Positions 1 to 64,000 of a stretch of 64,000 nt of DNA are shown piece by piece. Below the pieces are notes generated by a model. It saw only the letters and a program-made list of their open reading frames with translations. It ran no database searches and was not told where the DNA came from. Position 1 is the first letter of the stretch. The number at the start of each line of letters is the position of its first letter. The translations under genes and the position numbers were made by a program. The DNA comes from Rivularia sp. PCC 7116. Lineage in GTDB: Bacteria > Cyanobacteriota > Cyanobacteriia > Cyanobacteriales > Nostocaceae. The stretch spans positions 1,612,001-1,676,000 of the forward strand of contig NC_019678.1 of the NCBI RefSeq assembly GCF_000316665.1. The letters run 5' to 3'.

Positions 1-233
1 TGAAAAGCATAGATAGCAAATAAAGGAAATATTAATAACGTCCATACTCCAAATGTCCCATGAATTCCCTCAATTTCTGTAAATTTGGGTAGGGAAATTG
101 TCCCCCAACGTCCATCAAAAACATCATAAGTCCAAAAAGCAGTAATAATTGCTCCAATAGTAAATAAGCCAATTAAAGCGTGAAGAATGCGTAGTAATAA
201 TGGTTGATAAGGCTGATGAAATTTCGCTGACAT
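1..233 (-). CDS. Cytochrome b561-like membrane protein (partial, N-terminal part)
   Basis: The minus strand opens with ATG at 233 and reads without a stop to base 1, so only the first 77 codons are in the window. The translation begins MSAKFHQPYQPLLLRILHAL and is followed by a hydrophobic stretch with aromatic residues, a short soluble loop (VFDGRWG, then LPKFTEIEGIHGTFG) and the start of a second hydrophobic segment. This resembles the cyanobacterial cytochrome b/b6-domain (b561-like) membrane proteins, in which histidines of the membrane helices bind heme. I recognise the family from the opening and loop motifs only. The rest of the protein, including some of the expected heme ligands, lies outside the window, so the assignment is moderate. 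Confidence 0.6.
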   Translation of the reverse strand, partial: MSAKFHQPYQPLLLRILHALIGLFTIGAIITAFWTYDVFDGRWGTISLPKFTEIEGIHGTFGVWTLLIFPLFAIYAF

Positions 234-403
234 AAAATAACGAACACAAGAATCATTTACTATTTATTAATGTAGGGGAGACCTTCTTTGGGTATGGACT
301 ATCCTCCCCAAATATTGCCGTTGTGTTGTCGCGCAGCGCAACACGCCATTATGAGTTTAAATCTTATAATAAATGTGGGACAACTAACGGGCAGGTCTAA
401 TAT

Positions 404-781
404 TTAATTCATATTTCCCAGACGTCTATCTAAATTCTTTTGAGTTCCAGAATTTTCTCTACCTGTTCTTACCCAAGCAATATCTTGATGAGAATCCCGT
501 GTCATTTGTTCGTCACGCTCTGCATCACTTTGAAATCCCCCACGAGTTGGAAATCCGGCATTATTCCGAGGATTTTCAAACATATGATAAACTACAACCG
601 CTTTTGTTTTACCCAAGAGATACTGCTGCGCTAAAGTATCCGTACCTCTAGCATCTCCAACAACAAAACCTTGATTTTTTTTCAGAGCATTATTAATTTG
701 TTGACGGTAGTGTTTGTCAAATTCTGCTTGAGTTAAATCCAGGTGTCCGCTGATGAAATTAATGATTTGCTCGGTTGTCAT
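404..781 (-). CDS. SLOG-type (YpsA/DUF2493-like) nucleotide-binding protein
   Basis: A 125-residue protein. The N-terminal part has a short ISGHLDLT strand-turn. Around residues 40-50 it carries GDARGTDTLAQ, which fits the GDARGAD-type phosphate-binding loop of the SLOG superfamily (YpsA, DprA, LOG relatives). These domains bind nucleotides or nucleotide-derived ligands and often sit in defence or stress loci. The second half is polar and shows no further domain. The start ATG (779-781) overlaps the stop of the upstream GDSL hydrolase remnant (ATGA overlap), so the two were probably one transcription unit before the hydrolase gene was broken. Its exact ligand and role are unknown. It looks intact. 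Confidence 0.6.
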   Translation of the reverse strand: MTTEQIINFISGHLDLTQAEFDKHYRQQINNALKKNQGFVVGDARGTDTLAQQYLLGKTKAVVVYHMFENPRNNAGFPTRGGFQSDAERDEQMTRDSHQDIAWVRTGRENSGTQKNLDRRLGNMN

Positions 782-1266
782 GTTTTGATTTTATCAAGTA
801 GCTCGATTAATTTTTTATTAAGAATGTCATATCCTTGATTATTCAAATGCAGTTCATTAGAAGCATATTCTTGCAACATCATTCCTTGACTATCAGCAAT
901 AATCGAGAAACTATCAAATATAACTCACGGGGTGACAACAATGATACAAACAAGACAGGGGTTAGGTTTTAGGGGTTAGGGATTAGGGAATGCAGGAGTT
1001 CCTTTAAGGTAGATGAAATTCCGAAAAATGGCATTGAACTGAAATTCACGATTCTGCCGAGGGATATTGTTCATCACTTATTGAGAATAATTTCCCCATC
1101 ACCCAACACCCAAACCCTGTCCTCATTTCAAGCTGCTTGTCACCCCCTGAGCAAATATAATCACCTTATCTTTAGCTAATGTAGCTATATAAGCATTAAC
1201 TTCTTCAACTGCCGATCGTAGATCAAAAAGGCTTACGTTGGCTGTAATTCTGCAATCTGCATTAAC
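778..1266 (-). pseudogene. GDSL/SGNH hydrolase, C-terminal remnant split by a MITE
   Basis: The 3' end reads NELHLNNQGYDILNKKL, the C-terminal block of SGNH/GDSL esterases carrying the catalytic His (LHxNxxGY). The reading frame is broken at 924-1151 by an inserted element with terminal inverted repeats and a 9-bp target duplication. Removing the element and one duplication restores one frame: LAKDKVIIF is joined directly to DSFSIIADSQGMM. Upstream the frame is closed by TAA at 1267-1269, and the N-terminal half with the GDSL serine block is missing, so the gene was also lost at its 5' end. The stop overlaps the start of the SLOG-type gene. Non-functional as an esterase. Confidence 0.75.
924..1151. 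mobile_element. 228-bp MITE-like element with 9-bp target site duplication
   Basis: The left end CTCACGGGGTGACAA (924-938) and the right end TTGTCACCCCCTGAG (1137-1151) are inverted copies with one mismatch. Subterminal arms are also inverted and imperfect (GACAGGGGTTAGG near 953; CCAAACCCTGTC near 1110). The element is flanked by direct repeats CAAATATAA at 915-923 and 1152-1160. No transposase is encoded, so it is a non-autonomous element mobilised in trans. The family of the parent transposon is not recognisable from the ends. Confidence 0.85.
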
Positions 1267-1299
1267 TTACATTAAAAAATTAAATTAAATCAATTAGTC

Positions 1300-2103
1300 T
1301 TAACCTAAAAAATCTCTTAACAACTTATTGATTTTCTCTGGCTTTTCAAAGTTAGGAAGATGAGCCGTGCCGGGTATTTCTTCTCCCCAAGCATTAGGAA
1401 TAGTATCAACAATATACTGGCAGCGTTGCTTAATATGCGGGAAATCTAGTTCACCCCAAATAACAAGCACTGGTAACGATAAGACAGATAATCTTTCATA
1501 AGCGTTATTGGGTTCAATTTCTTGAGTAAGTTCAGGCATCCCTAAAGCAATACCATTCATATCAAGAAATAATTCTCTCAAAGCACTATTAACTCTTCCT
1601 TTCTGACTAGTTGCACCGTCAAGCCATAAGTTAGCTTCAATTGCATTAACACGCGCTAAATCGTTGGTTTCCTCCGCTTCCTTCAACGTATTAATACGTG
1701 CTTGAATATTAGGAGCAAACGTTTCCGGCGCAGGAGCGCCGCTGATAGCAGTTGAAATCAGCACAAGCTTAGTTACCCGTTGTGGATAAGCAAGAGTAAA
1801 ATCGATCGCAATACGTCCACCTTGCGAACATCCGACTAAAAAAGTATTTGAGACTTCCAGTTTGTCAAGCACTTTTCGTAAATCTTCAATATGTGAAAAG
1901 GCTTGATCGGCAGTTGTCGTTTCACCGAAACCCCGGCGATCGTAAGCAACTACTTGATAGCTGTCGTTCAAACCAGCCATCTGATAATGCCACATACGTT
2001 TATCTGCAACGCCTGCATGGAGAAAAATTAATGGTTTGCCTTCTCCTGAACATTCAACCGCAAGTTCAGCACTACCTATGTTAAGTTTAAAAGTCTCCGC
2101 CAT
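1300..2103 (-). CDS. Alpha/beta hydrolase
   Basis: A 267-residue alpha/beta-fold hydrolase, probably cytosolic, as no signal peptide is seen. The catalytic triad is visible: nucleophile Ser93 in GCSQGG, acid Asp220 in WGELDFPH, and His248 in GTAHLP. The HAG motif near residue 29 supplies the oxyanion hole and DRRGFG (55-60) is the usual strand-4 turn. Length and layout match small esterases of the 3-oxoadipate enol-lactonase/haloperoxidase type, but nothing nearby indicates a catabolic pathway, so the substrate is unknown. The gene is intact and lies between two decayed loci; its start at 2103 fits the length of the family and precedes the fold directly. Confidence 0.85.
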   Translation of the reverse strand: MAETFKLNIGSAELAVECSGEGKPLIFLHAGVADKRMWHYQMAGLNDSYQVVAYDRRGFGETTTADQAFSHIEDLRKVLDKLEVSNTFLVGCSQGGRIAIDFTLAYPQRVTKLVLISTAISGAPAPETFAPNIQARINTLKEAEETNDLARVNAIEANLWLDGATSQKGRVNSALRELFLDMNGIALGMPELTQEIEPNNAYERLSVLSLPVLVIWGELDFPHIKQRCQYIVDTIPNAWGEEIPGTAHLPNFEKPEKINKLLRDFLG

Positions 2104-2134
2104 GATTAAAGAGCAACTTTTACAATTGTGTATC

Positions 2135-2335
2135 TTAGCTGACTATTTTAATGACTTTACCCGCAGTAATCAGATCCAGTGCATCACAAACATCGGGTAT
2201 CAGAGGTACAAGCTCAGATAAGCAATTAATCAGCGCTACCATAACTACAACTGCAACTCCAGCCTGTTGTAAGTTTTGCTCATACCTTAAGTTTTAGTCT
2301 GTGGTGAGCAGAATTGTAAAACCTGCCTGATGCAT
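2135..2335 (-). pseudogene. PIN-like (DUF5615-type) toxin remnant with one nonsense codon
   Basis: Read from ATG at 2333-2335 the frame gives MHQAGFTILLTTD, then TAA, then NLRYEQNLQQAGVAVVVMVA, and ends with TAGKVIKIVS and a TAA at 2135-2137. This pattern (LTTDQNLRYQQNL followed by a hydrophobic strand and LxPLxPxVxxAL) is familiar from small PIN-like ribonuclease toxins of cyanobacteria. The in-frame TAA stands where the family has a Gln, so a single CAA to TAA change explains the break. The N-terminal acidic strand of the domain (DENV type) is not seen upstream, so the 5' end is probably lost too. No antitoxin partner is seen. Confidence 0.55.
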
Positions 2336-2466
2336 AAGTACCCTACTCACCAGATTTCAACAAGATTGAACAAGACTTTGCCATTATCAAAAAAAGGCGG
2401 ATTTATTCTCCCCCGGATGTCTCGCTTTACGACATCATTAAATCATACGGAAATTAATTGGAATGA

Positions 2467-2781
2467 CTATAAATCCGAAAACGGACCGCCATTTGCAAAA
2501 ACTTTGCTACCTTGATATGCACATTCAACTGAAAGACTTTTTTCATTCTTAATCATCTTTAAATTAAAAGCACTTAAAGAAACTCCTACCTCATCATTTG
2601 ACTTAGAAGATATTTCTAATACAGGAGCTATTTTAGCTTCAGCGGCTGCTTCATGTAGAGATGCTATTGATTTCTGAGCTTGTACTTTCGCAAAACCAGG
2701 ATGCCACTTAAATTCAATTAAACTCTCTTTTACAAAAGTAAAGCATTTTTTATTGGGGATAAAAAGAGGTCTTTTAGCCAT
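2467..2781 (-). pseudogene. DarT1-associated NADAR antitoxin, truncated
   Basis: The recognisable part begins at ATG 2779-2781 with MAKRPLFIPN, followed by a VKESLIEFKWHPGF block, KSIASLHEAA, EISSKSNDEVGVSLSAFNL and YQGSKVFANGGPFSDL, then a TAG stop. This is the N-terminal region of the antitoxin family found beside DarT1 toxins, whose members are, as I recall, about 250 residues long; here about 104 residues remain and the catalytic NADAR part is absent. The open frame extends upstream to 2919, but that stretch overlaps the toxin remnant in another frame and does not look coding. It lies 41 bp downstream of the DarT remnant, as expected for this toxin-antitoxin order. Probably inactive. Confidence 0.6.
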
Positions 2782-2822
2782 AATAAGTTTTACAATTATA
2801 AGAAGAACAATACAATTATGGT

Positions 2823-3195
2823 TTACCACATTTCCCAATCTTGTCTGGGAGAAAAGTAATAGCGACATTCGCCGTAAAACTTCTGTAAATAATTCCCTGG
2901 ATTTTGCTTTGCCCAACAATTTCCAACATTTAAATTATAAAAGTGAACTGCATCAATATATTGAGCATCAATCTGATTAAATACAAGCACTTCAGCTTGA
3001 GGATAAGTTGTAAAATTACTTGGAATTTCTAAAATTTCGCGTTTAATACGACCATAATCTGAGAACATATTTTTTAAAACATCAGGTTGTGTTATCGCCT
3101 GAGTTCTCATTTCTAAGATATTTTCTTTAGCATTGTTTGAAGCTGCATTCTCTTGATAAAACTTACAATCTAGTTCCCATAAAACAGCTTGATTT
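2823..3195 (-). pseudogene. DarT-type DNA ADP-ribosyltransferase toxin, C-terminal fragment
   Basis: The frame ending at 2823 contains TTYPQAEVLVFNQIDAQYID, matching the C-terminal block of DarT (DUF4433) toxins (PQAEVLV followed by Pro- or Asp-x-x-Tyr-Ile). DarT modifies thymidine bases in single-stranded DNA. The frame continues upstream of the first ATG (3110), through LWELDCKFYQENAASNN, to about 3195, where it runs into a dispersed palindromic repeat; the N-terminal NAD-binding half is gone. It precedes the truncated NADAR antitoxin on the same strand, so together they are a dead toxin-antitoxin operon. The assignment rests on one block plus context. Confidence 0.55.
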
Positions 3196-3247
3196 AGCCC
3201 GTGCAGACGGGCTTTGTAATTATAGCCCCAGCCTTACAGGCTGCGGG
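3196..3247. repeat. Dispersed double-palindrome repeat
   Basis: Two adjacent hairpins: AGCCCGT/ACGGGCT (3196-3213) and CCCCAGCCT/AGGCTGCGGG (3226-3247). I recognise this as a short dispersed repeat common in cyanobacterial spacers. It marks the breakpoint where the DarT reading frame loses its 5' half. Confidence 0.6.
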
Positions 3248-3296
3248 TGATTTTTATTGTAATAAACCCATCCCCAACCTGTTCAATTAGAGATAA

Positions 3297-3450
3297 TATA
3301 GGAATCCGTTTTGAATATTGAAAAAATCTAGGTATTTGTAGGGTGTGTTACGACGCTAGTCTAACGCACCGAAACCCTTACATCATGGTGCGTTGCGCTT
3401 CGCGACAACACACCCTACGTATATTTCAAAAATCAATTAGGATTCCTATA
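3297..3450. mobile_element. 154-bp palindromic MITE-like element
   Basis: The ends TATAGGAATCC (3297-3307) and GGATTCCTATA (3440-3450) are perfect inverted repeats. Inside, TGTAGGGTGTGTT (about 3340) and ACACACCCTAC (about 3408-3418) form a second inverted pair, and GGTGCGTTGCGCTTCGCGAC lies in the core. The whole element can fold on itself. No coding frame is seen. It lies in the spacer before gpsA. Confidence 0.65.
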
Positions 3451-3586
3451 TTTTCAAAGTATTAATTATCCACCCATGACTCAAGCACCACTCAAATTAG
3501 TAGCCTTCTAAGCTGAGGGCTTATGTTCCATTGCGCTTAAAATGACGAATAATGCTATATTTCCCACCGTCGCATACGTAATTATT

Positions 3587-4516
3587 ATGGCTAATCAAAA
3601 AACAGTTGCTATTCTCGGTGCCGGTGCTTGGGGAAAAGCTCTTACAACTCTTGCTCAAATTAACGCTCATGATGTACGAATATTCTCGCGTCGCGGTTCG
3701 CAAACTTTAGAACAAACCGTGGAAGGTGCGGATATTATTCTCAGCGCTGTTTCTATGAAAGGGGTAAGAGATGTTGCTTCTCAATTAAAATCTTTATCTG
3801 TTTCTCCTCAAACTATTTTTGTTACCGCTACTAAAGGTTTAGACCCTCAGACTACATGCACACCTTCGCAGATTTGGCAAGATAATTTTCCCGATAATCC
3901 AGTGGTGGTTTTATGCGGTCCTAATTTATCTAAGGAGATTACCAAGGAATTACCAGCAGCCACTGTAGTAGCTAGCAAGATTGAAAGTGCTGCCGAATCA
4001 ACGCAGTTAGTATTTAATTCAACTCGATTTCGGGTTTACACAAATTCCGATCCTTTGGGAGTGGAATTAGGTGGAACTTTGAAAAATGTTATGGCGATCG
4101 CTGCTGGTGTATGTGACGGTTTGCAGTTGGGAACCAATGCCAAGGCTGCGCTAATGACTCGCGGGCTAACTGAAATGGTTCGTATCGGCGTACATTGGGG
4201 TGCGAAGCCAGAAACTTTTTACGGTTTATCGGGTTTGGGTGATATTCTAGCAACCTGCAACAGTCCTTTAAGTCGCAATTACCAAGTCGGATATCAATTA
4301 GGACAAGGTAAAACTCTTACAGAAATTCTTTCCCAACTTGAAGAAACTGCTGAAGGAGTAAATACAGCTGAAGTTTTGGTACACAGAGCCAAACAACAAA
4401 ATATTTCCATGCCGATTACTCAAGAAGTTTACCGCTTGCTGAAAGCTGAAGTCACACCACGACAGGCGCTGATGGATTTAATGAAGCGAGATATCAAGCC
4501 AGAATACAACAATTAG
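3587..4516 (+). CDS. gpsA: NAD(P)-dependent glycerol-3-phosphate dehydrogenase
   Basis: Catalyses interconversion of dihydroxyacetone phosphate and sn-glycerol-3-phosphate, the entry to phospholipid and glycolipid synthesis; cytosolic. From ATG 3587 the protein has 309 residues, the usual cyanobacterial length. The nucleotide-binding loop GAGAWGKAL is about ten residues from this start. Further along are ATKGLDP, CGPNLSKEI, GGTLKNVMAIAAG with the catalytic Lys, and GLSGLGDILATC with the substrate-binding block. An ATG 45 bases upstream (3542) is in frame but would add a tail without family support and has no ribosome site. The gene appears monocistronic. No anomalies. Confidence 0.95.
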   Translation: MANQKTVAILGAGAWGKALTTLAQINAHDVRIFSRRGSQTLEQTVEGADIILSAVSMKGVRDVASQLKSLSVSPQTIFVTATKGLDPQTTCTPSQIWQDNFPDNPVVVLCGPNLSKEITKELPAATVVASKIESAAESTQLVFNSTRFRVYTNSDPLGVELGGTLKNVMAIAAGVCDGLQLGTNAKAALMTRGLTEMVRIGVHWGAKPETFYGLSGLGDILATCNSPLSRNYQVGYQLGQGKTLTEILSQLEETAEGVNTAEVLVHRAKQQNISMPITQEVYRLLKAEVTPRQALMDLMKRDIKPEYNN

Positions 4517-5039
4517 TTTGGGAATTGGGGTTGTGGGGAAATGGGGGATGGGAAGACGAGGGGACAACAAGAGAACAGTGTGCTTACAACTCTCAATTAC
4601 CAATTACCAATGCCCCATACCCTATTCCCAAATTCAAAATACCAAGATTCCCTGACGATTAATTAAAATTTCGTCAGGAAATAACTTGCATAGCTATGTA
4701 GATATGACTATGCATACGATTTATAACTTTTTTAGCTTGTCTATCTTTATACCATGTAATCTTGGTTACTGTCAAGATTTATAAAGTTGGAAGTATGACT
4801 GGCAATGCCAGTTAATTGCAGTCTAGTAAAGCGTTTGAATTGCTGTTGGTTCAAATAAATTACTAAACTGATATGCCTAAATTAAATCAGTATCAAATGA
4901 AATCAGTATGGTTTTCTTTCAAAAAAAACCAAATTAATTTCTAAATAATGTTAGTTCTCCGTTAATCGCGGGAACAATAGCAACAGTTGATTAGCTAAAA
5001 GGCTAATAATTGTTACCTGGAGCCGTTGAGAATATTCTT
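4517..5039. other. Spacer between gpsA and sigC
   Basis: No gene seen. It holds degenerate heptamer-like runs (4560-4625), a hairpin CCTGACGA/TCGTCAGG (4651-4658 with 4671-4678) without a following T run, a short palindrome near 4798-4812, and an AT-rich leader before sigC. The 360-bp region after the hairpin is likely to contain the sigC promoter, but I cannot place it exactly. Confidence 0.5.
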
Positions 5040-6299
5040 ATGCCAGCAACATCTTTTTATGCAGATGCCGATGCCGCTTACGATACTCAAAAGTCCCGTC
5101 AAGATTTGGAGCCGGAAATAACCGCAGATGATGCGGATGCTCCAGCAGATGAGGACTTGGAGCAACTGGAGATGGCTTCTTCCGAGACTGCTAATGTGAG
5201 TGCTAGTACGAAAACCCGCAGTACGGATTTAGTTCGTTTATACCTTCAGGAAATTGGCAGAGTTCGGTTATTAGGGCGAGATGAAGAGGTTTCAGAAGCT
5301 CAAAAAGTCCAGCGTTATTTGAAGTTACGGATACTGTTGTCTGAAGCTGCAAGCAAAGGTGATGAATTACTTGCTCATTATTTAAAGATAATTGAAGCCC
5401 AAGAACGTTTGACATCTGAGTTAGGACATCGCCCTTCGATGAAAAGATGGGCAAATACTGCTGGTATTGAAGAGTCTGAGCTAAAAGGCGCTTTATCACA
5501 AGGTAAGCGTCGTTGGGCTGAAACTGCTAAATTAACCGTACAAGAATTAGAGCAAATTCAAACCCAAGGACTTCAAGCCAAGGAACACATGATTAAGGCG
5601 AATCTTCGTCTTGTTGTTTCTGTTGCTAAAAAATACCAAAATCGTGGTTTGGAATTATTGGATTTAGTTCAAGAAGGTACTTTAGGTTTAGAAAGAGCGG
5701 TAGAAAAATTTGATCCCACTAAGGGTTATCGCTTTAGTACCTATGCTTATTGGTGGATTCGTCAAGGTATTACCCGAGCGATCGCTACTTCTAGCCGTAC
5801 TATCCGACTACCAGTTCACATCACCGAAAAGTTAAACAAAATCAAGAAAGCTCAACGTAAAATTGCTCAAGAAAAAGGTCGTACTCCGACTTTGGAAGAT
5901 TTAGCTGTTGAGTTGGAAATGACTCCCGCTCAAGTACGGGAAGTTTTATTGCGGGTTCCTCGTTCTGTTTCTCTTGAAACAAAAGTTGGTAAAGATAAAG
6001 ATACCGAATTAGGTGAGTTACTTGAAACTGATGGTGTAACACCTGAAGAAATGTTAATGCGGGAATCTCTCCAAAGAGATTTGCAAAATCTTTTGGCTGA
6101 TTTAACTACCCGCGAACGCGATGTAATTCTCATGCGTTTTGGTTTGGCTGACGGCCATCCTTACTCATTAGCAGAAATTGGACGCGCTTTAGATTTATCC
6201 CGCGAACGTGTTAGACAAATTGAATCCAAAGCTTTGCAAAAGCTACGTCAACCGAAGCGACGCAATTTGATTCGCGATTATTTGGAATCTCTCAGCTAA
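5040..6299 (+). CDS. sigC: Group 2 sigma-70 factor SigC
   Basis: A primary-like but non-essential RNA polymerase sigma factor. From ATG 5040 it has 419 residues: an acidic N-terminal stretch, then DLVRLYLQEIGRVRLL (region 1.2), region 2 with NLRLVVSVAKKYQNRG, LLDLVQEGTLGLERAVEKFD and STYAYWWIRQGITRAI, region 3, and region 4 with SLAEIGRALDLSRERVRQIE. The opening MPATSFYADA agrees with my memory of Anabaena SigC, and in Anabaena 7120 sigC is next to furA as here. An in-frame start 30 bases upstream is less likely. In Anabaena SigC is linked to heterocyst differentiation and nutrient stress; that role here is inferred. Confidence 0.88.
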   Translation: MPATSFYADADAAYDTQKSRQDLEPEITADDADAPADEDLEQLEMASSETANVSASTKTRSTDLVRLYLQEIGRVRLLGRDEEVSEAQKVQRYLKLRILLSEAASKGDELLAHYLKIIEAQERLTSELGHRPSMKRWANTAGIEESELKGALSQGKRRWAETAKLTVQELEQIQTQGLQAKEHMIKANLRLVVSVAKKYQNRGLELLDLVQEGTLGLERAVEKFDPTKGYRFSTYAYWWIRQGITRAIATSSRTIRLPVHITEKLNKIKKAQRKIAQEKGRTPTLEDLAVELEMTPAQVREVLLRVPRSVSLETKVGKDKDTELGELLETDGVTPEEMLMRESLQRDLQNLLADLTTRERDVILMRFGLADGHPYSLAEIGRALDLSRERVRQIESKALQKLRQPKRRNLIRDYLESLS

Positions 6300-6840
6300 A
6301 AGTTCAGTGTTTAAAAGTGATTGAAGCACGGTTTTGGGAAGCCATTCGTATTCTTAATCCCCTTTGTTTTGGGGCAAGATATGGTTTCCCCATTGCCTTC
6401 ATTACTCCTATCTTCTGTATCAGTTGGTTCTCTCTACAACCGGATAAGTGTTCCCATACCCTACATTACGATAGTCTACTATTTTTTTTAGATGCAGAAT
6501 TTGCCCTACGAATAAACTTGGAAGTTCAGGCTTTTTATAATTTTTAATGTAGTCATCTTAGATCTTAAATTTGATCAATCTCTACATCAGATAATTTCTC
6601 AATTTTCTCACCCGATGGATTATGGCAAACTTTTTCTACTTGCATCAAAAAAAAGCTTGTCACTTATTTTCCTTTAAATGCTTACATTTACCAGAATTTT
6701 ATTTTCCACTTTCTGTGTGATATGCAATTTAATTCTCCCCCTGATAGTTAAAAATTATTCTCAACAATCAATAATTATTGCAAACAGGTAGAATTATTTG
6801 TTATATTCGCAATTGATAGGGTTTGTTGAGAAAAATTCGT
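6300..6840. promoter_or_regulatory. Spacer and likely furA promoter region
   Basis: An open frame at 6317-6547 lacks family features and looks non-coding. Bases 6745-6785 are very AT-rich and contain ATTATTCTC and AATAATTATT, which resemble degenerate Fur-box hexamers. FurA represses its own gene in Anabaena, so an operator here is plausible. I cannot fix the promoter boxes. Confidence 0.35.
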
Positions 6841-7296
6841 ATGACAATTTACACTACTGCTTCGCTCAAGGCAGAACTCAACGAACGAGGTTGGCGTTTA
6901 ACACCTCAGAGAGAAGTAATTCTACACATTTTTCAGGAGCTTCCTCAAGGGGAGCATCTGAGTGCCGAGGATCTTTATCAAAGGTTGCAAGGCGATAATG
7001 AAGGGATAAGTCTTTCGACGATTTATCGCACTTTAAAGTTGATGGCACGTATGGGAATTTTGCGGGAGTTGGAATTAGGGGAGGGTCATAAACATTATGA
7101 GCTTAACCAGCCTTATCCCCACCATCACCATCACTTGATTTGTGTTAGGTGCAATACGACTACTGAGTTCAAAAATGACTCAATCTTAAAAATTGGGTTA
7201 AAAACTTCTCAAAAAGATGGTTATCACCTTCTTGATTGCCAGTTGACTATTCATGGAGTATGTCCCAAGTGCCAGCGAGCCTTAATGCCGTTATAA
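6841..7296 (+). CDS. furA: Ferric uptake regulator FurA
   Basis: The global iron-responsive repressor of heterocystous cyanobacteria; it binds AT-rich Fur boxes as a dimer and also binds heme. From ATG 6841 the protein has 151 residues: winged helix with WRLTPQRE and ISLSTIYRTLKLM (recognition helix), then the metal-binding HHHHH cluster, CVRC and a C-terminal CPKC. Two CXXC motifs are as in Anabaena FurA. An upstream ATG at 6823 would add six residues (MLRKIR) without support. The gene order sigC, furA and a convergent peptidoglycan-binding gene matches Anabaena all1692-all1691-alr1690, which separates it from the Zur and PerR paralogues. Confidence 0.9.
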   Translation: MTIYTTASLKAELNERGWRLTPQREVILHIFQELPQGEHLSAEDLYQRLQGDNEGISLSTIYRTLKLMARMGILRELELGEGHKHYELNQPYPHHHHHLICVRCNTTTEFKNDSILKIGLKTSQKDGYHLLDCQLTIHGVCPKCQRALMPL

Positions 7297-7355
7297 CACT
7301 TGGGAGAATGTTTCAGTTGAGTAGTGTTGTCGGATGTATGTTTATGCAGCCTGCA

Positions 7356-7394
7356 AGCAGTTTTTTACTTCTTCTCCAAGAAGGAAAAACTGCT
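7356..7394. terminator. Hairpin between convergent furA and peptidoglycan-binding gene
   Basis: AGCAGTTTTT (7356-7365) pairs with AAAAACTGCT (7385-7394) around a 19-base loop that has its own CTTCT/AGAAG pairing. The T and A tracts inside the stem make it usable from either strand. In Anabaena, read-through of the convergent gene makes the antisense RNA alpha-furA, so the efficiency of such a hairpin matters here. Confidence 0.55.
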
Positions 7395-7438
7395 GGCAGT
7401 AGATAGTCTATTCTGCGAATACGACCGCGAAACGGATG

Positions 7439-8599
7439 CTAAAATCGTCCGTTTCTGACATCCTTCAAACTAACACCGTAAAACTCTTGAGCCTGCTTGA
7501 TAGCTTTCTTGGTATCTTTACTCATTTCTCCATTTAGAGGACCCTTATAGAAACCCCTTGACTGCAAGCGTCTTTGAATTTCCAATACATTAAACTCAGC
7601 TTTATCGGTATCATTGATGTTTCTATACAATTTGCCGCGAGTAGTCGGACCGGCAATACCGCTAGACGCTAAATAGTTAGCACCTTGGAATCGCTTTACC
7701 GCATCAGCAGTATAAGGACCGAAATAACCGTTGGGTTGTCCTTTCAAATATCCTGCCTTGATTAACTGTGCTTGCAAGATTCTTACAGGCTCTCCTCTAT
7801 CTCCTAAGCCAAGAAATTCTTTATTTCGTCTAGAGGCGGCTATTGTCATGCTCTTGGGAGCTTCTTCCCCAAAGCCAACTCCGCTTCTCGGTAGTTTGGT
7901 TAGCGTCTGCCCTCCTACGATACCGTCAACATCCAACCCATAAGCTCTTTGGAAGCGTTTTACGGCATCTTCAGTAATCGGCCCGAAAATACCTGTAGAA
8001 TTGCCGTAATAAAATCCTGCTACCCGCAATCTTTCTTGTAAGGCTTTAACAGCTTGACCTTCATCACCTTTAGCCAGCAAATTAGGATTGCGGCGCTTAG
8101 TGGTATTGGCAGCTACCTTAACAGAGGGCTTTTGTTGGTTGTTTTGGCTCGTTTTAGCGACTGGTTTTTTGGTTGCTGCTGCATTCGTATTAACCGTTAC
8201 AGCCGCACGCCAGCCTTCTAATTTTTGTAGGGTAGCAGGTCCGGCTACACCATCCACACCGATGCTAGCTGCTTTTTGAAAGCGTTTGACAGCATCTTCG
8301 GTTTTAATGTCATATACCTGAGTAACGGGGGCTTGATAAAAACCAGCCCTTTTCAAGTCTTGTTGTAAATTTTTGACAGACGGACCTCTATCTCCTTTTT
8401 GCAGTGCCAAAGCACTACTGGCAATGCTAAGGATGGAGATTGTTAAGACTAGAGGCAACATATACCTCCAAGCCTTGCTTGAAAAACGTTTTAAATCTGG
8501 AGTTTGTGCGGTTTTCAACCAGGAACTAAGGTAAACCAATTCACTGGCTGACGGGTCTTCATAGACGACCGCTAAGTGTAAATACGCAAGATTTTCCAT
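7439..8599 (-). CDS. Peptidoglycan-binding protein (Alr1690-like), four PG_binding_1 repeats
   Basis: A 386-residue protein with a cytosolic N-terminus of about 46 residues, one hydrophobic segment (47-66, MLPLVLTISILSIASSALAL), then four peptidoglycan-binding type 1 modules (about 68-125, 174-230, 262-322 and 335-380). Each module carries a form of KGDxGxxVxxLQxxLxxAGFY and DAVKRFQ; the last is diverged. It probably anchors to or senses the cell wall; no enzymatic domain is seen. It is convergent with furA, matching Anabaena alr1690, whose transcript runs on into furA as antisense RNA (alpha-furA). The stop is 142 bp from the furA stop. It ends 9 bp downstream of cobN's start-side neighbour order: cobN is transcribed ahead of... 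the cobN stop lies 9 bp upstream, so the two may be co-transcribed. Confidence 0.85.
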   Translation of the reverse strand: MENLAYLHLAVVYEDPSASELVYLSSWLKTAQTPDLKRFSSKAWRYMLPLVLTISILSIASSALALQKGDRGPSVKNLQQDLKRAGFYQAPVTQVYDIKTEDAVKRFQKAASIGVDGVAGPATLQKLEGWRAAVTVNTNAAATKKPVAKTSQNNQQKPSVKVAANTTKRRNPNLLAKGDEGQAVKALQERLRVAGFYYGNSTGIFGPITEDAVKRFQRAYGLDVDGIVGGQTLTKLPRSGVGFGEEAPKSMTIAASRRNKEFLGLGDRGEPVRILQAQLIKAGYLKGQPNGYFGPYTADAVKRFQGANYLASSGIAGPTTRGKLYRNINDTDKAEFNVLEIQRRLQSRGFYKGPLNGEMSKDTKKAIKQAQEFYGVSLKDVRNGRF

Positions 8600-8608
8600 A
8601 TTTTTTTA

Positions 8609-11600
8609 TTACACCACCGATTTTGATTCGATTGCTGCTTCTGCTTGGTGAACCAGGTTTCGCAAATTATCTAATGTTGATATATTTACATCCTGCCATA
8701 AACCGCGCTTGTATGCTTCTAATAATCTTTCAGCAATATCACGCAAAGCATGTGGATTGTTGTTCTCGATGAATTCACAGACGTTTGTATCGAAAAGATA
8801 AGATTTACAAATTCCCTGGTACATGTGGTCTTCTACGCATTTGGTAGTAGCATCATAAGCAAATAAATAATCTACCGTAGCTGCGATTTCAAATGCGCCT
8901 TTATAAGCGTGACGCATTACTCCTTCAATCCATTTGGGATTAATTACTCGCGAACGATACACCCTGGCTATTTCTTGTTGAAGCTTGCGGACTCGTGGGT
9001 TAGCAGGGATAGAATTGTCGCCAAAGTATGTTTGGGGGTTTTTCCCCGTCAAAGAACGCACTGCTGCTGTTAGACCACCCTGGAACTGATAATAATCGTC
9101 GGAATCTAGTAGATCGTGTTCGCGATTATCTTGATTGTGCAGTACTATTTGCATTTTGACTAGACGTTGCTCGAAAGCTTCTGGCGCAGCCTTGCATAAA
9201 CCTTTACCAGTGTAAGCATAGCAACTCCAATTCATATACGCACGAGCCAAATCTTCATCTGAATTCCAGTTTTGAGATTCTATCAATCCTTGTAAACCAG
9301 CCCCATAAGCTCCTCCCTTACTACCAAAAATACGGTATTGCGATCGCGTTTTTGCTGCTTCTAAATTTAATCCTTGTTTAGTCCAATATTCTGTTTCAGA
9401 TGTTACTTGTGATGCTAAGGGATTATACTCTTCAGATTCTTTGAGTCCGGCAACTGCTTTAACTGCTCTATCGAAGAGTTCGATTAAATTGGGGAAAGCG
9501 TCTCGGAAGAAACCAGATATTCTTAAAGTCACATCTACGCGAGGACGCTGTAAAACTGATGTCGGTAAAATTTCAAAATCTACAACTCTTCTACTAGCAC
9601 CATCCCATACTGGCTGTACCCCGATTAAAGCCAAGGCTTGAGCAATATCATCACCTCCAGTTCTCATTGTGGAGGTTCCCCAAACGGATAAGGCTAATGT
9701 TTTTGGATATTCTCCATGTTCTTGAGTGTAGGTTTCCACAAGGGTTTCTGCTGCTTTTCTACCTACGTCCCAAGCCGATTCTGTGGGAATAGCACGAATA
9801 TCAACGGAGTAAAAGTTATTACCTGTAGGTAGAACCTCCGGACGACCCCGTGTAGGTGCCCCACTAGGAGCGCTTCTAACATATCTACCGTCAAGTCCTC
9901 GTAACAAATTTTTAATTTCTAAATCGGTTTGCTGCAACGAAGGTAGAAGAACATCTTGAATCCATTCTATAACTAATTGAGTTTGGGATTCGGAGGCTTT
10001 TATTTGAGGAGGTAGAAGAGAAACCTCACCCCCTTCCCCTCTCCTTGACAAGGAGAGGGGTGTCCGAGAGGACGGGGTGAGGTTTTTTATGCTTTGCTCA
10101 ACAATACAAGCAGCATATTCTTCCACCAGTTCGATTGCATCACCGATATTGCGACAATGTACGATGCTTTGATTTTTAAAAGTTTCTGTGGGGTTATCTG
10201 TTAAAGGGTCAAAATCCCAGTTTAAATCTTGAACGATAGCGCGAGTTAATCCCGAATGATGCCGATTTGGATGACGCGCGATCGCGACAATTAAATCCCT
10301 CAATTGCCTTCCGTTAGGGCAGTTACCAAATATATGTAAACCATCGCGAATTTGTGCTTCTTTTAATTCGCATAGATAGCCATCTAAGTAATCTAAAATT
10401 TGATTTTGTTGTTGATTTATTGGTTGTTCGCTATTAATCTCCAAGTCTAAATGTAAATTTTCTTGAATAATTAATTCGTGAATCCGCTCGCCGATAATTG
10501 GTACGCGCTGGGGATCTAAATTGCTTGCTTCGTAATATTCATCTACTAAGTTTTCTAGCTTTTGCAGGGAACCGTAAAGCTCCGCACGGGTTAAGGGAGG
10601 AGTAAGATGGTCTACGATTACAGCTTGAGAGCGGCGTTTTGCTTGAGAACCTTCCCCTGGGTCGTTGACAATAAAAGGATAAAGATGTGGAAGAGTTCCA
10701 AAAGCAACTTCTGGATAACAATTTTCCGACAAAGCGATGCTTTTACCCGGTAGCCATTCTAGATTTCCATGTTTTCCTACATGAACTACAGCATCAGCAC
10801 CAAAGCATTTCCTTATCCAGTGATAAAAAGCTAAATAAGCGTGAGTAGGTTCCAAATCCGGGGCGTGATAGTTCAAGCTGGGGTCTATGTCGTAGCCACG
10901 GGAGGGCTGAATTCCGATAAAAACATTACCGAGTTGGATACCGGGAATTGGGAATGGGCAATTGGTAATGGGTAATTGCGTATTACTATTACTCCCCATT
11001 TCCCCATCTCCCCACCTTTGAGAAATACCTTGCTGCACTGCTTCTGGTAGGGAATTAAAATATTCTTGATATTGTTCTGGGGAAAGAGTTTGTCGAATTT
11101 GTCTTAAATCTCTGGCTTCTTCATCGTTTGTAATTCCTGCGGTAAGTATTTCTATTAACTCATTTCCGTTTTTAGGTAAATTTTCTACTTGATAACCGGC
11201 GTATGAGAAGGCTTTCAAAATTTCAATGCAGCTTTGGGGTGTATCTAGTCCAACTCCATTTGCCAAGCGTCCGTCGCGAGTGGGGTAATTTGCCAGAATT
11301 AAAGCGATACGGCGTTCTTTTGGAGATTTATAGCGCAGCTTTACCCAATTAGCAGCCAAATCCGCAACAAAATCAATTCGCGAAGCAACTGGTTGATAAA
11401 TTACAACATCAGTTTGTAAAGCCGAATTTTTCTTTTCTACGCTTTTGAAAGAAACAGCACGACTAATAATGCGTCCGTCAACTTCTGGTAGTGCCACATT
11501 CATGGCAATATCGCGCGGTGAAAGCCCCCTAGAAGAAGATTCCCACTGTTCGAGGGAACTACTGCTGAGGATGACTTGCAGCACCGGAACATCCAAATTT

Positions 11601-12511
11601 TCCCATAATTCAACAGACGGTCTTTCTGTTTCCAATCGCGCTAAAGAAAAGCTTGTGGTGTTGAGTATGAAGGAAACATTATCTCCGTCTTGATTTTGTA
11701 AAAATTCTGTTAATTCTTGTTGAACATCGATTTCACGTAACGAAGAAATATAAACCGGAACTGGATTTATATTTCGTTTGGCTAAAGCTTCGCACAAAGC
11801 ATCTATAACCAAAGTATTTCCCGCCAGATAATGAGCGCGGTAAAAAAGTATGGCTACTTGTGGGAAACCTGCATAGGAATGAGAGGGAAACCTAGAATTT
11901 TCTACCCCCTCTATCCTTTCCTTGCAATGCCCAATGTCCGATGCCCGATGCCCCTTACCTAAATAATCATATAAACCAAAGGAAGGTATTTCTTGAGGAG
12001 GTAGGGGATTAAATGATGTTGAAAAACACGTATCGGCAATGAATTTAAAGGCATTAACGAAATTAGAGACTCCACCTTGGCTAAAATAACGAGATATTTG
12101 ACTAACGCTAGCCAAAGGTAAAGTTGAATGAGATATTAAGTTTAGATCGAGAGCATCGTCACCTGGGATTACAATTAAGTTAGTACCATTACGTTGCACT
12201 ATTTCACTTACTACTTCTAAACCATAAGACCAGTAAGAAGTTCCTCCTAATAATCGTAAGATAATAACTTGTGCAAATTCTAAAACCTGTTCGGCATAAC
12301 TATCAATACTTATTTGATGCTGTAAATTTAATAAATTAGCAACTCTAATTGCATCGAAAGTCGGAGGTAATTTGCTAACTGCTGCTGCTACTGTCTGAAT
12401 ATCTGTATCGGCTGAAGTTAAAAATACAAACTTTGCGGTAGTTTGTTCTAGAAATATTAAGTCTTCTGACTCTAGATTAAATTCTGTTTTGGTGGCACTT
12501 ATTCGATGCAT
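8609..12511 (-). CDS. cobN: Cobaltochelatase subunit CobN
   Basis: The large subunit of the ATP-dependent chelatase that inserts cobalt into hydrogenobyrinic acid diamide in aerobic cobalamin synthesis. From ATG 12511 it has 1300 residues. HVGKHGNLEWLPGK (near residue 577) and GAPTRGRPEVLPTG (near 880) are CobN signatures; magnesium chelatase ChlH has HFGTHGSLEF instead. The partner subunits are not in the window; cyanobacteria are thought to use the ChlI/ChlD pair. Three stretches absent from the family core are encoded by dispersed repeats (see separate entries), all in frame. A TTG start 54 bases upstream is possible but would add residues without family support. Divergent from a histidine kinase with a 107-bp shared spacer. 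Confidence 0.92.
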   Translation of the reverse strand: MHRISATKTEFNLESEDLIFLEQTTAKFVFLTSADTDIQTVAAAVSKLPPTFDAIRVANLLNLQHQISIDSYAEQVLEFAQVIILRLLGGTSYWSYGLEVVSEIVQRNGTNLIVIPGDDALDLNLISHSTLPLASVSQISRYFSQGGVSNFVNAFKFIADTCFSTSFNPLPPQEIPSFGLYDYLGKGHRASDIGHCKERIEGVENSRFPSHSYAGFPQVAILFYRAHYLAGNTLVIDALCEALAKRNINPVPVYISSLREIDVQQELTEFLQNQDGDNVSFILNTTSFSLARLETERPSVELWENLDVPVLQVILSSSSLEQWESSSRGLSPRDIAMNVALPEVDGRIISRAVSFKSVEKKNSALQTDVVIYQPVASRIDFVADLAANWVKLRYKSPKERRIALILANYPTRDGRLANGVGLDTPQSCIEILKAFSYAGYQVENLPKNGNELIEILTAGITNDEEARDLRQIRQTLSPEQYQEYFNSLPEAVQQGISQRWGDGEMGSNSNTQLPITNCPFPIPGIQLGNVFIGIQPSRGYDIDPSLNYHAPDLEPTHAYLAFYHWIRKCFGADAVVHVGKHGNLEWLPGKSIALSENCYPEVAFGTLPHLYPFIVNDPGEGSQAKRRSQAVIVDHLTPPLTRAELYGSLQKLENLVDEYYEASNLDPQRVPIIGERIHELIIQENLHLDLEINSEQPINQQQNQILDYLDGYLCELKEAQIRDGLHIFGNCPNGRQLRDLIVAIARHPNRHHSGLTRAIVQDLNWDFDPLTDNPTETFKNQSIVHCRNIGDAIELVEEYAACIVEQSIKNLTPSSRTPLSLSRRGEGGEVSLLPPQIKASESQTQLVIEWIQDVLLPSLQQTDLEIKNLLRGLDGRYVRSAPSGAPTRGRPEVLPTGNNFYSVDIRAIPTESAWDVGRKAAETLVETYTQEHGEYPKTLALSVWGTSTMRTGGDDIAQALALIGVQPVWDGASRRVVDFEILPTSVLQRPRVDVTLRISGFFRDAFPNLIELFDRAVKAVAGLKESEEYNPLASQVTSETEYWTKQGLNLEAAKTRSQYRIFGSKGGAYGAGLQGLIESQNWNSDEDLARAYMNWSCYAYTGKGLCKAAPEAFEQRLVKMQIVLHNQDNREHDLLDSDDYYQFQGGLTAAVRSLTGKNPQTYFGDNSIPANPRVRKLQQEIARVYRSRVINPKWIEGVMRHAYKGAFEIAATVDYLFAYDATTKCVEDHMYQGICKSYLFDTNVCEFIENNNPHALRDIAERLLEAYKRGLWQDVNISTLDNLRNLVHQAEAAIESKSVV
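10021..10085. repeat. Palindromic repeat inserted in frame in cobN
   Basis: AAACCTCACCCC (10021-10032) is a perfect inverted copy of GGGGTGAGGTTT (10074-10085), with an inner CCCCTCTCCTTG/CAAGGAGAGGGG pair. It is the same kind of element as the partial copy near 32880. In cobN it is translated as a Ser/Arg/Gly-rich insert (TPSSRTPLSLSRRGEGG). Confidence 0.8.
10938..11022. repeat. Heptamer-derived insertion inside cobN
   Basis: The run GGGAATTGGGAATGGGCAAT and the following GGTAATGGGTAATTG are built from the same GGTAATT/GGGAAT units as the intergenic heptamer arrays; CCCCATTTCCCCATCTCCCC follows. It is translated as a linker (SNSNTQLPITNCPFPIPG) just before the conserved LGNVFIGIQPSRGYD. Confidence 0.65.
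11875..11962. repeat. GCCCAATG/GCCCGATG array inside cobN
   Basis: TGCCCAATGTCCGATGCCCGATGCCCC belongs to the short tandem repeats seen in spacers (for example near 21003 and 58370). It is translated as a linker (GHRASDIGHCKERIEG) ahead of the conserved VAILFYRAHYLAGN strand. The frame is kept. Confidence 0.6.
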
Positions 12512-12618
12512 AATCCTGTATTGCCGTCTTACACTGTTGATTAGAACATACCGATTGGAACACAATCAAAAAATCTTTGTGCAGCGCAAATACTCCTCTC
12601 ACTTCTACTTCTTTGAAA

Positions 12619-14514
12619 ATGCTTAGTTCTCCCACACTAAGCTTTTGTCAAACCTTAACTACCAGTGTATTTCAACAACTAGGGGAATTATTGCAGCAAA
12701 TGTTTTCTCCCTCGGAAAATGCAGCAATAATATTGACAGAAGCTGTTTTGACACGCATCCCGATTCCCGGAGATTGGCAGGTGCAACAGTTTACGGTAGT
12801 GGTTTCCTCTGGATTTAGCGGTTTATTAGTAGGTTTACCATATTCTTTATCCTCCGAGAAAAGTTACAGCGATTCTTCAGTGAACGCAAAGCTGACTTTT
12901 GAACCAAAAGAAATCATTCAGTTTCTTGAGAAATTAAGGGATTTGTTTGAAAAAGATTCTTATAGCTATGGTCAACTCGAACAATATTGCCAAATCCCTG
13001 CTATTAATGATGCTACACTGCAAAGCAAATTCACAGTGCTGTTGTTAAACAACTTAACGACACAATTAAATCAAGCTAATGCATCAAATTTTACAAATCA
13101 AATTTTTTCTTGCGAACAGGTTGAAAGCGCGCTAGAAAAACAGATTGCTCAAGAAAAACTGCTAAATCAGGTAATTACGCAAACCCGTAAAAGCTTAGAT
13201 TTATCGGTAATCATGGTAACTGCCATCGCTCAAGTCAGAGAGTTTCTTGAATTAGATAGATTAGTAGTCTACAGGTTTGACGAAATAAACCTTAATAGTC
13301 ATGCACATTTTTCCCACCATAATTCACAAAAACCTCCTCCTTATGCTGGTTGCGTAGTTCATGAAGTTTTAGCGAATGACACTATCTCTTCAGTATTGAA
13401 TTACTCAGAAGAAAGATGTTTGATGCCATCAACAAGCTGCTGGGAGAAATATCGCCAAGGTTTTACTTTGGCTGTAAGTGATATTGAAAAAGCCTACGCT
13501 CTTGAAGAGTGTTTGCTTAAATATTTAAAAAAAATTAGAGTTAAAGCAAAATTTGCCGCACCCATTGTCTTTGAGGAAAACCTTTGGGGGTTATTAATTG
13601 CTCACCAATGCGATACTACCCGCGAGTGGACGCAAAACGAACAAAATTTACTCACTTCAGTTGCCGAGCAATTAGCGATCGCTATTCATCAATCTGAGTT
13701 AATGCACTCTTTAGAGTTGGATAAATTGACTTTGGAACAAAGAGTGAATGATAGAACAGTTGAACTGCATGATGCTTTGGTAGCCGCAGAATCAGCGAAT
13801 CGTTTGAGAAACGAATTTCTCGCTACTATCAGTCATGAATTATTAACTCCATTGACCTATGTAATCGGCATGTCTTCTACTTTACTGCATTGGTCTTTTG
13901 GTGAATTAACCCAGCGTCAGCGAAATTATCTTCAGAGAATTCACGATAGCGGCGAACGTTTATTAGAAATGATTAACGATATCTTAGAGTTATCTCAGAT
14001 AGAAGCAGGTAAAGCTGTCTTAAATATTACTGAGTTTTCTTTAACTGATATTGCAAGAAATACTATAAATAATGGTTTACAACAAAAAGCAACGCGCGGA
14101 CAAGTAGATCTTCATCTTGACTTGCTTTTGGATTACGAAAAAGATAAATTTACCGCCGATTTGAGGCGAGTCAATCAAATTTTATTGAATTTATTAACCA
14201 ACGCAATTAAGTTTACCCCTGAAGGTGGTAATGTCACTTTACGAGTTTGGGTAGAAAATGAAAATGCCGTTTTCCAGGTAGAAGACACTGGAATTGGCAT
14301 TGCTGAAGAACAATTATCCTTGTTATTTGAAAAATTTCATCAGCTTGATAATCCTTATCGCAGACGCTACGAGGGAACGGGATTGGGCTTGGCTTTAACT
14401 AAGCAACTTGTACAACTACATCGAGGTAGAATTGATGTTCAATCCACAGTTGGTACGGGTTCAATTTTCACTGTATGGATACCACCGCAGTTATCAGTTA
14501 GCAGTAAACAGTGA
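12619..14514 (+). CDS. GAF-domain sensor histidine kinase
   Basis: A soluble histidine kinase of 631 residues from ATG 12619. The first 180 residues are not recognised. A GAF domain of the phytochrome-like class follows (about 185-375), with DRLVVYRF and WGLLIAHQC, then a short coiled linker and the kinase core: H box SHELLTPL with phospho-acceptor His406, N box LLNLLTNAIKF, G1 VEDTGIGIA and G2 GTGLGLAL. No bilin-binding Cys context typical of cyanobacteriochromes is obvious, so the ligand is unknown. No response regulator lies nearby. It is divergent from cobN with a 107-bp spacer. The last codons and the stop (CAG TTA TCA GTT AGC AGT AAA CAG TGA) read like a degenerate CAGTTA heptamer array. 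A TTG start at 12577 is less likely. Confidence 0.85.
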   Translation: MLSSPTLSFCQTLTTSVFQQLGELLQQMFSPSENAAIILTEAVLTRIPIPGDWQVQQFTVVVSSGFSGLLVGLPYSLSSEKSYSDSSVNAKLTFEPKEIIQFLEKLRDLFEKDSYSYGQLEQYCQIPAINDATLQSKFTVLLLNNLTTQLNQANASNFTNQIFSCEQVESALEKQIAQEKLLNQVITQTRKSLDLSVIMVTAIAQVREFLELDRLVVYRFDEINLNSHAHFSHHNSQKPPPYAGCVVHEVLANDTISSVLNYSEERCLMPSTSCWEKYRQGFTLAVSDIEKAYALEECLLKYLKKIRVKAKFAAPIVFEENLWGLLIAHQCDTTREWTQNEQNLLTSVAEQLAIAIHQSELMHSLELDKLTLEQRVNDRTVELHDALVAAESANRLRNEFLATISHELLTPLTYVIGMSSTLLHWSFGELTQRQRNYLQRIHDSGERLLEMINDILELSQIEAGKAVLNITEFSLTDIARNTINNGLQQKATRGQVDLHLDLLLDYEKDKFTADLRRVNQILLNLLTNAIKFTPEGGNVTLRVWVENENAVFQVEDTGIGIAEEQLSLLFEKFHQLDNPYRRRYEGTGLGLALTKQLVQLHRGRIDVQSTVGTGSIFTVWIPPQLSVSSKQ

Positions 14515-14548
14515 ACAGTTAACCGTTTTTTTTAATTAAACTAATTGT

Positions 14549-16009
14549 TCATTGTTGACTGACAATACATCCACTGCGTGGAGGGATATTTAAAGATATT
14601 TGCGAGTCTTGTTGGTGATTTAACTCGACTTTATCGCTGGCGTATAAAACCGCATTTAGTTTTGATTGCAAATTAGCTATATCTAGATTAACTTTCGCGT
14701 CAGTAGTACTAACGTTAACCGCCACAATTAATTCTTCTTTGTCTAAAACACGGGCAAATACATATACTTCTCCTTCCGCAAACAATACTTTGTAATCACC
14801 GGTACGCAAGCAGGGATAAGCGTGACGCAAAGCAATCAATTCGCGGTGAGTTTTGAGAATTTCTTTATCCCAATTAGCTTCTAAAGGAAAACCACGTCGC
14901 GAATCTGGATCGAGCTTACCCGGTAAACCAACTTCATCACCGTAATATATGCTGGGGGCACCAGGAAAAGTTAATAAAAGTAAAGTTGACAAGATAACGC
15001 TTTGTTTATCTCCATCCGCAATACTAATTAAACGTGCGGTATCGTGAGACGCAAGTAAGTTTAACTGAGTTAGTTGAATTTCCCAAGGATAAAGCTTTAA
15101 TACTTCTTGAATTTTTTCGGCGTATCCAGTCGCAGATAAAGCTGGATAGGGCTCATAGGAGCGGTCTTTTACCTGTTCAATATCAACGCGATCGCCAGCA
15201 GTAAAAGCAATGGTTGGTGCTGTAAATAAATAATTCATTACACCGTCAAATTGGCTACCATCTAGCCACTCGCGGGCATCAGTCCAAACTTCCCCAACTA
15301 TATAAGCTTCGCTATTTATAGCCTTAACTCTTTCCCGAAATTCTTGCCAAAAACCAGGAGTTCTGATTTCAAAAGGAACATCTAAGCGCCAGCCATCAAT
15401 ACCGAATTTTATCCAATATTCGGCAATTTCCATGATATATTCCCGCACATCGGGATTGTCGTGATTGAAAACCGGTAGAGCGCGGTTGCCATCCCATCCT
15501 TCGTAATTAGCAGGTAAATCGCCGGTATAAGCAGCGAGCGGCCAATCATGTATTTTAAACCAATCTAACCAAGGTGAATGGGGACCATTTTCTAAAATAT
15601 CGTTGAAAAAGAAAAAGCCGCGACTGCTGTGATTAAATACCCCATCTAAAACAACTTTAATATCTCGTTTGTGAGCAGCTTCTAGTAATTCTTTAAAAGC
15701 AGCATTTCCACCGAGTAAAGGGTCTACCTGATAATAATCATGAGTATGATAGCGATGGTTGCTAGCTGATTGAAAAATAGGGGTAAAGTAGACAGCATTA
15801 ATACCTAAATCCTGAAAATAGTCTAACTGCTCTACCACACCCCATAAATCCCCTCCTTTATAACCTTGAAGTGTAGGTTTTGTATCCCAATCTTCCCATT
15901 TTGGATTGTTTAACAAACGTTTGCGAGGCTGTTTACCAATAGCGAATCTATCGGGGAAAATTTGGTAGAAAACGGCGTGCTTTACCCAGTCTGGTGTTTG
16001 AACTTGCAT
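14549..16009 (-). CDS. GH13 alpha-amylase/neopullulanase-type glycosidase
   Basis: A 486-residue glycoside hydrolase of family 13, acting on alpha-1,4-glucans such as glycogen breakdown products. The (beta/alpha)8 barrel starts directly (WVKHAVFYQIFPDRFA); the N-terminal beta domain of typical cyclomaltodextrinases is missing. Catalytic residues are visible: nucleophile Asp210 in GWRLDVPFE, acid/base Glu240 in IVGEVW and Asp323 in SHDTAR. DGVFNHSS (122-129) is conserved region I. No signal peptide is seen, so it is likely cytosolic. A C-terminal beta domain ends the protein. It is convergent with the histidine kinase, 34 bp apart. It could be a maltogenic amylase, neopullulanase or cyclodextrinase; specificity cannot be told by eye. 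Confidence 0.88.
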   Translation of the reverse strand: MQVQTPDWVKHAVFYQIFPDRFAIGKQPRKRLLNNPKWEDWDTKPTLQGYKGGDLWGVVEQLDYFQDLGINAVYFTPIFQSASNHRYHTHDYYQVDPLLGGNAAFKELLEAAHKRDIKVVLDGVFNHSSRGFFFFNDILENGPHSPWLDWFKIHDWPLAAYTGDLPANYEGWDGNRALPVFNHDNPDVREYIMEIAEYWIKFGIDGWRLDVPFEIRTPGFWQEFRERVKAINSEAYIVGEVWTDAREWLDGSQFDGVMNYLFTAPTIAFTAGDRVDIEQVKDRSYEPYPALSATGYAEKIQEVLKLYPWEIQLTQLNLLASHDTARLISIADGDKQSVILSTLLLLTFPGAPSIYYGDEVGLPGKLDPDSRRGFPLEANWDKEILKTHRELIALRHAYPCLRTGDYKVLFAEGEVYVFARVLDKEELIVAVNVSTTDAKVNLDIANLQSKLNAVLYASDKVELNHQQDSQISLNIPPRSGCIVSQQ

Positions 16010-16439
16010 TTTTTACCCTGTATATCTTCAGATGTCATATTTACAGATAACGGGTTCAAAGCAACTCACACCGTAGAAAGAGAATTAGACTATCAAGCAA
16101 AACTATGTGCAGAAATTACAAATGACGCATGAATTTTCAGAAACAATTGAGCGACGCTATAAAATATTATTTCTAAAAATTTGATGTGTTGAATACTTTT
16201 TTATGGCGACAAACACAACTCAACAGATATATGAATAAATATAAAAAATATTTTATTCTCAATGTCCTATGTCCAATTCCTAATTCCACCTCAAGATAGA
16301 TTGATTTTTGTAAATTTTTAAAAATAAATCAACTAAATATGAAGCGATATTACGATTATTTCAAAAATATTTAGAAATCGTCTAAAACCCGAACATAGTT
16401 TTAACGTAGAAGCATATATTGATAATTGAGGTAAATAAA
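16010..16439. other. Spacer with no gene seen
   Basis: AT-rich. Contains the promoter regions of the divergent amylase and the small membrane protein at 16440. A short run ATGTCCTATGTCCAATTCC (near 16261) resembles degenerate tandem units. Nothing else is recognisable. Confidence 0.4.
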
Positions 16440-16745
16440 ATGATTAACTTACAAAAATATCGCTTTGTATGCACTCTTACCTTTGGAGATGTGTACGGTC
16501 AAATAATTGTTTGGTTAATAACAATTACCCTTAGTTTGGCATCAGCTTTAGCATTAATGGGAGCAAGAAGACCTGTTTATGCTTTAGCTACAGTCGGGCT
16601 TGTAGTGCTATTATCCTTACCTTTCTTACTATTTGCATTCGTCACCACATTAATAAACCATATTGAACTGTCTGTTGTTGAACCAGGAACAGAAATGGAG
16701 CCAATTCCAGGTAACGTTTCCCAGCAACAACCCGTGACAAGCTAG
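16440..16745 (+). CDS. Small two-helix membrane protein, unknown function
   Basis: A 101-residue protein from ATG 16440, preceded by GAGGTAAATAAA, a good ribosome site that favours this start over the one at 16419. Two hydrophobic helices are predicted by eye: about residues 17-41 (GQIIVWLITITLSLASALAL) and 48-72 (ALATVGLVVLLSLPFLLFAF), separated by a short GARRP turn; the polar tail ends with Gln and Pro. I do not recognise the family. It sits 133 bp upstream of sdhA on the same strand, but a strong palindrome lies between, so co-transcription is uncertain. The stop codon begins a TTAGTTG repeat run. Confidence 0.7.
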   Translation: MINLQKYRFVCTLTFGDVYGQIIVWLITITLSLASALALMGARRPVYALATVGLVVLLSLPFLLFAFVTTLINHIELSVVEPGTEMEPIPGNVSQQQPVTS

Positions 16746-16774
16746 TTAGTTGTTAATGGTTAATGGTTAGTTGT

Positions 16775-16805
16775 TGTAGAGACGTAGCACTGCTACGTCT
16801 CTACA
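16775..16805. repeat. Perfect 15-bp-arm palindrome (dispersed cyanobacterial repeat)
   Basis: TGTAGAGACGTAGCA (16775-16789) is followed by one C and its exact inverse complement TGCTACGTCTCTACA (16791-16805). I recognise this as a very common dispersed palindrome in Nostocales genomes. It could act as a terminator-like stem, but no T run follows. Confidence 0.8.
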
Positions 16806-16878
16806 GGTGCCCCCAATGTCCAGTCTCCCCAAATATAAGTAAATATATAAAAATACGTTTCTTGAAGTCGGGGGAGTC

Positions 16879-18606
16879 ATGTTAGAACACGATGTAATAA
16901 TTGTTGGTGGTGGATTGGCTGGAAGTCGTGCTGCTGTGGAAATTGCACGGACTAATCCCAATTTAAGTATTGCTGTAATTGCTAAAACTCATCCGATTCG
17001 CGCTCACTCGGTGGCTGCACAAGGTGGTATGGCTGCCAGTCTTAAGAATGTAGATTCTGCTGATACTTGGGAAGCACACGCTTTTGATACTGTTAAAGGT
17101 TCCGATTATTTAGCAGATCAAGATGCAGTTGAAATTTTAACTAAAGAAGCCCCCGATGTGGTGATTGATTTGGAACACATGGGGGTTTTGTTCTCTCGTT
17201 TGGATGACGGCAGAATTGCTCAACGTGCATTTGGCGGACATTCCCACAATCGCACTTGCTACGCTGCTGATAAAACTGGCCATGCAATTTTGCATGAATT
17301 GGTGAATAATTTGCGGCGTTATGGCGTACATATTTATGATGAATGGTACGTAATGCGGTTGATACTCGAAGAAGGGCAAGCTAAAGGCGTATTAATGTTC
17401 CGCATTCTTGACGGACAAATAGAAGTAATGCGGGCTAAAGCCGTAATGTTCGCGACAGGTGGTTACGGTAGAGCTTTTAATACAACTTCTAATGATTATG
17501 CTTCTACAGGTGATGGGTTGGCGATGACAGCCCTTGCCGGATTACCTTTAGCAGATATGGAATTTGTGCAATTTCACCCAACAGGTTTGTATCCCGTAGG
17601 TGTATTAATCTCTGAAGCAGTGCGCGGTGAAGGAGCATATTTAATAAATTGCGAAGGGGAGCGTTTTATGAAAAATTACGCTCCTTCTCGCATGGAATTA
17701 GCACCAAGGGATATTACATCAAGAGCAATTACCCGCGAAGTCCGTGCCGGTAGAGGCGCTCATGCTGATGGTAGTCCTGGAGGTCCCTGTGTGTATCTTG
17801 ACTTACGGCATATGGGTAAAGAAAAAATTATGAGCCGGGTTCCCTTTTGTTGGGAAGAAGCACACCGTTTAGTAGGAGTTGATGCCGTAAATGAACCAAT
17901 GCCCATACGTCCAACAATTCACTATTCTATGGGCGGTATACCAGTAAACACCGACGGACAAGTTCGCAGCAGTAATGATGGGTTCGTTGAAGGCTTCTTT
18001 GCAGCAGGAGAAAGCGCTTGTGTATCGGTACATGGAGCAAATCGTCTCGGTAGTAATTCGCTGTTAGAATGTGTAGTTTACGGACGTATAACCGGGGCTA
18101 GCATTGCTAAATACGTAGAAAATCGTAAATTACCGACTATTGACGAGCAGCGTTATATCAACGAAGCTAAAGAGCAGATTCAAAGTCTGTTAGAACAGCC
18201 TGGAGAATATCGGATTAATCAAATACGGCAAGAATTCCAAGATGCCATGACAGATTATTGTGGCGTATTCCGCAACGAAGAATTGATGAAACAAGGATTA
18301 GAAAGAATTGAGGAAATTCAAAATAATTATTCGCAAATTTACTTAGATGATAAAGGCAGTTGTTGGAATACAGAACTTATCGAAGCTTTGGAGTTAAGAA
18401 GCTTGATGGTAGTTGGAAAAATGATTTTGACATCGGCTCTCAACCGTCAAGAAAGCAGAGGCGCACATTGTCGGGAAGACTTTACCGAAAGAGACGACGA
18501 GAAATATTTGCAGCACACAATGGCTTACTATTCCGCAGCCGGAATTGATATTCAATATCGTCCAGTTGCGATTACCATGTTTGAGCCGAAAGAGAGGAAA
18601 TATTAA
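16879..18606 (+). CDS. sdhA: Succinate dehydrogenase/fumarate reductase flavoprotein subunit
   Basis: The FAD-carrying catalytic subunit of 575 residues, which oxidises succinate to fumarate and feeds electrons to the thylakoid or plasma-membrane quinone pool in cyanobacteria. The Rossmann motif DVIIVGGGLAGSRAAVE lies at residues 5-21; RAHSVAAQGGM (41-51) holds the His for covalent or close FAD contact; HPTGLYPVG, EAVRGEGAYL and HYSMGGIPV form the substrate and FAD sites. The ATG at 16879 follows GGGGGAG. The iron-sulfur and membrane subunits are not adjacent, as is usual in cyanobacteria where sdh genes are scattered. L-aspartate oxidase (NadB) is a related family, but the length and the GRGAHADGSPGG region favour SdhA/FrdA. 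Confidence 0.9.
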   Translation: MLEHDVIIVGGGLAGSRAAVEIARTNPNLSIAVIAKTHPIRAHSVAAQGGMAASLKNVDSADTWEAHAFDTVKGSDYLADQDAVEILTKEAPDVVIDLEHMGVLFSRLDDGRIAQRAFGGHSHNRTCYAADKTGHAILHELVNNLRRYGVHIYDEWYVMRLILEEGQAKGVLMFRILDGQIEVMRAKAVMFATGGYGRAFNTTSNDYASTGDGLAMTALAGLPLADMEFVQFHPTGLYPVGVLISEAVRGEGAYLINCEGERFMKNYAPSRMELAPRDITSRAITREVRAGRGAHADGSPGGPCVYLDLRHMGKEKIMSRVPFCWEEAHRLVGVDAVNEPMPIRPTIHYSMGGIPVNTDGQVRSSNDGFVEGFFAAGESACVSVHGANRLGSNSLLECVVYGRITGASIAKYVENRKLPTIDEQRYINEAKEQIQSLLEQPGEYRINQIRQEFQDAMTDYCGVFRNEELMKQGLERIEEIQNNYSQIYLDDKGSCWNTELIEALELRSLMVVGKMILTSALNRQESRGAHCREDFTERDDEKYLQHTMAYYSAAGIDIQYRPVAITMFEPKERKY

Positions 18607-18629
18607 ATAATTAAAATAATTTCCAATTA

Positions 18630-18742
18630 TCTCGTTCCTTGACTCTGGCAAGGAATGCTGTATTGGAGGCTCTGCCTCCATTTATATTTCTTGAGGCAGA
18701 GCCTCTGGAATTGCATTCCCAGGCTGGAGCCTGGGAACGAGA
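18630..18742. repeat. 113-bp palindromic repeat (family member also at 55021)
   Basis: Ends TCTCGTTCC and GGAACGAGA are inverted; the inside has GGAGGCTCTGCCTCC, its partner GAGGCAGAGCCTC, and CCCAGGCTGGAGCCTGGG. It interrupts the coding frame of the short coiled-coil remnant at 18767-18847. The same inner motifs (AGGCTCTGCCT, GAGGCAGAGCCTC, CCCAG...CTGGGAA) recur at 55021-55123. Confidence 0.75.
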
Positions 18743-18766
18743 AACCAGAAAAACGAGAAAATATGT

Positions 18767-18847
18767 CCAAATTGCTTGTTGAGCTTCAAGTTGCTCTATC
18801 CTCGAAACCAATGAAGCTAAATTATTATTTGAATTTGAAACAGTCAT
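18767..18847 (-). pseudogene. N-terminal remnant of a small coiled-coil protein
   Basis: The frame from ATG 18847 reads MTVSNSNNNLASLVSRIEQL and continues to EAQQAIW, then enters the palindromic repeat at 18630-18742 and loses all similarity. The start resembles the neighbouring gene at 19041-19397 (MNTFNFNSDIESLISRLKQL), with Trp at the same place. So it is a truncated paralogue whose 3' part was replaced by the repeat. Confidence 0.55.
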
Positions 18848-18944
18848 TAAAATCCGCCTGCCCTACAGTGCCCTACAATACAAAGATTGCAGCAATATCA
18901 GTTGTACAACCCCATGTTTAAGTTGCCCAAATTTACAACGACAT

Positions 18945-19397
18945 TCACAGGTTTTTCATTGATTGGGCAAAAAATCTTTCAGCTAACAGTTCTTTTTCAG
19001 GTTCAGATATAGCTTTAATATTTTCTTCAATCTCTTCAACTTATTCTGGTTCTTCTTCCATTAAGTCAAGCAAATGACTCACCATTTCATCGTCGTCTAA
19101 GTCTTCTTCTTGATTGGTAATTGCATTATTACCAGGATATATAAAACCGTTATCTCCAACTGATAATTGACTTAAAGATTTCTGTAATTCTGCAACTTGT
19201 GAAGACAACTGTAGAATTGTCTCTTGCATATTTTGTATTTGATACAATTCTTCTCTACGCTCAAAATCTCGCTTTAACTCATGGAGAGAACGCTGTAGCA
19301 TCAAAGTCTTTTCTTTCCACATGCTGTTTTCGGTCTCTAGCTGTTTTAATCTAGAGATTAAAGATTCTATATCACTATTAAAGTTAAAAGTATTCAT
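18945..19397 (-). CDS. Small coiled-coil protein with an in-frame TAA near the 3' end
   Basis: From ATG 19397 the frame encodes 118 residues up to TAA at 19041-19043: a heptad-rich helix (about 8-85, with SLISRLKQLETENSMWKEK and MQETILQLSSQVAELQKSL), then an acidic tail (DLMEEEPE). Beyond the TAA the same frame continues with VEEIEENIKAISEPEKELLA and 10 more residues up to TGA at 18945-18947, and this part still looks coding (acidic, helical). Either the TAA is a recent nonsense mutation that trims about 33 residues, or the annotated end is 19041. Function unknown; I do not recognise the family. A truncated paralogue lies just downstream. Confidence 0.6.
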
Positions 19398-19789
19398 AAA
19401 AATATTACTGTAGTTCTGGTGCCCGATAATACAAATAAAAATAAGTAATAGTTAAGCAATTTTATATTTTAATTGCCCCTTGCTGACACCTACAGTAACA
19501 AAGATGATAGCGGTAAGTTGGGATGTTTGTTGCTTTTATGACTTTTGAGTCTTTTTAATTATCTCAAACAACTTTATACCCCGAGATGGAGCCTCAAAAA
19601 ATGGGCAGGCTTATTATAGAGAGATGCCGGATACACAACGAGTTAATTTGTTTTGAAGCCTGCCCATTTTTTTACGGAAATTGTAACCCCTTCCGATGAG
19701 AAAATAAAAAGTACAGTTGAGCAATACATCTTTTATTTTAAGCTGCGACTGACAAAAAACTTTTGCCTAACCTATTTTCTACATATGAT
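19398..19789. other. Spacer holding a long inverted repeat
   Basis: Bases 19596-19612 (AAAAAATGGGCAGGCTT) are exactly complementary to 19656-19672, leaving a 43-base loop, with a further T after the right arm. It could be an intrinsic terminator of a small RNA, a MITE or a regulatory stem before the DUF39 gene. No coding frame is seen in the loop. Confidence 0.5.
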
Positions 19790-20983
19790 ATGCGAACTAT
19801 TGCCCAGATAAACGAAAAAATCAACCGTAAAAAGGCGGTAGTTTTAACAGTCGAAGAATTGAAAGCAAAAGTTGCAGAACAAGGCATTGCAAAAACTGCA
19901 AAACAAGTTGATGTAGTGACCACTGGCACTTTTGAGCAAATGGAATCTAGTGGTGCCATTATTAACCTCGGACATACCGATCCACCTATAAAAATTCGCC
20001 GTTGCTGGTTAGATGGGGTACCAGCATATTCCGGTTTCGGTGCAGTAGATTTATATTTAGGTGCTAGTAGCGTTGCCGAACCTTTAGAAGGAGAAGCCGG
20101 GAGCGGAGGAGAAAATGCTTCCAAGATATTAAAGGGTGGCGGTAATGTTATAGAAGATTTAATTGCAGGTAAACCAGTTCAGGTAAGAGCCCAGGGACAA
20201 GTAACTGATTGTTACCCAAGAAGCTCTTTTGAAACAACTATTACTCGCGATACTATTAATCAGTTTTATTTATTTAATCCGCGTAATTTATATCAAAATT
20301 TTATAGTAGGTGTAAATGGCGGCGAAAGTCCGCTTTACACTTATCTCGGTTCGCTGCAACCGCGTTTGGGAAATGCAGTTTATTCCAATCCTGGGGCTAT
20401 TTCACCTTTACTGAATGACCCTTATTTAAAGCTTGTAGGTATTGGAACGCGAATTTTCTTGGGTGGGGGAATCGGTTATGTAACTTGGGAAGGAACTCAG
20501 CATAATCCAATGCAGAAGCGTTTACCTAATGATACGCCGATTGGTCCTGCTGCCACCTTGGCTTTAATTGGTGATGCCAAGCAAATGGAGTCGCGTTGGG
20601 TAAGAGGGTGTTATTTCAAAAATTATGGGCCTTCAATAATGCTGGGGGTTGGAATACCGCTACCAGTGTTAAATGAGGAAGTAGTAGAACGTTGTGCCAT
20701 ACAAGACAAAGATATAGTCGCGCCAATAGTAGACTTTTCAATTCCCCGACGGGTGCGCCCTACCTTTGGTTTGGTTAGCTACACCCAACTCAAATCGGGA
20801 CGCATCACCATTGATGGAAAAACGGTTAGAGTAGCCCCCCTATCAAGCATATTTCTCTCTCGACAGGTGGCAACTGAATTGAAGCAATGGATTGAGTTAG
20901 GTAAATTTACCCTTACCGAGCCAGTAGCTGCAATTTCAATGGATAGGTCTTTCCTTCCTCAAGACCGTTGGAAGGAGTTTTAG
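19790..20983 (+). CDS. Homocysteine biosynthesis protein (DUF39/COG1900)
   Basis: A 397-residue member of the family that, in methanogens, turns L-aspartate semialdehyde plus sulfide into homocysteine, independently of O-acylhomoserine. The methanogen enzyme works with a ferredoxin-like partner; none is adjacent here. Visible features: SSGAIINLGHTDPP, IRRCWLDGVPAYSG with Cys72, LEGEAGSGGENA, and TDCYP with Cys141; the two Cys blocks are the conserved ones of the family as I recall them. Glycine-rich GIGTRIFLGGGIGYV follows. ATG 19790 is preferred over an in-frame TTG at 19763. The protein is probably cytosolic. It appears to be a single-gene unit, convergent with the disordered-protein gene. 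Confidence 0.85.
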   Translation: MRTIAQINEKINRKKAVVLTVEELKAKVAEQGIAKTAKQVDVVTTGTFEQMESSGAIINLGHTDPPIKIRRCWLDGVPAYSGFGAVDLYLGASSVAEPLEGEAGSGGENASKILKGGGNVIEDLIAGKPVQVRAQGQVTDCYPRSSFETTITRDTINQFYLFNPRNLYQNFIVGVNGGESPLYTYLGSLQPRLGNAVYSNPGAISPLLNDPYLKLVGIGTRIFLGGGIGYVTWEGTQHNPMQKRLPNDTPIGPAATLALIGDAKQMESRWVRGCYFKNYGPSIMLGVGIPLPVLNEEVVERCAIQDKDIVAPIVDFSIPRRVRPTFGLVSYTQLKSGRITIDGKTVRVAPLSSIFLSRQVATELKQWIELGKFTLTEPVAAISMDRSFLPQDRWKEF

Positions 20984-21100
20984 ATAGCCCGAAGTTTATT
21001 ATGGGGCATGGGGCATTGGGCATTGGAAAGAGCTATAAGAAAATCTATCTTCTCTAACTCCTTTTCCTTGTGCCCTTGTGTCCCCATCCGTTTTTCCTTA

Positions 21101-22153
21101 TTACCCTTCGGGTGGCTTCTGGCGCTTTATGGGTTTAGGAGTAGGTCTATTACTTTGCGGTTTTGGTGCATCTGATTGACCTGCTTTTTTGACAGGACGT
21201 GGGGTATCACCGCCATATCGCTTGCTATAAGGTTTACCACCTCCTGGTCTACCACCAGCACCTCTACGGGGTGGTCTTCCTCCTCCTTTTTTAAACGGAG
21301 GTCGGCGTTTTTTCGGTAAGTCGGCAATAAATTCAGCTTTTTCTATTACCAAAAGGTCTGCTTCTCGCTGGACTTGGAAGTCCCAGAATTTGCCAACAGC
21401 TTTGGTTTCTAACTTACCCGTTAGTTTTAGCTTGAAATATTTGGGTTTGTCGTCAGCTTTGCGAGGTGCTTGCTTGATTTTAACAACCAAGTTACCAGCA
21501 TCGAAAGATTGGTAAACCACTTCACCACGAACGGAAAAACCACCATCTGGAATTTCTGATGAAGGCGTAAGTTCAACTGCTGGCTCTTCAGAGGTTGGAG
21601 ATGACGAATCATCCGAAACCGATTCTTCGTCGGCTTCAGGCGATGACGAATCGGAATCCTCTTTGGCTTGACGATTTACAGCCAACTTTTCTGGTTCCCA
21701 AACTCCAACGATTTGGAGATGAAGATTGTCATTTTCTTGTCGGGTACGCGGATAAACCACCCAAAGGTGGTCTTTTTCTAAATCCAGATGGTTTTTAACC
21801 AAACTCATGATTCGTCCTAAAAGAACGGCATCAAGTTCTACATTGTCTGGAGTGACCAACGCACCTTGAGTAAATTGTTCGCTGGTAGGAGCGTAACGAC
21901 CGCGAACCAAGCCGATTGCTCGGTATTGCATTGGTTCCGAAGGCGGAGGAATTGGTTGCTGCCTTGCGGTATCGTCAGCTTTCTCGGATTCGCTTTCGCT
22001 CACAGTTGAGTTAGGGTTCTCAACAGTTTGACTGTTATCTTTACTATCAGCATTAGAAGATGGTTCTAAGCTGTTATCTTGCGCTTCCATAGAAGAAGCA
22101 GATAAATTGGAGGACTCGGACGATTCAGAAGACGGCATCAGGTCGGAATTCAT
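21101..22153 (-). CDS. Conserved cyanobacterial protein with disordered ends
   Basis: A 350-residue protein from ATG 22153. The first 85 residues are Ser/Glu/Asp-rich and disordered. A folded middle (about 85-165) reads PMQYRAIGLVRGRYAPT, VELDAVLLGRIMSLVK and DHLWVVYPRTR. After another acidic linker comes a beta-rich segment (about 205-275, SVRGEVVYQSFDAGNLVVKI and FKLKLTGKL). The C-terminal tail (280-350) is Arg/Gly/Lys/Pro-rich (RRPPFKKGGGRPPRRG), as in nucleic-acid-binding tails. I know similar proteins as uncharacterised cyanobacterial families. RNA or DNA binding is inferred only from the basic RG-rich tail. ATG 22153 is used because the preceding codons (MSPPQGVF) overlap the ribosome site. 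Confidence 0.7.
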   Translation of the reverse strand: MNSDLMPSSESSESSNLSASSMEAQDNSLEPSSNADSKDNSQTVENPNSTVSESESEKADDTARQQPIPPPSEPMQYRAIGLVRGRYAPTSEQFTQGALVTPDNVELDAVLLGRIMSLVKNHLDLEKDHLWVVYPRTRQENDNLHLQIVGVWEPEKLAVNRQAKEDSDSSSPEADEESVSDDSSSPTSEEPAVELTPSSEIPDGGFSVRGEVVYQSFDAGNLVVKIKQAPRKADDKPKYFKLKLTGKLETKAVGKFWDFQVQREADLLVIEKAEFIADLPKKRRPPFKKGGGRPPRRGAGGRPGGGKPYSKRYGGDTPRPVKKAGQSDAPKPQSNRPTPKPIKRQKPPEG

Positions 22154-22538
22154 AAAAACTCCTTGCGGCGGAGACACATCCCATATGGGACTTTACAAAG
22201 GCTTCTCTCAAGAGTATTTGTAAGCGTGTTAGGTGGACATATTTCCAACCTTCACAACTGAAAACAAATAAATTCTATGAGATATGAGATATTAGTGTTG
22301 CGAACTTTCGCATTTAAACACTATTAGGTGTAATTTAGCGCCTTTACACTAGGAACAAAAGCATACCATAGCTACAATTTCAGACTATTCCTCCTAAAGT
22401 CGTCATTTGAGATACGGCAAAAAAGCGCGAGTATTTGTTATAAAGTTCACAAGCAACACACAGTATTCCGTAAAGTTTTAAGAATTTTTTGTTTTTCAAT
22501 TTCCCGATGCAAATTTATTTCATTCAAAGTAAAGGACG
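22154..22538. other. Divergent promoter spacer
   Basis: AT-rich spacer between two divergent genes. No RNA or repeat recognised apart from short imperfect palindromes. It must hold both promoters. Confidence 0.4.
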
Positions 22539-23408
22539 GTGAAGGTGTCTCAAGGTCGTAATCGCTGGTTTGTGAAAATCGTACTGATATTAGCTGTTAT
22601 TGCCCTTGTGGGTGGTTCAATGGTTCCTATAATAGCGGCTTTCAACGATCCTCAACAGTCGGGCAATACTAGTACAGACACAGGTAACTCTGCTGCTGAG
22701 CAAAAAGCAAAGCTAGAACTGACTGCAAAGGGTTACGAACAAGTTTTAGAACGAGAGCCGGAGAACCAAACAGCACTCCAAGGTTTATTAGAAGCTCGTC
22801 TACAGTTACTTAGATTAGGACAAGGTGACATCAAAGGGGTAATTAATCCTTTAGAAAAGTTATCAAAGCTTAACCCAGAGGAAACAAGATACGCCGTATT
22901 ATTAGCCCAAGCTAAGCAGCAAACCGGTGATAAAGAAGGAGCCGCTCAAGCTTACCGTACTGTCTTGGAAACAAAACCAGGAGACTTACCAGCTTTACAG
23001 GGTATGGTAGCGCTTCTGTTGGAGCAAAAACGTCCTGAAGCTGCTATTGGTTTATTAGAGGAAAGTTTAAATAAAGCCGAGAAAGCAAATAAAATTGAAC
23101 CCAACAGCGTTGATACTACAGCAGTTCAAGTTCTATTGGGTAACGTTTACGCTAAAGAGAAACGATACGCTCAAGCTTTATCAGCTTACGACAAAGTAAT
23201 TAAAAATGACCCCAAGGATTTTCGTCCCGTTTTAGCAAAAGCTATGGTTTTAAAAGACCAAGGTAAAACCGAAGAAGCACAGCCTTTATTTACCAAAGCT
23301 GCTTCTTTAGCCCCTGCCCGCTATAAAGACGAAATCAACAGACAAGCAGCTAGCGCCTCTCCCGCTCCTACTCCTGAAGCTTCCGCTTCCCCTGCTGAGG
23401 AAGAGTGA
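22539..23408 (+). CDS. TPR-repeat protein with N-terminal membrane anchor
   Basis: A 289-residue protein starting at GTG (22539), preceded by AAAGGAC, a good ribosome site. Residues 10-31 form one hydrophobic segment (FVKIVLILAVIALVGGSMVP), a membrane anchor or uncleaved signal. Residues 55-265 form about five TPR-like helix pairs (for example GAAQAYRTVLETKPGDLPAL and AQALSAYDKVIKNDPKDFRP). The tail is Pro/Ala/Ser-rich. TPR proteins mediate protein contacts, often in photosystem assembly or envelope biogenesis; no partner is indicated here. The last residues EEE and the TGA stop lie in a GAGTGAGG tandem array. Confidence 0.75.
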   Translation: MKVSQGRNRWFVKIVLILAVIALVGGSMVPIIAAFNDPQQSGNTSTDTGNSAAEQKAKLELTAKGYEQVLEREPENQTALQGLLEARLQLLRLGQGDIKGVINPLEKLSKLNPEETRYAVLLAQAKQQTGDKEGAAQAYRTVLETKPGDLPALQGMVALLLEQKRPEAAIGLLEESLNKAEKANKIEPNSVDTTAVQVLLGNVYAKEKRYAQALSAYDKVIKNDPKDFRPVLAKAMVLKDQGKTEEAQPLFTKAASLAPARYKDEINRQAASASPAPTPEASASPAEEE

Positions 23409-23437
23409 GGGAGTGAGGGAGTGAGGGAGTGAGGGGA
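23403..23437. repeat. 8-bp tandem array (GAGTGAGG)
   Basis: Four copies of an 8-bp unit directly at the end of the TPR gene; the first copy supplies its last Glu codon and the stop TGA. Confidence 0.85.
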
Positions 23438-23528
23438 TAAAAATTCATCACTTCATCACCCTTTACTTGCTACTTGCGACTCAAAACTATTCCCAATGCC
23501 CAATGCCCCATGCCCAATTTCCAATCCC

Positions 23529-24149
23529 CTAACTTCCTTGAATGGCTGCGACTACGCCGAATACGATAAACAAACATCCACCGGCGGCGGTTAGTTGACG
23601 TTCGGTGATTTGTCCGGCTAACATTCGCCCAGAGGTAACGGCTATTACAGCGCAAATAGCGTGTCCTAATATCGCTCCAATGCTGACTCCAATGGGGTTA
23701 TTTTCTGCGGCTAAAGCAATAGTCGCTATTTGAGTTCTGTCTCCCCATTCGGCGACGAAAACTAATACAAAGGCTTCCAGTAAAATTGCCCAAACATTTT
23801 TTTGGTCTTTTATCTGTTTTTCTGCTTTTTCTACTACTTCTTTTGCTTCCCCGACTACTGCCACATCACAAGTTTCGCTGGGCATTTGAGTAGAGTCGTA
23901 AAGTAATTTAAAGCCAAAAATTATAAATAAGGCGATTTCGGCGTAATGAATGTAAATTTCTGGTAGTAATGAAGCTGCTTGTCCTACCCCAACTGATAGC
24001 ATGGTCATTGCAGCTAAAGCTGATATTGCACCTGCAAAAACCAACCTACGAGAATGCTGCATTGCCAAAATCATGGCTATAAAAAAGGTTTTGTCGCCGA
24101 TTTCGGAAACTGTTATTAGTAAAAAACCTGAAATAAAAGCTGTTAGCAC
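23529..24149 (-). CDS. TMEM165/GDT1-family (UPF0016) Mn2+/Ca2+ transporter
   Basis: A 206-residue, six-helix membrane protein made of two homologous halves, each with the family signature E-x-G-D-(K/R)-T: SEIGDKTFF near residue 15 and AEWGDRTQIA near 133. The two halves are joined by a charged loop (about 90-120). Cyanobacterial relatives (Mnx/SynPAM71 of Synechocystis, as I recall) export manganese from the cytosol to the thylakoid lumen or periplasm; others move calcium. ATG 24149 directly precedes the first helix (LTAFISGFLLITVSEIGD). It appears to be transcribed alone and is convergent with the TPR gene. Length and motifs are complete. Confidence 0.9.
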   Translation of the reverse strand: MLTAFISGFLLITVSEIGDKTFFIAMILAMQHSRRLVFAGAISALAAMTMLSVGVGQAASLLPEIYIHYAEIALFIIFGFKLLYDSTQMPSETCDVAVVGEAKEVVEKAEKQIKDQKNVWAILLEAFVLVFVAEWGDRTQIATIALAAENNPIGVSIGAILGHAICAVIAVTSGRMLAGQITERQLTAAGGCLFIVFGVVAAIQGS

Positions 24150-24440
24150 TTATATCTAAAATAAACCAGCTCGGACAATAATTTATTATAAATGCCTCTC
24201 GGGATTTTAGGAAACATTTATCGGAGGGAATGGGTAATTGTTAATTGTCAATTGGTAATAAACTTATCGGTAAAAGATACATAATTTTATCTGCAAAACA
24301 AATTTTGTATCTTATATTCTTATTTTTTATTTCAAAATAATTTATCTTTATCATCAATAAATAATTTTAAACAATCTAGTTTTATCAATATACCTACTGA
24401 TGATAATTGGTACTATCAATAATCTAAGATTATATTCAAA

Positions 24441-25598
24441 TTAATCTTTTTTTACGCTTTCATCTTCAATATTTTCCTCAATTACTGACGGTTCGTTTTC
24501 AATATTAGTAGTTTCTTCGGATGTATTGATTTCTACATTATCGGCAACAATAACACATTCAGCCTGTGTCTTTGGCTTCAAATTCCATTGATCTAAAACA
24601 TCTTTAACTACTATTTCCTGAACCCAGATTTTTGCGACTACTGTTAAAGGTAATGCTAGAAATAATCCTAAAAAGCCGAAAAAAGTTACGAAGAATAGCT
24701 GAGAGATTAACGTTACTGCTGGCAGCAAAGACACTTGCTGAGCCATTACTATCGGCGTAATAAAATTACTTTCAGCCTGCTGAATAAAAAAGTATAAAAT
24801 CAGCACAGCAACTGGTTTCCAAGGCGAATCTAAAAGAGCGATCGCCATTGCTGGGAATACGCTCAGGGTAGGACCTAAATTCGGAATCAAGTTTAAAAAT
24901 CCTGCTAATACTCCTAAAGCTAAAGCCGAACGTACTTGTAAAACAGTTAAACCGAGTACGCTTAAAAGTGCTACTAAAAACATGGCGATAGAAGCACCGG
25001 TTATCCAGCCTTCTAAAGAAATTTCACATTCATCTAAAATTCCTTCTACTCTTCTCCGGTAAAATGAAGGAAAAAGCCTGACAAATAATTTACGATAAGA
25101 TAAAGGATCTGCAATAAACATTCCTGTTAAAACTAAAACAAGTAAAATTTTTAAGATTACTTCCAAAGAACCAGAAACTAAGGCAAAAGTACTTTCTAAA
25201 CCGCTATTTATAAATGGCTGTGCTTGTGTTATCAGGCTATTTATATCTGGTATATAGGGAATTATTTGATTGGGAAGCTGTTTTCTCAATTCTAAAAGTC
25301 TAGTATTGATCTCTCCCAAAGCTTTAGGAATTTGAAAACTTAATTCCTGAAACTGGACTATAAAAGATGGAACAATCAACCAAAAGAAGCCAATCACCCC
25401 TACCAAAAAAATAGTAATTGAAAGAAGTTTAGCAAAACCGCTTCTTATTCCTAAACGTTGAAGCCTTCGAGCTAATCGATTTAAAGTAGTAGCTAAAATA
25501 ACTGCGGCAAATATAAGCAAAAGTACTTCTTTTATTTGCCACATTATATACAAAGAAACAGTTAAAGCAATTAAACCAATCCATTGACCCAAATTCAC
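24441..25598 (-). CDS. AI-2E family (PerM/UPF0118) transporter
   Basis: A 385-residue membrane protein of the PerM family. Hydrophobic helices lie at about residues 10-25, 27-42, 58-82, 150-170, 210-235, 240-262, 268-285 and 305-330. Family blocks visible: LNLIPNLGPTLSVFPA near 238, FIQQAESNFITPIVMAQQVS near 272, and LFLALPLTVVAKIWVQE near 318. Members export autoinducer-2-like compounds, Na+/H+ or lipids; the substrate here is unknown. The C-terminal 50 residues are acidic and disordered. The next gene on the strand, downstream side, is the GDT1 transporter 290 bp away with heptamer-like repeats between, so it is probably separate. Confidence 0.85.
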   Translation of the reverse strand: MNLGQWIGLIALTVSLYIMWQIKEVLLLIFAAVILATTLNRLARRLQRLGIRSGFAKLLSITIFLVGVIGFFWLIVPSFIVQFQELSFQIPKALGEINTRLLELRKQLPNQIIPYIPDINSLITQAQPFINSGLESTFALVSGSLEVILKILLVLVLTGMFIADPLSYRKLFVRLFPSFYRRRVEGILDECEISLEGWITGASIAMFLVALLSVLGLTVLQVRSALALGVLAGFLNLIPNLGPTLSVFPAMAIALLDSPWKPVAVLILYFFIQQAESNFITPIVMAQQVSLLPAVTLISQLFFVTFFGFLGLFLALPLTVVAKIWVQEIVVKDVLDQWNLKPKTQAECVIVADNVEINTSEETTNIENEPSVIEENIEDESVKKD

Positions 25599-25684
25599 GC
25601 TGAAACTCCTGACTTAAGGCAAATTATTACGTACTGATAATGTTGTTAGATTAGCTGATATTAGCTACTTACGCCTAAGTAATT

Positions 25685-25879
25685 CTAATTAACTTTCTGT
25701 GTTTTAGATAGTTGCCATAATAAAATAGTTGCCATAATTACATTTGGTAACAATACGATAATCAAAGCATTTACTGAGGTTTCCGCAATTGAGAAACTCG
25801 GAGCAAGATATTTAATAAAAAATGAAATAGCTACGGAAAGAAGCAGAACTTTCAAAAGGAATATAAATTGATTTTTCAT
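25685..25879 (-). CDS. Small two-helix membrane protein, unknown function
   Basis: A 64-residue protein with two hydrophobic segments (about 5-25, FIFLLKVLLLSVAISFFIK, and 36-55, VNALIIVLLPNVIMATILLW) joined by a short polar loop; the tail is KTQKVN. It lies 86 bp upstream of the AI-2E transporter on the same strand and could be part of its unit. The family is not recognised; small size makes this a likely but not certain gene. Confidence 0.6.
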   Translation of the reverse strand: MKNQFIFLLKVLLLSVAISFFIKYLAPSFSIAETSVNALIIVLLPNVIMATILLWQLSKTQKVN

Positions 25880-26334
25880 TTACTGTACGGTTATACACCT
25901 ATATAAAGGTAGGGTAGTTACTAATAACTTTTTTTGGCAAGTTTCTACAATAAATTATGTAAAGCAAAAACTAATTGGTATTTTATATCGCTAATTAACT
26001 AATTGAAATTTTTTATTGGTAATACTTAAATATACGTTAAATATCTGTTAAATATACAAGTTTATAATTATTGGTTTGTGTTTTACGCGGATAGAGACTT
26101 ATCGGTAGAGAAAAGCATCCAAAACTAGATGATTAAAAGAGAACATCCAAGAGGGAATTTACATAAATTACTAAATGGGATTTGCAAATGCAGGTTTTAT
26201 TTTATTGCCTTACGCATCTCAAAAAACAATATTTTTACTTTTCCCAGTTCTTTGTGATTTTTTGTTCCTCTGATAAAGAGTTTGGTGAAAATATCTGCTG
26301 TCATATTTTTTTTAATCGACAATAAGGAAAAGAA
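25880..26334. other. Spacer before ftsH
   Basis: 455 bp, AT-rich, containing the promoters of the divergent small protein and ftsH. AAGGAAAAG lies just before the ftsH start. No RNA or repeat recognised. Confidence 0.4.
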
Positions 26335-28263
26335 ATGCCCGTTGATACTAAAAACAAAAGTCCGATCAAGCCACCGAAAATGCGGCAGTTTGGCAGCAGC
26401 TTATTTATTTTGCTGACTTTGCTATTATTGCTTAATTTTATCGTACCCAGTTTTTTCGCTCCGGAATATCCTCAAGCACCTTATAGTGAATTTATCGCTC
26501 AAGTGCAAGCAGGAAAAGTCGAGCGGGCTATTATTGGAGGCGACCGCATTCAGTATGAAGTCAATTCTGATGATGTTTTCGGTTCAGATGCCAAAGAGAT
26601 ATATACAACTACCCCTATAGCCCTAGATTTGGATTTACCCAAAATCCTGCGAGAGAATAATGTGGAGTTCGCCGCACCACCTCCAGACAAAAATGCTTGG
26701 ATTGGTACTCTTTTGAGTTGGGTTATTCCTCCTTTAATTTTCTTCGGTATTTGGGGATTTTTTATGCGTCGCCAAGGTGGTGCGGCGCTGACGGTTGGTA
26801 AAAGCAAGGCTCGGATTTTTTCTGAAGGTAGCACTGGAGTACAATTCAGCGATGTTGCTGGAGTTGATGAAGCTAAAGCAGAATTAGAGGAAATAGTTGA
26901 TTTCCTCAAAAATGCCGATAAATATACTCGTTTGGGAGCGAAAATACCCAAAGGTGCTTTATTGGTGGGACCTCCAGGAACGGGTAAAACGCTGTTAGCG
27001 AAAGCGATTGCCGGGGAAGCGGGTGTTCCTTTCTTTAGTATTTCTGGTTCCGAATTTATCGAGTTATTTGTAGGTGTGGGTGCGGCACGAGTCCGAGATT
27101 TATTTGAACAAGCTAAAAAGCAAGCTCCCTGTATCGTTTTTATCGACGAATTAGATGCTCTAGGTAAATCTCGGGGTGGTGCTAATGGGATTATGGGCGG
27201 TAACGACGAACGGGAGCAAACCCTGAATCAGTTACTTACCGAAATGGATGGTTTTGATGCCAATACTGGTGTAATTATTATCGCCGCTACCAACCGTCCG
27301 GAAGTACTCGATGCTGCATTGCGTCGCCCAGGACGTTTTGACCGTCAAATTGTGGTAGATAGACCAGATAAAATTGGTCGAGAAGCGATTTTAAAAGTTC
27401 ACGCTCGTAACGTTAAGTTGACGGGAGATGTGGATTTAGCAACGGTTGCTATTCGGACTCCGGGATTTGCTGGAGCAGATTTAGCCAATTTGGTTAACGA
27501 AGCCGCATTATTAGCAGCACGTCAAAATCGGGATGGGGTAACTTTAGCTGATTTCAACGAAGCTATCGAAAGATTGGTTGCTGGTTTAGAAAAGCGTTCT
27601 CGGGTACTTAATGAAACAGAGAAAAAGACTGTAGCTTATCATGAGGTTGGTCACGCTATAGTCGGTGCTTTGATGCCGGGAGCCGGTAAAGTCGAGAAAA
27701 TATCAGTGGTTCCTCGCGGTGTTGGTGCATTGGGTTATACAATACAAATGCCCGAGGAAGACCGCTTTTTGATGATTGAAGACGAGATTCGCGGACGAAT
27801 TGCCACTTTATTAGGTGGACGTTCGGCAGAAGAGATTATTTTTGGTAAAGTATCTACTGGTGCTTCCGACGATATTCAGAAAACTACAGAATTAGCCGAA
27901 AGAGCGGTTACTTTGTATGGAATGAGCGATAAATTGGGGCCAATTGCCTTTGAGAAAATGCAGCAGCAATTTATTGAAGGTTATGGAAACTCCCGTCGTG
28001 CGGTGAGTGTAGAAGTCGCAAAGTTAATTGATGCTGAAGTCAAGCATATGGTAGACAATGCCCATCATATTGCTTTGAGTATTTTGCATCAAAACCGTGA
28101 CTTGTTAGAAGAAACTGCAATGGAATTATTAGAAAAAGAAATTCTTGAAGGTGAGAAATTGCGGGCAAAACTTCAACAAGCAATAGCACCTGAAGAGTTA
28201 GCAGAGTGGTTGCAGACTGGTAAAATATCTGATGATATTGTTTTGATGCAAACTACTTTATAA
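26335..28263 (+). CDS. ftsH: ATP-dependent zinc metalloprotease FtsH
   Basis: A membrane-bound AAA+ protease of 642 residues that degrades damaged membrane proteins such as D1 of photosystem II. Two membrane helices (about 21-43 and 121-143) flank a lumenal or periplasmic domain. The AAA module has Walker A GPPGTGKT (212-219), Walker [11 protein letters not shown], and the second region of homology with [19 protein letters not shown]. The zinc site is HEVGH (436-440). Cyanobacteria have four FtsH paralogues that form hetero-hexamers; which one this is I cannot decide by eye. AAGGAAAAGAA precedes the ATG. A clear intrinsic terminator follows the stop. No anomalies. Confidence 0.95.
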
Positions 28264-28286
28264 GTTTTGACAACGGATTTAATTTT

Positions 28287-28321
28287 AGCGATACGCTGCA
28301 ACGAGTGTATCGCTTTTTTTT
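28287..28321 (+). terminator. Intrinsic terminator of ftsH
   Basis: AGCGATAC (28287-28294) pairs with GTATCGCT (28307-28314), followed by a run of eight T including the stem-closing T. It begins 24 bases after the ftsH stop. Confidence 0.85.
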
Positions 28322-28586
28322 GTTTATATTTTTAACGCAAAGTCGCGCAAAGGTACAGCCTTGGAATGCGGAGTCAATTAATTTGTATATGGAGTAAATA
28401 CGTATATTTATTGAGAATATTTAGTTATCAGTGACGGTAATTTCAAATCAGTTTGTTATGGGTAGTAAAGTATCGTAATCGTGGCACACCCTACAAAAAT
28501 CAAAAAATAGAATAATCTTAATTTATATCCGGGATTAATATCAGTATTATTAAGTTCTAACTTGATAGTTGTGAGTAGATTTAAAT
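28322..28586. other. Spacer before the glycosyltransferase
   Basis: No gene seen. Contains a fragment CGTGGCACACCCTACAAAAATC related to the GTAGGGTGTG repeats seen at 3340. A promoter for the downstream gene is expected but not placed. Confidence 0.35.
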
Positions 28587-29849
28587 ATGCATATCACAAT
28601 TCTCACTCTAGGCTCTCGTGGTGATGTTCAACCGTTTATCGCTTTGGGAGTGGGTTTAAAACAAGCTGGATATAAAGTAAAAATAGCCAGTCAAGCTACT
28701 TTTAAATCAGAAATTAGCTCTCGTGGTTTAGAGTTTGCTTTAATTAGCGGTAATCCCAAAGAAGGTATAGAAAGCGCGGAAGGGCAAGCGATGTTACGAA
28801 CTAAAAACCCGATAGATTTTGTACGTCGGATGGGTGATTTGCTCGAACCTTTAATGGAAAAAGTTTTTCTCGATTCGTGGCAAGCTTGTCAGGAAACTGA
28901 TGCGATTATTGGGGGAGGGTTTCCTTTTTGGGGATTTGATATTGCAGAAAAATTGAATATTCCTTTTTACTATGCTTATTTGACACCGGGTTATCCTACT
29001 AAAGAATTTCCTAATGCAGTTACACCAGCACATTTAGAAAAGTTAGGAGGTATCTACAATCGATTCAGCTATACGCTAACCATTCAGCTATTTTGGCAAT
29101 TTTTCCGCAAACCAATCAATCAATTTCGCGAATCTATTCTCAATTTACCGCCGACAAGTATTTGGAAAAATGTTTTTACAAAAATGGAAGATGCTAAAGT
29201 CAATTATCTAATTGGTTGTAGTGCTTCTGTTATTCCCAAACCAAAAGATTGGTCAAATCGGGTTCATTTAACAGGATATTGGTTTTTAGATACACCCGAT
29301 AATTTTACTCCTCCAACTGATTTGGTAAACTTTCTCAAATCTGGCTCTCCTCCGGTTTATATTGGCTTCGGTAGCATGGCTGGTGAAGAAGCTCAAAAAA
29401 TTGCGGAAATTGCTCTATTAGCATTAGCAAAAACTCAGCAAAGAGGAATTTTTCTATCCGGTTGGGGTAGTATAAAAAATTCAGATTTACCCGATACAGT
29501 TTTTCAAATAGATAATATTCCCCACAGTTGGCTATTTCCAAAAATGGCTTGTATAGTCCATCATGGAGGCGCTGGAACAACTGCTGCCACCTTCCGCGCT
29601 GGGGTACCTAGTATTATTATTCCATTTTTTGGCGACCAGCAATTTTGGGCATATCAAGCCGCTAAATTAGGTGTAAGTCCACCAATGATTGATAGAAAAA
29701 ATCTGACAGTAGATTCTCTAGCCCAAGCAATAACAAATGCAGTTGAAAATCAATCTATAAAAGAAAATGCTGCAAGTTTGGGTGACAAAATTCGTTCGGA
29801 AAATGGTGTTCGGGAAGTTGTAGAAATCTTTAGTTCAAGGAATTGGTAA
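28587..29849 (+). CDS. UGT/GT1-family glycosyltransferase
   Basis: A 420-residue GT-B fold glycosyltransferase resembling sterol 3-beta-glucosyltransferases and macrolide-type transferases. The N-terminal acceptor domain starts with ITILTLGSRGDVQPFIALG; the C-terminal domain has the donor site VYIGFGSMAG near 255, then HHGGAGTTAATFRAGVP near 328 and FFGDQQFWA, the plant/bacterial UGT signature (HGGxGT, then DQ). It likely adds a sugar to a lipid or secondary metabolite; the acceptor is unknown. The last residues RNW and TAA stop lie within a GGTAATT heptamer array. It seems to be a single gene, convergent with the WD40 gene. Confidence 0.85.
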   Translation: MHITILTLGSRGDVQPFIALGVGLKQAGYKVKIASQATFKSEISSRGLEFALISGNPKEGIESAEGQAMLRTKNPIDFVRRMGDLLEPLMEKVFLDSWQACQETDAIIGGGFPFWGFDIAEKLNIPFYYAYLTPGYPTKEFPNAVTPAHLEKLGGIYNRFSYTLTIQLFWQFFRKPINQFRESILNLPPTSIWKNVFTKMEDAKVNYLIGCSASVIPKPKDWSNRVHLTGYWFLDTPDNFTPPTDLVNFLKSGSPPVYIGFGSMAGEEAQKIAEIALLALAKTQQRGIFLSGWGSIKNSDLPDTVFQIDNIPHSWLFPKMACIVHHGGAGTTAATFRAGVPSIIIPFFGDQQFWAYQAAKLGVSPPMIDRKNLTVDSLAQAITNAVENQSIKENAASLGDKIRSENGVREVVEIFSSRNW

Positions 29850-29873
29850 TTGGTAATTGGTAATTGGTAATTG
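29839..29873. repeat. GGTAATT heptamer array (STRR type)
   Basis: Five units of GGTAATT (first unit GGAATT). The stop codon TAA of the glycosyltransferase is inside the array. Confidence 0.85.
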
Positions 29874-29900
29874 TTAGTTGGGAACTAATCCAAAAAATGC

Positions 29901-31682
29901 TCAACTTCTCTGCCAAATTTTAACAGTTTTATCCAAACTTCCACTTACCAAAACATTTCCTTTCTCGGCAAAAGCTAAAGCAGTTACAGTGTCGGTATGC
30001 CCTGCAAAAGTACTTAATAATTCACCCGTTTCTAAATGCCATAATTTAATAGTATTATCGGCACTACCACTGGCTAGAATTTGCTCATCTTGACTTAAAG
30101 CAACTGTACATACAGCATCTTCATGTCCTTTGAGAGTGCGAATTAATTCTCCTGTTTTTAAATGCCAAATTTTAATAGTTTTATCCTTACTTGCACTCAC
30201 AAGAATTTTTGTATCTTTAGTCATAGCTAAAGAAGAAACTATATGAGAATGACCTGTAAGACAATAATGTAATTCTATATCCAGACAAGATATTTGCTTC
30301 TTAGTCGAAATTCTCCAGACTTTTATTTTGCGATAGCTACCTGTAACTAAAATTTTTGCATTTTGACTGAAAACCAGAGAGTGAGCCGCAGTATCTTCCA
30401 AAGAAAGCGTTACGGCAACTTGACGCTCCGTCATATCCCAAAACTGAATTTTGCGATCGTCTCCACCAGTCGCTAACATCCTACCGTCGAGTGTAAAGGC
30501 AACGCAGCGCACCATGCCATTATGTTTGTGCATGATATCAATTAAGTCTTTCGCGCCCAAATGCCACATTTTTATCGTAGAATCAGCCCCGCCACTAGCT
30601 AAAGTTTGTCCGTCAGGGCTAAAAGCTAAATAATTGACTTCATCTACAAATCCGGTGCGAAGCCAAGGATATTCCGATAAAGTCGCAATTGAATCGCCAT
30701 TCTTTAAATCCCAAAGCTTTATTTCTCCTCGACTTCCACTGGCTATTAAAGATTGCGAAGCATTTTTGTTTTGAGGTTGTAAAGCAATACAGTTGATCCC
30801 TTTAATATGTCCAATTAAAGTATGCGAACATTGCCATTCACCAGTAATACTTTGCAGGGGATGATTTGGTGAAAGAGTTGAAATTACCTTTGCTTGCTCA
30901 ATCTCATCAACCGATTTTGACAAATGTTGTTGATTCCTAAGTAAATTTAAATACCAAGATAATCCACCAGAATAAAGCAATTTACTCGGCTTCAGATAAA
31001 TATAAGAACCATTAAACTCAAGTTGATTCGTTGGCAAAAAACCAGATATTAAAGCTTCTTTTTCATATCCTCTTTGCGTAGAGCTTGGAAAAAACAGGCA
31101 TATAAAAAATAAAATATGATAGTTTGTTATATCTTCTTGAGTAACGCTCCAACGTACTTTATCTTTTTTGATGCCATTAAAGCTTTCTGAATCGGCAACA
31201 CAAACTCGGATTTTAATATCGGGATTATGTGCAAGTAAAAAAGAAAATTTACTTTCACCCCGAAGATTACCTTCTTCATCTAAATCAATATTTTCTAAAG
31301 GCTGTTTGGGCATCTTTTTCACCAATCTGCTAAAACAGCCTTTCATTACCTCATCAACAATTAATTCTCGTAAGAAATAATCTTCAGCTTGATTTTGAAA
31401 ATAGGTGACAAAAGGAATAGCCCATTCCGAATCTTCGGGATATTCTGACGGAATTGGTGGCGGATTTCGAGCTAGTATTTCTGCTTGTAAGCGGGCATTA
31501 TCAAGGATTGTCGTTAAAGCTTCACCCCAAAATGGCATATATTCTCGATGACAACCTTTTACATTACTTTCAAGTAAAGTAATTTCATAAGTCTTTGTTT
31601 TTTTTATTCGCTCAAGAAAGTCAGCTTGTTGAGCTTTTAGTAAGTTGATAGAGTTTACATCCATACCTTGAGGCACAATCAT
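29901..31682 (-). CDS. WD40-repeat protein with unrecognised N-terminal domain
   Basis: A 593-residue protein. The first 270 residues are not recognised; they contain a long helical start, an FLLAHNPDIKIRVCV strand block, and Trp/Tyr-rich segments. From about residue 285 to the end there are about seven WD40 repeats, with typical units TLIGHIKGINCIALQPQ, LAFSPDGQTLASGGADSTIK and LASGSADNTIKLWHLETGEL, forming a beta-propeller. WD40 proteins of filamentous cyanobacteria often carry N-terminal effector or signalling domains; here no kinase, caspase or NTPase motif is visible. Probably a cytosolic scaffold. One central repeat is diverged (YRKIKVWRISTKKQ). No partner gene is evident. Confidence 0.75.
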   Translation of the reverse strand: MIVPQGMDVNSINLLKAQQADFLERIKKTKTYEITLLESNVKGCHREYMPFWGEALTTILDNARLQAEILARNPPPIPSEYPEDSEWAIPFVTYFQNQAEDYFLRELIVDEVMKGCFSRLVKKMPKQPLENIDLDEEGNLRGESKFSFLLAHNPDIKIRVCVADSESFNGIKKDKVRWSVTQEDITNYHILFFICLFFPSSTQRGYEKEALISGFLPTNQLEFNGSYIYLKPSKLLYSGGLSWYLNLLRNQQHLSKSVDEIEQAKVISTLSPNHPLQSITGEWQCSHTLIGHIKGINCIALQPQNKNASQSLIASGSRGEIKLWDLKNGDSIATLSEYPWLRTGFVDEVNYLAFSPDGQTLASGGADSTIKMWHLGAKDLIDIMHKHNGMVRCVAFTLDGRMLATGGDDRKIQFWDMTERQVAVTLSLEDTAAHSLVFSQNAKILVTGSYRKIKVWRISTKKQISCLDIELHYCLTGHSHIVSSLAMTKDTKILVSASKDKTIKIWHLKTGELIRTLKGHEDAVCTVALSQDEQILASGSADNTIKLWHLETGELLSTFAGHTDTVTALAFAEKGNVLVSGSLDKTVKIWQRS

Positions 31683-31966
31683 AAATAGTAATCGTTTATT
31701 TAAAGCAAGCCAATTGTTCCTCGCTAATCAAGTAGAAATTATCAACATCCATTCACTGCACCATAAATCAAGATAATTTTGTTTATTTATCTTCAATAGG
31801 GATAATCTAATATAAATAGTAGTTCAGGAGTTACGGTAACATAATAATGGATTTTATACACAACCACTGAGATTTATTTTTTTTAATCATAAAATTTATT
31901 TTAGATTATTTAGTTATGGTGGAAATAAATTATAGCGAAACTGGAGAAATTGTGTAGTTTTGTGGT

Positions 31967-32260
31967 TTATTTAGACATTTTCTCTAAATCTTCTGTAGCG
32001 ACGATTGTTTCCAAAAATGCGACTCTTTCTTCTAATTGCTTTACCCGAGAGTTCTGATTTTCTCCACTCCACACAGCAAAAGTGGCAACTGCCGCCCCTA
32101 TAATTGCAGCTAGAGGTAAAATTGCACCAGTTTTTGTCACAATTACAAGAGGAATGCAAATTGCTAGCATTCCGGCACTAACTCCCCAAATTACTGATGT
32201 TGCCGCGACTCTTCCAGTCTTTTGGAGCTTTTCGGAGTTTTCTTGTAACTGTTCGTTCAT
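31967..32260 (-). CDS. Small membrane protein with coiled-coil tail
   Basis: A 97-residue protein. Two hydrophobic segments (about 21-41, TSVIWGVSAGMLAICIPLVI, and 44-65, GAILPLAAIIGAAVATFAVW) are flanked by a charged helix on the N side and a coiled-coil tail (71-92, NSRVKQLEERVAFLETIVAT). It follows the acidic small protein at 32388-32681 on the same strand with a terminator-like hairpin between. The function is unknown; similar short proteins occur in other Nostocales to my knowledge. Confidence 0.65.
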   Translation of the reverse strand: MNEQLQENSEKLQKTGRVAATSVIWGVSAGMLAICIPLVIVTKTGAILPLAAIIGAAVATFAVWSGENQNSRVKQLEERVAFLETIVATEDLEKMSK

Positions 32261-32315
32261 AGGCTTTTTTCGATAGTTTAGCAGGGCTTAATAACAGTAA
32301 GGCTTAAAACAATAC

Positions 32316-32360
32316 AAAAAAATATAGAGACGTAAGATTTTGGTAAAACTTACATCTCTA
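32316..32360 (-). terminator. Intrinsic terminator on the minus strand
   Basis: Read on the minus strand, TAGAGATGTAAG pairs with CTTACGTCTCTA with one mismatch around a 12-base loop, followed two bases later by seven T. It stands 28 bases after the stop of the acidic small protein. Confidence 0.75.
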
Positions 32361-32387
32361 CAACAATTATTAAAACAGATTTTAAGA

Positions 32388-32681
32388 TTATTTATCTTCT
32401 ACATACATTTTTGGTTCAACCGCAAAGTTATCGAGCTTGCCAGACTCATCGATAACAAAACCATCAGTAGTACTCATTGTGCCTTCTTCTTGCTTTTCTA
32501 CAGCATTTACTTCCTGCTTGTTTTGTTCTACAGGAGCATTAGAAGGAATAATCGCATCAGGTGGATTTACTGCGGTTGTTTGTGCCATTTGTACTGCACT
32601 ATGATTGTCACCTGGCGCACCTTTTCCGGGTTCAGCTAAAGCTGGATTTTCTGGTAAAGTTTGTTTTTCTTGGTTACCCAT
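32388..32681 (-). CDS. Acidic, Pro-rich small protein, unknown function
   Basis: A 97-residue soluble, largely disordered protein. The first two-thirds are Pro/Ala/Gln-rich; the end (about 70-97) reads DGFVIDESGKLDNFAVEPKM and is the more conserved-looking part. I have seen similar C-terminal blocks (DNFAVEPKMY) in uncharacterised cyanobacterial proteins but no function is known to me. The terminator just downstream supports transcription on this strand. Confidence 0.6.
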   Translation of the reverse strand: MGNQEKQTLPENPALAEPGKGAPGDNHSAVQMAQTTAVNPPDAIIPSNAPVEQNKQEVNAVEKQEEGTMSTTDGFVIDESGKLDNFAVEPKMYVEDK

Positions 32682-33081
32682 ATATTTACCCTCTGTCTTG
32701 CTTTAAAACACAAACAAACACTTATCGTGACAGTTTGTTATTCCAATGTTTAATTATTTACAAACTTATCGTGATGTGTATTCAGCTTCGCTCTTTCCGG
32801 AGTCATATTTTGTTTAGTCTTTGAGGAATAGATTTTTAATATTGAAGTAGTGGATAAGTAAGTAGTTAAAATTAAATATGAAACCTCACCCTCAATCACT
32901 CTCCTTAGTAAGGAGAGGGAAGCCTGAGGCGAGGCGAAGTCTTATTTTTATATTTAATTATGCCTACCTACTTGTGTCGTTTTTTTGATTAGCAACCCCG
33001 TTATTTAATTTTAGATAGTTCAGAGAAACCAAAAAAAGATATATTGAAAATATAATCTACTATCTAATGAATTAAATTTCT
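32682..33081. other. Spacer with a partial palindromic repeat
   Basis: Bases 32879-32935 (GAAACCTCACCCTCAATCAC and following CTCTCCTTAGTAAGGAGAGG) are a degenerate copy of the palindrome found inside cobN at 10021-10085. Otherwise AT-rich; the promoter of the downstream oxidoreductase is expected here. Confidence 0.55.
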
Positions 33082-33762
33082 ATGACTACTAGTTATATCT
33101 TTTTAGCTGGAGCAAGTCGCGGCGTTGGTAGAGAGATTGCCAATTGTTTGACAGCACAAAATCTACAAGTAAAAGCGCTTTTAAGAACTGAAGAGAAGCG
33201 CCAAGAATTAGAGGCAATGGGCATCAAAGTAGTTTCAGGAGATGCTTTAAATGTAGATGATGTAGAAAGTGCGATTTTGGGTGAAGAATCTATTGAGACA
33301 GTTATTAGTACTATTGGTGGAGTGCCCAAAGACAGCGAAAGGGCTGATTATTTGGGTAACAAAAATCTCATTGATGCCGCAGTCAAAGCAGGTGTGAAAA
33401 AGTTTATTTTGATTTCCTCAATTGGTAGCGGCAACAGTGCAAATGCCATACCTCCCCAAGCCTTGGAAACCCTTAAACCTGTATTAATAGAAAAAGAAAA
33501 AGCTGAAAATTACTTAATTGCCAGCGGATTAACTTATACAGTAATTCGTCCCGGTGGTTTAAAATCAGAACCAAGCACGGGAAATGGGATCTTAACAGAA
33601 GACCCCAAAATTGCTGGTACAATTCATCGTGCAGACGTAGCACAATTAGTCTGCAAAAGTTTAAACTCGGAAAAAACGAACAACAAAGTACTTTCCGCAA
33701 TCGATGAAAACATGATTTACGGGCAACCAGAATTTGACAAATTAGATTTAGTTAGTAGTTAG
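33082..33762 (+). CDS. NAD(P)-binding SDR-like oxidoreductase (NmrA/NAD_binding_10 type)
   Basis: A 226-residue atypical short-chain dehydrogenase of the NAD(P)-binding class. The cofactor loop is GASRGVGREIA (10-20). STIGGVPKDSERADYLGNKN and FILISSIGSG follow, then the IRPGGLKSEP block typical of NmrA-like and complex-I-associated SDRs. The YxxxK pair of classical SDRs is not in its usual place, so it may be a redox sensor, isomerase or reductase. Substrate unknown; cytosolic. The final Val-Ser-Ser and TAG are written by an AGTTAGT repeat array. It is convergent with the aminotransferase. Confidence 0.8.
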   Translation: MTTSYIFLAGASRGVGREIANCLTAQNLQVKALLRTEEKRQELEAMGIKVVSGDALNVDDVESAILGEESIETVISTIGGVPKDSERADYLGNKNLIDAAVKAGVKKFILISSIGSGNSANAIPPQALETLKPVLIEKEKAENYLIASGLTYTVIRPGGLKSEPSTGNGILTEDPKIAGTIHRADVAQLVCKSLNSEKTNNKVLSAIDENMIYGQPEFDKLDLVSS

Positions 33763-33800
33763 TAGTTAGTTGTTAGTAGTTAGTTGTTAGTTGTTAGTGA
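33750..33800. repeat. GTTAGTA/GTTAGTT heptamer array
   Basis: About seven units starting in the last codons of the SDR gene; the TAG stop is one of them. Confidence 0.8.
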
Positions 33801-33967
33801 TTAAGAACAATTCAATCAGTGAAATCAGTGAAATCCATTTAATCCGTGATAGTTGTTCACTGTTCACTGATTCCTGTTACTTGACAAAACACCGTTCTTT
33901 ATAAAAGTTATTACTACGTTTAAAAATGCTAAAAGTGTCACAGCACCCTACAAAGAAATGTCAACTG

Positions 33968-34002
33968 CTCACTGTTAACTGTTAACTGTTAACTGTTAAC
34001 TT
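33968..34002. repeat. AACTGTT heptamer array
   Basis: Four units of AACTGTT. On the minus strand it encodes the last residues LTVNS and the TAA stop of the aminotransferase. Confidence 0.8.
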
Positions 34003-35148
34003 GTGTAACCCATTGACTAATCTTGCAATTCCTTCTTTTGCGGTTTCTTTTTGCAAAGCTCCGTAAGCAACTCTTAAATAACAACCTTGATTCATCCCGA
34101 ATGTAGTTCCCGGAAGTACCGCTATCTTATATTGATTTATTAATTGTTTTACTAATTCAAAATCATTAATTTGACTTTTAACTTTTAAAAAGAAATAAAA
34201 AGCACCATCTGCGGGTGCTATTTTACAAATACCTTCAAGACGTTTTAAAGATTCAATTACTAATTCTCGTACTTCTACAATTTTTTGAATATTATCTTTT
34301 AAATATTTTGGTTGTGTTTGTAATGCTCCTAAAGCTGCATATTGAGATACTACAGGTGGACAAATTAAGTTTGTATCTTGAACCTTTTTTACTGCTGTAA
34401 GTAAGTGTTGCGGAATTACCATGTAACCGATGCGCCAGCTTGCAAAACCGTAGGCTTTGGAAAGGCTAAATAAGGATATTGTATGGCTGCTGCTATCGGA
34501 AAATGAACCAGGAGAAACGTGTTTTACTCCATAGGTAAAATATTCGTAAGCTTCATCGCTGATGTGATAAATCCCTCGCTGACAACAAATATCATTGACT
34601 TGCTGTAATAACTCTCGCGAATAAACCGCTCCGGTAGGATTGTTGGGTGAAATTGTTACTACTGCTCGGGTTTTTGGAGTAATTGCTGCAAGAATTTTCT
34701 CCGGTTGTAACTGATAATTTTCATCGGTTTCTACTAACACCGGATTGCACCCAGTCATCGCGATCGCCATTTCGTGGTTAAAGTAATATGGCGTATTTAA
34801 TATTATTTCGTCGCCAAGGGAAGTGATAGCAAGAATGGCATTCATAAACGCCATATTGCTTCCTGCTGTAACCACAATACGGTTATTATCGTTGATTTCT
34901 ATTTTGTTAAAAGCTGCTAATTTTTCTTTGAGGATATTTATTAAAGGGGGAATACCCTCAACAGCTTGATATAAATGATTTTTTGAATCGGTAAGAAACC
35001 GAGGTAAAAATTCTATAGCCTCCGCAGGTGGAGAATAAGAAACAACACCTTGCCCTAAAGATATAGTACCGGGAGAATTTTTGATTAATTCCCCAACAAC
35101 GGGGATTATTGGTGACTGTACCGATTCCATACGAGAGATAAGCGTCAT
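33982..35148 (-). CDS. PLP-dependent aminotransferase class I/II
   Basis: A 388-residue fold-type I aminotransferase. The PLP lysine is Lys231 in SLSKAYG; Asn170 in SPNNPTGAV, Asp198 in ISDEAYE and Arg239 (WRIGY) are the usual cofactor and substrate contacts. It belongs to the aspartate/aromatic aminotransferase group; the specific amino acid cannot be told by eye. Cytosolic. A decayed copy of its 5' region lies at 40395-40567, on the other side of the RTX-like gene. The extreme C-terminus is written by a heptamer array. Confidence 0.88.
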   Translation of the reverse strand: MTLISRMESVQSPIIPVVGELIKNSPGTISLGQGVVSYSPPAEAIEFLPRFLTDSKNHLYQAVEGIPPLINILKEKLAAFNKIEINDNNRIVVTAGSNMAFMNAILAITSLGDEIILNTPYYFNHEMAIAMTGCNPVLVETDENYQLQPEKILAAITPKTRAVVTISPNNPTGAVYSRELLQQVNDICCQRGIYHISDEAYEYFTYGVKHVSPGSFSDSSSHTISLFSLSKAYGFASWRIGYMVIPQHLLTAVKKVQDTNLICPPVVSQYAALGALQTQPKYLKDNIQKIVEVRELVIESLKRLEGICKIAPADGAFYFFLKVKSQINDFELVKQLINQYKIAVLPGTTFGMNQGCYLRVAYGALQKETAKEGIARLVNGLHKLTVNS

Positions 35149-35687
35149 GCGATTTTTAGATTTTGGATTGTCAATTATGGGCTTGCAGAATTTTAAGGTT
35201 TTTCCAAATTTTATTCTCTCGTAAAAGTGATGCCGTTCTTTGCTTGGAATAAAGAAAAATTACAGCTTATGAGTGTTTTTGCTTGATAACTGCTAACTCT
35301 AAATACCTGACTTCTTTACATTCACTTATAAATAAAATTGTCAAAAGTATCACTAATTACTATGTACTAGTAGTGAATTCATTTAAAAATTATGCCTAAT
35401 TAAAAAATTATTTTAAAAAATATTTTTCATAAAAGCTTACTCTTACAGGGTTTTTGTATATTTTTGTTCGCCAAAATTCTTTTTATAGGTAATTAAAATT
35501 TTAGTAAAGTAGTTGCTATCACTTATCTAATGAGTTCTAATTAATACTATTTTTTTTTGTTTTCTGGAATTACAATTTTTTTGGATGATTTCAGAGGCTG
35601 AAGCAGCAAGTTACACAATTAAGCTCCGAAAGTAATTGTTAATCATTCACTTCGCAAATTCACATCGACTTAAATATTTATAGAAAA
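35149..35687. other. Spacer before the RTX-like gene
   Basis: 539 bp, AT-rich. The first 70 bp (35176-35220, TATGGGCTTGCAGAATTTTA) are the parent of a second copy at 40522-40567. The rest carries poly-A/T tracts and presumably the promoter and long 5' leader of the RTX-like gene. No RNA recognised. Confidence 0.45.
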
Positions 35688-38600
35688 ATGCAAAATTCTT
35701 TTACCGGAACAACAGGAAATGACAATATCACAGGAACTTCTGGTGATGATTTAATTGAGGCTCTAGGGGGTAATGATAGCCTTAGCGGGCTGGCTGGTAA
35801 TGACAGTTTAGATGGGGGAGATGGAGACGATTTCCTCAATCCCGGTACTGGAGTAGACACTGTAGATGGTGGAGCGGGTAATGATGGATTATTACTCGAT
35901 TTATCTACTCAAGCTACCGACTTAACAATTAACTTCACCAACGCTACAGATGGAACAGTATCTAACGGTACGAGTTTCCAAAACATTGAAAGCTTTAACT
36001 TAGAAACAGGTAGTGGTGACGATACTGTAACTACTGACTCTGATACAGGTAACGCTTTAGTACGTACTGGCAGTGGAAACGACAATATTCAAACCGGAGC
36101 CGGAGAAGACAGAGTTGAAGGTGGCGACGGCGATGATACGATTCGCGGTGGAGCCGGAGATGATAGCAATAGGAGATTAAACTCATACCCCGGAGATACT
36201 GAGTTCAGTGGTTTGTTTGGTGGTAACGGTAACGATGTAATCTTTGGCGAAGCTGGTAACGATCACCTTTTCGGTGAAGCTGGTAATGACAGTTTAGATG
36301 GGGGAGATGGAGACGATTTCCTCAATCCCGGTACTGGAGTAGACACTGTAGATGGTGGAGTGGGTAATGATGGATTATTGCTTGATTTATCTGCTCAAGC
36401 CACCGACTTAACAATTAACTTCACCAACGCTACAGATGGAACAGTATCTAACGGTACGAGTTTCCAAAACATTGAAAGCTTTAACCTAGAAACAGGTAGT
36501 GGTGACGATACTGTAACTACTGACTCTGATACAGGTAACGCTTTAGTACGTACTGGCAGCGGAAACGACAATATTCAAACCGGAGCCGGAGAAGACAGAG
36601 TTGAAGGTGGCGACGGCGATGATACGATTCGCGGTGGAGCCGGAGATGATAGCAATAGGAGATTAAACTCATACCCCGGAGATACTGAGTTCAGTGGTTT
36701 GTTTGGTGGTAACGGTAACGATGTAATCTTTGGCGAAGCTGGTAACGATCACCTTTTCGGTGAAGCTGGTAATGACAGTTTAGATGGGGGAGATGGAGAC
36801 GATTTTCTCAATCCCGGTACTGGAGTAGACACTGTAGATGGTGGAGCGGGTAATGATGGATTATTGCTCAATTTATCTGCTCAAGCCACCGACTTAACAA
36901 TTAACTTCACCAACGCTACAGATGGAACAGTTTCCAACGGTACGAATTTCCAAAACATTGAAAACTTTAACTTAGAAACAGGTAGTGGTGACGATACTGT
37001 AACTACTGACTCTGATACAGGTAACGCTTTAGTACGTACTGGCAGTGGAAACGATAATATTCAAACCGGAGCCGGAAACGACAAAGTTGAAGGTGGCGAC
37101 GGCGATGATACGATTCGCGGTGGAGCCGGAGATGATAGCAATAGCGTATTCAGCTCATACCCTGGAACTTTTGGGCGTGGTGGTTTGTTTGGCGGTAACG
37201 GTAACGATGTAATCTTTGGCGAAGCTGGTAATGATGGGCTTTACGGTGAAGCTGGTAATGACAGTTTAGATGGGGGAGATGGAGATGATTTCCTCAATCC
37301 CGGTACTGGAGTAGACACTGTAGATGGTGGAGCGGGTAATGATGGATTATTGCTCGATTTATCTGCAAGCGCCACCGATATTTCAATTAACTTCACCAAC
37401 GCTACAGATGGAACAGTTTCTAACGGTACAAGTTTCCAAAACATCGAAAGCTTTAACTTCTCTACAGGTAGTGGTGACGATACTGTAACTACTGACTCTG
37501 ACACAGGTAGCGCTTTAGTGCGTACTGGCAGTGGAAACGATAATATTCAAACCGGAGCCGCAAACGACAAAGTTGAAGGTGGCGACGGCGATGATACGAT
37601 TCGCGGTGGAGCCGGAGATGATAGCAATGGCATATTCAGCTCATACCCTGGTGCTTTTGGGCGTGGTGGTTTGTTTGGCGGTAACGGTAACGATGTAATC
37701 TTTGGCGAAGCTGGTAATGACGATCTTTTTGGTGAAGCTGGTAATGACACTTTAAGTGGAGTTGATGATAATAGCCTCACTCCAGGAATTGGAGAAAGAG
37801 ACGAGTTAAGTGGAGGTACAGGAAACGACCTGTTTATTCTGGGTGACAGTATCAACACCTATTACGACGATTTGGATACTTCCACTAATGGAGACAATGA
37901 TTATGCTACGATTACAGATTTTAATCCCAGCGAAGATAAAGCTCAGTTACAGGGAACAGCTAGTAATTACCGTTTAGAAGTTGATGGTGCTGATACTAAT
38001 CTCTACATTCAAAAACCAGGCAACGAACCCGATGAACTGATTGCGGTATTCGAGAATGTCACGAATTTAGACCTTGAATCGGATGCTTTTATATTTGTTG
38101 AGCAACAAAATCAAGCCCCCGTACTAGCTACCAACGACGGCTTAACGGTAGACGAAGACGCAATTGCTAACATTACCTCAACTCAACTACAGGTAACAGA
38201 TGCAGATAACACCGCTGCGGAAATCACTTATGTCATCACTGACGTAACCGACAACGGTGACTTGTTGCTTGACGGAACAACTTTAGCTCTCAACGACACC
38301 TTTTCCCAGGCTGACATTGACAACAACCTTCTAACCTACGACCATGACGGTAGCGAAACCACTTCCGACAGCTTTAACTTCGTAGTTGCTGACGGTGCGG
38401 GTGGTAACATAAGTTCTTCAATGTTTGATATTACGGTTAATCCCGTTAATGATGCGCCTGTCGCTGTAAATGACACAGCAACAACTGATGAAGACAACAG
38501 CGTAACTATCAGTGTCCTAGCTAACGACACCGACGCTGAAAACAATAACCTTTCAATTACTAACGTTAGTAATGCAACAGGTACCGTTACAATTAACGGC

Positions 38601-40199
38601 AGCAACATTGTTTATAATCCCGACGGACAATTTGAATCTTTGAATGCGGGTGAAACTGCAACCGATACCTTTACTTATAGTATCGACGACGGTGAAGGTG
38701 GTACCGATACAGCTACAGTAAATGTAACTATCAACGGACTTGAGCAAGCCAATCTACCACTTGTTACAGTTAACAATACAGCCGTTAGCAATCCAGTTAT
38801 ATCTTACGGTGGTCCAAGTCAAGATGTTGTAGGTACTGCCCAGGTATCCCCCAGCAACCAACTAAACCTCACTGGAAACCGTTGGCAAAGAGTTGAAATT
38901 AACTCAAATATCACCGCTAATACCGTTCTAAGCTTTGAATTCGAGGGTAATGGTAAAAGTGAAGTTCAAGGTATTGGCTTCGACAACGACAATAGTATTA
39001 GCCGCAGTAATGATGGTGGGCAATTCTTCCAAGTTGATGGTAGTCAAAACTGGGGTATAACAAACCTCACTCAGTTCATTGTTAACCAGTCAGGTAATAA
39101 AGATACCTATGAAATTCCAGTAGGCGAATTTTTCACTGGCAATTTTGACTTTTTGACCTTTGGTAACGATGATGACCAAAATAACCCGGATGCTGAAGCT
39201 ACATTTAGCAATATCGAGCTATTTGAAGATAATTCACTAACTGTTTCCATCAATCAAGTTACCGAAAACAAAGAAGTTGAATCCTATGGTGGTGCTTCTC
39301 AAGACGTTAACGTAGTTCAAACTATTAACAATACAGAATTACAGTTAGCTGGTAATGGCTGGAAACGGTTAGATATTATGGGGTATGAAATAAATGCGAA
39401 TACTCGCTTGCGGTTTGATTTTGCCTCTAACGGTGAAGCTGAAATTCAAGGTATTGGCTTCGACAACGACAATAGTATTAGCCGCATTAATGATGCTGGG
39501 CAGTTCTTCCAAGTTGATGGTAGCCAAGAATGGGGTATAACAAACCTCAGTCAGTTCATTGTTAACCAGTCAGGTAATAAAGATACCTATGAAATTCCAG
39601 TAGGCGAATTTTTCACTGGTAATTTTGACTTTTTGACCTTTGCTAACGATGATGACCAAACGAACCCGGATGCTGAAGCTGCATTTAGTAATATCGAGCT
39701 ATTTGAAGATAATTCGGATTTACTAACTGTTTCCATCGATGAAGTTACCCAAAACAAAGAAGTTAAATCCTACGGTGGTGCTTCTCAAGACGTTAACGTA
39801 GTTCAAACTATTAACAATACAGAATTACAGTTAGCTGGTAATGGCTGGAAGCGCTTAGATATCACAGGGTATGAAATAAATGCGAATACTCGCTTGCAGT
39901 TTGATTTTGCCTCTAACGGTGAAGCTGAAATTCAAGGTATTGGCTTCGACAACGACAATAGTATTAGCCGCAGTAATGATGCTGGGCAATTCTTCCAAGT
40001 TGATGGTAGTCAAAACTGGGGTATTGAGATAGATCAAAGTCAATATATTCTTGGTACTACAGACGGATTTACTCAGTATGATATTCCTGTTGGTGATTTC
40101 TTCACTGGTGAATTCGACTTCCTAACCATTGGTAACGATCATGACGTAGCGAATCCAACTGCTGTTGGGCAATTCCAAAACATTACACTTATCGGATAA
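35688..40199 (+). CDS. RTX-like Ca2+-binding secreted protein with cadherin-like and C-terminal repeat domains
   Basis: A 1503-residue, acidic, secreted-type protein. Residues 1-40 hold RTX nonapeptides (GGxGxDxLx). Residues 40-687 are four near-identical 162-residue units, each with RTX motifs (GGDGDDTIRGGAGDD, FGGNGNDVIFGEAGND) and a shared beta-rich core (INFTNATDGTVSNGTSFQNI). After one more RTX part come two cadherin/VCBS-like modules (about 809-920 and 923-1018; APVAVNDTATTDEDNSVTIS). The last 460 residues are three repeats of a YGGASQDV...GIGFDNDNSISR domain, which I know from secreted polysaccharide-active proteins. No N-terminal signal peptide, so type I secretion is inferred; no ABC exporter genes are nearby. 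A clean terminator follows. Likely an adhesin, sheath or extracellular matrix protein. Confidence 0.85.
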   Translation: MQNSFTGTTGNDNITGTSGDDLIEALGGNDSLSGLAGNDSLDGGDGDDFLNPGTGVDTVDGGAGNDGLLLDLSTQATDLTINFTNATDGTVSNGTSFQNIESFNLETGSGDDTVTTDSDTGNALVRTGSGNDNIQTGAGEDRVEGGDGDDTIRGGAGDDSNRRLNSYPGDTEFSGLFGGNGNDVIFGEAGNDHLFGEAGNDSLDGGDGDDFLNPGTGVDTVDGGVGNDGLLLDLSAQATDLTINFTNATDGTVSNGTSFQNIESFNLETGSGDDTVTTDSDTGNALVRTGSGNDNIQTGAGEDRVEGGDGDDTIRGGAGDDSNRRLNSYPGDTEFSGLFGGNGNDVIFGEAGNDHLFGEAGNDSLDGGDGDDFLNPGTGVDTVDGGAGNDGLLLNLSAQATDLTINFTNATDGTVSNGTNFQNIENFNLETGSGDDTVTTDSDTGNALVRTGSGNDNIQTGAGNDKVEGGDGDDTIRGGAGDDSNSVFSSYPGTFGRGGLFGGNGNDVIFGEAGNDGLYGEAGNDSLDGGDGDDFLNPGTGVDTVDGGAGNDGLLLDLSASATDISINFTNATDGTVSNGTSFQNIESFNFSTGSGDDTVTTDSDTGSALVRTGSGNDNIQTGAANDKVEGGDGDDTIRGGAGDDSNGIFSSYPGAFGRGGLFGGNGNDVIFGEAGNDDLFGEAGNDTLSGVDDNSLTPGIGERDELSGGTGNDLFILGDSINTYYDDLDTSTNGDNDYATITDFNPSEDKAQLQGTASNYRLEVDGADTNLYIQKPGNEPDELIAVFENVTNLDLESDAFIFVEQQNQAPVLATNDGLTVDEDAIANITSTQLQVTDADNTAAEITYVITDVTDNGDLLLDGTTLALNDTFSQADIDNNLLTYDHDGSETTSDSFNFVVADGAGGNISSSMFDITVNPVNDAPVAVNDTATTDEDNSVTISVLANDTDAENNNLSITNVSNATGTVTINGSNIVYNPDGQFESLNAGETATDTFTYSIDDGEGGTDTATVNVTINGLEQANLPLVTVNNTAVSNPVISYGGPSQDVVGTAQVSPSNQLNLTGNRWQRVEINSNITANTVLSFEFEGNGKSEVQGIGFDNDNSISRSNDGGQFFQVDGSQNWGITNLTQFIVNQSGNKDTYEIPVGEFFTGNFDFLTFGNDDDQNNPDAEATFSNIELFEDNSLTVSINQVTENKEVESYGGASQDVNVVQTINNTELQLAGNGWKRLDIMGYEINANTRLRFDFASNGEAEIQGIGFDNDNSISRINDAGQFFQVDGSQEWGITNLSQFIVNQSGNKDTYEIPVGEFFTGNFDFLTFANDDDQTNPDAEAAFSNIELFEDNSDLLTVSIDEVTQNKEVKSYGGASQDVNVVQTINNTELQLAGNGWKRLDITGYEINANTRLQFDFASNGEAEIQGIGFDNDNSISRSNDAGQFFQVDGSQNWGIEIDQSQYILGTTDGFTQYDIPVGDFFTGEFDFLTIGNDHDVANPTAVGQFQNITLIG
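35805..37748 (+). repeat. Four tandem 486-bp repeats in the RTX-like gene
   Basis: Units begin at 35805, 36291, 36777 and 37263, each 486 bp (162 codons). Units 1 and 2 differ at only a few bases, unit 3 is close, unit 4 has more changes. The first part of each starts AGTTTAGATGGGGGAGATGG. Confidence 0.92.
38805..40196 (+). repeat. Three C-terminal domain repeats of 480-486 bp
   Basis: Units start at 38805, 39285 and 39771 (TACGGTGGT or TATGGTGGT). Units 2 and 3 are near-identical over most of their length at the DNA level; unit 1 is diverged in its first half but shares its second half. Confidence 0.88.
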
Positions 40200-40325
40200 T
40201 TTGAGAAGGTTGAGCAATTGGGCGAAAAAATTATCAATACCTTCCTACTAGCTAGCACCTATAAAACAATCAGAAGCTAAAGGGAAAAATCAATTATTTT
40301 TCCTAATCTGTAAAACTTTATCATC

Positions 40326-40352
40326 AGCCCGCTTAATTAAGCGGGCTTTTTT
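40326..40352 (+). terminator. Intrinsic terminator of the RTX-like gene
   Basis: AGCCCGCTTAATTAAGCGGGCT is a perfect palindrome (40326-40347) followed by a T run to 40352, about 127 bp after the stop. Confidence 0.9.
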
Positions 40353-40394
40353 AGCTTAACTCTCTAAGAGTGAAGTCTCTTTCCAATTCTTCAT

Positions 40395-40567
40395 AGTAAT
40401 ACGGCGTATTTAAGATTATTTTGTCGCCAAAAAAAATTAATAGCACTCATAAACGCCATATTGCTTCCTGCGGTGACAACAATACGATTATTTTCGTTAA
40501 TTTGGATATCGTTAAAAGCATTATGGGCTTATAGAATTTTAAGTTCTTTCTGAATTCTATTCTCTCT
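40395..40567 (-). pseudogene. Decayed copy of the aminotransferase 5' region
   Basis: On the minus strand 40395-40520 reads AFNDIQINENNRIVVTAGSN and MAFMSAI before losing frame, matching residues 79-106 of the aminotransferase (AFNKIEINDNNRIVVTAGSN). Bases 40522-40567 match the sequence just upstream of the intact gene (35176-35220). The intervening first 78 codons are deleted. So it is a second, broken copy on the far side of the RTX-like gene. Confidence 0.8.
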
Positions 40568-41511
40568 TGACACTCCTCGACCTAAAGGTACCTTATTAAT
40601 TTTTACGTATTAGGATTGCATTCATTTTAAATTTATGCTTAGTAAAAAATTTTTAATTAAAGGCTTTTATCAGCCTATTGCAGCAAAATTTTCAATTATA
40701 ACTATATAGTTCGAGTTACTAGCTACAGTATTGGCTTTACAGGCGATTGCACTTTGAGGGCATCAGCACCACCCAATTTGGTAAATCCCATGGAATCGCG
40801 AATAGATTTTATGACAAAAGTTCGAGTTGTACGTCGCGAAAAGTAAAAAAGCAATATCATCAAATCTACACATAGATTGCATAGATTGATTGACAAGACT
40901 TATGCAGCAAAAATCTGATTCTAGCCCCTAGGCTTTTGAAATGCCTGGTAGCGCTTACACAGATTTATTGGGCTTTAGCTATGGAAATACAAGCGTTTTT
41001 AAGCATAAGATTGTTAATCAAGCGAATCCAAACAGAGGTAATTAAGTTATATAAAATTCTGGCAGGTTAATAAAGTGTTTTTTAACTATTATCTGTAACT
41101 ACTATTGCTCTAAATACCCGTAATTCAATGGAAAAAGTTGCGCTAAAATGGAACTTATAATCTATAAATATAAACTTTTATACACAATTATTACTCATGA
41201 CAATTTAACGAAAAAAATGAAAAATATATTAAGATAGCAAGTAACAGGTTATACGATTGATACCTGATGGTTATTATCCAGTGTAGGGACAAGCCCTTTC
41301 CCCTTCTGAGATAAAACACGGTAGAATAAATTCAAAAATTCAATATAGAATTACTTTTTATTAATTTAACGTTTCCTTAAAGACAATCTTCTCTAATGAG
41401 TAAGTTTATAAATACTCGGAAGTAGCTTCAGATTAGTCATTATAGAAACTGAATTTAAAAATGTTCTTTGTCAAGATTAAGGGCATTCTCAATTGCTGAT
41501 AGGTTAAGCTG
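40568..41511. other. Long spacer before the Ser/Thr kinase
   Basis: 944 bp, AT-rich, no coding frame with family features. Fragments near 40730-40850 could be gene debris but match nothing I recognise. The kinase promoter is expected in the last 200 bp. Confidence 0.4.
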
Positions 41512-43875
41512 ATGCTCACAGACACGATTCTCCGTAATCGCTACAAAATTCTTAAAGAACTGGGACGCGGTGGATTTAGTGTCACCTATATTGCGGTAGA
41601 TATGGATTTACCAGGAAATCCTAAATGTGTTGTTAAACAACTAAAAACTCGGCATTCTAATAACACAATTTTGCAGATTGCCAAGAAGTTGTTTGATAGA
41701 GAAGCACAAGTACTCTATCGTTTGGGTAAGGGACACAAACAAATTCCCGAAATGTTCGCGCATTTTGAAGAAAATGATGAATTTTATTTAGTTCAAGAAT
41801 TTGTCGATGGACATGATTTGACTAAGGAAATTAAACCACGCACGCGATTGAGTGAAGAAAAGGTAACTAAGCTTTTACAGGAAATATTAGAAGTACTAAG
41901 TTTTGTCCACGAAAACGAGGTGATTCACCGCGATATCAAGTTGCGGAATATCATGCGCCGTCGTGAAGATGGTAAAATCGTTTTGATCGATTTTGGTGCG
42001 GTCAAAGAAATCAAAGGTTTGGCAAAAAACGAACAAGGTGATGTCAATTCTACTTTGATTATCGGTACCCCCGGCTATATGCCAGACGAGCAGGCTAATG
42101 GTAAGCCGAGGTTATGTAGCGATGTTTATGCAGTAGGAATGCTGGGTATTCAAGCTTTAACTGGTATACCTCCCCGCGAATTACCATTTAATCCTAATAA
42201 TGGTGAATTAATCTGGCGCGATTCGGCAAAAGTCAGCGATAGACTAGCCGAAGTTTTGACGGGTATGGTAAGACACCACTTTAGTCAGCGTTATCGAACC
42301 GCAGCAGAAGCTTTAATAGCGCTCAAATCGCCAGTCATTCTACCACCAAATACTTCTTTTGCTTACCAAGCACCAGTAACTTTACCGTCAACTATTCGTC
42401 AATCCCGCCCTAGGGTACTGCAAACTTTTGGATTGGCTGGTTTAATCGGAACTGCCTTTGGTTTAGGGGCTTTTGGATGGAGCTTGTTTCAATCTAGTTC
42501 AATTGGCAACGAATCAGTTCGGACTACAGAAATTCCACCGACTATAAATAAGCTGAATCCTTCAACAAAACCCGAAAGTTTGAAGCAAAACCCGTTAAGA
42601 TTTTCACCTTCTACAGCTAACAGAGAAAGTTACAACAACAAACCAATTTTTATACCTTTCATACCGTTTTTTAACGAAAACAAATCTCAACGGGATCGAG
42701 AAGTTTCTCCGTCAAAAATGAAGGTGGATAAGGCTAAACCGGCATTGGATTATAAGCCCAAAAACGTCCATAAGAATATTCATAAAAAAAATAAACCTGC
42801 TCCGAAAACTTCTATAGTTCGGGAAGAGAAAGTTGAAAAGAAAGAGCCTCAATCTACATTTTTAATTCCGCAGTCTAAAAAGAAATCGGAATCTTTACCT
42901 TCTATTAAAATACCTAAATCCGAAGAGAAAAAAATTGACGATTCTCCTAAACCTTCAATACCAAAACCAGTAATAGAAGAACCCGAAACATCTTTACCAG
43001 TAGAATCTAATTCAGTTGATAAAGCAAAAGATAAGAATAAAGATAATAACACGGATAATTTAGAACCTGAAACAACTTTACCCAAGAAATCTGATGCCGT
43101 TGATGAAGTAAAAGATAACCCTGAAAAATCAGAACAACCACCCAAAGAGCAGGAAAATCCTTCAGAAGAACAACCAAAACAAATTCCTCCTTCACCTAAC
43201 ACACCTGCAATCGAAAGCGAATCATCATCGCCTCAGCCAACTCCATCACCCACACAAACTCCCGCACAAACTGAGGATAGCGACAACGTTGTAGTTCCAA
43301 CAAATCCACCCTCAGAATCTTTAATTTTAGAAAACAACAAGTTCATTTATACAGAAGAATCGACACCTATTGTACCGATCCCAACCCCCGAAGTTGAAGC
43401 CAAACCAACTTTATCACCCCAACCAACTCCAACACCTGAAGCTGCAACTCAATCAGTTGCCACACCACAACCAACTCCAACACCCGAAGCTGAGACTAAA
43501 TCAGTTGCCACACCAGAGCCAACTGCAATATCTGAAGCTGAGACTAAATCAGTTGCCACACCAGAGCCAACCCCAACCACAACACCTGAGGAAAATCAAC
43601 CAACTCCACAAACTTCTACAAATCCTATGCCTGAAGCTGAACTTCTAATTATTCCGGAAGTTTATCCTTCACCCACACCCAAAACCAACGTGAAAGTAAC
43701 TCCCCAAATTTCTACTTCTCCATTAGAAAACGAGACGCAAGCAATTCCCCAAGCTTCTGCTTCTCCCTTACCTCAAAATCAGCCAAAGGCAAAACCAACA
43801 CCAACACCAACTCCAACACCAACTCCATCAACCACCGAGGAAAAAGGCTTATCCCTCAAAGGTTTCGCCATTTAA
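41512..43875 (+). CDS. Ser/Thr protein kinase with membrane segment and Pro-rich tail
   Basis: A 787-residue Hanks-type kinase. The kinase domain (about 11-270) has the Gly loop GRGGFSVTY (18-26), Lys42 in VVKQLK, catalytic loop HRDIKLRN (139-146) with Leu where most relatives have Pro, and DFG with Asp160. One hydrophobic segment (304-326) follows. The remaining 460 residues are disordered, rich in Lys, Glu, Pro, Ser and Thr, with repeats of the TPEAETKSVATPEPTP type (about 640-695), ending in a short KGLSLKGFAI. The tail probably extends into the periplasm or wall if the segment spans the membrane. Targets are unknown. The next genes (M48 peptidase, COP23) lie on the same strand but 300 bp or more away. 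Confidence 0.85.
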   Translation: MLTDTILRNRYKILKELGRGGFSVTYIAVDMDLPGNPKCVVKQLKTRHSNNTILQIAKKLFDREAQVLYRLGKGHKQIPEMFAHFEENDEFYLVQEFVDGHDLTKEIKPRTRLSEEKVTKLLQEILEVLSFVHENEVIHRDIKLRNIMRRREDGKIVLIDFGAVKEIKGLAKNEQGDVNSTLIIGTPGYMPDEQANGKPRLCSDVYAVGMLGIQALTGIPPRELPFNPNNGELIWRDSAKVSDRLAEVLTGMVRHHFSQRYRTAAEALIALKSPVILPPNTSFAYQAPVTLPSTIRQSRPRVLQTFGLAGLIGTAFGLGAFGWSLFQSSSIGNESVRTTEIPPTINKLNPSTKPESLKQNPLRFSPSTANRESYNNKPIFIPFIPFFNENKSQRDREVSPSKMKVDKAKPALDYKPKNVHKNIHKKNKPAPKTSIVREEKVEKKEPQSTFLIPQSKKKSESLPSIKIPKSEEKKIDDSPKPSIPKPVIEEPETSLPVESNSVDKAKDKNKDNNTDNLEPETTLPKKSDAVDEVKDNPEKSEQPPKEQENPSEEQPKQIPPSPNTPAIESESSSPQPTPSPTQTPAQTEDSDNVVVPTNPPSESLILENNKFIYTEESTPIVPIPTPEVEAKPTLSPQPTPTPEAATQSVATPQPTPTPEAETKSVATPEPTAISEAETKSVATPEPTPTTTPEENQPTPQTSTNPMPEAELLIIPEVYPSPTPKTNVKVTPQISTSPLENETQAIPQASASPLPQNQPKAKPTPTPTPTPTPSTTEEKGLSLKGFAI

Positions 43876-44181
43876 AAAAGCTGTCAACTAATAAATCTAG
43901 AAATGAATTTAGTTAAATAAATTTAGTTAAATAAAATTCTCAAATCAAAGGTTTGAATGCTTCAATCTTATTGAAAACATTCAAATTAATGATTTGAAAG
44001 GCTATAAATGCGCGCACCTTTCCCACCATATAAAGATTACCATAAATTAGATAATTTTTTTCGCAAACAAAAAATAAAGAACCGATAAAACAATGTTAAG
44101 TTTCCGAGCGGGGCTTTGCGTGAGATTGCTATCATTCTTAGACTAGGAAATATACAAATCCTCTTCTATAAAAAGCTTGCC
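43876..44181. other. Spacer between kinase and peptidase
   Basis: 306 bp, with AAATTTAGTTAAATAAATTTAGTTAAAT direct repeats near 43910-43935. No gene or RNA recognised. Confidence 0.4.
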
Positions 44182-45807
44182 ATGAAACGTAAATGGAAGT
44201 CATTGATACTTGCCTTTAACTGGGTATTGCTCTCGTTGGGTACTTCTATATTTGTTATCCTGACTCAATCACCTCAAATAACTCTGGCAAAAGAGCCTGC
44301 TGTAATTATCAACACTTCTAAAGAAGAAACTAATACAGATATCGATAAGAAAAAGCCAGAAACTCCTACAGAAGAAACCACCGATAATAAAAAACCAGAA
44401 TCAGAAAAAGCTGAAGAAGAAAAGCCAACTCCCGAAGAAATTGCTCGTCAGAAAAAACTCATAGAAGCAGACAAGCTCTATCAAGCCGGAAACATAGCCG
44501 AAGCAGAAAAGATATATCGTCAAGCCAAAGATTCTTTTACAAACACATCCGATATTCAACCACGTAAACAAGCCATAGTTAACCCCGTAGAATTATCTCC
44601 TGCCGGTAAAGTTTATTGGAGAGAAGCACGAGCGGGAATCGCGAGTAATTTACAAACTAAAACTTTAGTAGCGCTCAAACTTTTAGTTGAAAAATACCCC
44701 GAATTTATTCCAGGAAACATCAAATACGCTCAATCTCTGAAAAAATACGGTCAAGAAGAAAAAGCGTTAGAAGTATTGGAAAGAGCCACATCGCTTTATC
44801 CCAACCAAGCAGAATTAGTCAAAGTAAGAGTTGATGCGCTTTCTGAAGAGAAAAAATGGATGCAGGCTTCTTTGGCGGCGCGTCAATTTGCCATGCTTAA
44901 CCCCGATAATCCTCAAGCTCCCGAATTTGTTCAACTTGCAGACGAAAAGCTAAAAAAATACACCTCTTATATCCGTAGAGAAACTAGAGGAAACGCCATC
45001 GCTAACATCATTACAGGTGTTGTAGGTTATGCAGCTACGGGCAGTCTACTTGGGCCATTTTCCGCCCTCGACTCTACCATGATGCTGCTAAAAGGTGAAA
45101 AAGGTGTAGGTCGTTCCGTAGCCAAACAAGCTAAAAAGCGGATGGAATTGATCGAAGACAAAGAAGTAAACGCTTATATTAACGAAATCGGGCAAAAGCT
45201 AGCCAAAATTGCCGGTAGAGATGAATTTGAATACGAATTCTTCGTCATACCCGATAAAAATCTCAACGCCTTCGCCCTACCCGGTGGCAAAATCTTCATT
45301 CATACAGGTGCGATCGCTAAAACAAATTCGGAAGCAGAAATAGCTGGATTAATCGGACACGAACTATCTCACGTGGTGCTTTCCCACGGATTTCAATTAG
45401 TAACTCAAGCCAATTTAATATCCAACGTTACGCAGTATATTCCCCTAGGTGGTACAGTTGGCAGAATACTTACCTTCGATTACAGCCGCGACATGGAGCG
45501 TCAAGCAGATAGATTGGGCACAAGGCTCTTAACAGCAGGTGGTTACGCTGCCGACGGCTTGCGTAACTTAACTTTAACCATGAAAAAACAGCAGAAAAAT
45601 GCTCCTCCTGTATGGTTATCGACACACCCCGGAGGCGGTGAAAGAGTACGTTACTTAGAAACTTTGATTGCAACCAACGGTTACAATCGATACGCTTACG
45701 AAGGAGTAGCCAGACATCAACAAATTAAAGATAAAGTCAAACAAATAATCAAAGAAAAAGAAGAGAAAGATAAAAAAGACGACGAAAAGAAAAAGGTTAA
45801 AGGTTAA
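44182..45807 (+). CDS. M48-family zinc metallopeptidase with TPR-like region
   Basis: A 541-residue protein from ATG 44182; the upstream in-frame ATG at 44116 would add 22 residues ahead of the signal segment and is unlikely. Residues 8-33 form a signal peptide or anchor (ILAFNWVLLSLGTSIFVILT). An acidic linker follows, then TPR-like helices (about 90-260), then the M48 domain with HELSH (393-397) and the third-ligand block MERQADRLGTRLL. A glycine-rich segment before it and STHPGGGERV after it are typical of BepA/LoiP-type envelope proteases that check outer-membrane protein assembly. The Lys-rich C-terminus and stop (KKKVKG) are written by AAAGGTT heptamers. Confidence 0.88.
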   Translation: MKRKWKSLILAFNWVLLSLGTSIFVILTQSPQITLAKEPAVIINTSKEETNTDIDKKKPETPTEETTDNKKPESEKAEEEKPTPEEIARQKKLIEADKLYQAGNIAEAEKIYRQAKDSFTNTSDIQPRKQAIVNPVELSPAGKVYWREARAGIASNLQTKTLVALKLLVEKYPEFIPGNIKYAQSLKKYGQEEKALEVLERATSLYPNQAELVKVRVDALSEEKKWMQASLAARQFAMLNPDNPQAPEFVQLADEKLKKYTSYIRRETRGNAIANIITGVVGYAATGSLLGPFSALDSTMMLLKGEKGVGRSVAKQAKKRMELIEDKEVNAYINEIGQKLAKIAGRDEFEYEFFVIPDKNLNAFALPGGKIFIHTGAIAKTNSEAEIAGLIGHELSHVVLSHGFQLVTQANLISNVTQYIPLGGTVGRILTFDYSRDMERQADRLGTRLLTAGGYAADGLRNLTLTMKKQQKNAPPVWLSTHPGGGERVRYLETLIATNGYNRYAYEGVARHQQIKDKVKQIIKEKEEKDKKDDEKKKVKG

Positions 45808-45996
45808 AGGTTATAGGTGGGAGCTAGGAGTTAGGAATTTTCTACCCCCTCTTCCCCCTCTTTCAAATACTACAAACTCGAAATAATATGCCAGTTACAC
45901 AACTGTGACACAATCGACAAACTCCCGAATCATTTAGCAAAAATCTTCGTCACTACAACAAAGAAACTCCCAATCATTTTTACAGGAGGATGATTA

Positions 45997-46821
45997 ATGT
46001 CATCTAGACCTTTGAAGCTTTTATTTCTCGGCGGTTTGGCAGTATCCGTATTATTCGGTAATGCACCTGCAATGGCACAATACGACTCCTCAGACGATGC
46101 CGTAGTAGTACCCACAACTGGAAGCGGTAGAACCACTACAACCCCAAGAGGGACTTCAACCACAACCAGAACCCGTACATCCACACCAACGGGAACATCA
46201 ACCACAACTTCTACAAGCAGTTCTTCCCAAAGAGTTGACACCGCAACTCGGTTTAGCTGTCAAATGGATACCAACGGCTATACCGTTATGTACTCTCCTC
46301 AAAGTCAACCAAATCAATTATTTGCATGGGCAACTCCCCAAGCATTAGGTGGCGGTTGGGATTCCCAAAGACGTTGCAACACCATAGCCCAGCGTTTAGA
46401 AAGCTATCGTCCAGACGGTTTGTTAGAACTTCGCACCTCAACTTTAAATGGGTATAACGTATTATGCGTAACCAGCGAAGCCGATCCCTCTTGTCGTTTA
46501 GTACTAACAGTTCCTCCTGGTAGAGACGCTTTCCAAGTACGTAACGACGTTTTTCAAAACTTAGTTTCAGCAGACAGCGGACAGTCAACCATCGGCGTTA
46601 ACACTTACAGAGGAGCCGGATTAGAAGACACCATTAATCTAGGTAGAACATTACTTGGTGGCAAGCGTGCGGCAGTATCTAGAGATGCCATTCAGCTAAA
46701 ACCATTCTTAGATAAACAAGATGGTGGAAACGGCAAACTATTGAGAAACGTAAAGAAAACTACTCCTCAATCTCGTCCTACTCAATCCGGTAATAGATTA
46801 AATCCCGATCTTTTCCGCTAA
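45997..46821 (+). CDS. COP23-domain protein
   Basis: A 274-residue exported protein. Signal peptide residues 1-27 (LLFLGGLAVSVLFGNAPAMA) with an AMA-Q cleavage site; a Thr/Ser-rich linker (35-80); then the COP23-type domain (about 85-200) with FSCQMDTNGYTVMYS, WDSQRRCNTIAQRL, VLCVTSEADPSCRLVLTV and four conserved Cys. A basic disordered tail follows. COP23 was described as a circadian-regulated protein in a unicellular cyanobacterium; its function remains unknown. AGGAGGATG lies just before the start, a strong ribosome site. Located in the periplasm or outside the cell. Confidence 0.82.
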   Translation: MSSRPLKLLFLGGLAVSVLFGNAPAMAQYDSSDDAVVVPTTGSGRTTTTPRGTSTTTRTRTSTPTGTSTTTSTSSSSQRVDTATRFSCQMDTNGYTVMYSPQSQPNQLFAWATPQALGGGWDSQRRCNTIAQRLESYRPDGLLELRTSTLNGYNVLCVTSEADPSCRLVLTVPPGRDAFQVRNDVFQNLVSADSGQSTIGVNTYRGAGLEDTINLGRTLLGGKRAAVSRDAIQLKPFLDKQDGGNGKLLRNVKKTTPQSRPTQSGNRLNPDLFR

Positions 46822-46907
46822 TTGATGTTTTCAGGCAACAGGGAATAGAAGATTGTCTTGACAATTATGGTTAGTAGTTTATAAAAACTCAATTTAGATC
46901 CCCCCAA

Positions 46908-46934
46908 CCCCCCTTAAAATAAAGGGGGGCTTTT
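46908..46934 (+). terminator. Terminator-like hairpin after the COP23 gene
   Basis: CCCCCCTT (46908-46915) pairs with AAGGGGGG (46922-46929), followed by CTTTT. The sequence also resembles a dispersed C/G-rich repeat of cyanobacterial spacers. Confidence 0.65.
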
Positions 46935-47048
46935 ATATATCAAACCAGTACTCATTTTTTAATACAATTATCTTTGGCATTGCAATAATCATAGATAAAT
47001 AGCAATGCCCAATGCCTAATTCCCCACGCCCAATTACCAAGTATAAAA

Positions 47049-47549
47049 ATGTTTGGCAGACCTCAACCCATAAAACCAGAACCCGGACAAGAATCAGTAT
47101 GGGATTACCCCCGTCCCGCTGTTTTACAAGATACCGATAAACATATTCAAATTGTTTTCAACGGTGAAACTATTGCAGACACCAAACGAGCCAAGCGCGT
47201 TATCGAAACCAGTCATCCTCCCAGCTACTATATTCCTCCCGAAGACATCAAAATGGAATATTTAATTCAAACACCGCATTCAAGTTTTTGTGAATGGAAA
47301 GGAATAGCTAATTATTACACCATCAAAGTCGGCGATAAAGAAGCACAGAATGCAGCTTGGTTTTACACTAATCCCACAGAAAAATTTGTACCTCTAACAA
47401 ACTATGTAACTTTTTACGCTCACCCAATGGATGCTTGTTACGTGGATGGAGAAAAAGCCGAACCACAACCAGGAAATTTTTATGGTGGTTGGATAACTAA
47501 AGATGTAGTTGGACCATTTAAAGGAATTCCCGGTAGTTGGGGATGGTGA
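47049..47549 (+). CDS. DUF427-domain protein
   Basis: A 166-residue soluble protein of the DUF427 family. Signature blocks: SVWDYPRPAVLQDTDKHIQI, IADTKRAKRVIETSHPPSYY, IPPEDIKMEYL, SSFCEWKGIANYYTI and VTFYAHPMDACYVDG. The family folds as a small beta-barrel; its biochemical role is unsettled to my knowledge. The gene seems monocistronic and is followed at once by a GTTAGGA heptamer array. Confidence 0.85.
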   Translation: MFGRPQPIKPEPGQESVWDYPRPAVLQDTDKHIQIVFNGETIADTKRAKRVIETSHPPSYYIPPEDIKMEYLIQTPHSSFCEWKGIANYYTIKVGDKEAQNAAWFYTNPTEKFVPLTNYVTFYAHPMDACYVDGEKAEPQPGNFYGGWITKDVVGPFKGIPGSWGW

Positions 47550-47552
47550 AGA

Positions 47553-47609
47553 GAGTTAGGAGTTAGGAGTTAGGAGTTAAGAATTAGGAGTTAGGAGTTG
47601 GAAGTTAAA
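47553..47609. repeat. GTTAGGA heptamer array
   Basis: About eight units with a few changes (GTTAAGA, ATTAGGA, GTTGGAA), just after the stop of the DUF427 gene. Confidence 0.85.
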
Positions 47610-48022
47610 TGCTCAAACATGATTTGAATAGTTCTAACTCGTTTCTATATATAGTGTCTTAGGAACATATAAAAGTAACCAAATGAAGCCAATAATTCTG
47701 CAAATGCTTCATCAAATTTCACTATAATTAGCATCATAAAAATTAAATTGAGATTTAAATTAGTATAAGTTTTAGTAAATTATGACTAGAACTAACGTTA
47801 AAATATACATATGTTTTTGACAATATTAATTATTAATTGTGTTTTGCTATACAAATCATTTGTACAAAGCAAAAATTTTGAATATATTAACCTTGACTGA
47901 AGGTAGTTATAAACAGCCTGATGGAACTAATACGCTCTCACTTCAGACAAGAATAAAAGTTGGGACAAAATTATTAATTGTTACAAGTGAATTTACTAAG
48001 TATTTAGGAGGGTGTTCTACTT
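47610..48022. other. AT-rich leader of the helicase operon
   Basis: No gene supported; an open frame across 47839-48141 looks non-coding. Poly-A/T tracts dominate. The operon promoter should lie here. Confidence 0.4.
48006..48012 (+). promoter_or_regulatory. Strong ribosome binding site deciding a TTG start
   Basis: AGGAGGG ends ten bases before TTG at 48023-48025. No ATG or GTG is nearby in frame, so the helicase probably starts at TTG. Confidence 0.75.
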
Positions 48023-51000
48023 TTGAGCGAGCTATTACTATGGCAACTTGCTTACCATCTATCAGGTTCTACATTATTAGGAATAACAGAGCAAGAGCCT
48101 TTAGGAACTCTACCAATTCCAATACGAACTGCTGTTCTTAAAACTGTAAAGCAGTTCAACCCAGACTCTATTGATTTAAGATTAAACAAAAAATCTCCTC
48201 TTGATTTTGGTGAAGGTGAATATGAGTGGGTAGAAAGTTGGAATTACAAAAACTCTTCACAACTCGACCCTAATTTAGAAAAACTATTACACAAACTTCC
48301 ACAGCGTTATCCTACCTATCAAAAAGTAGCTCTTAAATTATTAAGACAAGCAGTAGAAAATGGTAAATCGCATCTTGTTTTGGCTGATTTTCAACCGACT
48401 ATTGCAAGCTTTGCTTTAGCAATTCTAGATTTAATCGCAGTAGTCGAGCAAGTTTCTCAACTGTATGGGTTATCTATAGCGCTACCAAAAGTAGAAATTT
48501 ATTTGGTGGGTTCAGTTGATATTGGTGTCACAGAATTACTAAAGAATTATCGCGGTGTTGATTTAAATGAAACGTCTAATTTTATCGATTCTCCTCAAAC
48601 ATCTGTGAAATTAGTCAGAAATGAACAGCTACCCGAAGATGTTGATTTTATATCGGTTGCTGAGTCTTTAAATAATAATCCACACAAGAATAGTCACAGC
48701 TTTAATGATTTAGAAAGACTAGGGCTAGAGTTTGTTGACTGTGTTAGAGATGTACCACCTTTACAAGCACATCCGGTATCTTTTGAACGACCAACCCTAG
48801 ACTACTTTGCTCGTCGCTATTTTCCACTACCAGAACTTAAACTAGAACAAGTAGAACTTATTCAAAAAGCTTTAGACAACCAGTCAATATTAGGGCTTTT
48901 ACCAACGGGTTTTGGTAAATCATTGATATTTCAACTTTATGCTTTATTAATTCCTCGGACGACATTAGTTATCAGTCCCCTAAAAGCGCTTATCCGCGAC
49001 CAGGTAAACAACTTAAAGCGGACTGGTTTAAACTGTGTGGAATCTATAATTTCTGGAGAGACAGCAAAGCAAAGGAAAACGAAACTAGAAGGTCTTAAGT
49101 TTGCTCGTTATCGAATGTTGTACGTTTCACCGGAACGTTTACAGATAGGTGAATTTTACGATGAGTTAAAGGCGATAATGCATCAGAATCCCATTGGGGG
49201 ATTGGTAATTGATGAAGCTCATTGTGTCTCTGAATGGGGACATGATTTCAGACCAGCTTATTTACAAATTGGACGTTTACAACAAACTTTAGAAACTGCT
49301 TCCGGAAGTAAAGTACCAATTATCGCTTTAACCGCAACAGCTTCCGAACCAGTTCGCAAAGATATTCTGCGAATTCTAGGACTTTCACAAGAAAGTATAG
49401 TCCAATCTCCTAACAGCGACAGACCTAATTTCAGTCTTTCGGTACATCGTGTTAGCCAACCTAAAGATAAAATGATTCTTCTAAAAGGTTTACTTCAAAA
49501 AATTGTTCCTAACGTGCTTAATATACCTTTTGAAGAATTAATCCCAGAAAATAACGATCCAAAGTATGCAGGAATTATTTTCAGTATTTATGCCGATCCT
49601 CACGGAAAATCAACGCTGCACGAAGGAGTACATTACATTGCAGACAATGTTGCTAAACAGGTAGTTCCAGAAGCAAGTTTGGTTAGGGTATATGCTAGTA
49701 GACAACCAGAATATTGCCCAAGTTGTAATTCCTCATTTTTCATAAACAAAAGTAAGAATGCTTTTTGCTTATCCTGTGGTGATTCTTTTGGGCTTAGGCA
49801 AGGTAAAAAAGCGAAAAACTGGGATAAATTTCTTCAAGAATGTCAAGATGCTTTTCAAAGCGATAAATTCCCTTTGTTAGTTGCGACAAACGGATATGGA
49901 ATGGGAATTGATAAGCGTAATATTCGCTTTATTATTCACCATGGTTTTTCAAGTAGCCTTGAAGCATATTACCAAGAAGCTGGGAGAGCTGGTCGCGATG
50001 GTCAGCATTCTCATATAGCTTTAATGTATATTCCTCCAGATAAAAAATGTAAACAAGAATATCTAGATAAAAAGCTTGAGCCTCCATGTGTAGCTATAAA
50101 CTACCGTCGATACGATTGTCCTTATTATGAAGACTATTTGTGTGACTATGGTCATCAGGCAATCTTTATTCGTAAAAGTTACGAAGGCATAGAAAAAGAT
50201 ATTAATTCTGTCTTCACAGTGTATGAAAAACTCAAATCTGGAGAAACTGTAAAATTTACTAGTAATTCAGATAAAAAAGAAGAAATTTATCTTTATAGAT
50301 TACAGCAATTAGGCATAGTTAAACAATATTATAAGCATTATAACAAAGGATTTAGAGGTGAATATAAAGTAATATTTGACGATAATTGGGATTGGCAACA
50401 GCTAGCTAATTATCTCAAACAATTTTTAGTGGACACTGGTTTTGACGATAAAAAAGCTAAAGATGAAATAGAGAAAATACACAAAAAAGTTTCATATTCA
50501 TCCCAAAATATTAAAATTATACTCTTAAAAGAAGCATTAAAGAGTCTTTTAGAGCGTGTTTATGAAAGAATATTTAGAATGCGTTATCAAATGCTTAGCA
50601 ATCAACTTGATTATGCAGAGAGTGATAAAGAAGAAGTATGTCGTCGCGTATTCCTTAGAGGTATATTTGATTTAGACAAGCATTTAGCAACTGAAAATTA
50701 CCGATGTGGTTTTTGTGATTCGTGTGTTCCTAATCTCAATTTTGAAAACAGTAAAGCTGCTGTTTTAATGGAAGAAGCTCAAGTTGAGGATCTTATAGAA
50801 AAACTACCTAATGTATTAGAACAATTTGATAGAGATAATCTGTTTGAAATTTTAAACCTTACCATAGAAAAAGGTGCTATCGCTGGACTATTTGCTCGCG
50901 TTGCTAACCGTCTTGAACGCGACCCGAGCAATTTACCAGCACTTTATTTAGCAGGTGCATTAGGTAGACTGCGGAAAGGGAAAGAAATCATAGCTTTTGA

Positions 51001-51322
51001 ATATTTAAAATTTGGTTTTAAAGAAGGTATAAAACAAGGTTTATCTCCCGATAATCTGCTTATCTTTTATCAAGAAGCAGTACTTTTAAACCCCGAAGAA
51101 GCATTTAGCTGGTTAACAGAAGTTGGTGGATATTGGGATAATCAAGCAGGATTGCAATTTTTAATTGAAGAAGCTAATCAAAGGTTTGGAATTGATTCGA
51201 CACAATACCGTATTCTAATTTTACTTTTGCAAGTTAGAAAGTTGAATAAAGTCAGCGATGATTCTATTAACTTAAAACCAGGAATCAAAAAATTAAAGCA
51301 AGGATTTGAACGATTAAACTAA
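48023..51322 (+). CDS. Large RecQ-family DNA helicase with inserted zinc ribbon
   Basis: A 1099-residue superfamily 2 helicase. Residues 1-265 are an unrecognised domain not found in normal RecQ. Then the RecQ core: Walker A LLPTGFGKS (about 292-300), ISPLKALIRDQV, DEAH with HCVSEWGHDFRP (about 396-410), ALTATAS (about 434), GYGMGIDKR (about 622) and motif VI QEAGRAGRDG (about 652-661). In the second helicase lobe a zinc ribbon is inserted (CPSC and CLSC, about 566-585), with unusual sequence around it. A Cys-rich block (YRCGFCDSC, about 893) resembles the RecQ zinc-binding domain. A 170-residue helical C-terminus ends it. RecQ helicases unwind forks and recombination intermediates; similar long helicases occur in phage-defence loci. 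Starts at TTG; 19 bp before the coiled-coil gene. Confidence 0.85.
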   Translation: MSELLLWQLAYHLSGSTLLGITEQEPLGTLPIPIRTAVLKTVKQFNPDSIDLRLNKKSPLDFGEGEYEWVESWNYKNSSQLDPNLEKLLHKLPQRYPTYQKVALKLLRQAVENGKSHLVLADFQPTIASFALAILDLIAVVEQVSQLYGLSIALPKVEIYLVGSVDIGVTELLKNYRGVDLNETSNFIDSPQTSVKLVRNEQLPEDVDFISVAESLNNNPHKNSHSFNDLERLGLEFVDCVRDVPPLQAHPVSFERPTLDYFARRYFPLPELKLEQVELIQKALDNQSILGLLPTGFGKSLIFQLYALLIPRTTLVISPLKALIRDQVNNLKRTGLNCVESIISGETAKQRKTKLEGLKFARYRMLYVSPERLQIGEFYDELKAIMHQNPIGGLVIDEAHCVSEWGHDFRPAYLQIGRLQQTLETASGSKVPIIALTATASEPVRKDILRILGLSQESIVQSPNSDRPNFSLSVHRVSQPKDKMILLKGLLQKIVPNVLNIPFEELIPENNDPKYAGIIFSIYADPHGKSTLHEGVHYIADNVAKQVVPEASLVRVYASRQPEYCPSCNSSFFINKSKNAFCLSCGDSFGLRQGKKAKNWDKFLQECQDAFQSDKFPLLVATNGYGMGIDKRNIRFIIHHGFSSSLEAYYQEAGRAGRDGQHSHIALMYIPPDKKCKQEYLDKKLEPPCVAINYRRYDCPYYEDYLCDYGHQAIFIRKSYEGIEKDINSVFTVYEKLKSGETVKFTSNSDKKEEIYLYRLQQLGIVKQYYKHYNKGFRGEYKVIFDDNWDWQQLANYLKQFLVDTGFDDKKAKDEIEKIHKKVSYSSQNIKIILLKEALKSLLERVYERIFRMRYQMLSNQLDYAESDKEEVCRRVFLRGIFDLDKHLATENYRCGFCDSCVPNLNFENSKAAVLMEEAQVEDLIEKLPNVLEQFDRDNLFEILNLTIEKGAIAGLFARVANRLERDPSNLPALYLAGALGRLRKGKEIIAFEYLKFGFKEGIKQGLSPDNLLIFYQEAVLLNPEEAFSWLTEVGGYWDNQAGLQFLIEEANQRFGIDSTQYRILILLLQVRKLNKVSDDSINLKPGIKKLKQGFERLN

Positions 51323-51341
51323 TATAACTAAGGTAAATATT

Positions 51342-52487
51342 ATGGCAGATGATTTAAATAGTTTAGAGCAACTAGAAAGAGAAATAGCTGATTACCGCAG
51401 TAAGTTTCAGCAATCTTCTAAAGTTATTGATGATTTAGCGCAAATTCAATTTGATTTTGAGGACGTTACAGATGAGTATCAAGAACTAAACAACGAACAT
51501 CAAGTGCTGACGGAATATATCAAGAAAACACAAACTGAATTTGCGGCTTTAAAAGTTGAATCAAGAAATAATATTGACGAAATAGTTCGGACACAGGAAA
51601 ATTTTAATCGAGCTTTCACTACATTTGAAAATGCAGCTATAGAAAATATCAATCAAAAACTAGAAATATCAAATCAGCGTCTTATAGAATTAGAAAATCA
51701 TACAAAACAACGATTAGAAGCAAGTTTCAATGGAGCGAAACAAGCTTTAAACTCACTGCAAACTCAATCAACAGATGCTGTAAATCAAATAACTCAAATA
51801 CAAGAAGATTTCAACCAACGCTTTGCAAATCTTGAAAAAGTAAACTTAAAGCAGATACAAGAAACTCAACAAAGCTTGAATAACCATTTCAAAACTCTCG
51901 AAACAAATACTGAATCAAAATGGGAGCAATTTCAGCAGCAGACTAATTATCAAAGAAATATATTTAGGGAAAATAGTGAGCAGCGCTTCACAAAATTAAC
52001 AGAAAACATTGATACTCGGCTAGAAGAAAGATTAGATGAGACGACACAAGTTTTAAACTCACTGCAAACTCAATCAACAGATGCTGTAAATCAAATAACC
52101 CGAACGCAAGAAGATTTCAACCAGCGTTTTGAAAACCTCGAAAAGAATAACTTAAAGCAGATACAACAAAATCAAGAAAGTTTGAATCAGCGTTTAACAA
52201 CTTTTGAAAATGCAACTGAGTCAAAATTAAACCAGTACCAGCAACAGATTTCTTCCGATATAACTAAATTAGAACAGAACAATCAAAATCTGAATAAAAA
52301 GCTTGAACTACAACTTACAGAATTAAATAAAAGTACAAAAAGAACACAATCGCTCGCTATTATTGCTATTGTGCTAGGTATCATTGCTGCAACTTTTGCA
52401 GTACTTCCATTCTTCTCTAAAACGACAAATGAAGTAGAATCTCGTAGCTTTCAAACACCACGAGTTTCTAAACATAATATGCTTTAG
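51342..52487 (+). CDS. Coiled-coil protein with C-terminal membrane anchor, partner of the helicase
   Basis: A 381-residue protein, almost wholly heptad-rich helix (about 5-330), Gln/Asn/Glu-rich, with one hydrophobic segment near the end (about 336-358, SLAIIAIVLGIIAATFAVLP) and a short polar tail. Two internal repeats share LNSLQTQSTDAVNQIT, EDFNQRF and NLKQIQ (51748 and 52051 in DNA), 303 bp apart. The gene is 19 bp after the helicase stop with an AAGG ribosome site, so it is co-transcribed. The predicted layout is a cytosolic rod tethered to the membrane. No known domain is recognised. Its tight pairing with a RecQ-like helicase suggests a joint function, possibly membrane tethering of DNA or a defence response; this is inference. 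Confidence 0.75.
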   Translation: MADDLNSLEQLEREIADYRSKFQQSSKVIDDLAQIQFDFEDVTDEYQELNNEHQVLTEYIKKTQTEFAALKVESRNNIDEIVRTQENFNRAFTTFENAAIENINQKLEISNQRLIELENHTKQRLEASFNGAKQALNSLQTQSTDAVNQITQIQEDFNQRFANLEKVNLKQIQETQQSLNNHFKTLETNTESKWEQFQQQTNYQRNIFRENSEQRFTKLTENIDTRLEERLDETTQVLNSLQTQSTDAVNQITRTQEDFNQRFENLEKNNLKQIQQNQESLNQRLTTFENATESKLNQYQQQISSDITKLEQNNQNLNKKLELQLTELNKSTKRTQSLAIIAIVLGIIAATFAVLPFFSKTTNEVESRSFQTPRVSKHNML

Positions 52488-52546
52488 TATCACCAGAGTG
52501 ATGAGTTAGGAGTTATAAATACTGCTGACTGTTCACTGTTCACTGT

Positions 52547-52816
52547 TTATTTTCTCTTGCCTCTAACCTGAACTTTCCTATCAGTCTTCTGCTTCTTCAC
52601 CCATTTCAAAAACTTCTGCATTTGCGGTTCATCTTTAAGCAAATCGGCAGTATTTAACTCTTTCGCTAAACGATTATTATCGTACAGCGTATGAACTTGT
52701 TTATGGCAAGCAGAGCAAATATTAATTCTCGGACCATGTTTACCATTTTTATGTTTGGGAATCAGGTGATGTACCGTCAGCTTTTCCAAATCCCGCTGGC
52801 ATAATTCACAAATCAT
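52547..52816 (-). CDS. HNH nuclease-type protein
   Basis: An 89-residue protein with the HNH fold signature: Cys3 and Cys6 (CELC), the LTVHHLIPK block with His16 and His17, Cys34 and Cys37 (CSAC), and His42 (KQVH). The C-terminal half is helical and very basic (KKQKTDRKVQVRGKRK). Such stand-alone HNH proteins nick or cut DNA, or bind it. It is convergent with the helicase operon, 59 bp from the coiled-coil stop, and could be part of the same locus though on the other strand. A heptamer array lies before its start. Confidence 0.8.
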   Translation of the reverse strand: MICELCQRDLEKLTVHHLIPKHKNGKHGPRINICSACHKQVHTLYDNNRLAKELNTADLLKDEPQMQKFLKWVKKQKTDRKVQVRGKRK

Positions 52817-52821
52817 AATAT

Positions 52822-52885
52822 TAAAGGTTGAAGGTCAAAGGTTAAAGGTTAAAGGTTAAAAGTTAAAGGTTAAAGTTCAAAGTAT
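52822..52885. repeat. AAAGGTT heptamer array
   Basis: About eight degenerate units (TTAAAGG, AAAGGTC, TTAAAAG) between the HNH gene and the lipoprotein gene. Confidence 0.8.
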
Positions 52886-52918
52886 AATAGCTCTTAACAA
52901 CTAACAAATAACAACTAA

Positions 52919-53908
52919 CTATTCAAATATCAAATAAGTTCCCTCCAACCCTTCTAAAATTGTCCTTGTATTAGCTGTCATCATCTTTTGATAAGTATCT
53001 GCTCCGCTTCCCGGTACGCCTAAACTTTCTGTAAAAAGCTGCCTTTGGGATATATTTACTCGTGCTTCTTTAGCTACGGACTTGATTAATTCAGGGCTAA
53101 TTGTAGGCTGTGCGAAGATTGTGGGTACTTGGGTTTTTGCTAATGTCGTAGCTAATAGTTTAACTTTGGTATCTGATGTTTTTTCTGTAGGACTAATAAA
53201 TCTCAAGGTTCCTGCTAATTTCAAACCATAAGCACGAACGTAGTAAGCCATCTCATCATGAGTTGTGACTAAAGTGCGTTTCTTGGGAGGAATACTTTCA
53301 ATTCTTGTTTTTATCCAATTGTCTAATTCTAAAAGTTGTTTCTTTATTTTCTTAGTATTATTTTGATAGAGTTTGGCATTTTCTGGTATTTCTCTAACTA
53401 AATTAATACTAATTACATCTATCATTTTGATGGCATTTTTGGCATTGTGCCATACGTAAGGGTCGGCGACTTTTTTCCCATTTCTAGTTACCATCAGTGG
53501 TGAAGGTACGGCTATTTTTGCTACGGGAAGCTTTGGTGCTTTATTTTTACTTGAAAGGATAAATTTTTCTAATCTAGGTTCTAAATTGTAACCGTTAAAA
53601 ATAATTAATTTAGCTTGATTTATTGCTTCTTGGTCTGCTGGTGTTGGCTGATAGACTTTGGGATTTATTGATGGTGAAGTTAAACACTTAAGACTAATTG
53701 TTTTTCCCGCAATTTGTTTTGTTAAGTCACATAAAACACTTGTTGTTGCAACTACTAAAGGTAAATCTTTCTTAATTGTAGTAGTAGTAACAGTTGTTGT
53801 ATAAGAAGCAGTTTTATTCGCATCTGAATTATTACAGCCATAAATTGATACAGTAGCTAAAACAAAGATAATACGCAAAACTTTGTTTAAAGGTAGTTTT
53901 TCTAACAT
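52919..53908 (-). CDS. ZnuA/MntC-like metal-binding lipoprotein with altered ligands
   Basis: A 329-residue cluster-9 ABC-type solute-binding protein. Signal peptide with lipobox-like SIYGC (lipidated Cys25), a Thr-rich linker, then the fold: LVVATTSVLCDLTKQIAG, LIIFNGYNLEP, TLVTTHDEMAYYVRAYGL, VPTIFAQPTISPELI and ESLGVPGSGADTYQKM. Zn/Mn binders normally have four ligands (His, His, His or Glu, Asp or Glu). Here the first stands as Lys84 (NPKVYQPTP instead of xPHxYEPTP), the second as Tyr151 (DPYVWHNAKN instead of DPHVW; His154 is close by), the third is His217 and the fourth Glu294. So two ligands are lost. No permease or ATPase genes are adjacent. Divergent from a CooC-like ATPase across a Fur/Zur-type box. 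Confidence 0.85.
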   Translation of the reverse strand: MLEKLPLNKVLRIIFVLATVSIYGCNNSDANKTASYTTTVTTTTIKKDLPLVVATTSVLCDLTKQIAGKTISLKCLTSPSINPKVYQPTPADQEAINQAKLIIFNGYNLEPRLEKFILSSKNKAPKLPVAKIAVPSPLMVTRNGKKVADPYVWHNAKNAIKMIDVISINLVREIPENAKLYQNNTKKIKKQLLELDNWIKTRIESIPPKKRTLVTTHDEMAYYVRAYGLKLAGTLRFISPTEKTSDTKVKLLATTLAKTQVPTIFAQPTISPELIKSVAKEARVNISQRQLFTESLGVPGSGADTYQKMMTANTRTILEGLEGTYLIFE

Positions 53909-53965
53909 ATAGTTATAATTAGCATCTGTTTGATGGAGGTTGAATACTACTTGTTTTTGTGAGTT

Positions 53966-53984
53966 AGAATGATTATCATTGTCA
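53966..53984. promoter_or_regulatory. Fur/Zur-type operator between divergent metal genes
   Basis: The minus strand reads GACAATGATAATCATTCTA; 16 of 19 positions agree with the classic Fur box (GATAATGATAATCATTATC). The core AATGATAATCATT is an almost perfect palindrome. It lies 58 bp before the lipoprotein start and 37 bp before the ATPase start, well placed to control both. Zur of cyanobacteria binds similar sites, so the regulator could be Fur or Zur. Confidence 0.75.
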
Positions 53985-54020
53985 CTAGAACAAATATTTC
54001 TTCAGCATTAAGGTATCGCA

Positions 54021-54971
54021 ATGACTATAAATACAGTTAATGCATCTTCTAATCAAGAACTTGTCATAGCTTTAATGGGTAAAGGTGGGACGGGTAAGAC
54101 TTTTACTTCATTAGGTTTAATCCAGAGTTTGAGAAAGTTGGATAAAGCAATGATTGTAGCGGATGCAGATACTAATAGGTCGCTTTCGCGCTATCTTGCT
54201 GGTCATTATTTGGGATATGGGGAAGAAGAGTTAAAGCAACTTCCTTTGATGACTCAAGCAGAGCAGGATTTTTACGAGTTTCAGCAATTGGATTCCGAGC
54301 GAACCTACCGCGAATTTTACGGTACTCCATTCGATCGCGTTAAGAATTTTTCAGTTGAACCACCAGACTCTTTTACTCAGAAGTACATCAAATCTCTTGA
54401 CGAAAAACTTGCATTGATGTCCGTAGGAACAAGTGCTTTGCGTAAGGAAGAGCTTTATTCTAATCGGTGTTCTCACGCTACACTAAATCCGTTAAAAGCC
54501 TGGTTAGCTTTATCTACAAATGGAATTATACTAGCAGACTGTGGTGGTGGGGAAGATGTTGGTAGATTTGGTTTACCCATTGGTGCCCATGTGGTAGTTG
54601 TGGTAGTGGAAGCAACTCCTGATTCTATTGCGATTTCTGAAGATATCCGTGCTATCGATGAAGAATTAGGAATTCCCGTAGTTTATGTTTTAAACAAATG
54701 TCTCAATCAGTTTCCGGAAGTTGAAGCTTTTGAAGCGGAGCATCAAGATACTATTGTAGGTAAAATTCCTTTCATACCTACAATTTACGGAAAAAATCCT
54801 TTAGAAGTATTCGGCGAGATTGAACCTATATTTAACCCAATAATTGAGAAAATCCTCTCTCAGAAATTGAGTTCACCCCAGCAAAGATGGGAAAGAGTAT
54901 TAAGATGGCAAAAAAGACTACAGCAACAAATGGAAACTAAGAAAAGTCAATCGTTTAGTTTTGTTTCTTAA
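54021..54971 (+). CDS. CooC/MinD-like SIMIBI ATPase
   Basis: A 316-residue P-loop ATPase of the SIMIBI class with a deviant Walker A GKGGTGKT (20-27, signature Lys21), VADADTNRSLS for the switch region (45-55), ILADCGGGEDVGRFG (about 175-189) and VVEATPDSIAISEDI. VYVLNKCLN is the NKxD-like base contact. Members of the CooC/HypB/MinD group load nickel into enzymes, position proteins or partition DNA. The N- and C-terminal parts are longer than in CooC. Divergent from the metal-binding lipoprotein and sharing its Fur/Zur box, so a role in metal loading or storage is inferred; direct evidence for a metal site (a CxC motif) is lacking. Confidence 0.7.
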   Translation: MTINTVNASSNQELVIALMGKGGTGKTFTSLGLIQSLRKLDKAMIVADADTNRSLSRYLAGHYLGYGEEELKQLPLMTQAEQDFYEFQQLDSERTYREFYGTPFDRVKNFSVEPPDSFTQKYIKSLDEKLALMSVGTSALRKEELYSNRCSHATLNPLKAWLALSTNGIILADCGGGEDVGRFGLPIGAHVVVVVVEATPDSIAISEDIRAIDEELGIPVVYVLNKCLNQFPEVEAFEAEHQDTIVGKIPFIPTIYGKNPLEVFGEIEPIFNPIIEKILSQKLSSPQQRWERVLRWQKRLQQQMETKKSQSFSFVS

Positions 54972-55020
54972 CATCTGGCATTTTTATTTTGTATTTTATA
55001 TTAGTTGCTTCTTGCTTCTT

Positions 55021-55123
55021 GTTCCCAGTCTGCGCCTGGGAATACATATCAAGAGGCTCTGCCTCTTAATATACCGCGAGGCAGAGCCTCAAGTAATTAG
55101 ATTCCCAGCCAGAGACTGGGAAC
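55021..55123. repeat. 103-bp palindromic repeat (same family as 18630)
   Basis: Ends GTTCCCAG and CTGGGAAC are inverted; the inside has AGAGGCTCTGCCTCTT and CGAGGCAGAGCCTC. Lies between the ATPase and the topoisomerase gene, where it may also serve as a transcription stop. Confidence 0.75.
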
Positions 55124-55178
55124 CAGTGAATAACTACCAATTACCAATTACCAATTATCCATTACCAATTACCCATTC

Positions 55179-57338
55179 TCACAGATTCCCAAACTTCGGA
55201 CTCCACCATCCTTTAGCAGTATTAAAATAAACCGCTTCTTTGTGTTTCTTCTCTTGCCGTGCTTTAGAATCCGAACACCGTAACATAGTCTTCTTTTGCC
55301 CTTCTTTGGTATAAGCGTATTCTTCCAATGGTTTTTTACAAACCGGACAAGGATACTTGGTAACTTTTCCAGGAGGTTTCTTAGCTACGGGGTTTTGATC
55401 GTCTTTTGAGCGTGGAGCTTGCCAAGTTTTGTTGTAATCGCTCCAAAATAAAACCACGTTTTCACAACCGCTGAGGCATTTCAGAAAATATTTCTTTTTA
55501 ACTTTGCTGCTCTTAATTTTTGCTAAATGATTATTGCATTCGGGACAGCGAGTTCTGGATTTATCGTATTTTCGCTCGGCAGCGGGATAATTTTTCTTCC
55601 CATTCGACGCAGCAACGGGTACAGTTTTTGCTTTTACTAAAGCTGGTGCAAAATAATCTTGATTCCAATTTGTCAGATATTTCTGCCAAGGTTGTTTTCC
55701 CGAAGCAATGCTATCGAGGGCATCTTCCATTTGGGCGGTAAATTCTGTTTTTAATAAATCTGGTAAAGCCTTTTGTAAAAAATCATCTACCTCTAGTCCT
55801 AAATTTGTAGGCTGCAAATTAGACTTTGTTAACTGCACGTAGCCGCGTTTTTTCAAAGTTGCAATTGTGGGAGAATAAGTACTGGGACGACCAATTCCTT
55901 TACGTTCCATTAACTGAACTAACTTCGGTTCGCTGTATCTCGGTGGTGGTTGAGTTTGCTTCTTCTCATGTCCGGCATTTTCTAAAGTTAAAGTTTGTCC
56001 TTGTTCTAAATTCGGTAAAAGCGTATCTTTGCTCAAATTTGCCCAGTATTTGGCATAGCCGAGAAACTCTACTACCTGTCCCCTAGCTTGCCAAAGTACT
56101 TCACCCGATTTGATAATTACCAAAGTTTTACGAAGTTGAGCCGCACGACATTGAGAAGCAACCGCTCTTTTCCATATCAATACATATAAATTAAACTCGT
56201 CAGAGGAAAGTTCAACTCGCAACTCCACCGAAGGACGAAATACATTAGTCGGACGAATCGCTTCATGAGCTTCCTGAGCCGTTTTTTTACTGCGATGTCT
56301 CGCCGTTTTATTCGGTAAATTCTGCGGATCGTTTTGCTCCAACCACTTACGCACGCTAGCGCAAAACTCCGGACTCAACATTACCGAATCCGTCCGCATA
56401 TAGGTAATTAAACCAGCTTCATAAAGCTTTTGTGCTACCTGCATGGTTTTCTCCGGCGCAAATTTTAATCTAGAACCAGCTGCTTGTTGCAGCGTAGAAG
56501 TAATAAAAGGTGGAGGTGGTTGACGACTGGCAATTTTTCCTTCGTATTGGATAATTTGATGGGGATGATTTCGCGCCTCTGTCACCAAACGTTCCGCTTC
56601 AGCTTCCGAAAGCACCCGAGTGGATTCGGCTTTTTCCGACTTTTTAACTACCGTGTCATCATTTTCTTGATTATCTTGCTGTGTCGTCTCAGCAGCAGAA
56701 TTCACCATTCCCTTATAAAAAGCGCGGAACCCTTCAACATAATCTACCCAAACGCTCCAATAATCTTGAGGTACAAAAGTGAGAATTTCTCTCTCTCGCT
56801 GACATATTAAATGTAGAGTTGCACTTTGAACCCTGCCGACACTCTTTGCACCATTATTCAAAGCCCAAACTAAAGGACTTCCCTTATAACCAACTAACTT
56901 ATCTAAACAATCTCGGCACAATCCAGCACCAACCAAATTAGCATCCAGCCTTCTAGGTTTGGCAACAGCAGCCCGCACAGCAGACTCCGTAATTTCGGTG
57001 TAAACAACCCGTTTTGGTTCTCTTAATCCCAAAGCTTCCTTGAGATGCCAAGCAATCGTTTCCCCCTCTCTATCGGGATCTGTAGCTAAAACCACCTCTT
57101 GAACCTGTTTAGCAGCAGCTTTCAACTTACTAATAGTTTCCTTCGCTTGCTGGCTGCGCGGAATATAGCAACACCGCACGTTAGTGCCATCCATAATAAA
57201 GCCCAGAGAATCCTCACCTTCATTACTGAGTTCTCGAATGTGCCCGCAACTTGCGCGAACAATCCACTCACTTCCCAGGATTTTACTCAGCTTTTTAACT
57301 TTACCGGGAGATTCCACTATCAGCAGGCGTTTGGGCAT
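55179..57338 (-). CDS. topA: Type IA DNA topoisomerase
   Basis: A 719-residue topoisomerase I that relaxes negative supercoils. TOPRIM domain with VESPGKVKKLSKIL (8-21), the DPDRE metal motif and the ASCGH block; catalytic Tyr313 in YMRTDS; KGIGRPSTYSPTI and NLQPTNLGLEVDDFL in the gate domain. C-terminal zinc-ribbon-like motifs CPECNNHL with CLSGC (about 616-645) and CPVC with LRC (about 675-702). Canonical cyanobacterial TopA is, as I recall, longer (about 880 residues) so this may be the second, shorter paralogue; the symbol therefore marks the family rather than a proven orthologue. ATG 57338 gives MPKRLLIVESPGK, as usual. No partner gene. Confidence 0.88.
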   Translation of the reverse strand: MPKRLLIVESPGKVKKLSKILGSEWIVRASCGHIRELSNEGEDSLGFIMDGTNVRCCYIPRSQQAKETISKLKAAAKQVQEVVLATDPDREGETIAWHLKEALGLREPKRVVYTEITESAVRAAVAKPRRLDANLVGAGLCRDCLDKLVGYKGSPLVWALNNGAKSVGRVQSATLHLICQREREILTFVPQDYWSVWVDYVEGFRAFYKGMVNSAAETTQQDNQENDDTVVKKSEKAESTRVLSEAEAERLVTEARNHPHQIIQYEGKIASRQPPPPFITSTLQQAAGSRLKFAPEKTMQVAQKLYEAGLITYMRTDSVMLSPEFCASVRKWLEQNDPQNLPNKTARHRSKKTAQEAHEAIRPTNVFRPSVELRVELSSDEFNLYVLIWKRAVASQCRAAQLRKTLVIIKSGEVLWQARGQVVEFLGYAKYWANLSKDTLLPNLEQGQTLTLENAGHEKKQTQPPPRYSEPKLVQLMERKGIGRPSTYSPTIATLKKRGYVQLTKSNLQPTNLGLEVDDFLQKALPDLLKTEFTAQMEDALDSIASGKQPWQKYLTNWNQDYFAPALVKAKTVPVAASNGKKNYPAAERKYDKSRTRCPECNNHLAKIKSSKVKKKYFLKCLSGCENVVLFWSDYNKTWQAPRSKDDQNPVAKKPPGKVTKYPCPVCKKPLEEYAYTKEGQKKTMLRCSDSKARQEKKHKEAVYFNTAKGWWSPKFGNL

Positions 57339-57885
57339 GACACTAATAGATTCAGATGCGACTAAAAAAGACTTATAAGTTTTAATATGACATTTATAGT
57401 ACAGTTGTTTTGAATAATTTTATTTCGATTAAAAAAATTAATAAATATCTATTTATTAGGAATTGAGCATAGGGCATTGGTGATTATTAACTTCTAACTT
57501 GTAATTCATAATTCCTGACTCTTAGCATTTTTGTACTTGTCATTGATTAAAAGAAAATGAAAAATATTAGAATCAGTCAGCATTTGAATAAGAAATGTTA
57601 AGCAAACTAGATTCAAGCCTTCTATCAAAAGTATTAACTATTAGGTTTAAATTTGCTGGTATGCCTTTTGATAGATGATAAAAACGGGTTGGATAGATAA
57701 TTTACAAAAAAAGAGCAATACATAATTACAAAATATTAACTGTAAAGTTTGTTAAATAAATGCTCATTTTGGCATCCAACTTATATATACTTGGTTTCTA
57801 TGAATGTTGAATATGTTGATCCCGCTGGGATTTAATAAATAATCGTTGGTTTTCAAACTATATATTGTACTTTGGAGGAAAAATA
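57339..57885. other. Spacer between topoisomerase and small membrane protein
   Basis: No gene seen. An inverted pair CTATCAAAAG (57622) and CTTTTGATAG (57666) may form a stem. The last bases TTTGGAGGAAAAATA are the ribosome site of the next gene. Confidence 0.45.
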
Positions 57886-58263
57886 ATGGCTTTGTCACAA
57901 ACTACCGATATGGGAAAAACTTACTCATTATTAATGATAAAAAGCTTTTTAATATGGACTTTTACACTGGCAGTATGCTTGCTGGTTGTCGGTTTTCCTT
58001 TAGTGGTTTTAATGGCTACGGTTGGATGTTTGCTTTCAATTGTTCTGCAATCTGTAATGCCCGCTAGCGCAGTTTTGGTAGTAGCCGGTAGCTTGATTAT
58101 GTTTAACGTTATGGCAGTAGTAGTAGCTGCTGGCGTGTTAACACTTCGAGGCGTTCATCCTACAGAAATTAAATGGTTAAGCTGGCTGCATGGGGAAGAA
58201 GAAGAGTTGAATGCAACTGTTTATGCAGCTTGTCCTTTGACTTGCGAAGTTGAATCTTTGTAA
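57886..58263 (+). CDS. Small membrane protein, unknown function
   Basis: A 125-residue protein from ATG 57886, preceded by GGAGG nine bases upstream, which favours this start over the one at 57865. Three hydrophobic segments are predicted by eye: about 18-40 (MIKSFLIWTFTLAVCLLVVG), 41-62 (PLVVLMATVGCLLSIVLQSV) and 66-91 (SAVLVVAGSLIMFNVMAVVV). The C-terminal 35 residues are acidic and hold two Cys. The family is not recognised. A terminator follows. The strong Shine-Dalgarno sequence and terminator suggest an abundant, separately expressed protein. Confidence 0.7.
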   Translation: MALSQTTDMGKTYSLLMIKSFLIWTFTLAVCLLVVGFPLVVLMATVGCLLSIVLQSVMPASAVLVVAGSLIMFNVMAVVVAAGVLTLRGVHPTEIKWLSWLHGEEEELNATVYAACPLTCEVESL

Positions 58264-58325
58264 TTAGAGACATTTGTGATATCCGATTATAGCCATCATT
58301 GTTAAATTCGACAAACAGTGCAACT

Positions 58326-58347
58326 GCCCGGTTAAACCGGGTTTTTT
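58326..58347 (+). terminator. Intrinsic terminator
   Basis: CCCGGTTAAACCGGG (58327-58341) is a hairpin of about six base pairs followed by six T. It lies 64 bp after the stop of the small membrane protein. Confidence 0.8.
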
Positions 58348-58633
58348 CATTTTTATAGAAATTGGGTATGGGGCATAGGGCATCGGGCATCGGGGATTGG
58401 GATAGAACTTATGAATTAGAAATGTTTTATTTCAGATTTTTGATTAAAAGCCTTAACTTGCCACGAATGGTATTCCTTAGATAATAGCCAATTACTAATT
58501 CTTAATCCCCCAATGCTCAATGCCCAACGCCCGATGCCCTATTCCCATATTTTTAAATTGTGACAATCTACTATTGACGAATCATCCTCTGATAATGACT
58601 ATTGACTATTAAAAGCGTGAATTATGACTAATT
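58348..58633. other. Spacer with GGGCAT-type repeat runs
   Basis: GGGTATGGGGCATAGGGCATCGGGCATC (58365) and the inverse type CAATGCTCAATGCCCAACGCC (58512) are degenerate tandem arrays like the one inside cobN. The wecB promoter must lie at the right end. Confidence 0.5.
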
Positions 58634-59743
58634 ATGAAGCGAGTTTGTATTATCTTAGGTACTCGTCCCGAAGCGATTAAGCTTGCTCCGGTGATTCAAA
58701 CTTTTCAAGCTTGTGAAAGCCTGGAAACTCAAGTAATTTTAACCGGACAGCATCGCGAAATGGTTGAACAGGTGATGGGATTGTTCAATTTAAAAGCTTC
58801 TCGCGATTTAGAGATTATGCAGCCAAAACAATCTCTGAGCGATATTACTTGTCGTAGCTTGCGCGGGTTGCAGGAGCTATTCGAGGAAAATGAGCCGAAC
58901 TTAGTTTTGGCACAGGGAGATACAACAACAGCTTTTGCAGCTGCTTTAGCAGCTTTTTATAAAAAAATTCCTATTGGTCATGTCGAAGCAGGGTTAAGAA
59001 CCGATAATATATTTAATCCTTATCCAGAAGAAGCCAATCGACGTTTGATTTCTCAAATTGCCCAACTGCATTTTGCACCGACACCTTTAGCTGAAGAAAA
59101 TTTACAAAGTTCTGCGGTGTTAGGGGAAATTCACATGACGGGTAATACCGTGATTGATGCGCTGTTGAATGTAGCGAAAAGTCAACCTCCCTGTAACGTG
59201 CCCGGTTTGGAGTGGAATAACTATCGAGTTATTTTAGCTACTGTTCACCGTCGAGAGAATTGGGGAGAACCCCTCGAAAGTATTGGTAATAGCTTTTTAC
59301 AGATATTAGATAAATTTCCCGATACAGCATTATTGCTACCATTGCACCGCAACCCCACCGTAAGAGAGCCGTTACAAGCAATGTTAGGGAATCATCCTCG
59401 AATTTTCTTAACAGAACCATTAGACTACGCTCAACTAGTCGGAGCCATAATGCGATCGCACTTATTGCTTACAGATTCCGGTGGGTTACAAGAAGAAGCT
59501 CCCAGTTTAGGAAAACCAGTATTAGTGCTTAGAGAAACCACTGAGAGACCAGAAGCAGTCAGCGCCGGTACAGCAAAGCTTGTAGGAACCGACACTCAAA
59601 CAATTGTCGCTAGTGCAGCACAGCTATTAAGTAATCGGGCAGCTTATGAAACAATGGCAAACGCAATTAATCCCTTCGGAGATGGAAAAGCTTCCGAGAG
59701 GATTTTGCAAATTGTGCGGGATTATTTGAAAGTTAGCAGTTAA
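58634..59743 (+). CDS. wecB: UDP-N-acetylglucosamine 2-epimerase (non-hydrolysing)
   Basis: Interconverts UDP-GlcNAc and UDP-ManNAc for surface polysaccharide synthesis; cytosolic, 369 residues, the usual length. The GT-B-like fold shows ILGTRPEAIKLAPVI (residues 7-21), TGQHREMV, AQGDTTTAFA, GHVEAGLRTDNIFNPYPEE and TDSGGLQEEAPSLGKP, all hallmark blocks including the active-site acidic residues. The ATG at 58634 gives MKRVCIILGTRPE, as in the family. No polysaccharide gene cluster is adjacent. The final codons and TAA lie in an AGTTAGCAGTTAAGAGTTAG array. It is convergent with the large kinase gene. Confidence 0.93.
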   Translation: MKRVCIILGTRPEAIKLAPVIQTFQACESLETQVILTGQHREMVEQVMGLFNLKASRDLEIMQPKQSLSDITCRSLRGLQELFEENEPNLVLAQGDTTTAFAAALAAFYKKIPIGHVEAGLRTDNIFNPYPEEANRRLISQIAQLHFAPTPLAEENLQSSAVLGEIHMTGNTVIDALLNVAKSQPPCNVPGLEWNNYRVILATVHRRENWGEPLESIGNSFLQILDKFPDTALLLPLHRNPTVREPLQAMLGNHPRIFLTEPLDYAQLVGAIMRSHLLLTDSGGLQEEAPSLGKPVLVLRETTERPEAVSAGTAKLVGTDTQTIVASAAQLLSNRAAYETMANAINPFGDGKASERILQIVRDYLKVSS

Positions 59744-59785
59744 GAGTTAGGAGTTAGCAATTACCAATTGATAACTGTTCACTGT

Positions 59786-62700
59786 TCACTGCTCACTGTC
59801 CTCTTCCTCTTCCAAAGGTAGTTCGATAACAAATTCCGCTCCGTTGCCAGGGGAAGAAAGACAGTATAAGTTACCACCATGGGTTTCTGTTACTATTTGA
59901 TGGCTAATTGATAATCCTAAACCAGTTCCTTTTCCTTCAGGTTTAGTGGTGTAGAATGCATTAAATAGTTGATTTCTGACTTCTTCTGGCATTCCAGGGC
60001 CGTTATCTGCAATACGGATAGTTACTTTGTCTTCATCTGCTGAAGTACGGATAGTAATAACATTGGGATTTTTCTCAATTTCTGCGTAAGTTTTGCCTTC
60101 ATTAAATTCATCTAAAGCATCAATTGCATTTGCCAACAAGTTCATAAATGCCTGATTTAATTGACCCGAATAACACTTAACCAAAGGTAACTCTTCGTAC
60201 TTTTTTACAACTTCTATCTTGGGACGTTGTGAGTTTGCTTTAAAACGATGTTGCAAAATCATCAAAGTTGTTTCTATGCCTTCGTGAGGATTGACAGGCT
60301 TTTTATCAGCGGTATCAGTTCGAGAAAAATTCCGTAAAGACTGCATAATATCGCGAATTCTGTCAGTTCCCAATTCCATAGAAGTTATCATCTTAGGTAA
60401 ATCTTCAAGGAGGTAATCTAGGTCTATTTCTTCTTGGAAGGTTTCAATTTCATCTGGTGGGGAAGGTAGGTTAGCTTGGTATAGAGTTAACAGCTCTAGT
60501 AAATCTTCGATGTATTGATTCGCGATAGATAAATTACCAGCAATAAATCCAACGGGATTATTCACTTCGTGAGCAACACCTGCTACCAATTGTCCCAAAG
60601 AAGAGATTTTTTCAGTTTGTACCAACTGCGCTTGAGTTTGCTGGAGTGTTTCGAGAGATTGCTGTAACTGGTGCGACTTTTCTTGTTCCCCGGCATAGAG
60701 ATGAGCATTTTCGATTGCGATCGCAGCTTGTGAGGTAAGTAGTTTAAGGATTTCCAGTCGCGAGTTTGTGAATGCACCAGTAACTTGATTGTTTTCGAGG
60801 TAAATAATTCCGGTGAACTTACCTTGGTAGAAAATGGGAGCGCATAAAACCGATTTAGGCTGTTGGCAGAGTATGTAGGAATCCTCTTTATAAATTGCTT
60901 CTTGAGTTGCGTCGTTGAGTACCAAGGGTTGCTGAGTTCTCGCAACGTAGTGAACAACGGTTAAGGGGATATCTTTGCTTTCTTCTATAGGAGTTGATTG
61001 CAATACAACCAAATCACGATCTTGGTCATTATCGATAGCTTCAATAAATAGCTGCTCGTCTTTAAGTAAAATTAAACAACCTTTTTGAGCAGCAGCATTT
61101 TCTAAAATAATAGATAACAGCTTATCAAGGAGATTATCTAAAACGATTTCGCTGGTAATAGCCTCACTTGCCTTCATTACCGTAGTTAAATCTAGAATAT
61201 TATTGCTATTAGTAGATGAGCCTAAAGCTCTCGAAGAACTACTAACAATAGTTCTGCTGATGTCTTGTTCGGGTATGCTGCTTTCGCTGCGAATAATTAA
61301 ATTAGGAAAACGTTCTTCTAAATCCTTAACCTTAGCTAAAGCACCCCAGCGAATATAGCCATAGTAAGCATCAGTCATATAGGTTTTAGCAATCTTATCC
61401 TTACCTAAATTGAGATAAAACTGCGCTGCAAGTTCGTTGCCTAGGGCTTCCTCTTGGGTGTAACCGTTTTCTTTCGCTCCAGCAATAGCGCGATCGTATA
61501 GATCCATTGCTTTGACATCTTTACCAAAGATTTGTGCTTTCTCAGCTTCAACTAAATCGTACTTGTGCTGGAAATTACAGGCTGCATGATGCGCCCATTT
61601 TTTCATTTTCTTCTGATTTGCAGCTACTTTTTTCAGGTATTGCTTTTGTTCGGTGGAAGTTACGTTTTTGTAATTTGCGAGGAGTGCGAGAGAGTAGTAG
61701 TAATTGTTGACGCAGTATAAATAGAAGCCTGGGTTGCTTTCTTGATATTTTTCAGTTTGGCTAGCGTTTTCGATTGCTTGTGTATAGTCTTGAAAATAAT
61801 AGCTGAGAATAGTTTTGCAATTATGAAAAATACTGAACCAGGTTGCATTTTTTTCAAAAAGAGCAACCATTTCTACTTCATCAAAACTATTACCGACTAA
61901 AGAAAACTTGCTGAAGCTATGATGTTGCAAATTCTGTAAGCTTTGTTTCATCACGCTAATAATTAAAGCTACCGAAGTGAGCTTTAATTTCTGCATTAGT
62001 TCAATATATTGCGTTATTTTTTTATCAACTAATTCAAGGTTATTTCCACTTAAAAATAAATTTTTACTTATATTCCAAGCACTATAACTTGCAAATTCTA
62101 TATCACCAGTTTCTATTCCATTTTGTATACCTTCTTGCATCGACAAAATTGTTTGCTTCACTGGCTCTTTAAAATGTCCAATCATAGCGTTGAACAAAAA
62201 ATAAATTTTGCACTTGAGTGAACTAGCACTCATTTTGTCAAGCACTGATATACTTAAACGCCCGAATCTATAACCTTTTTCAATATCTCCAAATTTTTCA
62301 CATAGTATTGCACCATAGGCATCATAAGCGAAAGCAGCAGCCCCACAATTACCATATTTAACTGATAACCGAACCATTGCCAATACTGCTAATGGAAAGT
62401 ACAAAGAGCCTCCCATACTAGCAGCAGGAGCTATAAGCATTAGTATTTGCATAGCAGCTAGTTTATAAGCATCAGTCATTCTAGGCAAATAAGCTAAATC
62501 TTCGATTTTTCTTCCAGCTAAAGTTAATTTAGTTTGCAAAGCAGAAACCAAAATATACCCCATTTTTGGTTCGGCAGGTAATCGCACACCGAGTAGCTTT
62601 AAAACCTGGACTCCTATTTCTAAAGCTTCTGACATACGGTTTTGAGCGATACTAGACTGGATCTGAATTTCATATATTCTGACTTTATCCAAAATAGTAT

Positions 62701-64000
62701 TAGCTTTTTGCAGTGTGAACTTGCCTAATTTTTTTGATTTTTCAAAATTACCATGTAGATATTCTGCTTCTACAGCCTCTATATGTATGCTTAATATTAG
62801 TTCGTAGCTATTTTGCCAATTACAATTTTCTAAAAGCCCTAATGCTATATTTAAATACTTAATGGCAGATTCATAAGCTGTAGCTGTTTTTGCTTTTCTC
62901 CCTGCCATCAAATTAAGTTTTGCTAACTCTTCTTTCTGATATTTATTCTCAATTAGAGCTACACCAAAATTTAGCTGATTCACAATATCTAAAATATTGT
63001 CCGAAAGTAATTCTGGTGGGGTTTTCTTTAATAATAACTGACCTATCTTAAGATGAGTTGCTTTTTTATCTGATTCTGGAATGAATGAATATGCTGCTTG
63101 CTGAACGCGGTCATGTAAAAATCGATAACCAACTCTTGAAATGTTGGACTTTAAACTAATTACAGATAAATTTTTATAGCTTATATCTTTATCATCTTTT
63201 TCTATATTGTCTTCAAATACTAAAGGTATTTTGTAAGCTTCACTTAGGGGTAAAATCAATCCAGCCTGTAACGCCGCGTCTAATTCTTTAGCAGTACTGA
63301 CTGAAAATTTTTCGTTTACAATTGACAGCACATCAAGTGTAAATTTATCTCCAATACAGGCTGCTAGCTGCAATACTTTTTGTGTAGATTCTGGTAGTTT
63401 TTTTATCCTATTGGCTACTAGCTCTACTATACTTTTGTCAGTTATACCTATAGTTTGAATTTCTTCAATATCCCACTTCCACATTCCTTGACTTTTCTGT
63501 TTATTCATTAGAGACGAGAAGGGAGTAAAATCGAATTTTAAAAGGTTTTCTTGATAAAGCGTTTGCAATAGTTGATTAATGAAAAAAGGATTGCTACCAG
63601 TTTTATTATAAATTAACTCAGCCAGAGTATTGACTCTTTCTGTATCGTCGTTTAAAGTTTCAGCTACTAACTGAGTTACATCTGTAATTTCAAGTGACTT
63701 TAAAACAATATTATTAACAATTGCATTATTTCTCTCAATTTCTTCTACAGTCTGAATTAAAGGATGAGTTGAACTAACTTCGTTATCGCGGTAAGCTCCA
63801 ATCAGTAGTAAATGTTTAGTTTCGGATTCACCAGTCAATATTTGCATCAACTTCAATGTTCCAGAGTCTGCCCATTGTAAGTCATCAAGAAAAATAACTA
63901 AAGGATGTTCTTTTTGAGCAAAGACATTAATAAACTCGGAAAAAACACGATTAAAACGGTTTTGCGCTTCCATTCCAGCCAATTCGGATATTTCCACTTG
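59786..64000 (-). CDS. Multidomain ATPase/GAF/histidine kinase (partial, C-terminal 1404 codons)
   Basis: The frame is open to the window edge (CAA GTG GAA at 64000), so the N-terminus is missing; family members usually begin with a Ser/Thr kinase domain. Order in the visible part: the end of an AAA/STAND-type ATPase domain (PLVIFLDDLQWADSGTLKLM, Walker B like), a long helical TPR-like region (about 330-960), a GAF domain (about 960-1105, LLDKLLSIILENAA), a coiled linker, then the histidine kinase core with GVAHEVNNP (H box), NLLANAIDAL (N box), ADNGPGMP and GTGLGLSIS. This matches the trifunctional kinase/ATPase/histidine kinase family of filamentous cyanobacteria. The acidic end and TGA stop read as an ACAGTGA array. 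Confidence 0.88.
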   Translation of the reverse strand, partial: QVEISELAGMEAQNRFNRVFSEFINVFAQKEHPLVIFLDDLQWADSGTLKLMQILTGESETKHLLLIGAYRDNEVSSTHPLIQTVEEIERNNAIVNNIVLKSLEITDVTQLVAETLNDDTERVNTLAELIYNKTGSNPFFINQLLQTLYQENLLKFDFTPFSSLMNKQKSQGMWKWDIEEIQTIGITDKSIVELVANRIKKLPESTQKVLQLAACIGDKFTLDVLSIVNEKFSVSTAKELDAALQAGLILPLSEAYKIPLVFEDNIEKDDKDISYKNLSVISLKSNISRVGYRFLHDRVQQAAYSFIPESDKKATHLKIGQLLLKKTPPELLSDNILDIVNQLNFGVALIENKYQKEELAKLNLMAGRKAKTATAYESAIKYLNIALGLLENCNWQNSYELILSIHIEAVEAEYLHGNFEKSKKLGKFTLQKANTILDKVRIYEIQIQSSIAQNRMSEALEIGVQVLKLLGVRLPAEPKMGYILVSALQTKLTLAGRKIEDLAYLPRMTDAYKLAAMQILMLIAPAASMGGSLYFPLAVLAMVRLSVKYGNCGAAAFAYDAYGAILCEKFGDIEKGYRFGRLSISVLDKMSASSLKCKIYFLFNAMIGHFKEPVKQTILSMQEGIQNGIETGDIEFASYSAWNISKNLFLSGNNLELVDKKITQYIELMQKLKLTSVALIISVMKQSLQNLQHHSFSKFSLVGNSFDEVEMVALFEKNATWFSIFHNCKTILSYYFQDYTQAIENASQTEKYQESNPGFYLYCVNNYYYSLALLANYKNVTSTEQKQYLKKVAANQKKMKKWAHHAACNFQHKYDLVEAEKAQIFGKDVKAMDLYDRAIAGAKENGYTQEEALGNELAAQFYLNLGKDKIAKTYMTDAYYGYIRWGALAKVKDLEERFPNLIIRSESSIPEQDISRTIVSSSSRALGSSTNSNNILDLTTVMKASEAITSEIVLDNLLDKLLSIILENAAAQKGCLILLKDEQLFIEAIDNDQDRDLVVLQSTPIEESKDIPLTVVHYVARTQQPLVLNDATQEAIYKEDSYILCQQPKSVLCAPIFYQGKFTGIIYLENNQVTGAFTNSRLEILKLLTSQAAIAIENAHLYAGEQEKSHQLQQSLETLQQTQAQLVQTEKISSLGQLVAGVAHEVNNPVGFIAGNLSIANQYIEDLLELLTLYQANLPSPPDEIETFQEEIDLDYLLEDLPKMITSMELGTDRIRDIMQSLRNFSRTDTADKKPVNPHEGIETTLMILQHRFKANSQRPKIEVVKKYEELPLVKCYSGQLNQAFMNLLANAIDALDEFNEGKTYAEIEKNPNVITIRTSADEDKVTIRIADNGPGMPEEVRNQLFNAFYTTKPEGKGTGLGLSISHQIVTETHGGNLYCLSSPGNGAEFVIELPLEEEEDSEQ

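Follow-up and report, generated by a model that had tools for sequence, protein, structure and literature searches.

Zorya combines a membrane motor, ZorAB, with the helicase-nuclease ZorD, and its ZorA subunit carries a MotA/ExbB/TolQ domain. In RqlHI and PsyrTA a RecQ-type helicase is encoded in an accessory operon; the toxicity of RqlH is reported to map to its PRTase domain and to be restrained by the DprA-like protein RqlI (PMC4670107), and a DprA plus PRTase system is described as protecting against T7 and lambda (PMC9122126). DpdF, of the 7-deazaguanine DNA system Dpd, is also RecQ-like. Type III-B CoCoNuTs combine coiled coils with a helicase to which a Vsr-like nuclease is fused (PMC11090510), although their helicase is SF1 UPF1-like, not RecQ, and is accompanied by a McrB-type GTPase. 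Type III Druantia (DruH-DruE) is described as a two-component helicase defence with no canonical nuclease domain, but its DruE belongs to the DUF1998 helicases and its DruH is a large protein, numbered beyond residue 1100 (PMC13316683). No recognised description of a RecQ helicase whose partner is a coiled-coil membrane protein was found in the titles and abstract openings searched, among which subscription papers and bioRxiv preprints were few.

The window is the whole stretch of 64,000 nucleotides of Rivularia sp. PCC 7116 that was analysed, and the coding features given below are all on its forward strand. As the initial annotation had claimed, it encodes a RecQ-family helicase of 1099 aa (48023..51322) and, 19 nt after its stop codon, a coiled-coil protein of 381 aa with a single predicted C-terminal membrane anchor (51342..52487), both ORFs being confirmed on the sequence. 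The proposed TTG start with a strong ribosome site also held, as an AGGAGG (48006-48011) precedes the TTG at 48023 with a spacer of 11 nt, no alternative start codon lies between it and an in-frame TAG at 48005, and the alignments with homologues begin there.

The helicase core has a RecQ fold and reached 266 bits against TIGR00614 (cut-off 219.8), which places it in the RecQ helicase family. Against the housekeeping equivalog TIGR01389 it gave 274.2 bits, below the cut-off of 640.2, and two further RecQ genes (561 and 314 bits) are present in the same genome, in agreement with the earlier view that this is not a housekeeping RecQ. Walker A (LPTGFGKS, residues 293-300, 48899..48922) was read from the sequence and is conserved in homologue alignments, as is motif VI (QEAGRAGRDG, residues 651-660, 49973..50002), whereas the DEAH box (residues 397-400, 49211..49222) is invariant in a 10-row alignment of the window protein and nine homologues. 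The zinc ribbon reported within the second lobe was borne out by four cysteines invariant in the same alignment (C565, C568, C582 and C585, 49715..49777); the Salinibacter and Raoultella relatives are without it. A second quartet (C676, C689, C699 and C707, 50048..50143), invariant in both the 10-row and a 12-row alignment, is a family signature that may bind metal. A RecQ-type zinc-binding motif follows (C873, C895, C898 and C901, 50639..50725), also invariant in the 10-row alignment, which PF16124 matched at E 0.02 in the window protein and at 4e-5 in a Thermus homologue, both under the gathering score. The C-terminal domain (residues 922-1099, 50786..51319) is all-helical in the secondary structure of the AF2 model, as described at the outset.

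PADLOC profiles for DpdF were the top-scoring labels for this helicase. However, it scored 157.4 bits against NF041063, whose cut-off is 550, with only the helicase core aligning, and the Thermus, Raoultella and Thermomicrobium relatives scored 137.2, 138.4 and 166.3 bits against the same cut-off. The window neighbours tested gave no Dpd label better than chance. In the Raoultella relative, the DpdF-labelled PADLOC profile PDLC02868 does align with most of the helicase part (374.7 bits), so this branch is not new to PADLOC; for the helicase-rod pair as such PADLOC has no label. Distant relatives from Raoultella, E. coli and Deinococcota are linked to PRTase and DprA, as in RqlHI and PsyrTA, but the window helicase has different N- and C-terminal domains and a constant coiled-coil partner, and a Pfam scan detected no C-terminal PRTase domain in it. 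The PsyrT profile matched it best over positions 21-240 of 689, and neither a DprA domain nor an adjacent DprA-like antitoxin was found among the seven neighbouring proteins tested (45997-54971). NCBIfam cut-offs and domain content led to the rejection of Dpd or PsyrTA membership by PADLOC label.

What had been taken for an unknown N-terminal domain of 265 residues turned out to be a family-specific alpha/beta domain (residues 1-263, 48023..48811), present family-wide and weakly Rossmann- or methyltransferase-like in one relative, into which a Vsr-like PD-(D/E)XK nuclease domain is inserted in many relatives, with a nuclease-like fold; the Raoultella relative has DUF559. In the window protein a short linker occupies the site of the insertion (residues 74-91, 48242..48295). 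The nuclease-less window protein is nested in the tree among nuclease-bearing relatives, and nuclease-less members also occur in other branches (Thermomicrobium and Deinococcota). In this tree the placement of Thermomicrobium is unsure (90/98), and Salinibacter and Raoultella group on long branches, perhaps falsely; the status of L013 is not readable because its sequence is cut near the contig start. The N-terminal domain is a platform whose nuclease, carried by many relatives, was lost in the window branch. The suggestion that the convergent HNH protein may supply a nuclease was not supported; the nuclease of relatives is a domain inside the helicase. The HNH gene was rejected as a third component because it keeps company with a ZnuA-like gene for zinc transport where the pair is missing: both stand side by side in three congeners (L025, L026 and L030), with the pair absent from the stretches compared, and the same neighbours were seen in two other genera (L031 and L033).

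The rod-like nature of the partner was upheld, as its heptad score was matched by only 2 of 200 shuffles, its body contains 0.6% Pro+Gly, and its sole strongly hydrophobic segment is a predicted membrane helix near the C-terminus (residues 337-355, 52350..52406, mean hydropathy 2.75). Two tandem 102-residue repeats (51714..52325; 72 of 279 positions identical at offset 102) lengthen the rod, and the gene carries 228-bp repeats that are 79% identical. The likeness to Zorya is a works-like parallel only, that of a membrane-anchored coiled coil with a helicase(-nuclease), since the window rod has one C-terminal anchor and is not a motor: no MotA/ExbB Pfam match was found in it, and ZorA profiles aligned weakly to the coil part (best E 5.4e-4). 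Its best PADLOC match was the candidate PDC-M40C (20.7 bits, 6.4e-5, residues 209-358), other coiled coils scoring similarly.

A coiled-coil gene follows the helicase, on the same strand, in all 24 distinct readable homologous loci, so that the co-occurrence expected of a true pair was found. These loci come from 25 rows, two of which (L016 and L101) represent a single contig, and include near-duplicates (L012/L041; L009/L019/L021/L100; L015/L016/L097; L093/L094; L098/L099); the count excludes L017, L020 and L023, whose contigs end before the next gene, as well as L080 and the Thermus plasmids of hits H2-H7. A transposase lies between the two genes in L009, where the helicase is also shortened, and outside the count, transposon-like genes split them in L008, with the rod in two pieces, and in L104, by annotation, in the same layout. 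By hydropathy prediction, 16 of the 21 fully readable partners have a C-terminal membrane helix and 5 do not (3 of the 24 were unreadable); the predicted membrane tether is thus shared by many branches and not by all. As a modest control, 30 ordinary RecQ loci were used (the matches from 59 genomes to which loci had been assigned), 3 of them without downstream sequence; none of the remaining 27, with 219-1074 nt visible downstream, had such a partner. An ORF of at least 90 aa near the stop was present in 8 of these 27, and the best heptad score was matched by 26 of 200 shuffles. Helicase and rod diverged together (Mantel r 0.72, 0/5000 permutations, 18 loci), also when close kin were left out (r 0.54, 0/5000 permutations, 14 loci).

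Regarding its spread, the pair is found in bacteria and archaea, sporadically in the groups searched. A family HMM run on 386 phylum genomes detected it in one, the window genome itself; apart from this genome, no match appeared in 292 phylum genomes at E 1e-100, no match in 41 relatives at E 1e-60, and none for the N-terminal part in the 386 genomes. Seven congeners gave no match at E 1e-60. An alignment-based genome scan, after a single-protein scan had given none, revealed at least 11 loci, a figure that is not exhaustive because the scan was based on two peptide patterns; their record titles name Cyanobacteria, Methanothrix, Competibacteraceae, Acidobacteria, Calidithermus/Thermus, Clostridia and Sulfuricurvum. 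The acidobacterial contig (L017) lies very near Thermus in the tree and therefore may be misassigned. Homologues are plasmid-borne in Thermomicrobium, Thermus, Deinococcus, Salinibacter and Raoultella. One scan of viral contigs revealed no relative, and none of 25 matches in phage records covered 80% of the query.

Within the genus the pair comes and goes. Comparison with congener loci showed that the stretch bearing it (47592..52520) is absent from congener G296: at the empty site, in L025, the equivalents of window positions 47591 and 52521 are 25 nt apart, and L026 (congener G297) bears a deletion scar joining 47926 to 52434. A GAGTTAG heptamer array (47553..47607) marks the left edge of the stretch, and a similar heptamer sequence is found at its right edge.

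Defence genes adjoin the pair in four lineages. In the chromosome of E. coli ET846 it sits in an island, with type I restriction genes on one side and MzaABCDE on the other, in Salinibacter with a type I R subunit and a methylase, and in Deinococcota with a ShosA-like DprA (245.7 and 256.6 bits). In Thermus it lies beside DrmD/DpdE-like SNF2 helicases, a DrmMI-like gene and an Eco57I-type methylase, a setting reminiscent of DISARM, but the pair itself contains no gene that scores as a DISARM subunit, and the Thermus neighbour, DpdE-like by PADLOC (540 bits), reached 201.7 bits for NCBIfam DpdE (cut-off 500) and 344.9 for DrmD (cut-off 610). The distant relatives that have a DprA-like gene are L010, L012, L041 and L093. 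At the window, profile scans identified no second defence gene among the neighbours tested. Thus, homologues occur on plasmids and in defence loci and are not confined to core sites; together with the conserved pairing, this is what stood of the first interpretation, whereas the HNH nuclease did not.

The best reading is that of a module that stands alone or is joined to DISARM-like or DprA/PRTase systems. We give about an even chance to the pair being a mobile two-gene DNA-defence module, a membrane-tethered helicase(-nuclease), its function being deduced from context. The C-terminal helix of the coiled-coil protein would sit in the cytoplasmic membrane with the rod reaching into the cell, and the N-terminal part of the rod would bind the RecQ-type helicase, keeping it close to the membrane, the entry point of foreign DNA. 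Incoming DNA, of phage or plasmid, would be unwound there by the helicase, and in many relatives the built-in Vsr-like nuclease would cut the opened strands; the cyanobacterial copy, without nuclease, would therefore unwind or block DNA, or pass it to host nucleases. A fuller version, tentatively held and falling somewhat short of an even chance, is that of an undescribed and widely transferred bacterial and archaeal module, in which a RecQ helicase-nuclease placed at the membrane by a tail-anchored rod serves as an exchangeable arm for DNA processing, working by itself or within DISARM-like restriction or DprA/PRTase suicide systems, the cyanobacterial form having lost its nuclease and protecting by unwinding alone.

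The neighbours also bear on other explanations. HAD-PRTase and DprA proteins are linked to the pair in Deinococcota and Enterobacteriaceae. With the restrained PRTase toxicity of RqlH and the phage protection cited above, this would fit a role of the pair as the DNA sensor in a suicide (toxin-antitoxin-like) system resembling RqlHI, PsyrTA or ShosTA, with PRTase as toxin and DprA as antitoxin, the lone window pair being a stripped or re-purposed remnant. This is unlikely, though to be taken seriously, as a PRTase was found neither in the window, Thermomicrobium and Thermus helicases nor in L014 and L015, scanned over their N-terminal parts, and the window neighbours tested are without DprA. 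The pair could instead serve a plasmid or mobile element, in DNA processing, partition, rival exclusion or membrane DNA uptake, and not host defence. The plasmid-borne homologues, a ParB-like gene immediately upstream of the pair in Thermus, and a replication initiator and PRTRC genes within about 10 kb of it in D. wulumuqiensis are in favour of this, and several hosts of the pair are naturally transformable. Yet the window contig exceeds 6 Mb and no plasmid genes were detected among the neighbours tested, and the E. coli ET846 copy is chromosomal, among restriction and Mza genes, making this a distinctly unlikely role.

Loss of the nuclease, the scar in G297, the single occurrence in the phylum and the insertion sequences that interrupt copies elsewhere could mean that the window copy is a decaying and functionless relic, which we find improbable given that both window ORFs are full length, the helicase motifs and the three cysteine sets are intact, and nuclease-less members recur in Thermomicrobium and Deinococcota. 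Finally, the RecQ core fold would suit a form of housekeeping RecQ repair bound to the membrane, a highly improbable explanation in view of the two other RecQ genes of the genome, the lack of matches in the seven congeners and the sporadic distribution.

If the preferred reading of a mobile defence module is true, a physically tethered helicase-nuclease is added to the known ways of meeting foreign DNA at entry, and several unrelated defence systems share a constant two-gene core. It would also sort out long RecQ-like proteins now labelled RecQ or DEAD/DEAH helicase and scored as DpdF by PADLOC. The existence of an E. coli relative makes the idea testable in laboratory strains: among 5426 complete genomes, 7 gave a match to the end of the fusion gene together with the rod gene, and in 6 of these it extended over at least 80%.

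Homologues of the helicase (48023-51322, + strand, 1099 aa) were found on plasmids of Thermomicrobium roseum (38% over 98%), Thermus, Deinococcus wulumuqiensis and Salinibacter ruber (52% of the query in tblastn), with a more distant one on a Raoultella plasmid (48%). Further homologues came from records titled Cyanobacteria, Methanothrix, Competibacteraceae, Acidobacteria, Calidithermus, Thermus, Clostridia and Sulfuricurvum, and additional ones from genome scans of the Calidithermus phylum, the Methanothrix class and the Competibacteraceae order. The next gene was readable in 25 rows, corresponding to 24 distinct loci as L016 and L101 are one contig; the broken copies of the Thermus plasmids pTF24b and pTF28b were excluded. 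A same-strand coiled-coil gene followed the helicase in all 24 loci. Many of these loci are near-duplicates, and the separate lineages number about a dozen. In 23 it lies at most 102 nt from the helicase stop or overlaps the helicase, and in L009 a transposase separates both genes. By the same kind of test, none of 27 readable ordinary RecQ loci of the window's phylum had such a neighbour. Helicase and rod distances were correlated (Mantel r 0.72, 0/5000 permutations, 18 of the 24 loci), also in 14 loci without close kin (r 0.54, 0/5000), although the rod alignment is rough because the other rods are just 14-27% identical to that of the window.

The rod of the window (51342-52487, + strand, 381 aa) is poor in Pro and Gly, its heptad pattern was matched or exceeded by 2 of 200 shuffles, and its single strongly hydrophobic segment is close to the C-terminus (residues 337-355). 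It is lengthened by two tandem repeats of 102 residues each; complete partners range from 162 to 391 aa. A C-terminal membrane helix was predicted in 16 of the 24 partners and not in 5, with 3 unreadable. In 23 loci, no more than 13 of 200 shuffles reached the heptad score; the exception is L015 (53/200). In the helicase, a second invariant cysteine quartet (676/689/699/707; window 50048-50143), apart from the RecQ zinc site, may bind either zinc or an iron-sulfur cluster.

Defence genes lie near the pair in several relatives. In E. coli ET846, DprA, a HAD-PRTase-DUF559-RecQ fusion and the rod are in a row, with type I restriction genes on one side and MzaABCDE on the other, near yecA. A 1485-base query from this branch matched 7 of 5426 E. 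coli genomes, with at least 80% coverage in 6. In Raoultella a ShosA-like DprA scores 219 bits and is accompanied by a type I R subunit, and the Salinibacter neighbours include another type I R subunit together with a methylase and a GIY-YIG nuclease. In D. wulumuqiensis, the upstream gene encodes a DruE-like helicase that includes a PRTase and weakly matches HAD, whereas downstream there is a HAD-DprA protein scoring 245.7 bits to ShosA; L093 carries a helicase similar to this DruE-like one, and a ShosA-like protein (256.6 bits) downstream. The Thermus order is a ParB-like gene, the pair, then methylase genes (Eco57I or DrmMI type) and SNF2 helicases (DrmD/DpdE type). Among the neighbours searched, no such defence genes adjoin the window or Thermomicrobium pairs. 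The neighbour scan left out L013-L017, L021-L023, L094-L097 and L100, and at L092, L098 and L099 it took in just one or two ORFs per locus. Two genes upstream of the L098 pair, an 827-aa protein (2275-4758) matches a reverse-transcriptase-associated PolA profile (84.8 bits).

The family is sporadic. Within the window's phylum, its HMM was positive in a single genome out of 386 (the window's own); the counts elsewhere were 7 of 111 in the phylum of Calidithermus, 3 of 149 in the class of Methanothrix and 5 of 40 in the order of Competibacteraceae, where the copies, read by eye, are apparently inserted into a housekeeping cluster. In congener G296, only 25 nt separate window positions 47591 and 52521; therefore, the site is empty there. 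The pair is also absent from L027-L029, where the DUF427 gene is likewise near the ZnuA-like gene. In congener G297 (L026, G297:C1 near 5774967), window 47848-47926 is fused to 52434-52474, the two pieces overlapping briefly where they meet. The latter segment is the rod gene's 3' end, thus this congener once had the pair and deleted it, which directly documents a loss inside the genus. A GAGTTAG heptamer array (47553-47607) marks the left edge of the pair-carrying stretch; more heptamer tandem arrays lie between window genes at 52821-52883 and 55135-55177. On pTF24b and pTF28b, transposon-like genes interrupt the helicase gene (L008 9239-16804, L104 5239-12805) and an IS256-like gene is inside or beside the rod gene, the pTF24b rod being recovered as two pieces. 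The family seems prone to breakage by transposons. Genome G453 has two members (L092, L093), one nuclease-bearing and, read by eye, interrupted by a transposase-like ORF, the other nuclease-less, within a DprA/PRTase-type locus.

By the features tested, the pair is neither RqlHI/PsyrTA nor Zorya, and the window helicase is not DpdF. The PADLOC labels scored by the family's helicases were DpdF or PsyrT, one DpdF-labelled profile fitting the Raoultella branch well. Type III-B CoCoNuTs also fuse a Vsr-like nuclease to a helicase, with coiled coils, but that helicase is of another kind (PMC11090510). No description of the helicase-rod pair was found in the literature searched, which left bioRxiv preprints and most subscription papers outside its scope; one may exist elsewhere. 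We regard the pair as a putative defence module built on a helicase, its constant partner being unusual.

The best-supported reading is that the helicase, whether or not it carries a nuclease itself, is probably tethered to the membrane, where it would meet foreign DNA. Hydropathy predicts the membrane placement of the rod; operon pairing and co-divergence suggest that rod and helicase bind each other, and what the substrate may be. The main rival is a suicide mechanism, kept because the pair is linked with DprA/PRTase genes in relatives (compare PMC4670107 and PMC9122126). Service to a plasmid is possible, replication and PRTRC genes being close to the D. wulumuqiensis pair. The initial annotation had proposed the convergent HNH protein (52547-52816) as a possible nuclease supplier. 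This gene is HlpB-like under the cut-off (97 vs. 130 bits). In congeners L025, L026 and L030 and in other genera (L031, L033), all lacking the pair, its matches adjoin the ZnuA-like gene, and it was discarded as a component.

Elsewhere in the window are a repeat-rich 1503-aa protein with many GGxGxD-like repeats (35688-40199; RTX-like by eye), a protein with a long Pro/Thr/Ser-rich tail that reads by eye as a serine/threonine protein kinase (41512-43875) and, near the ZnuA-like gene, a ParA/MinD-like ATPase (54021-54971; CbiA match) with no ParB partner seen adjoining.
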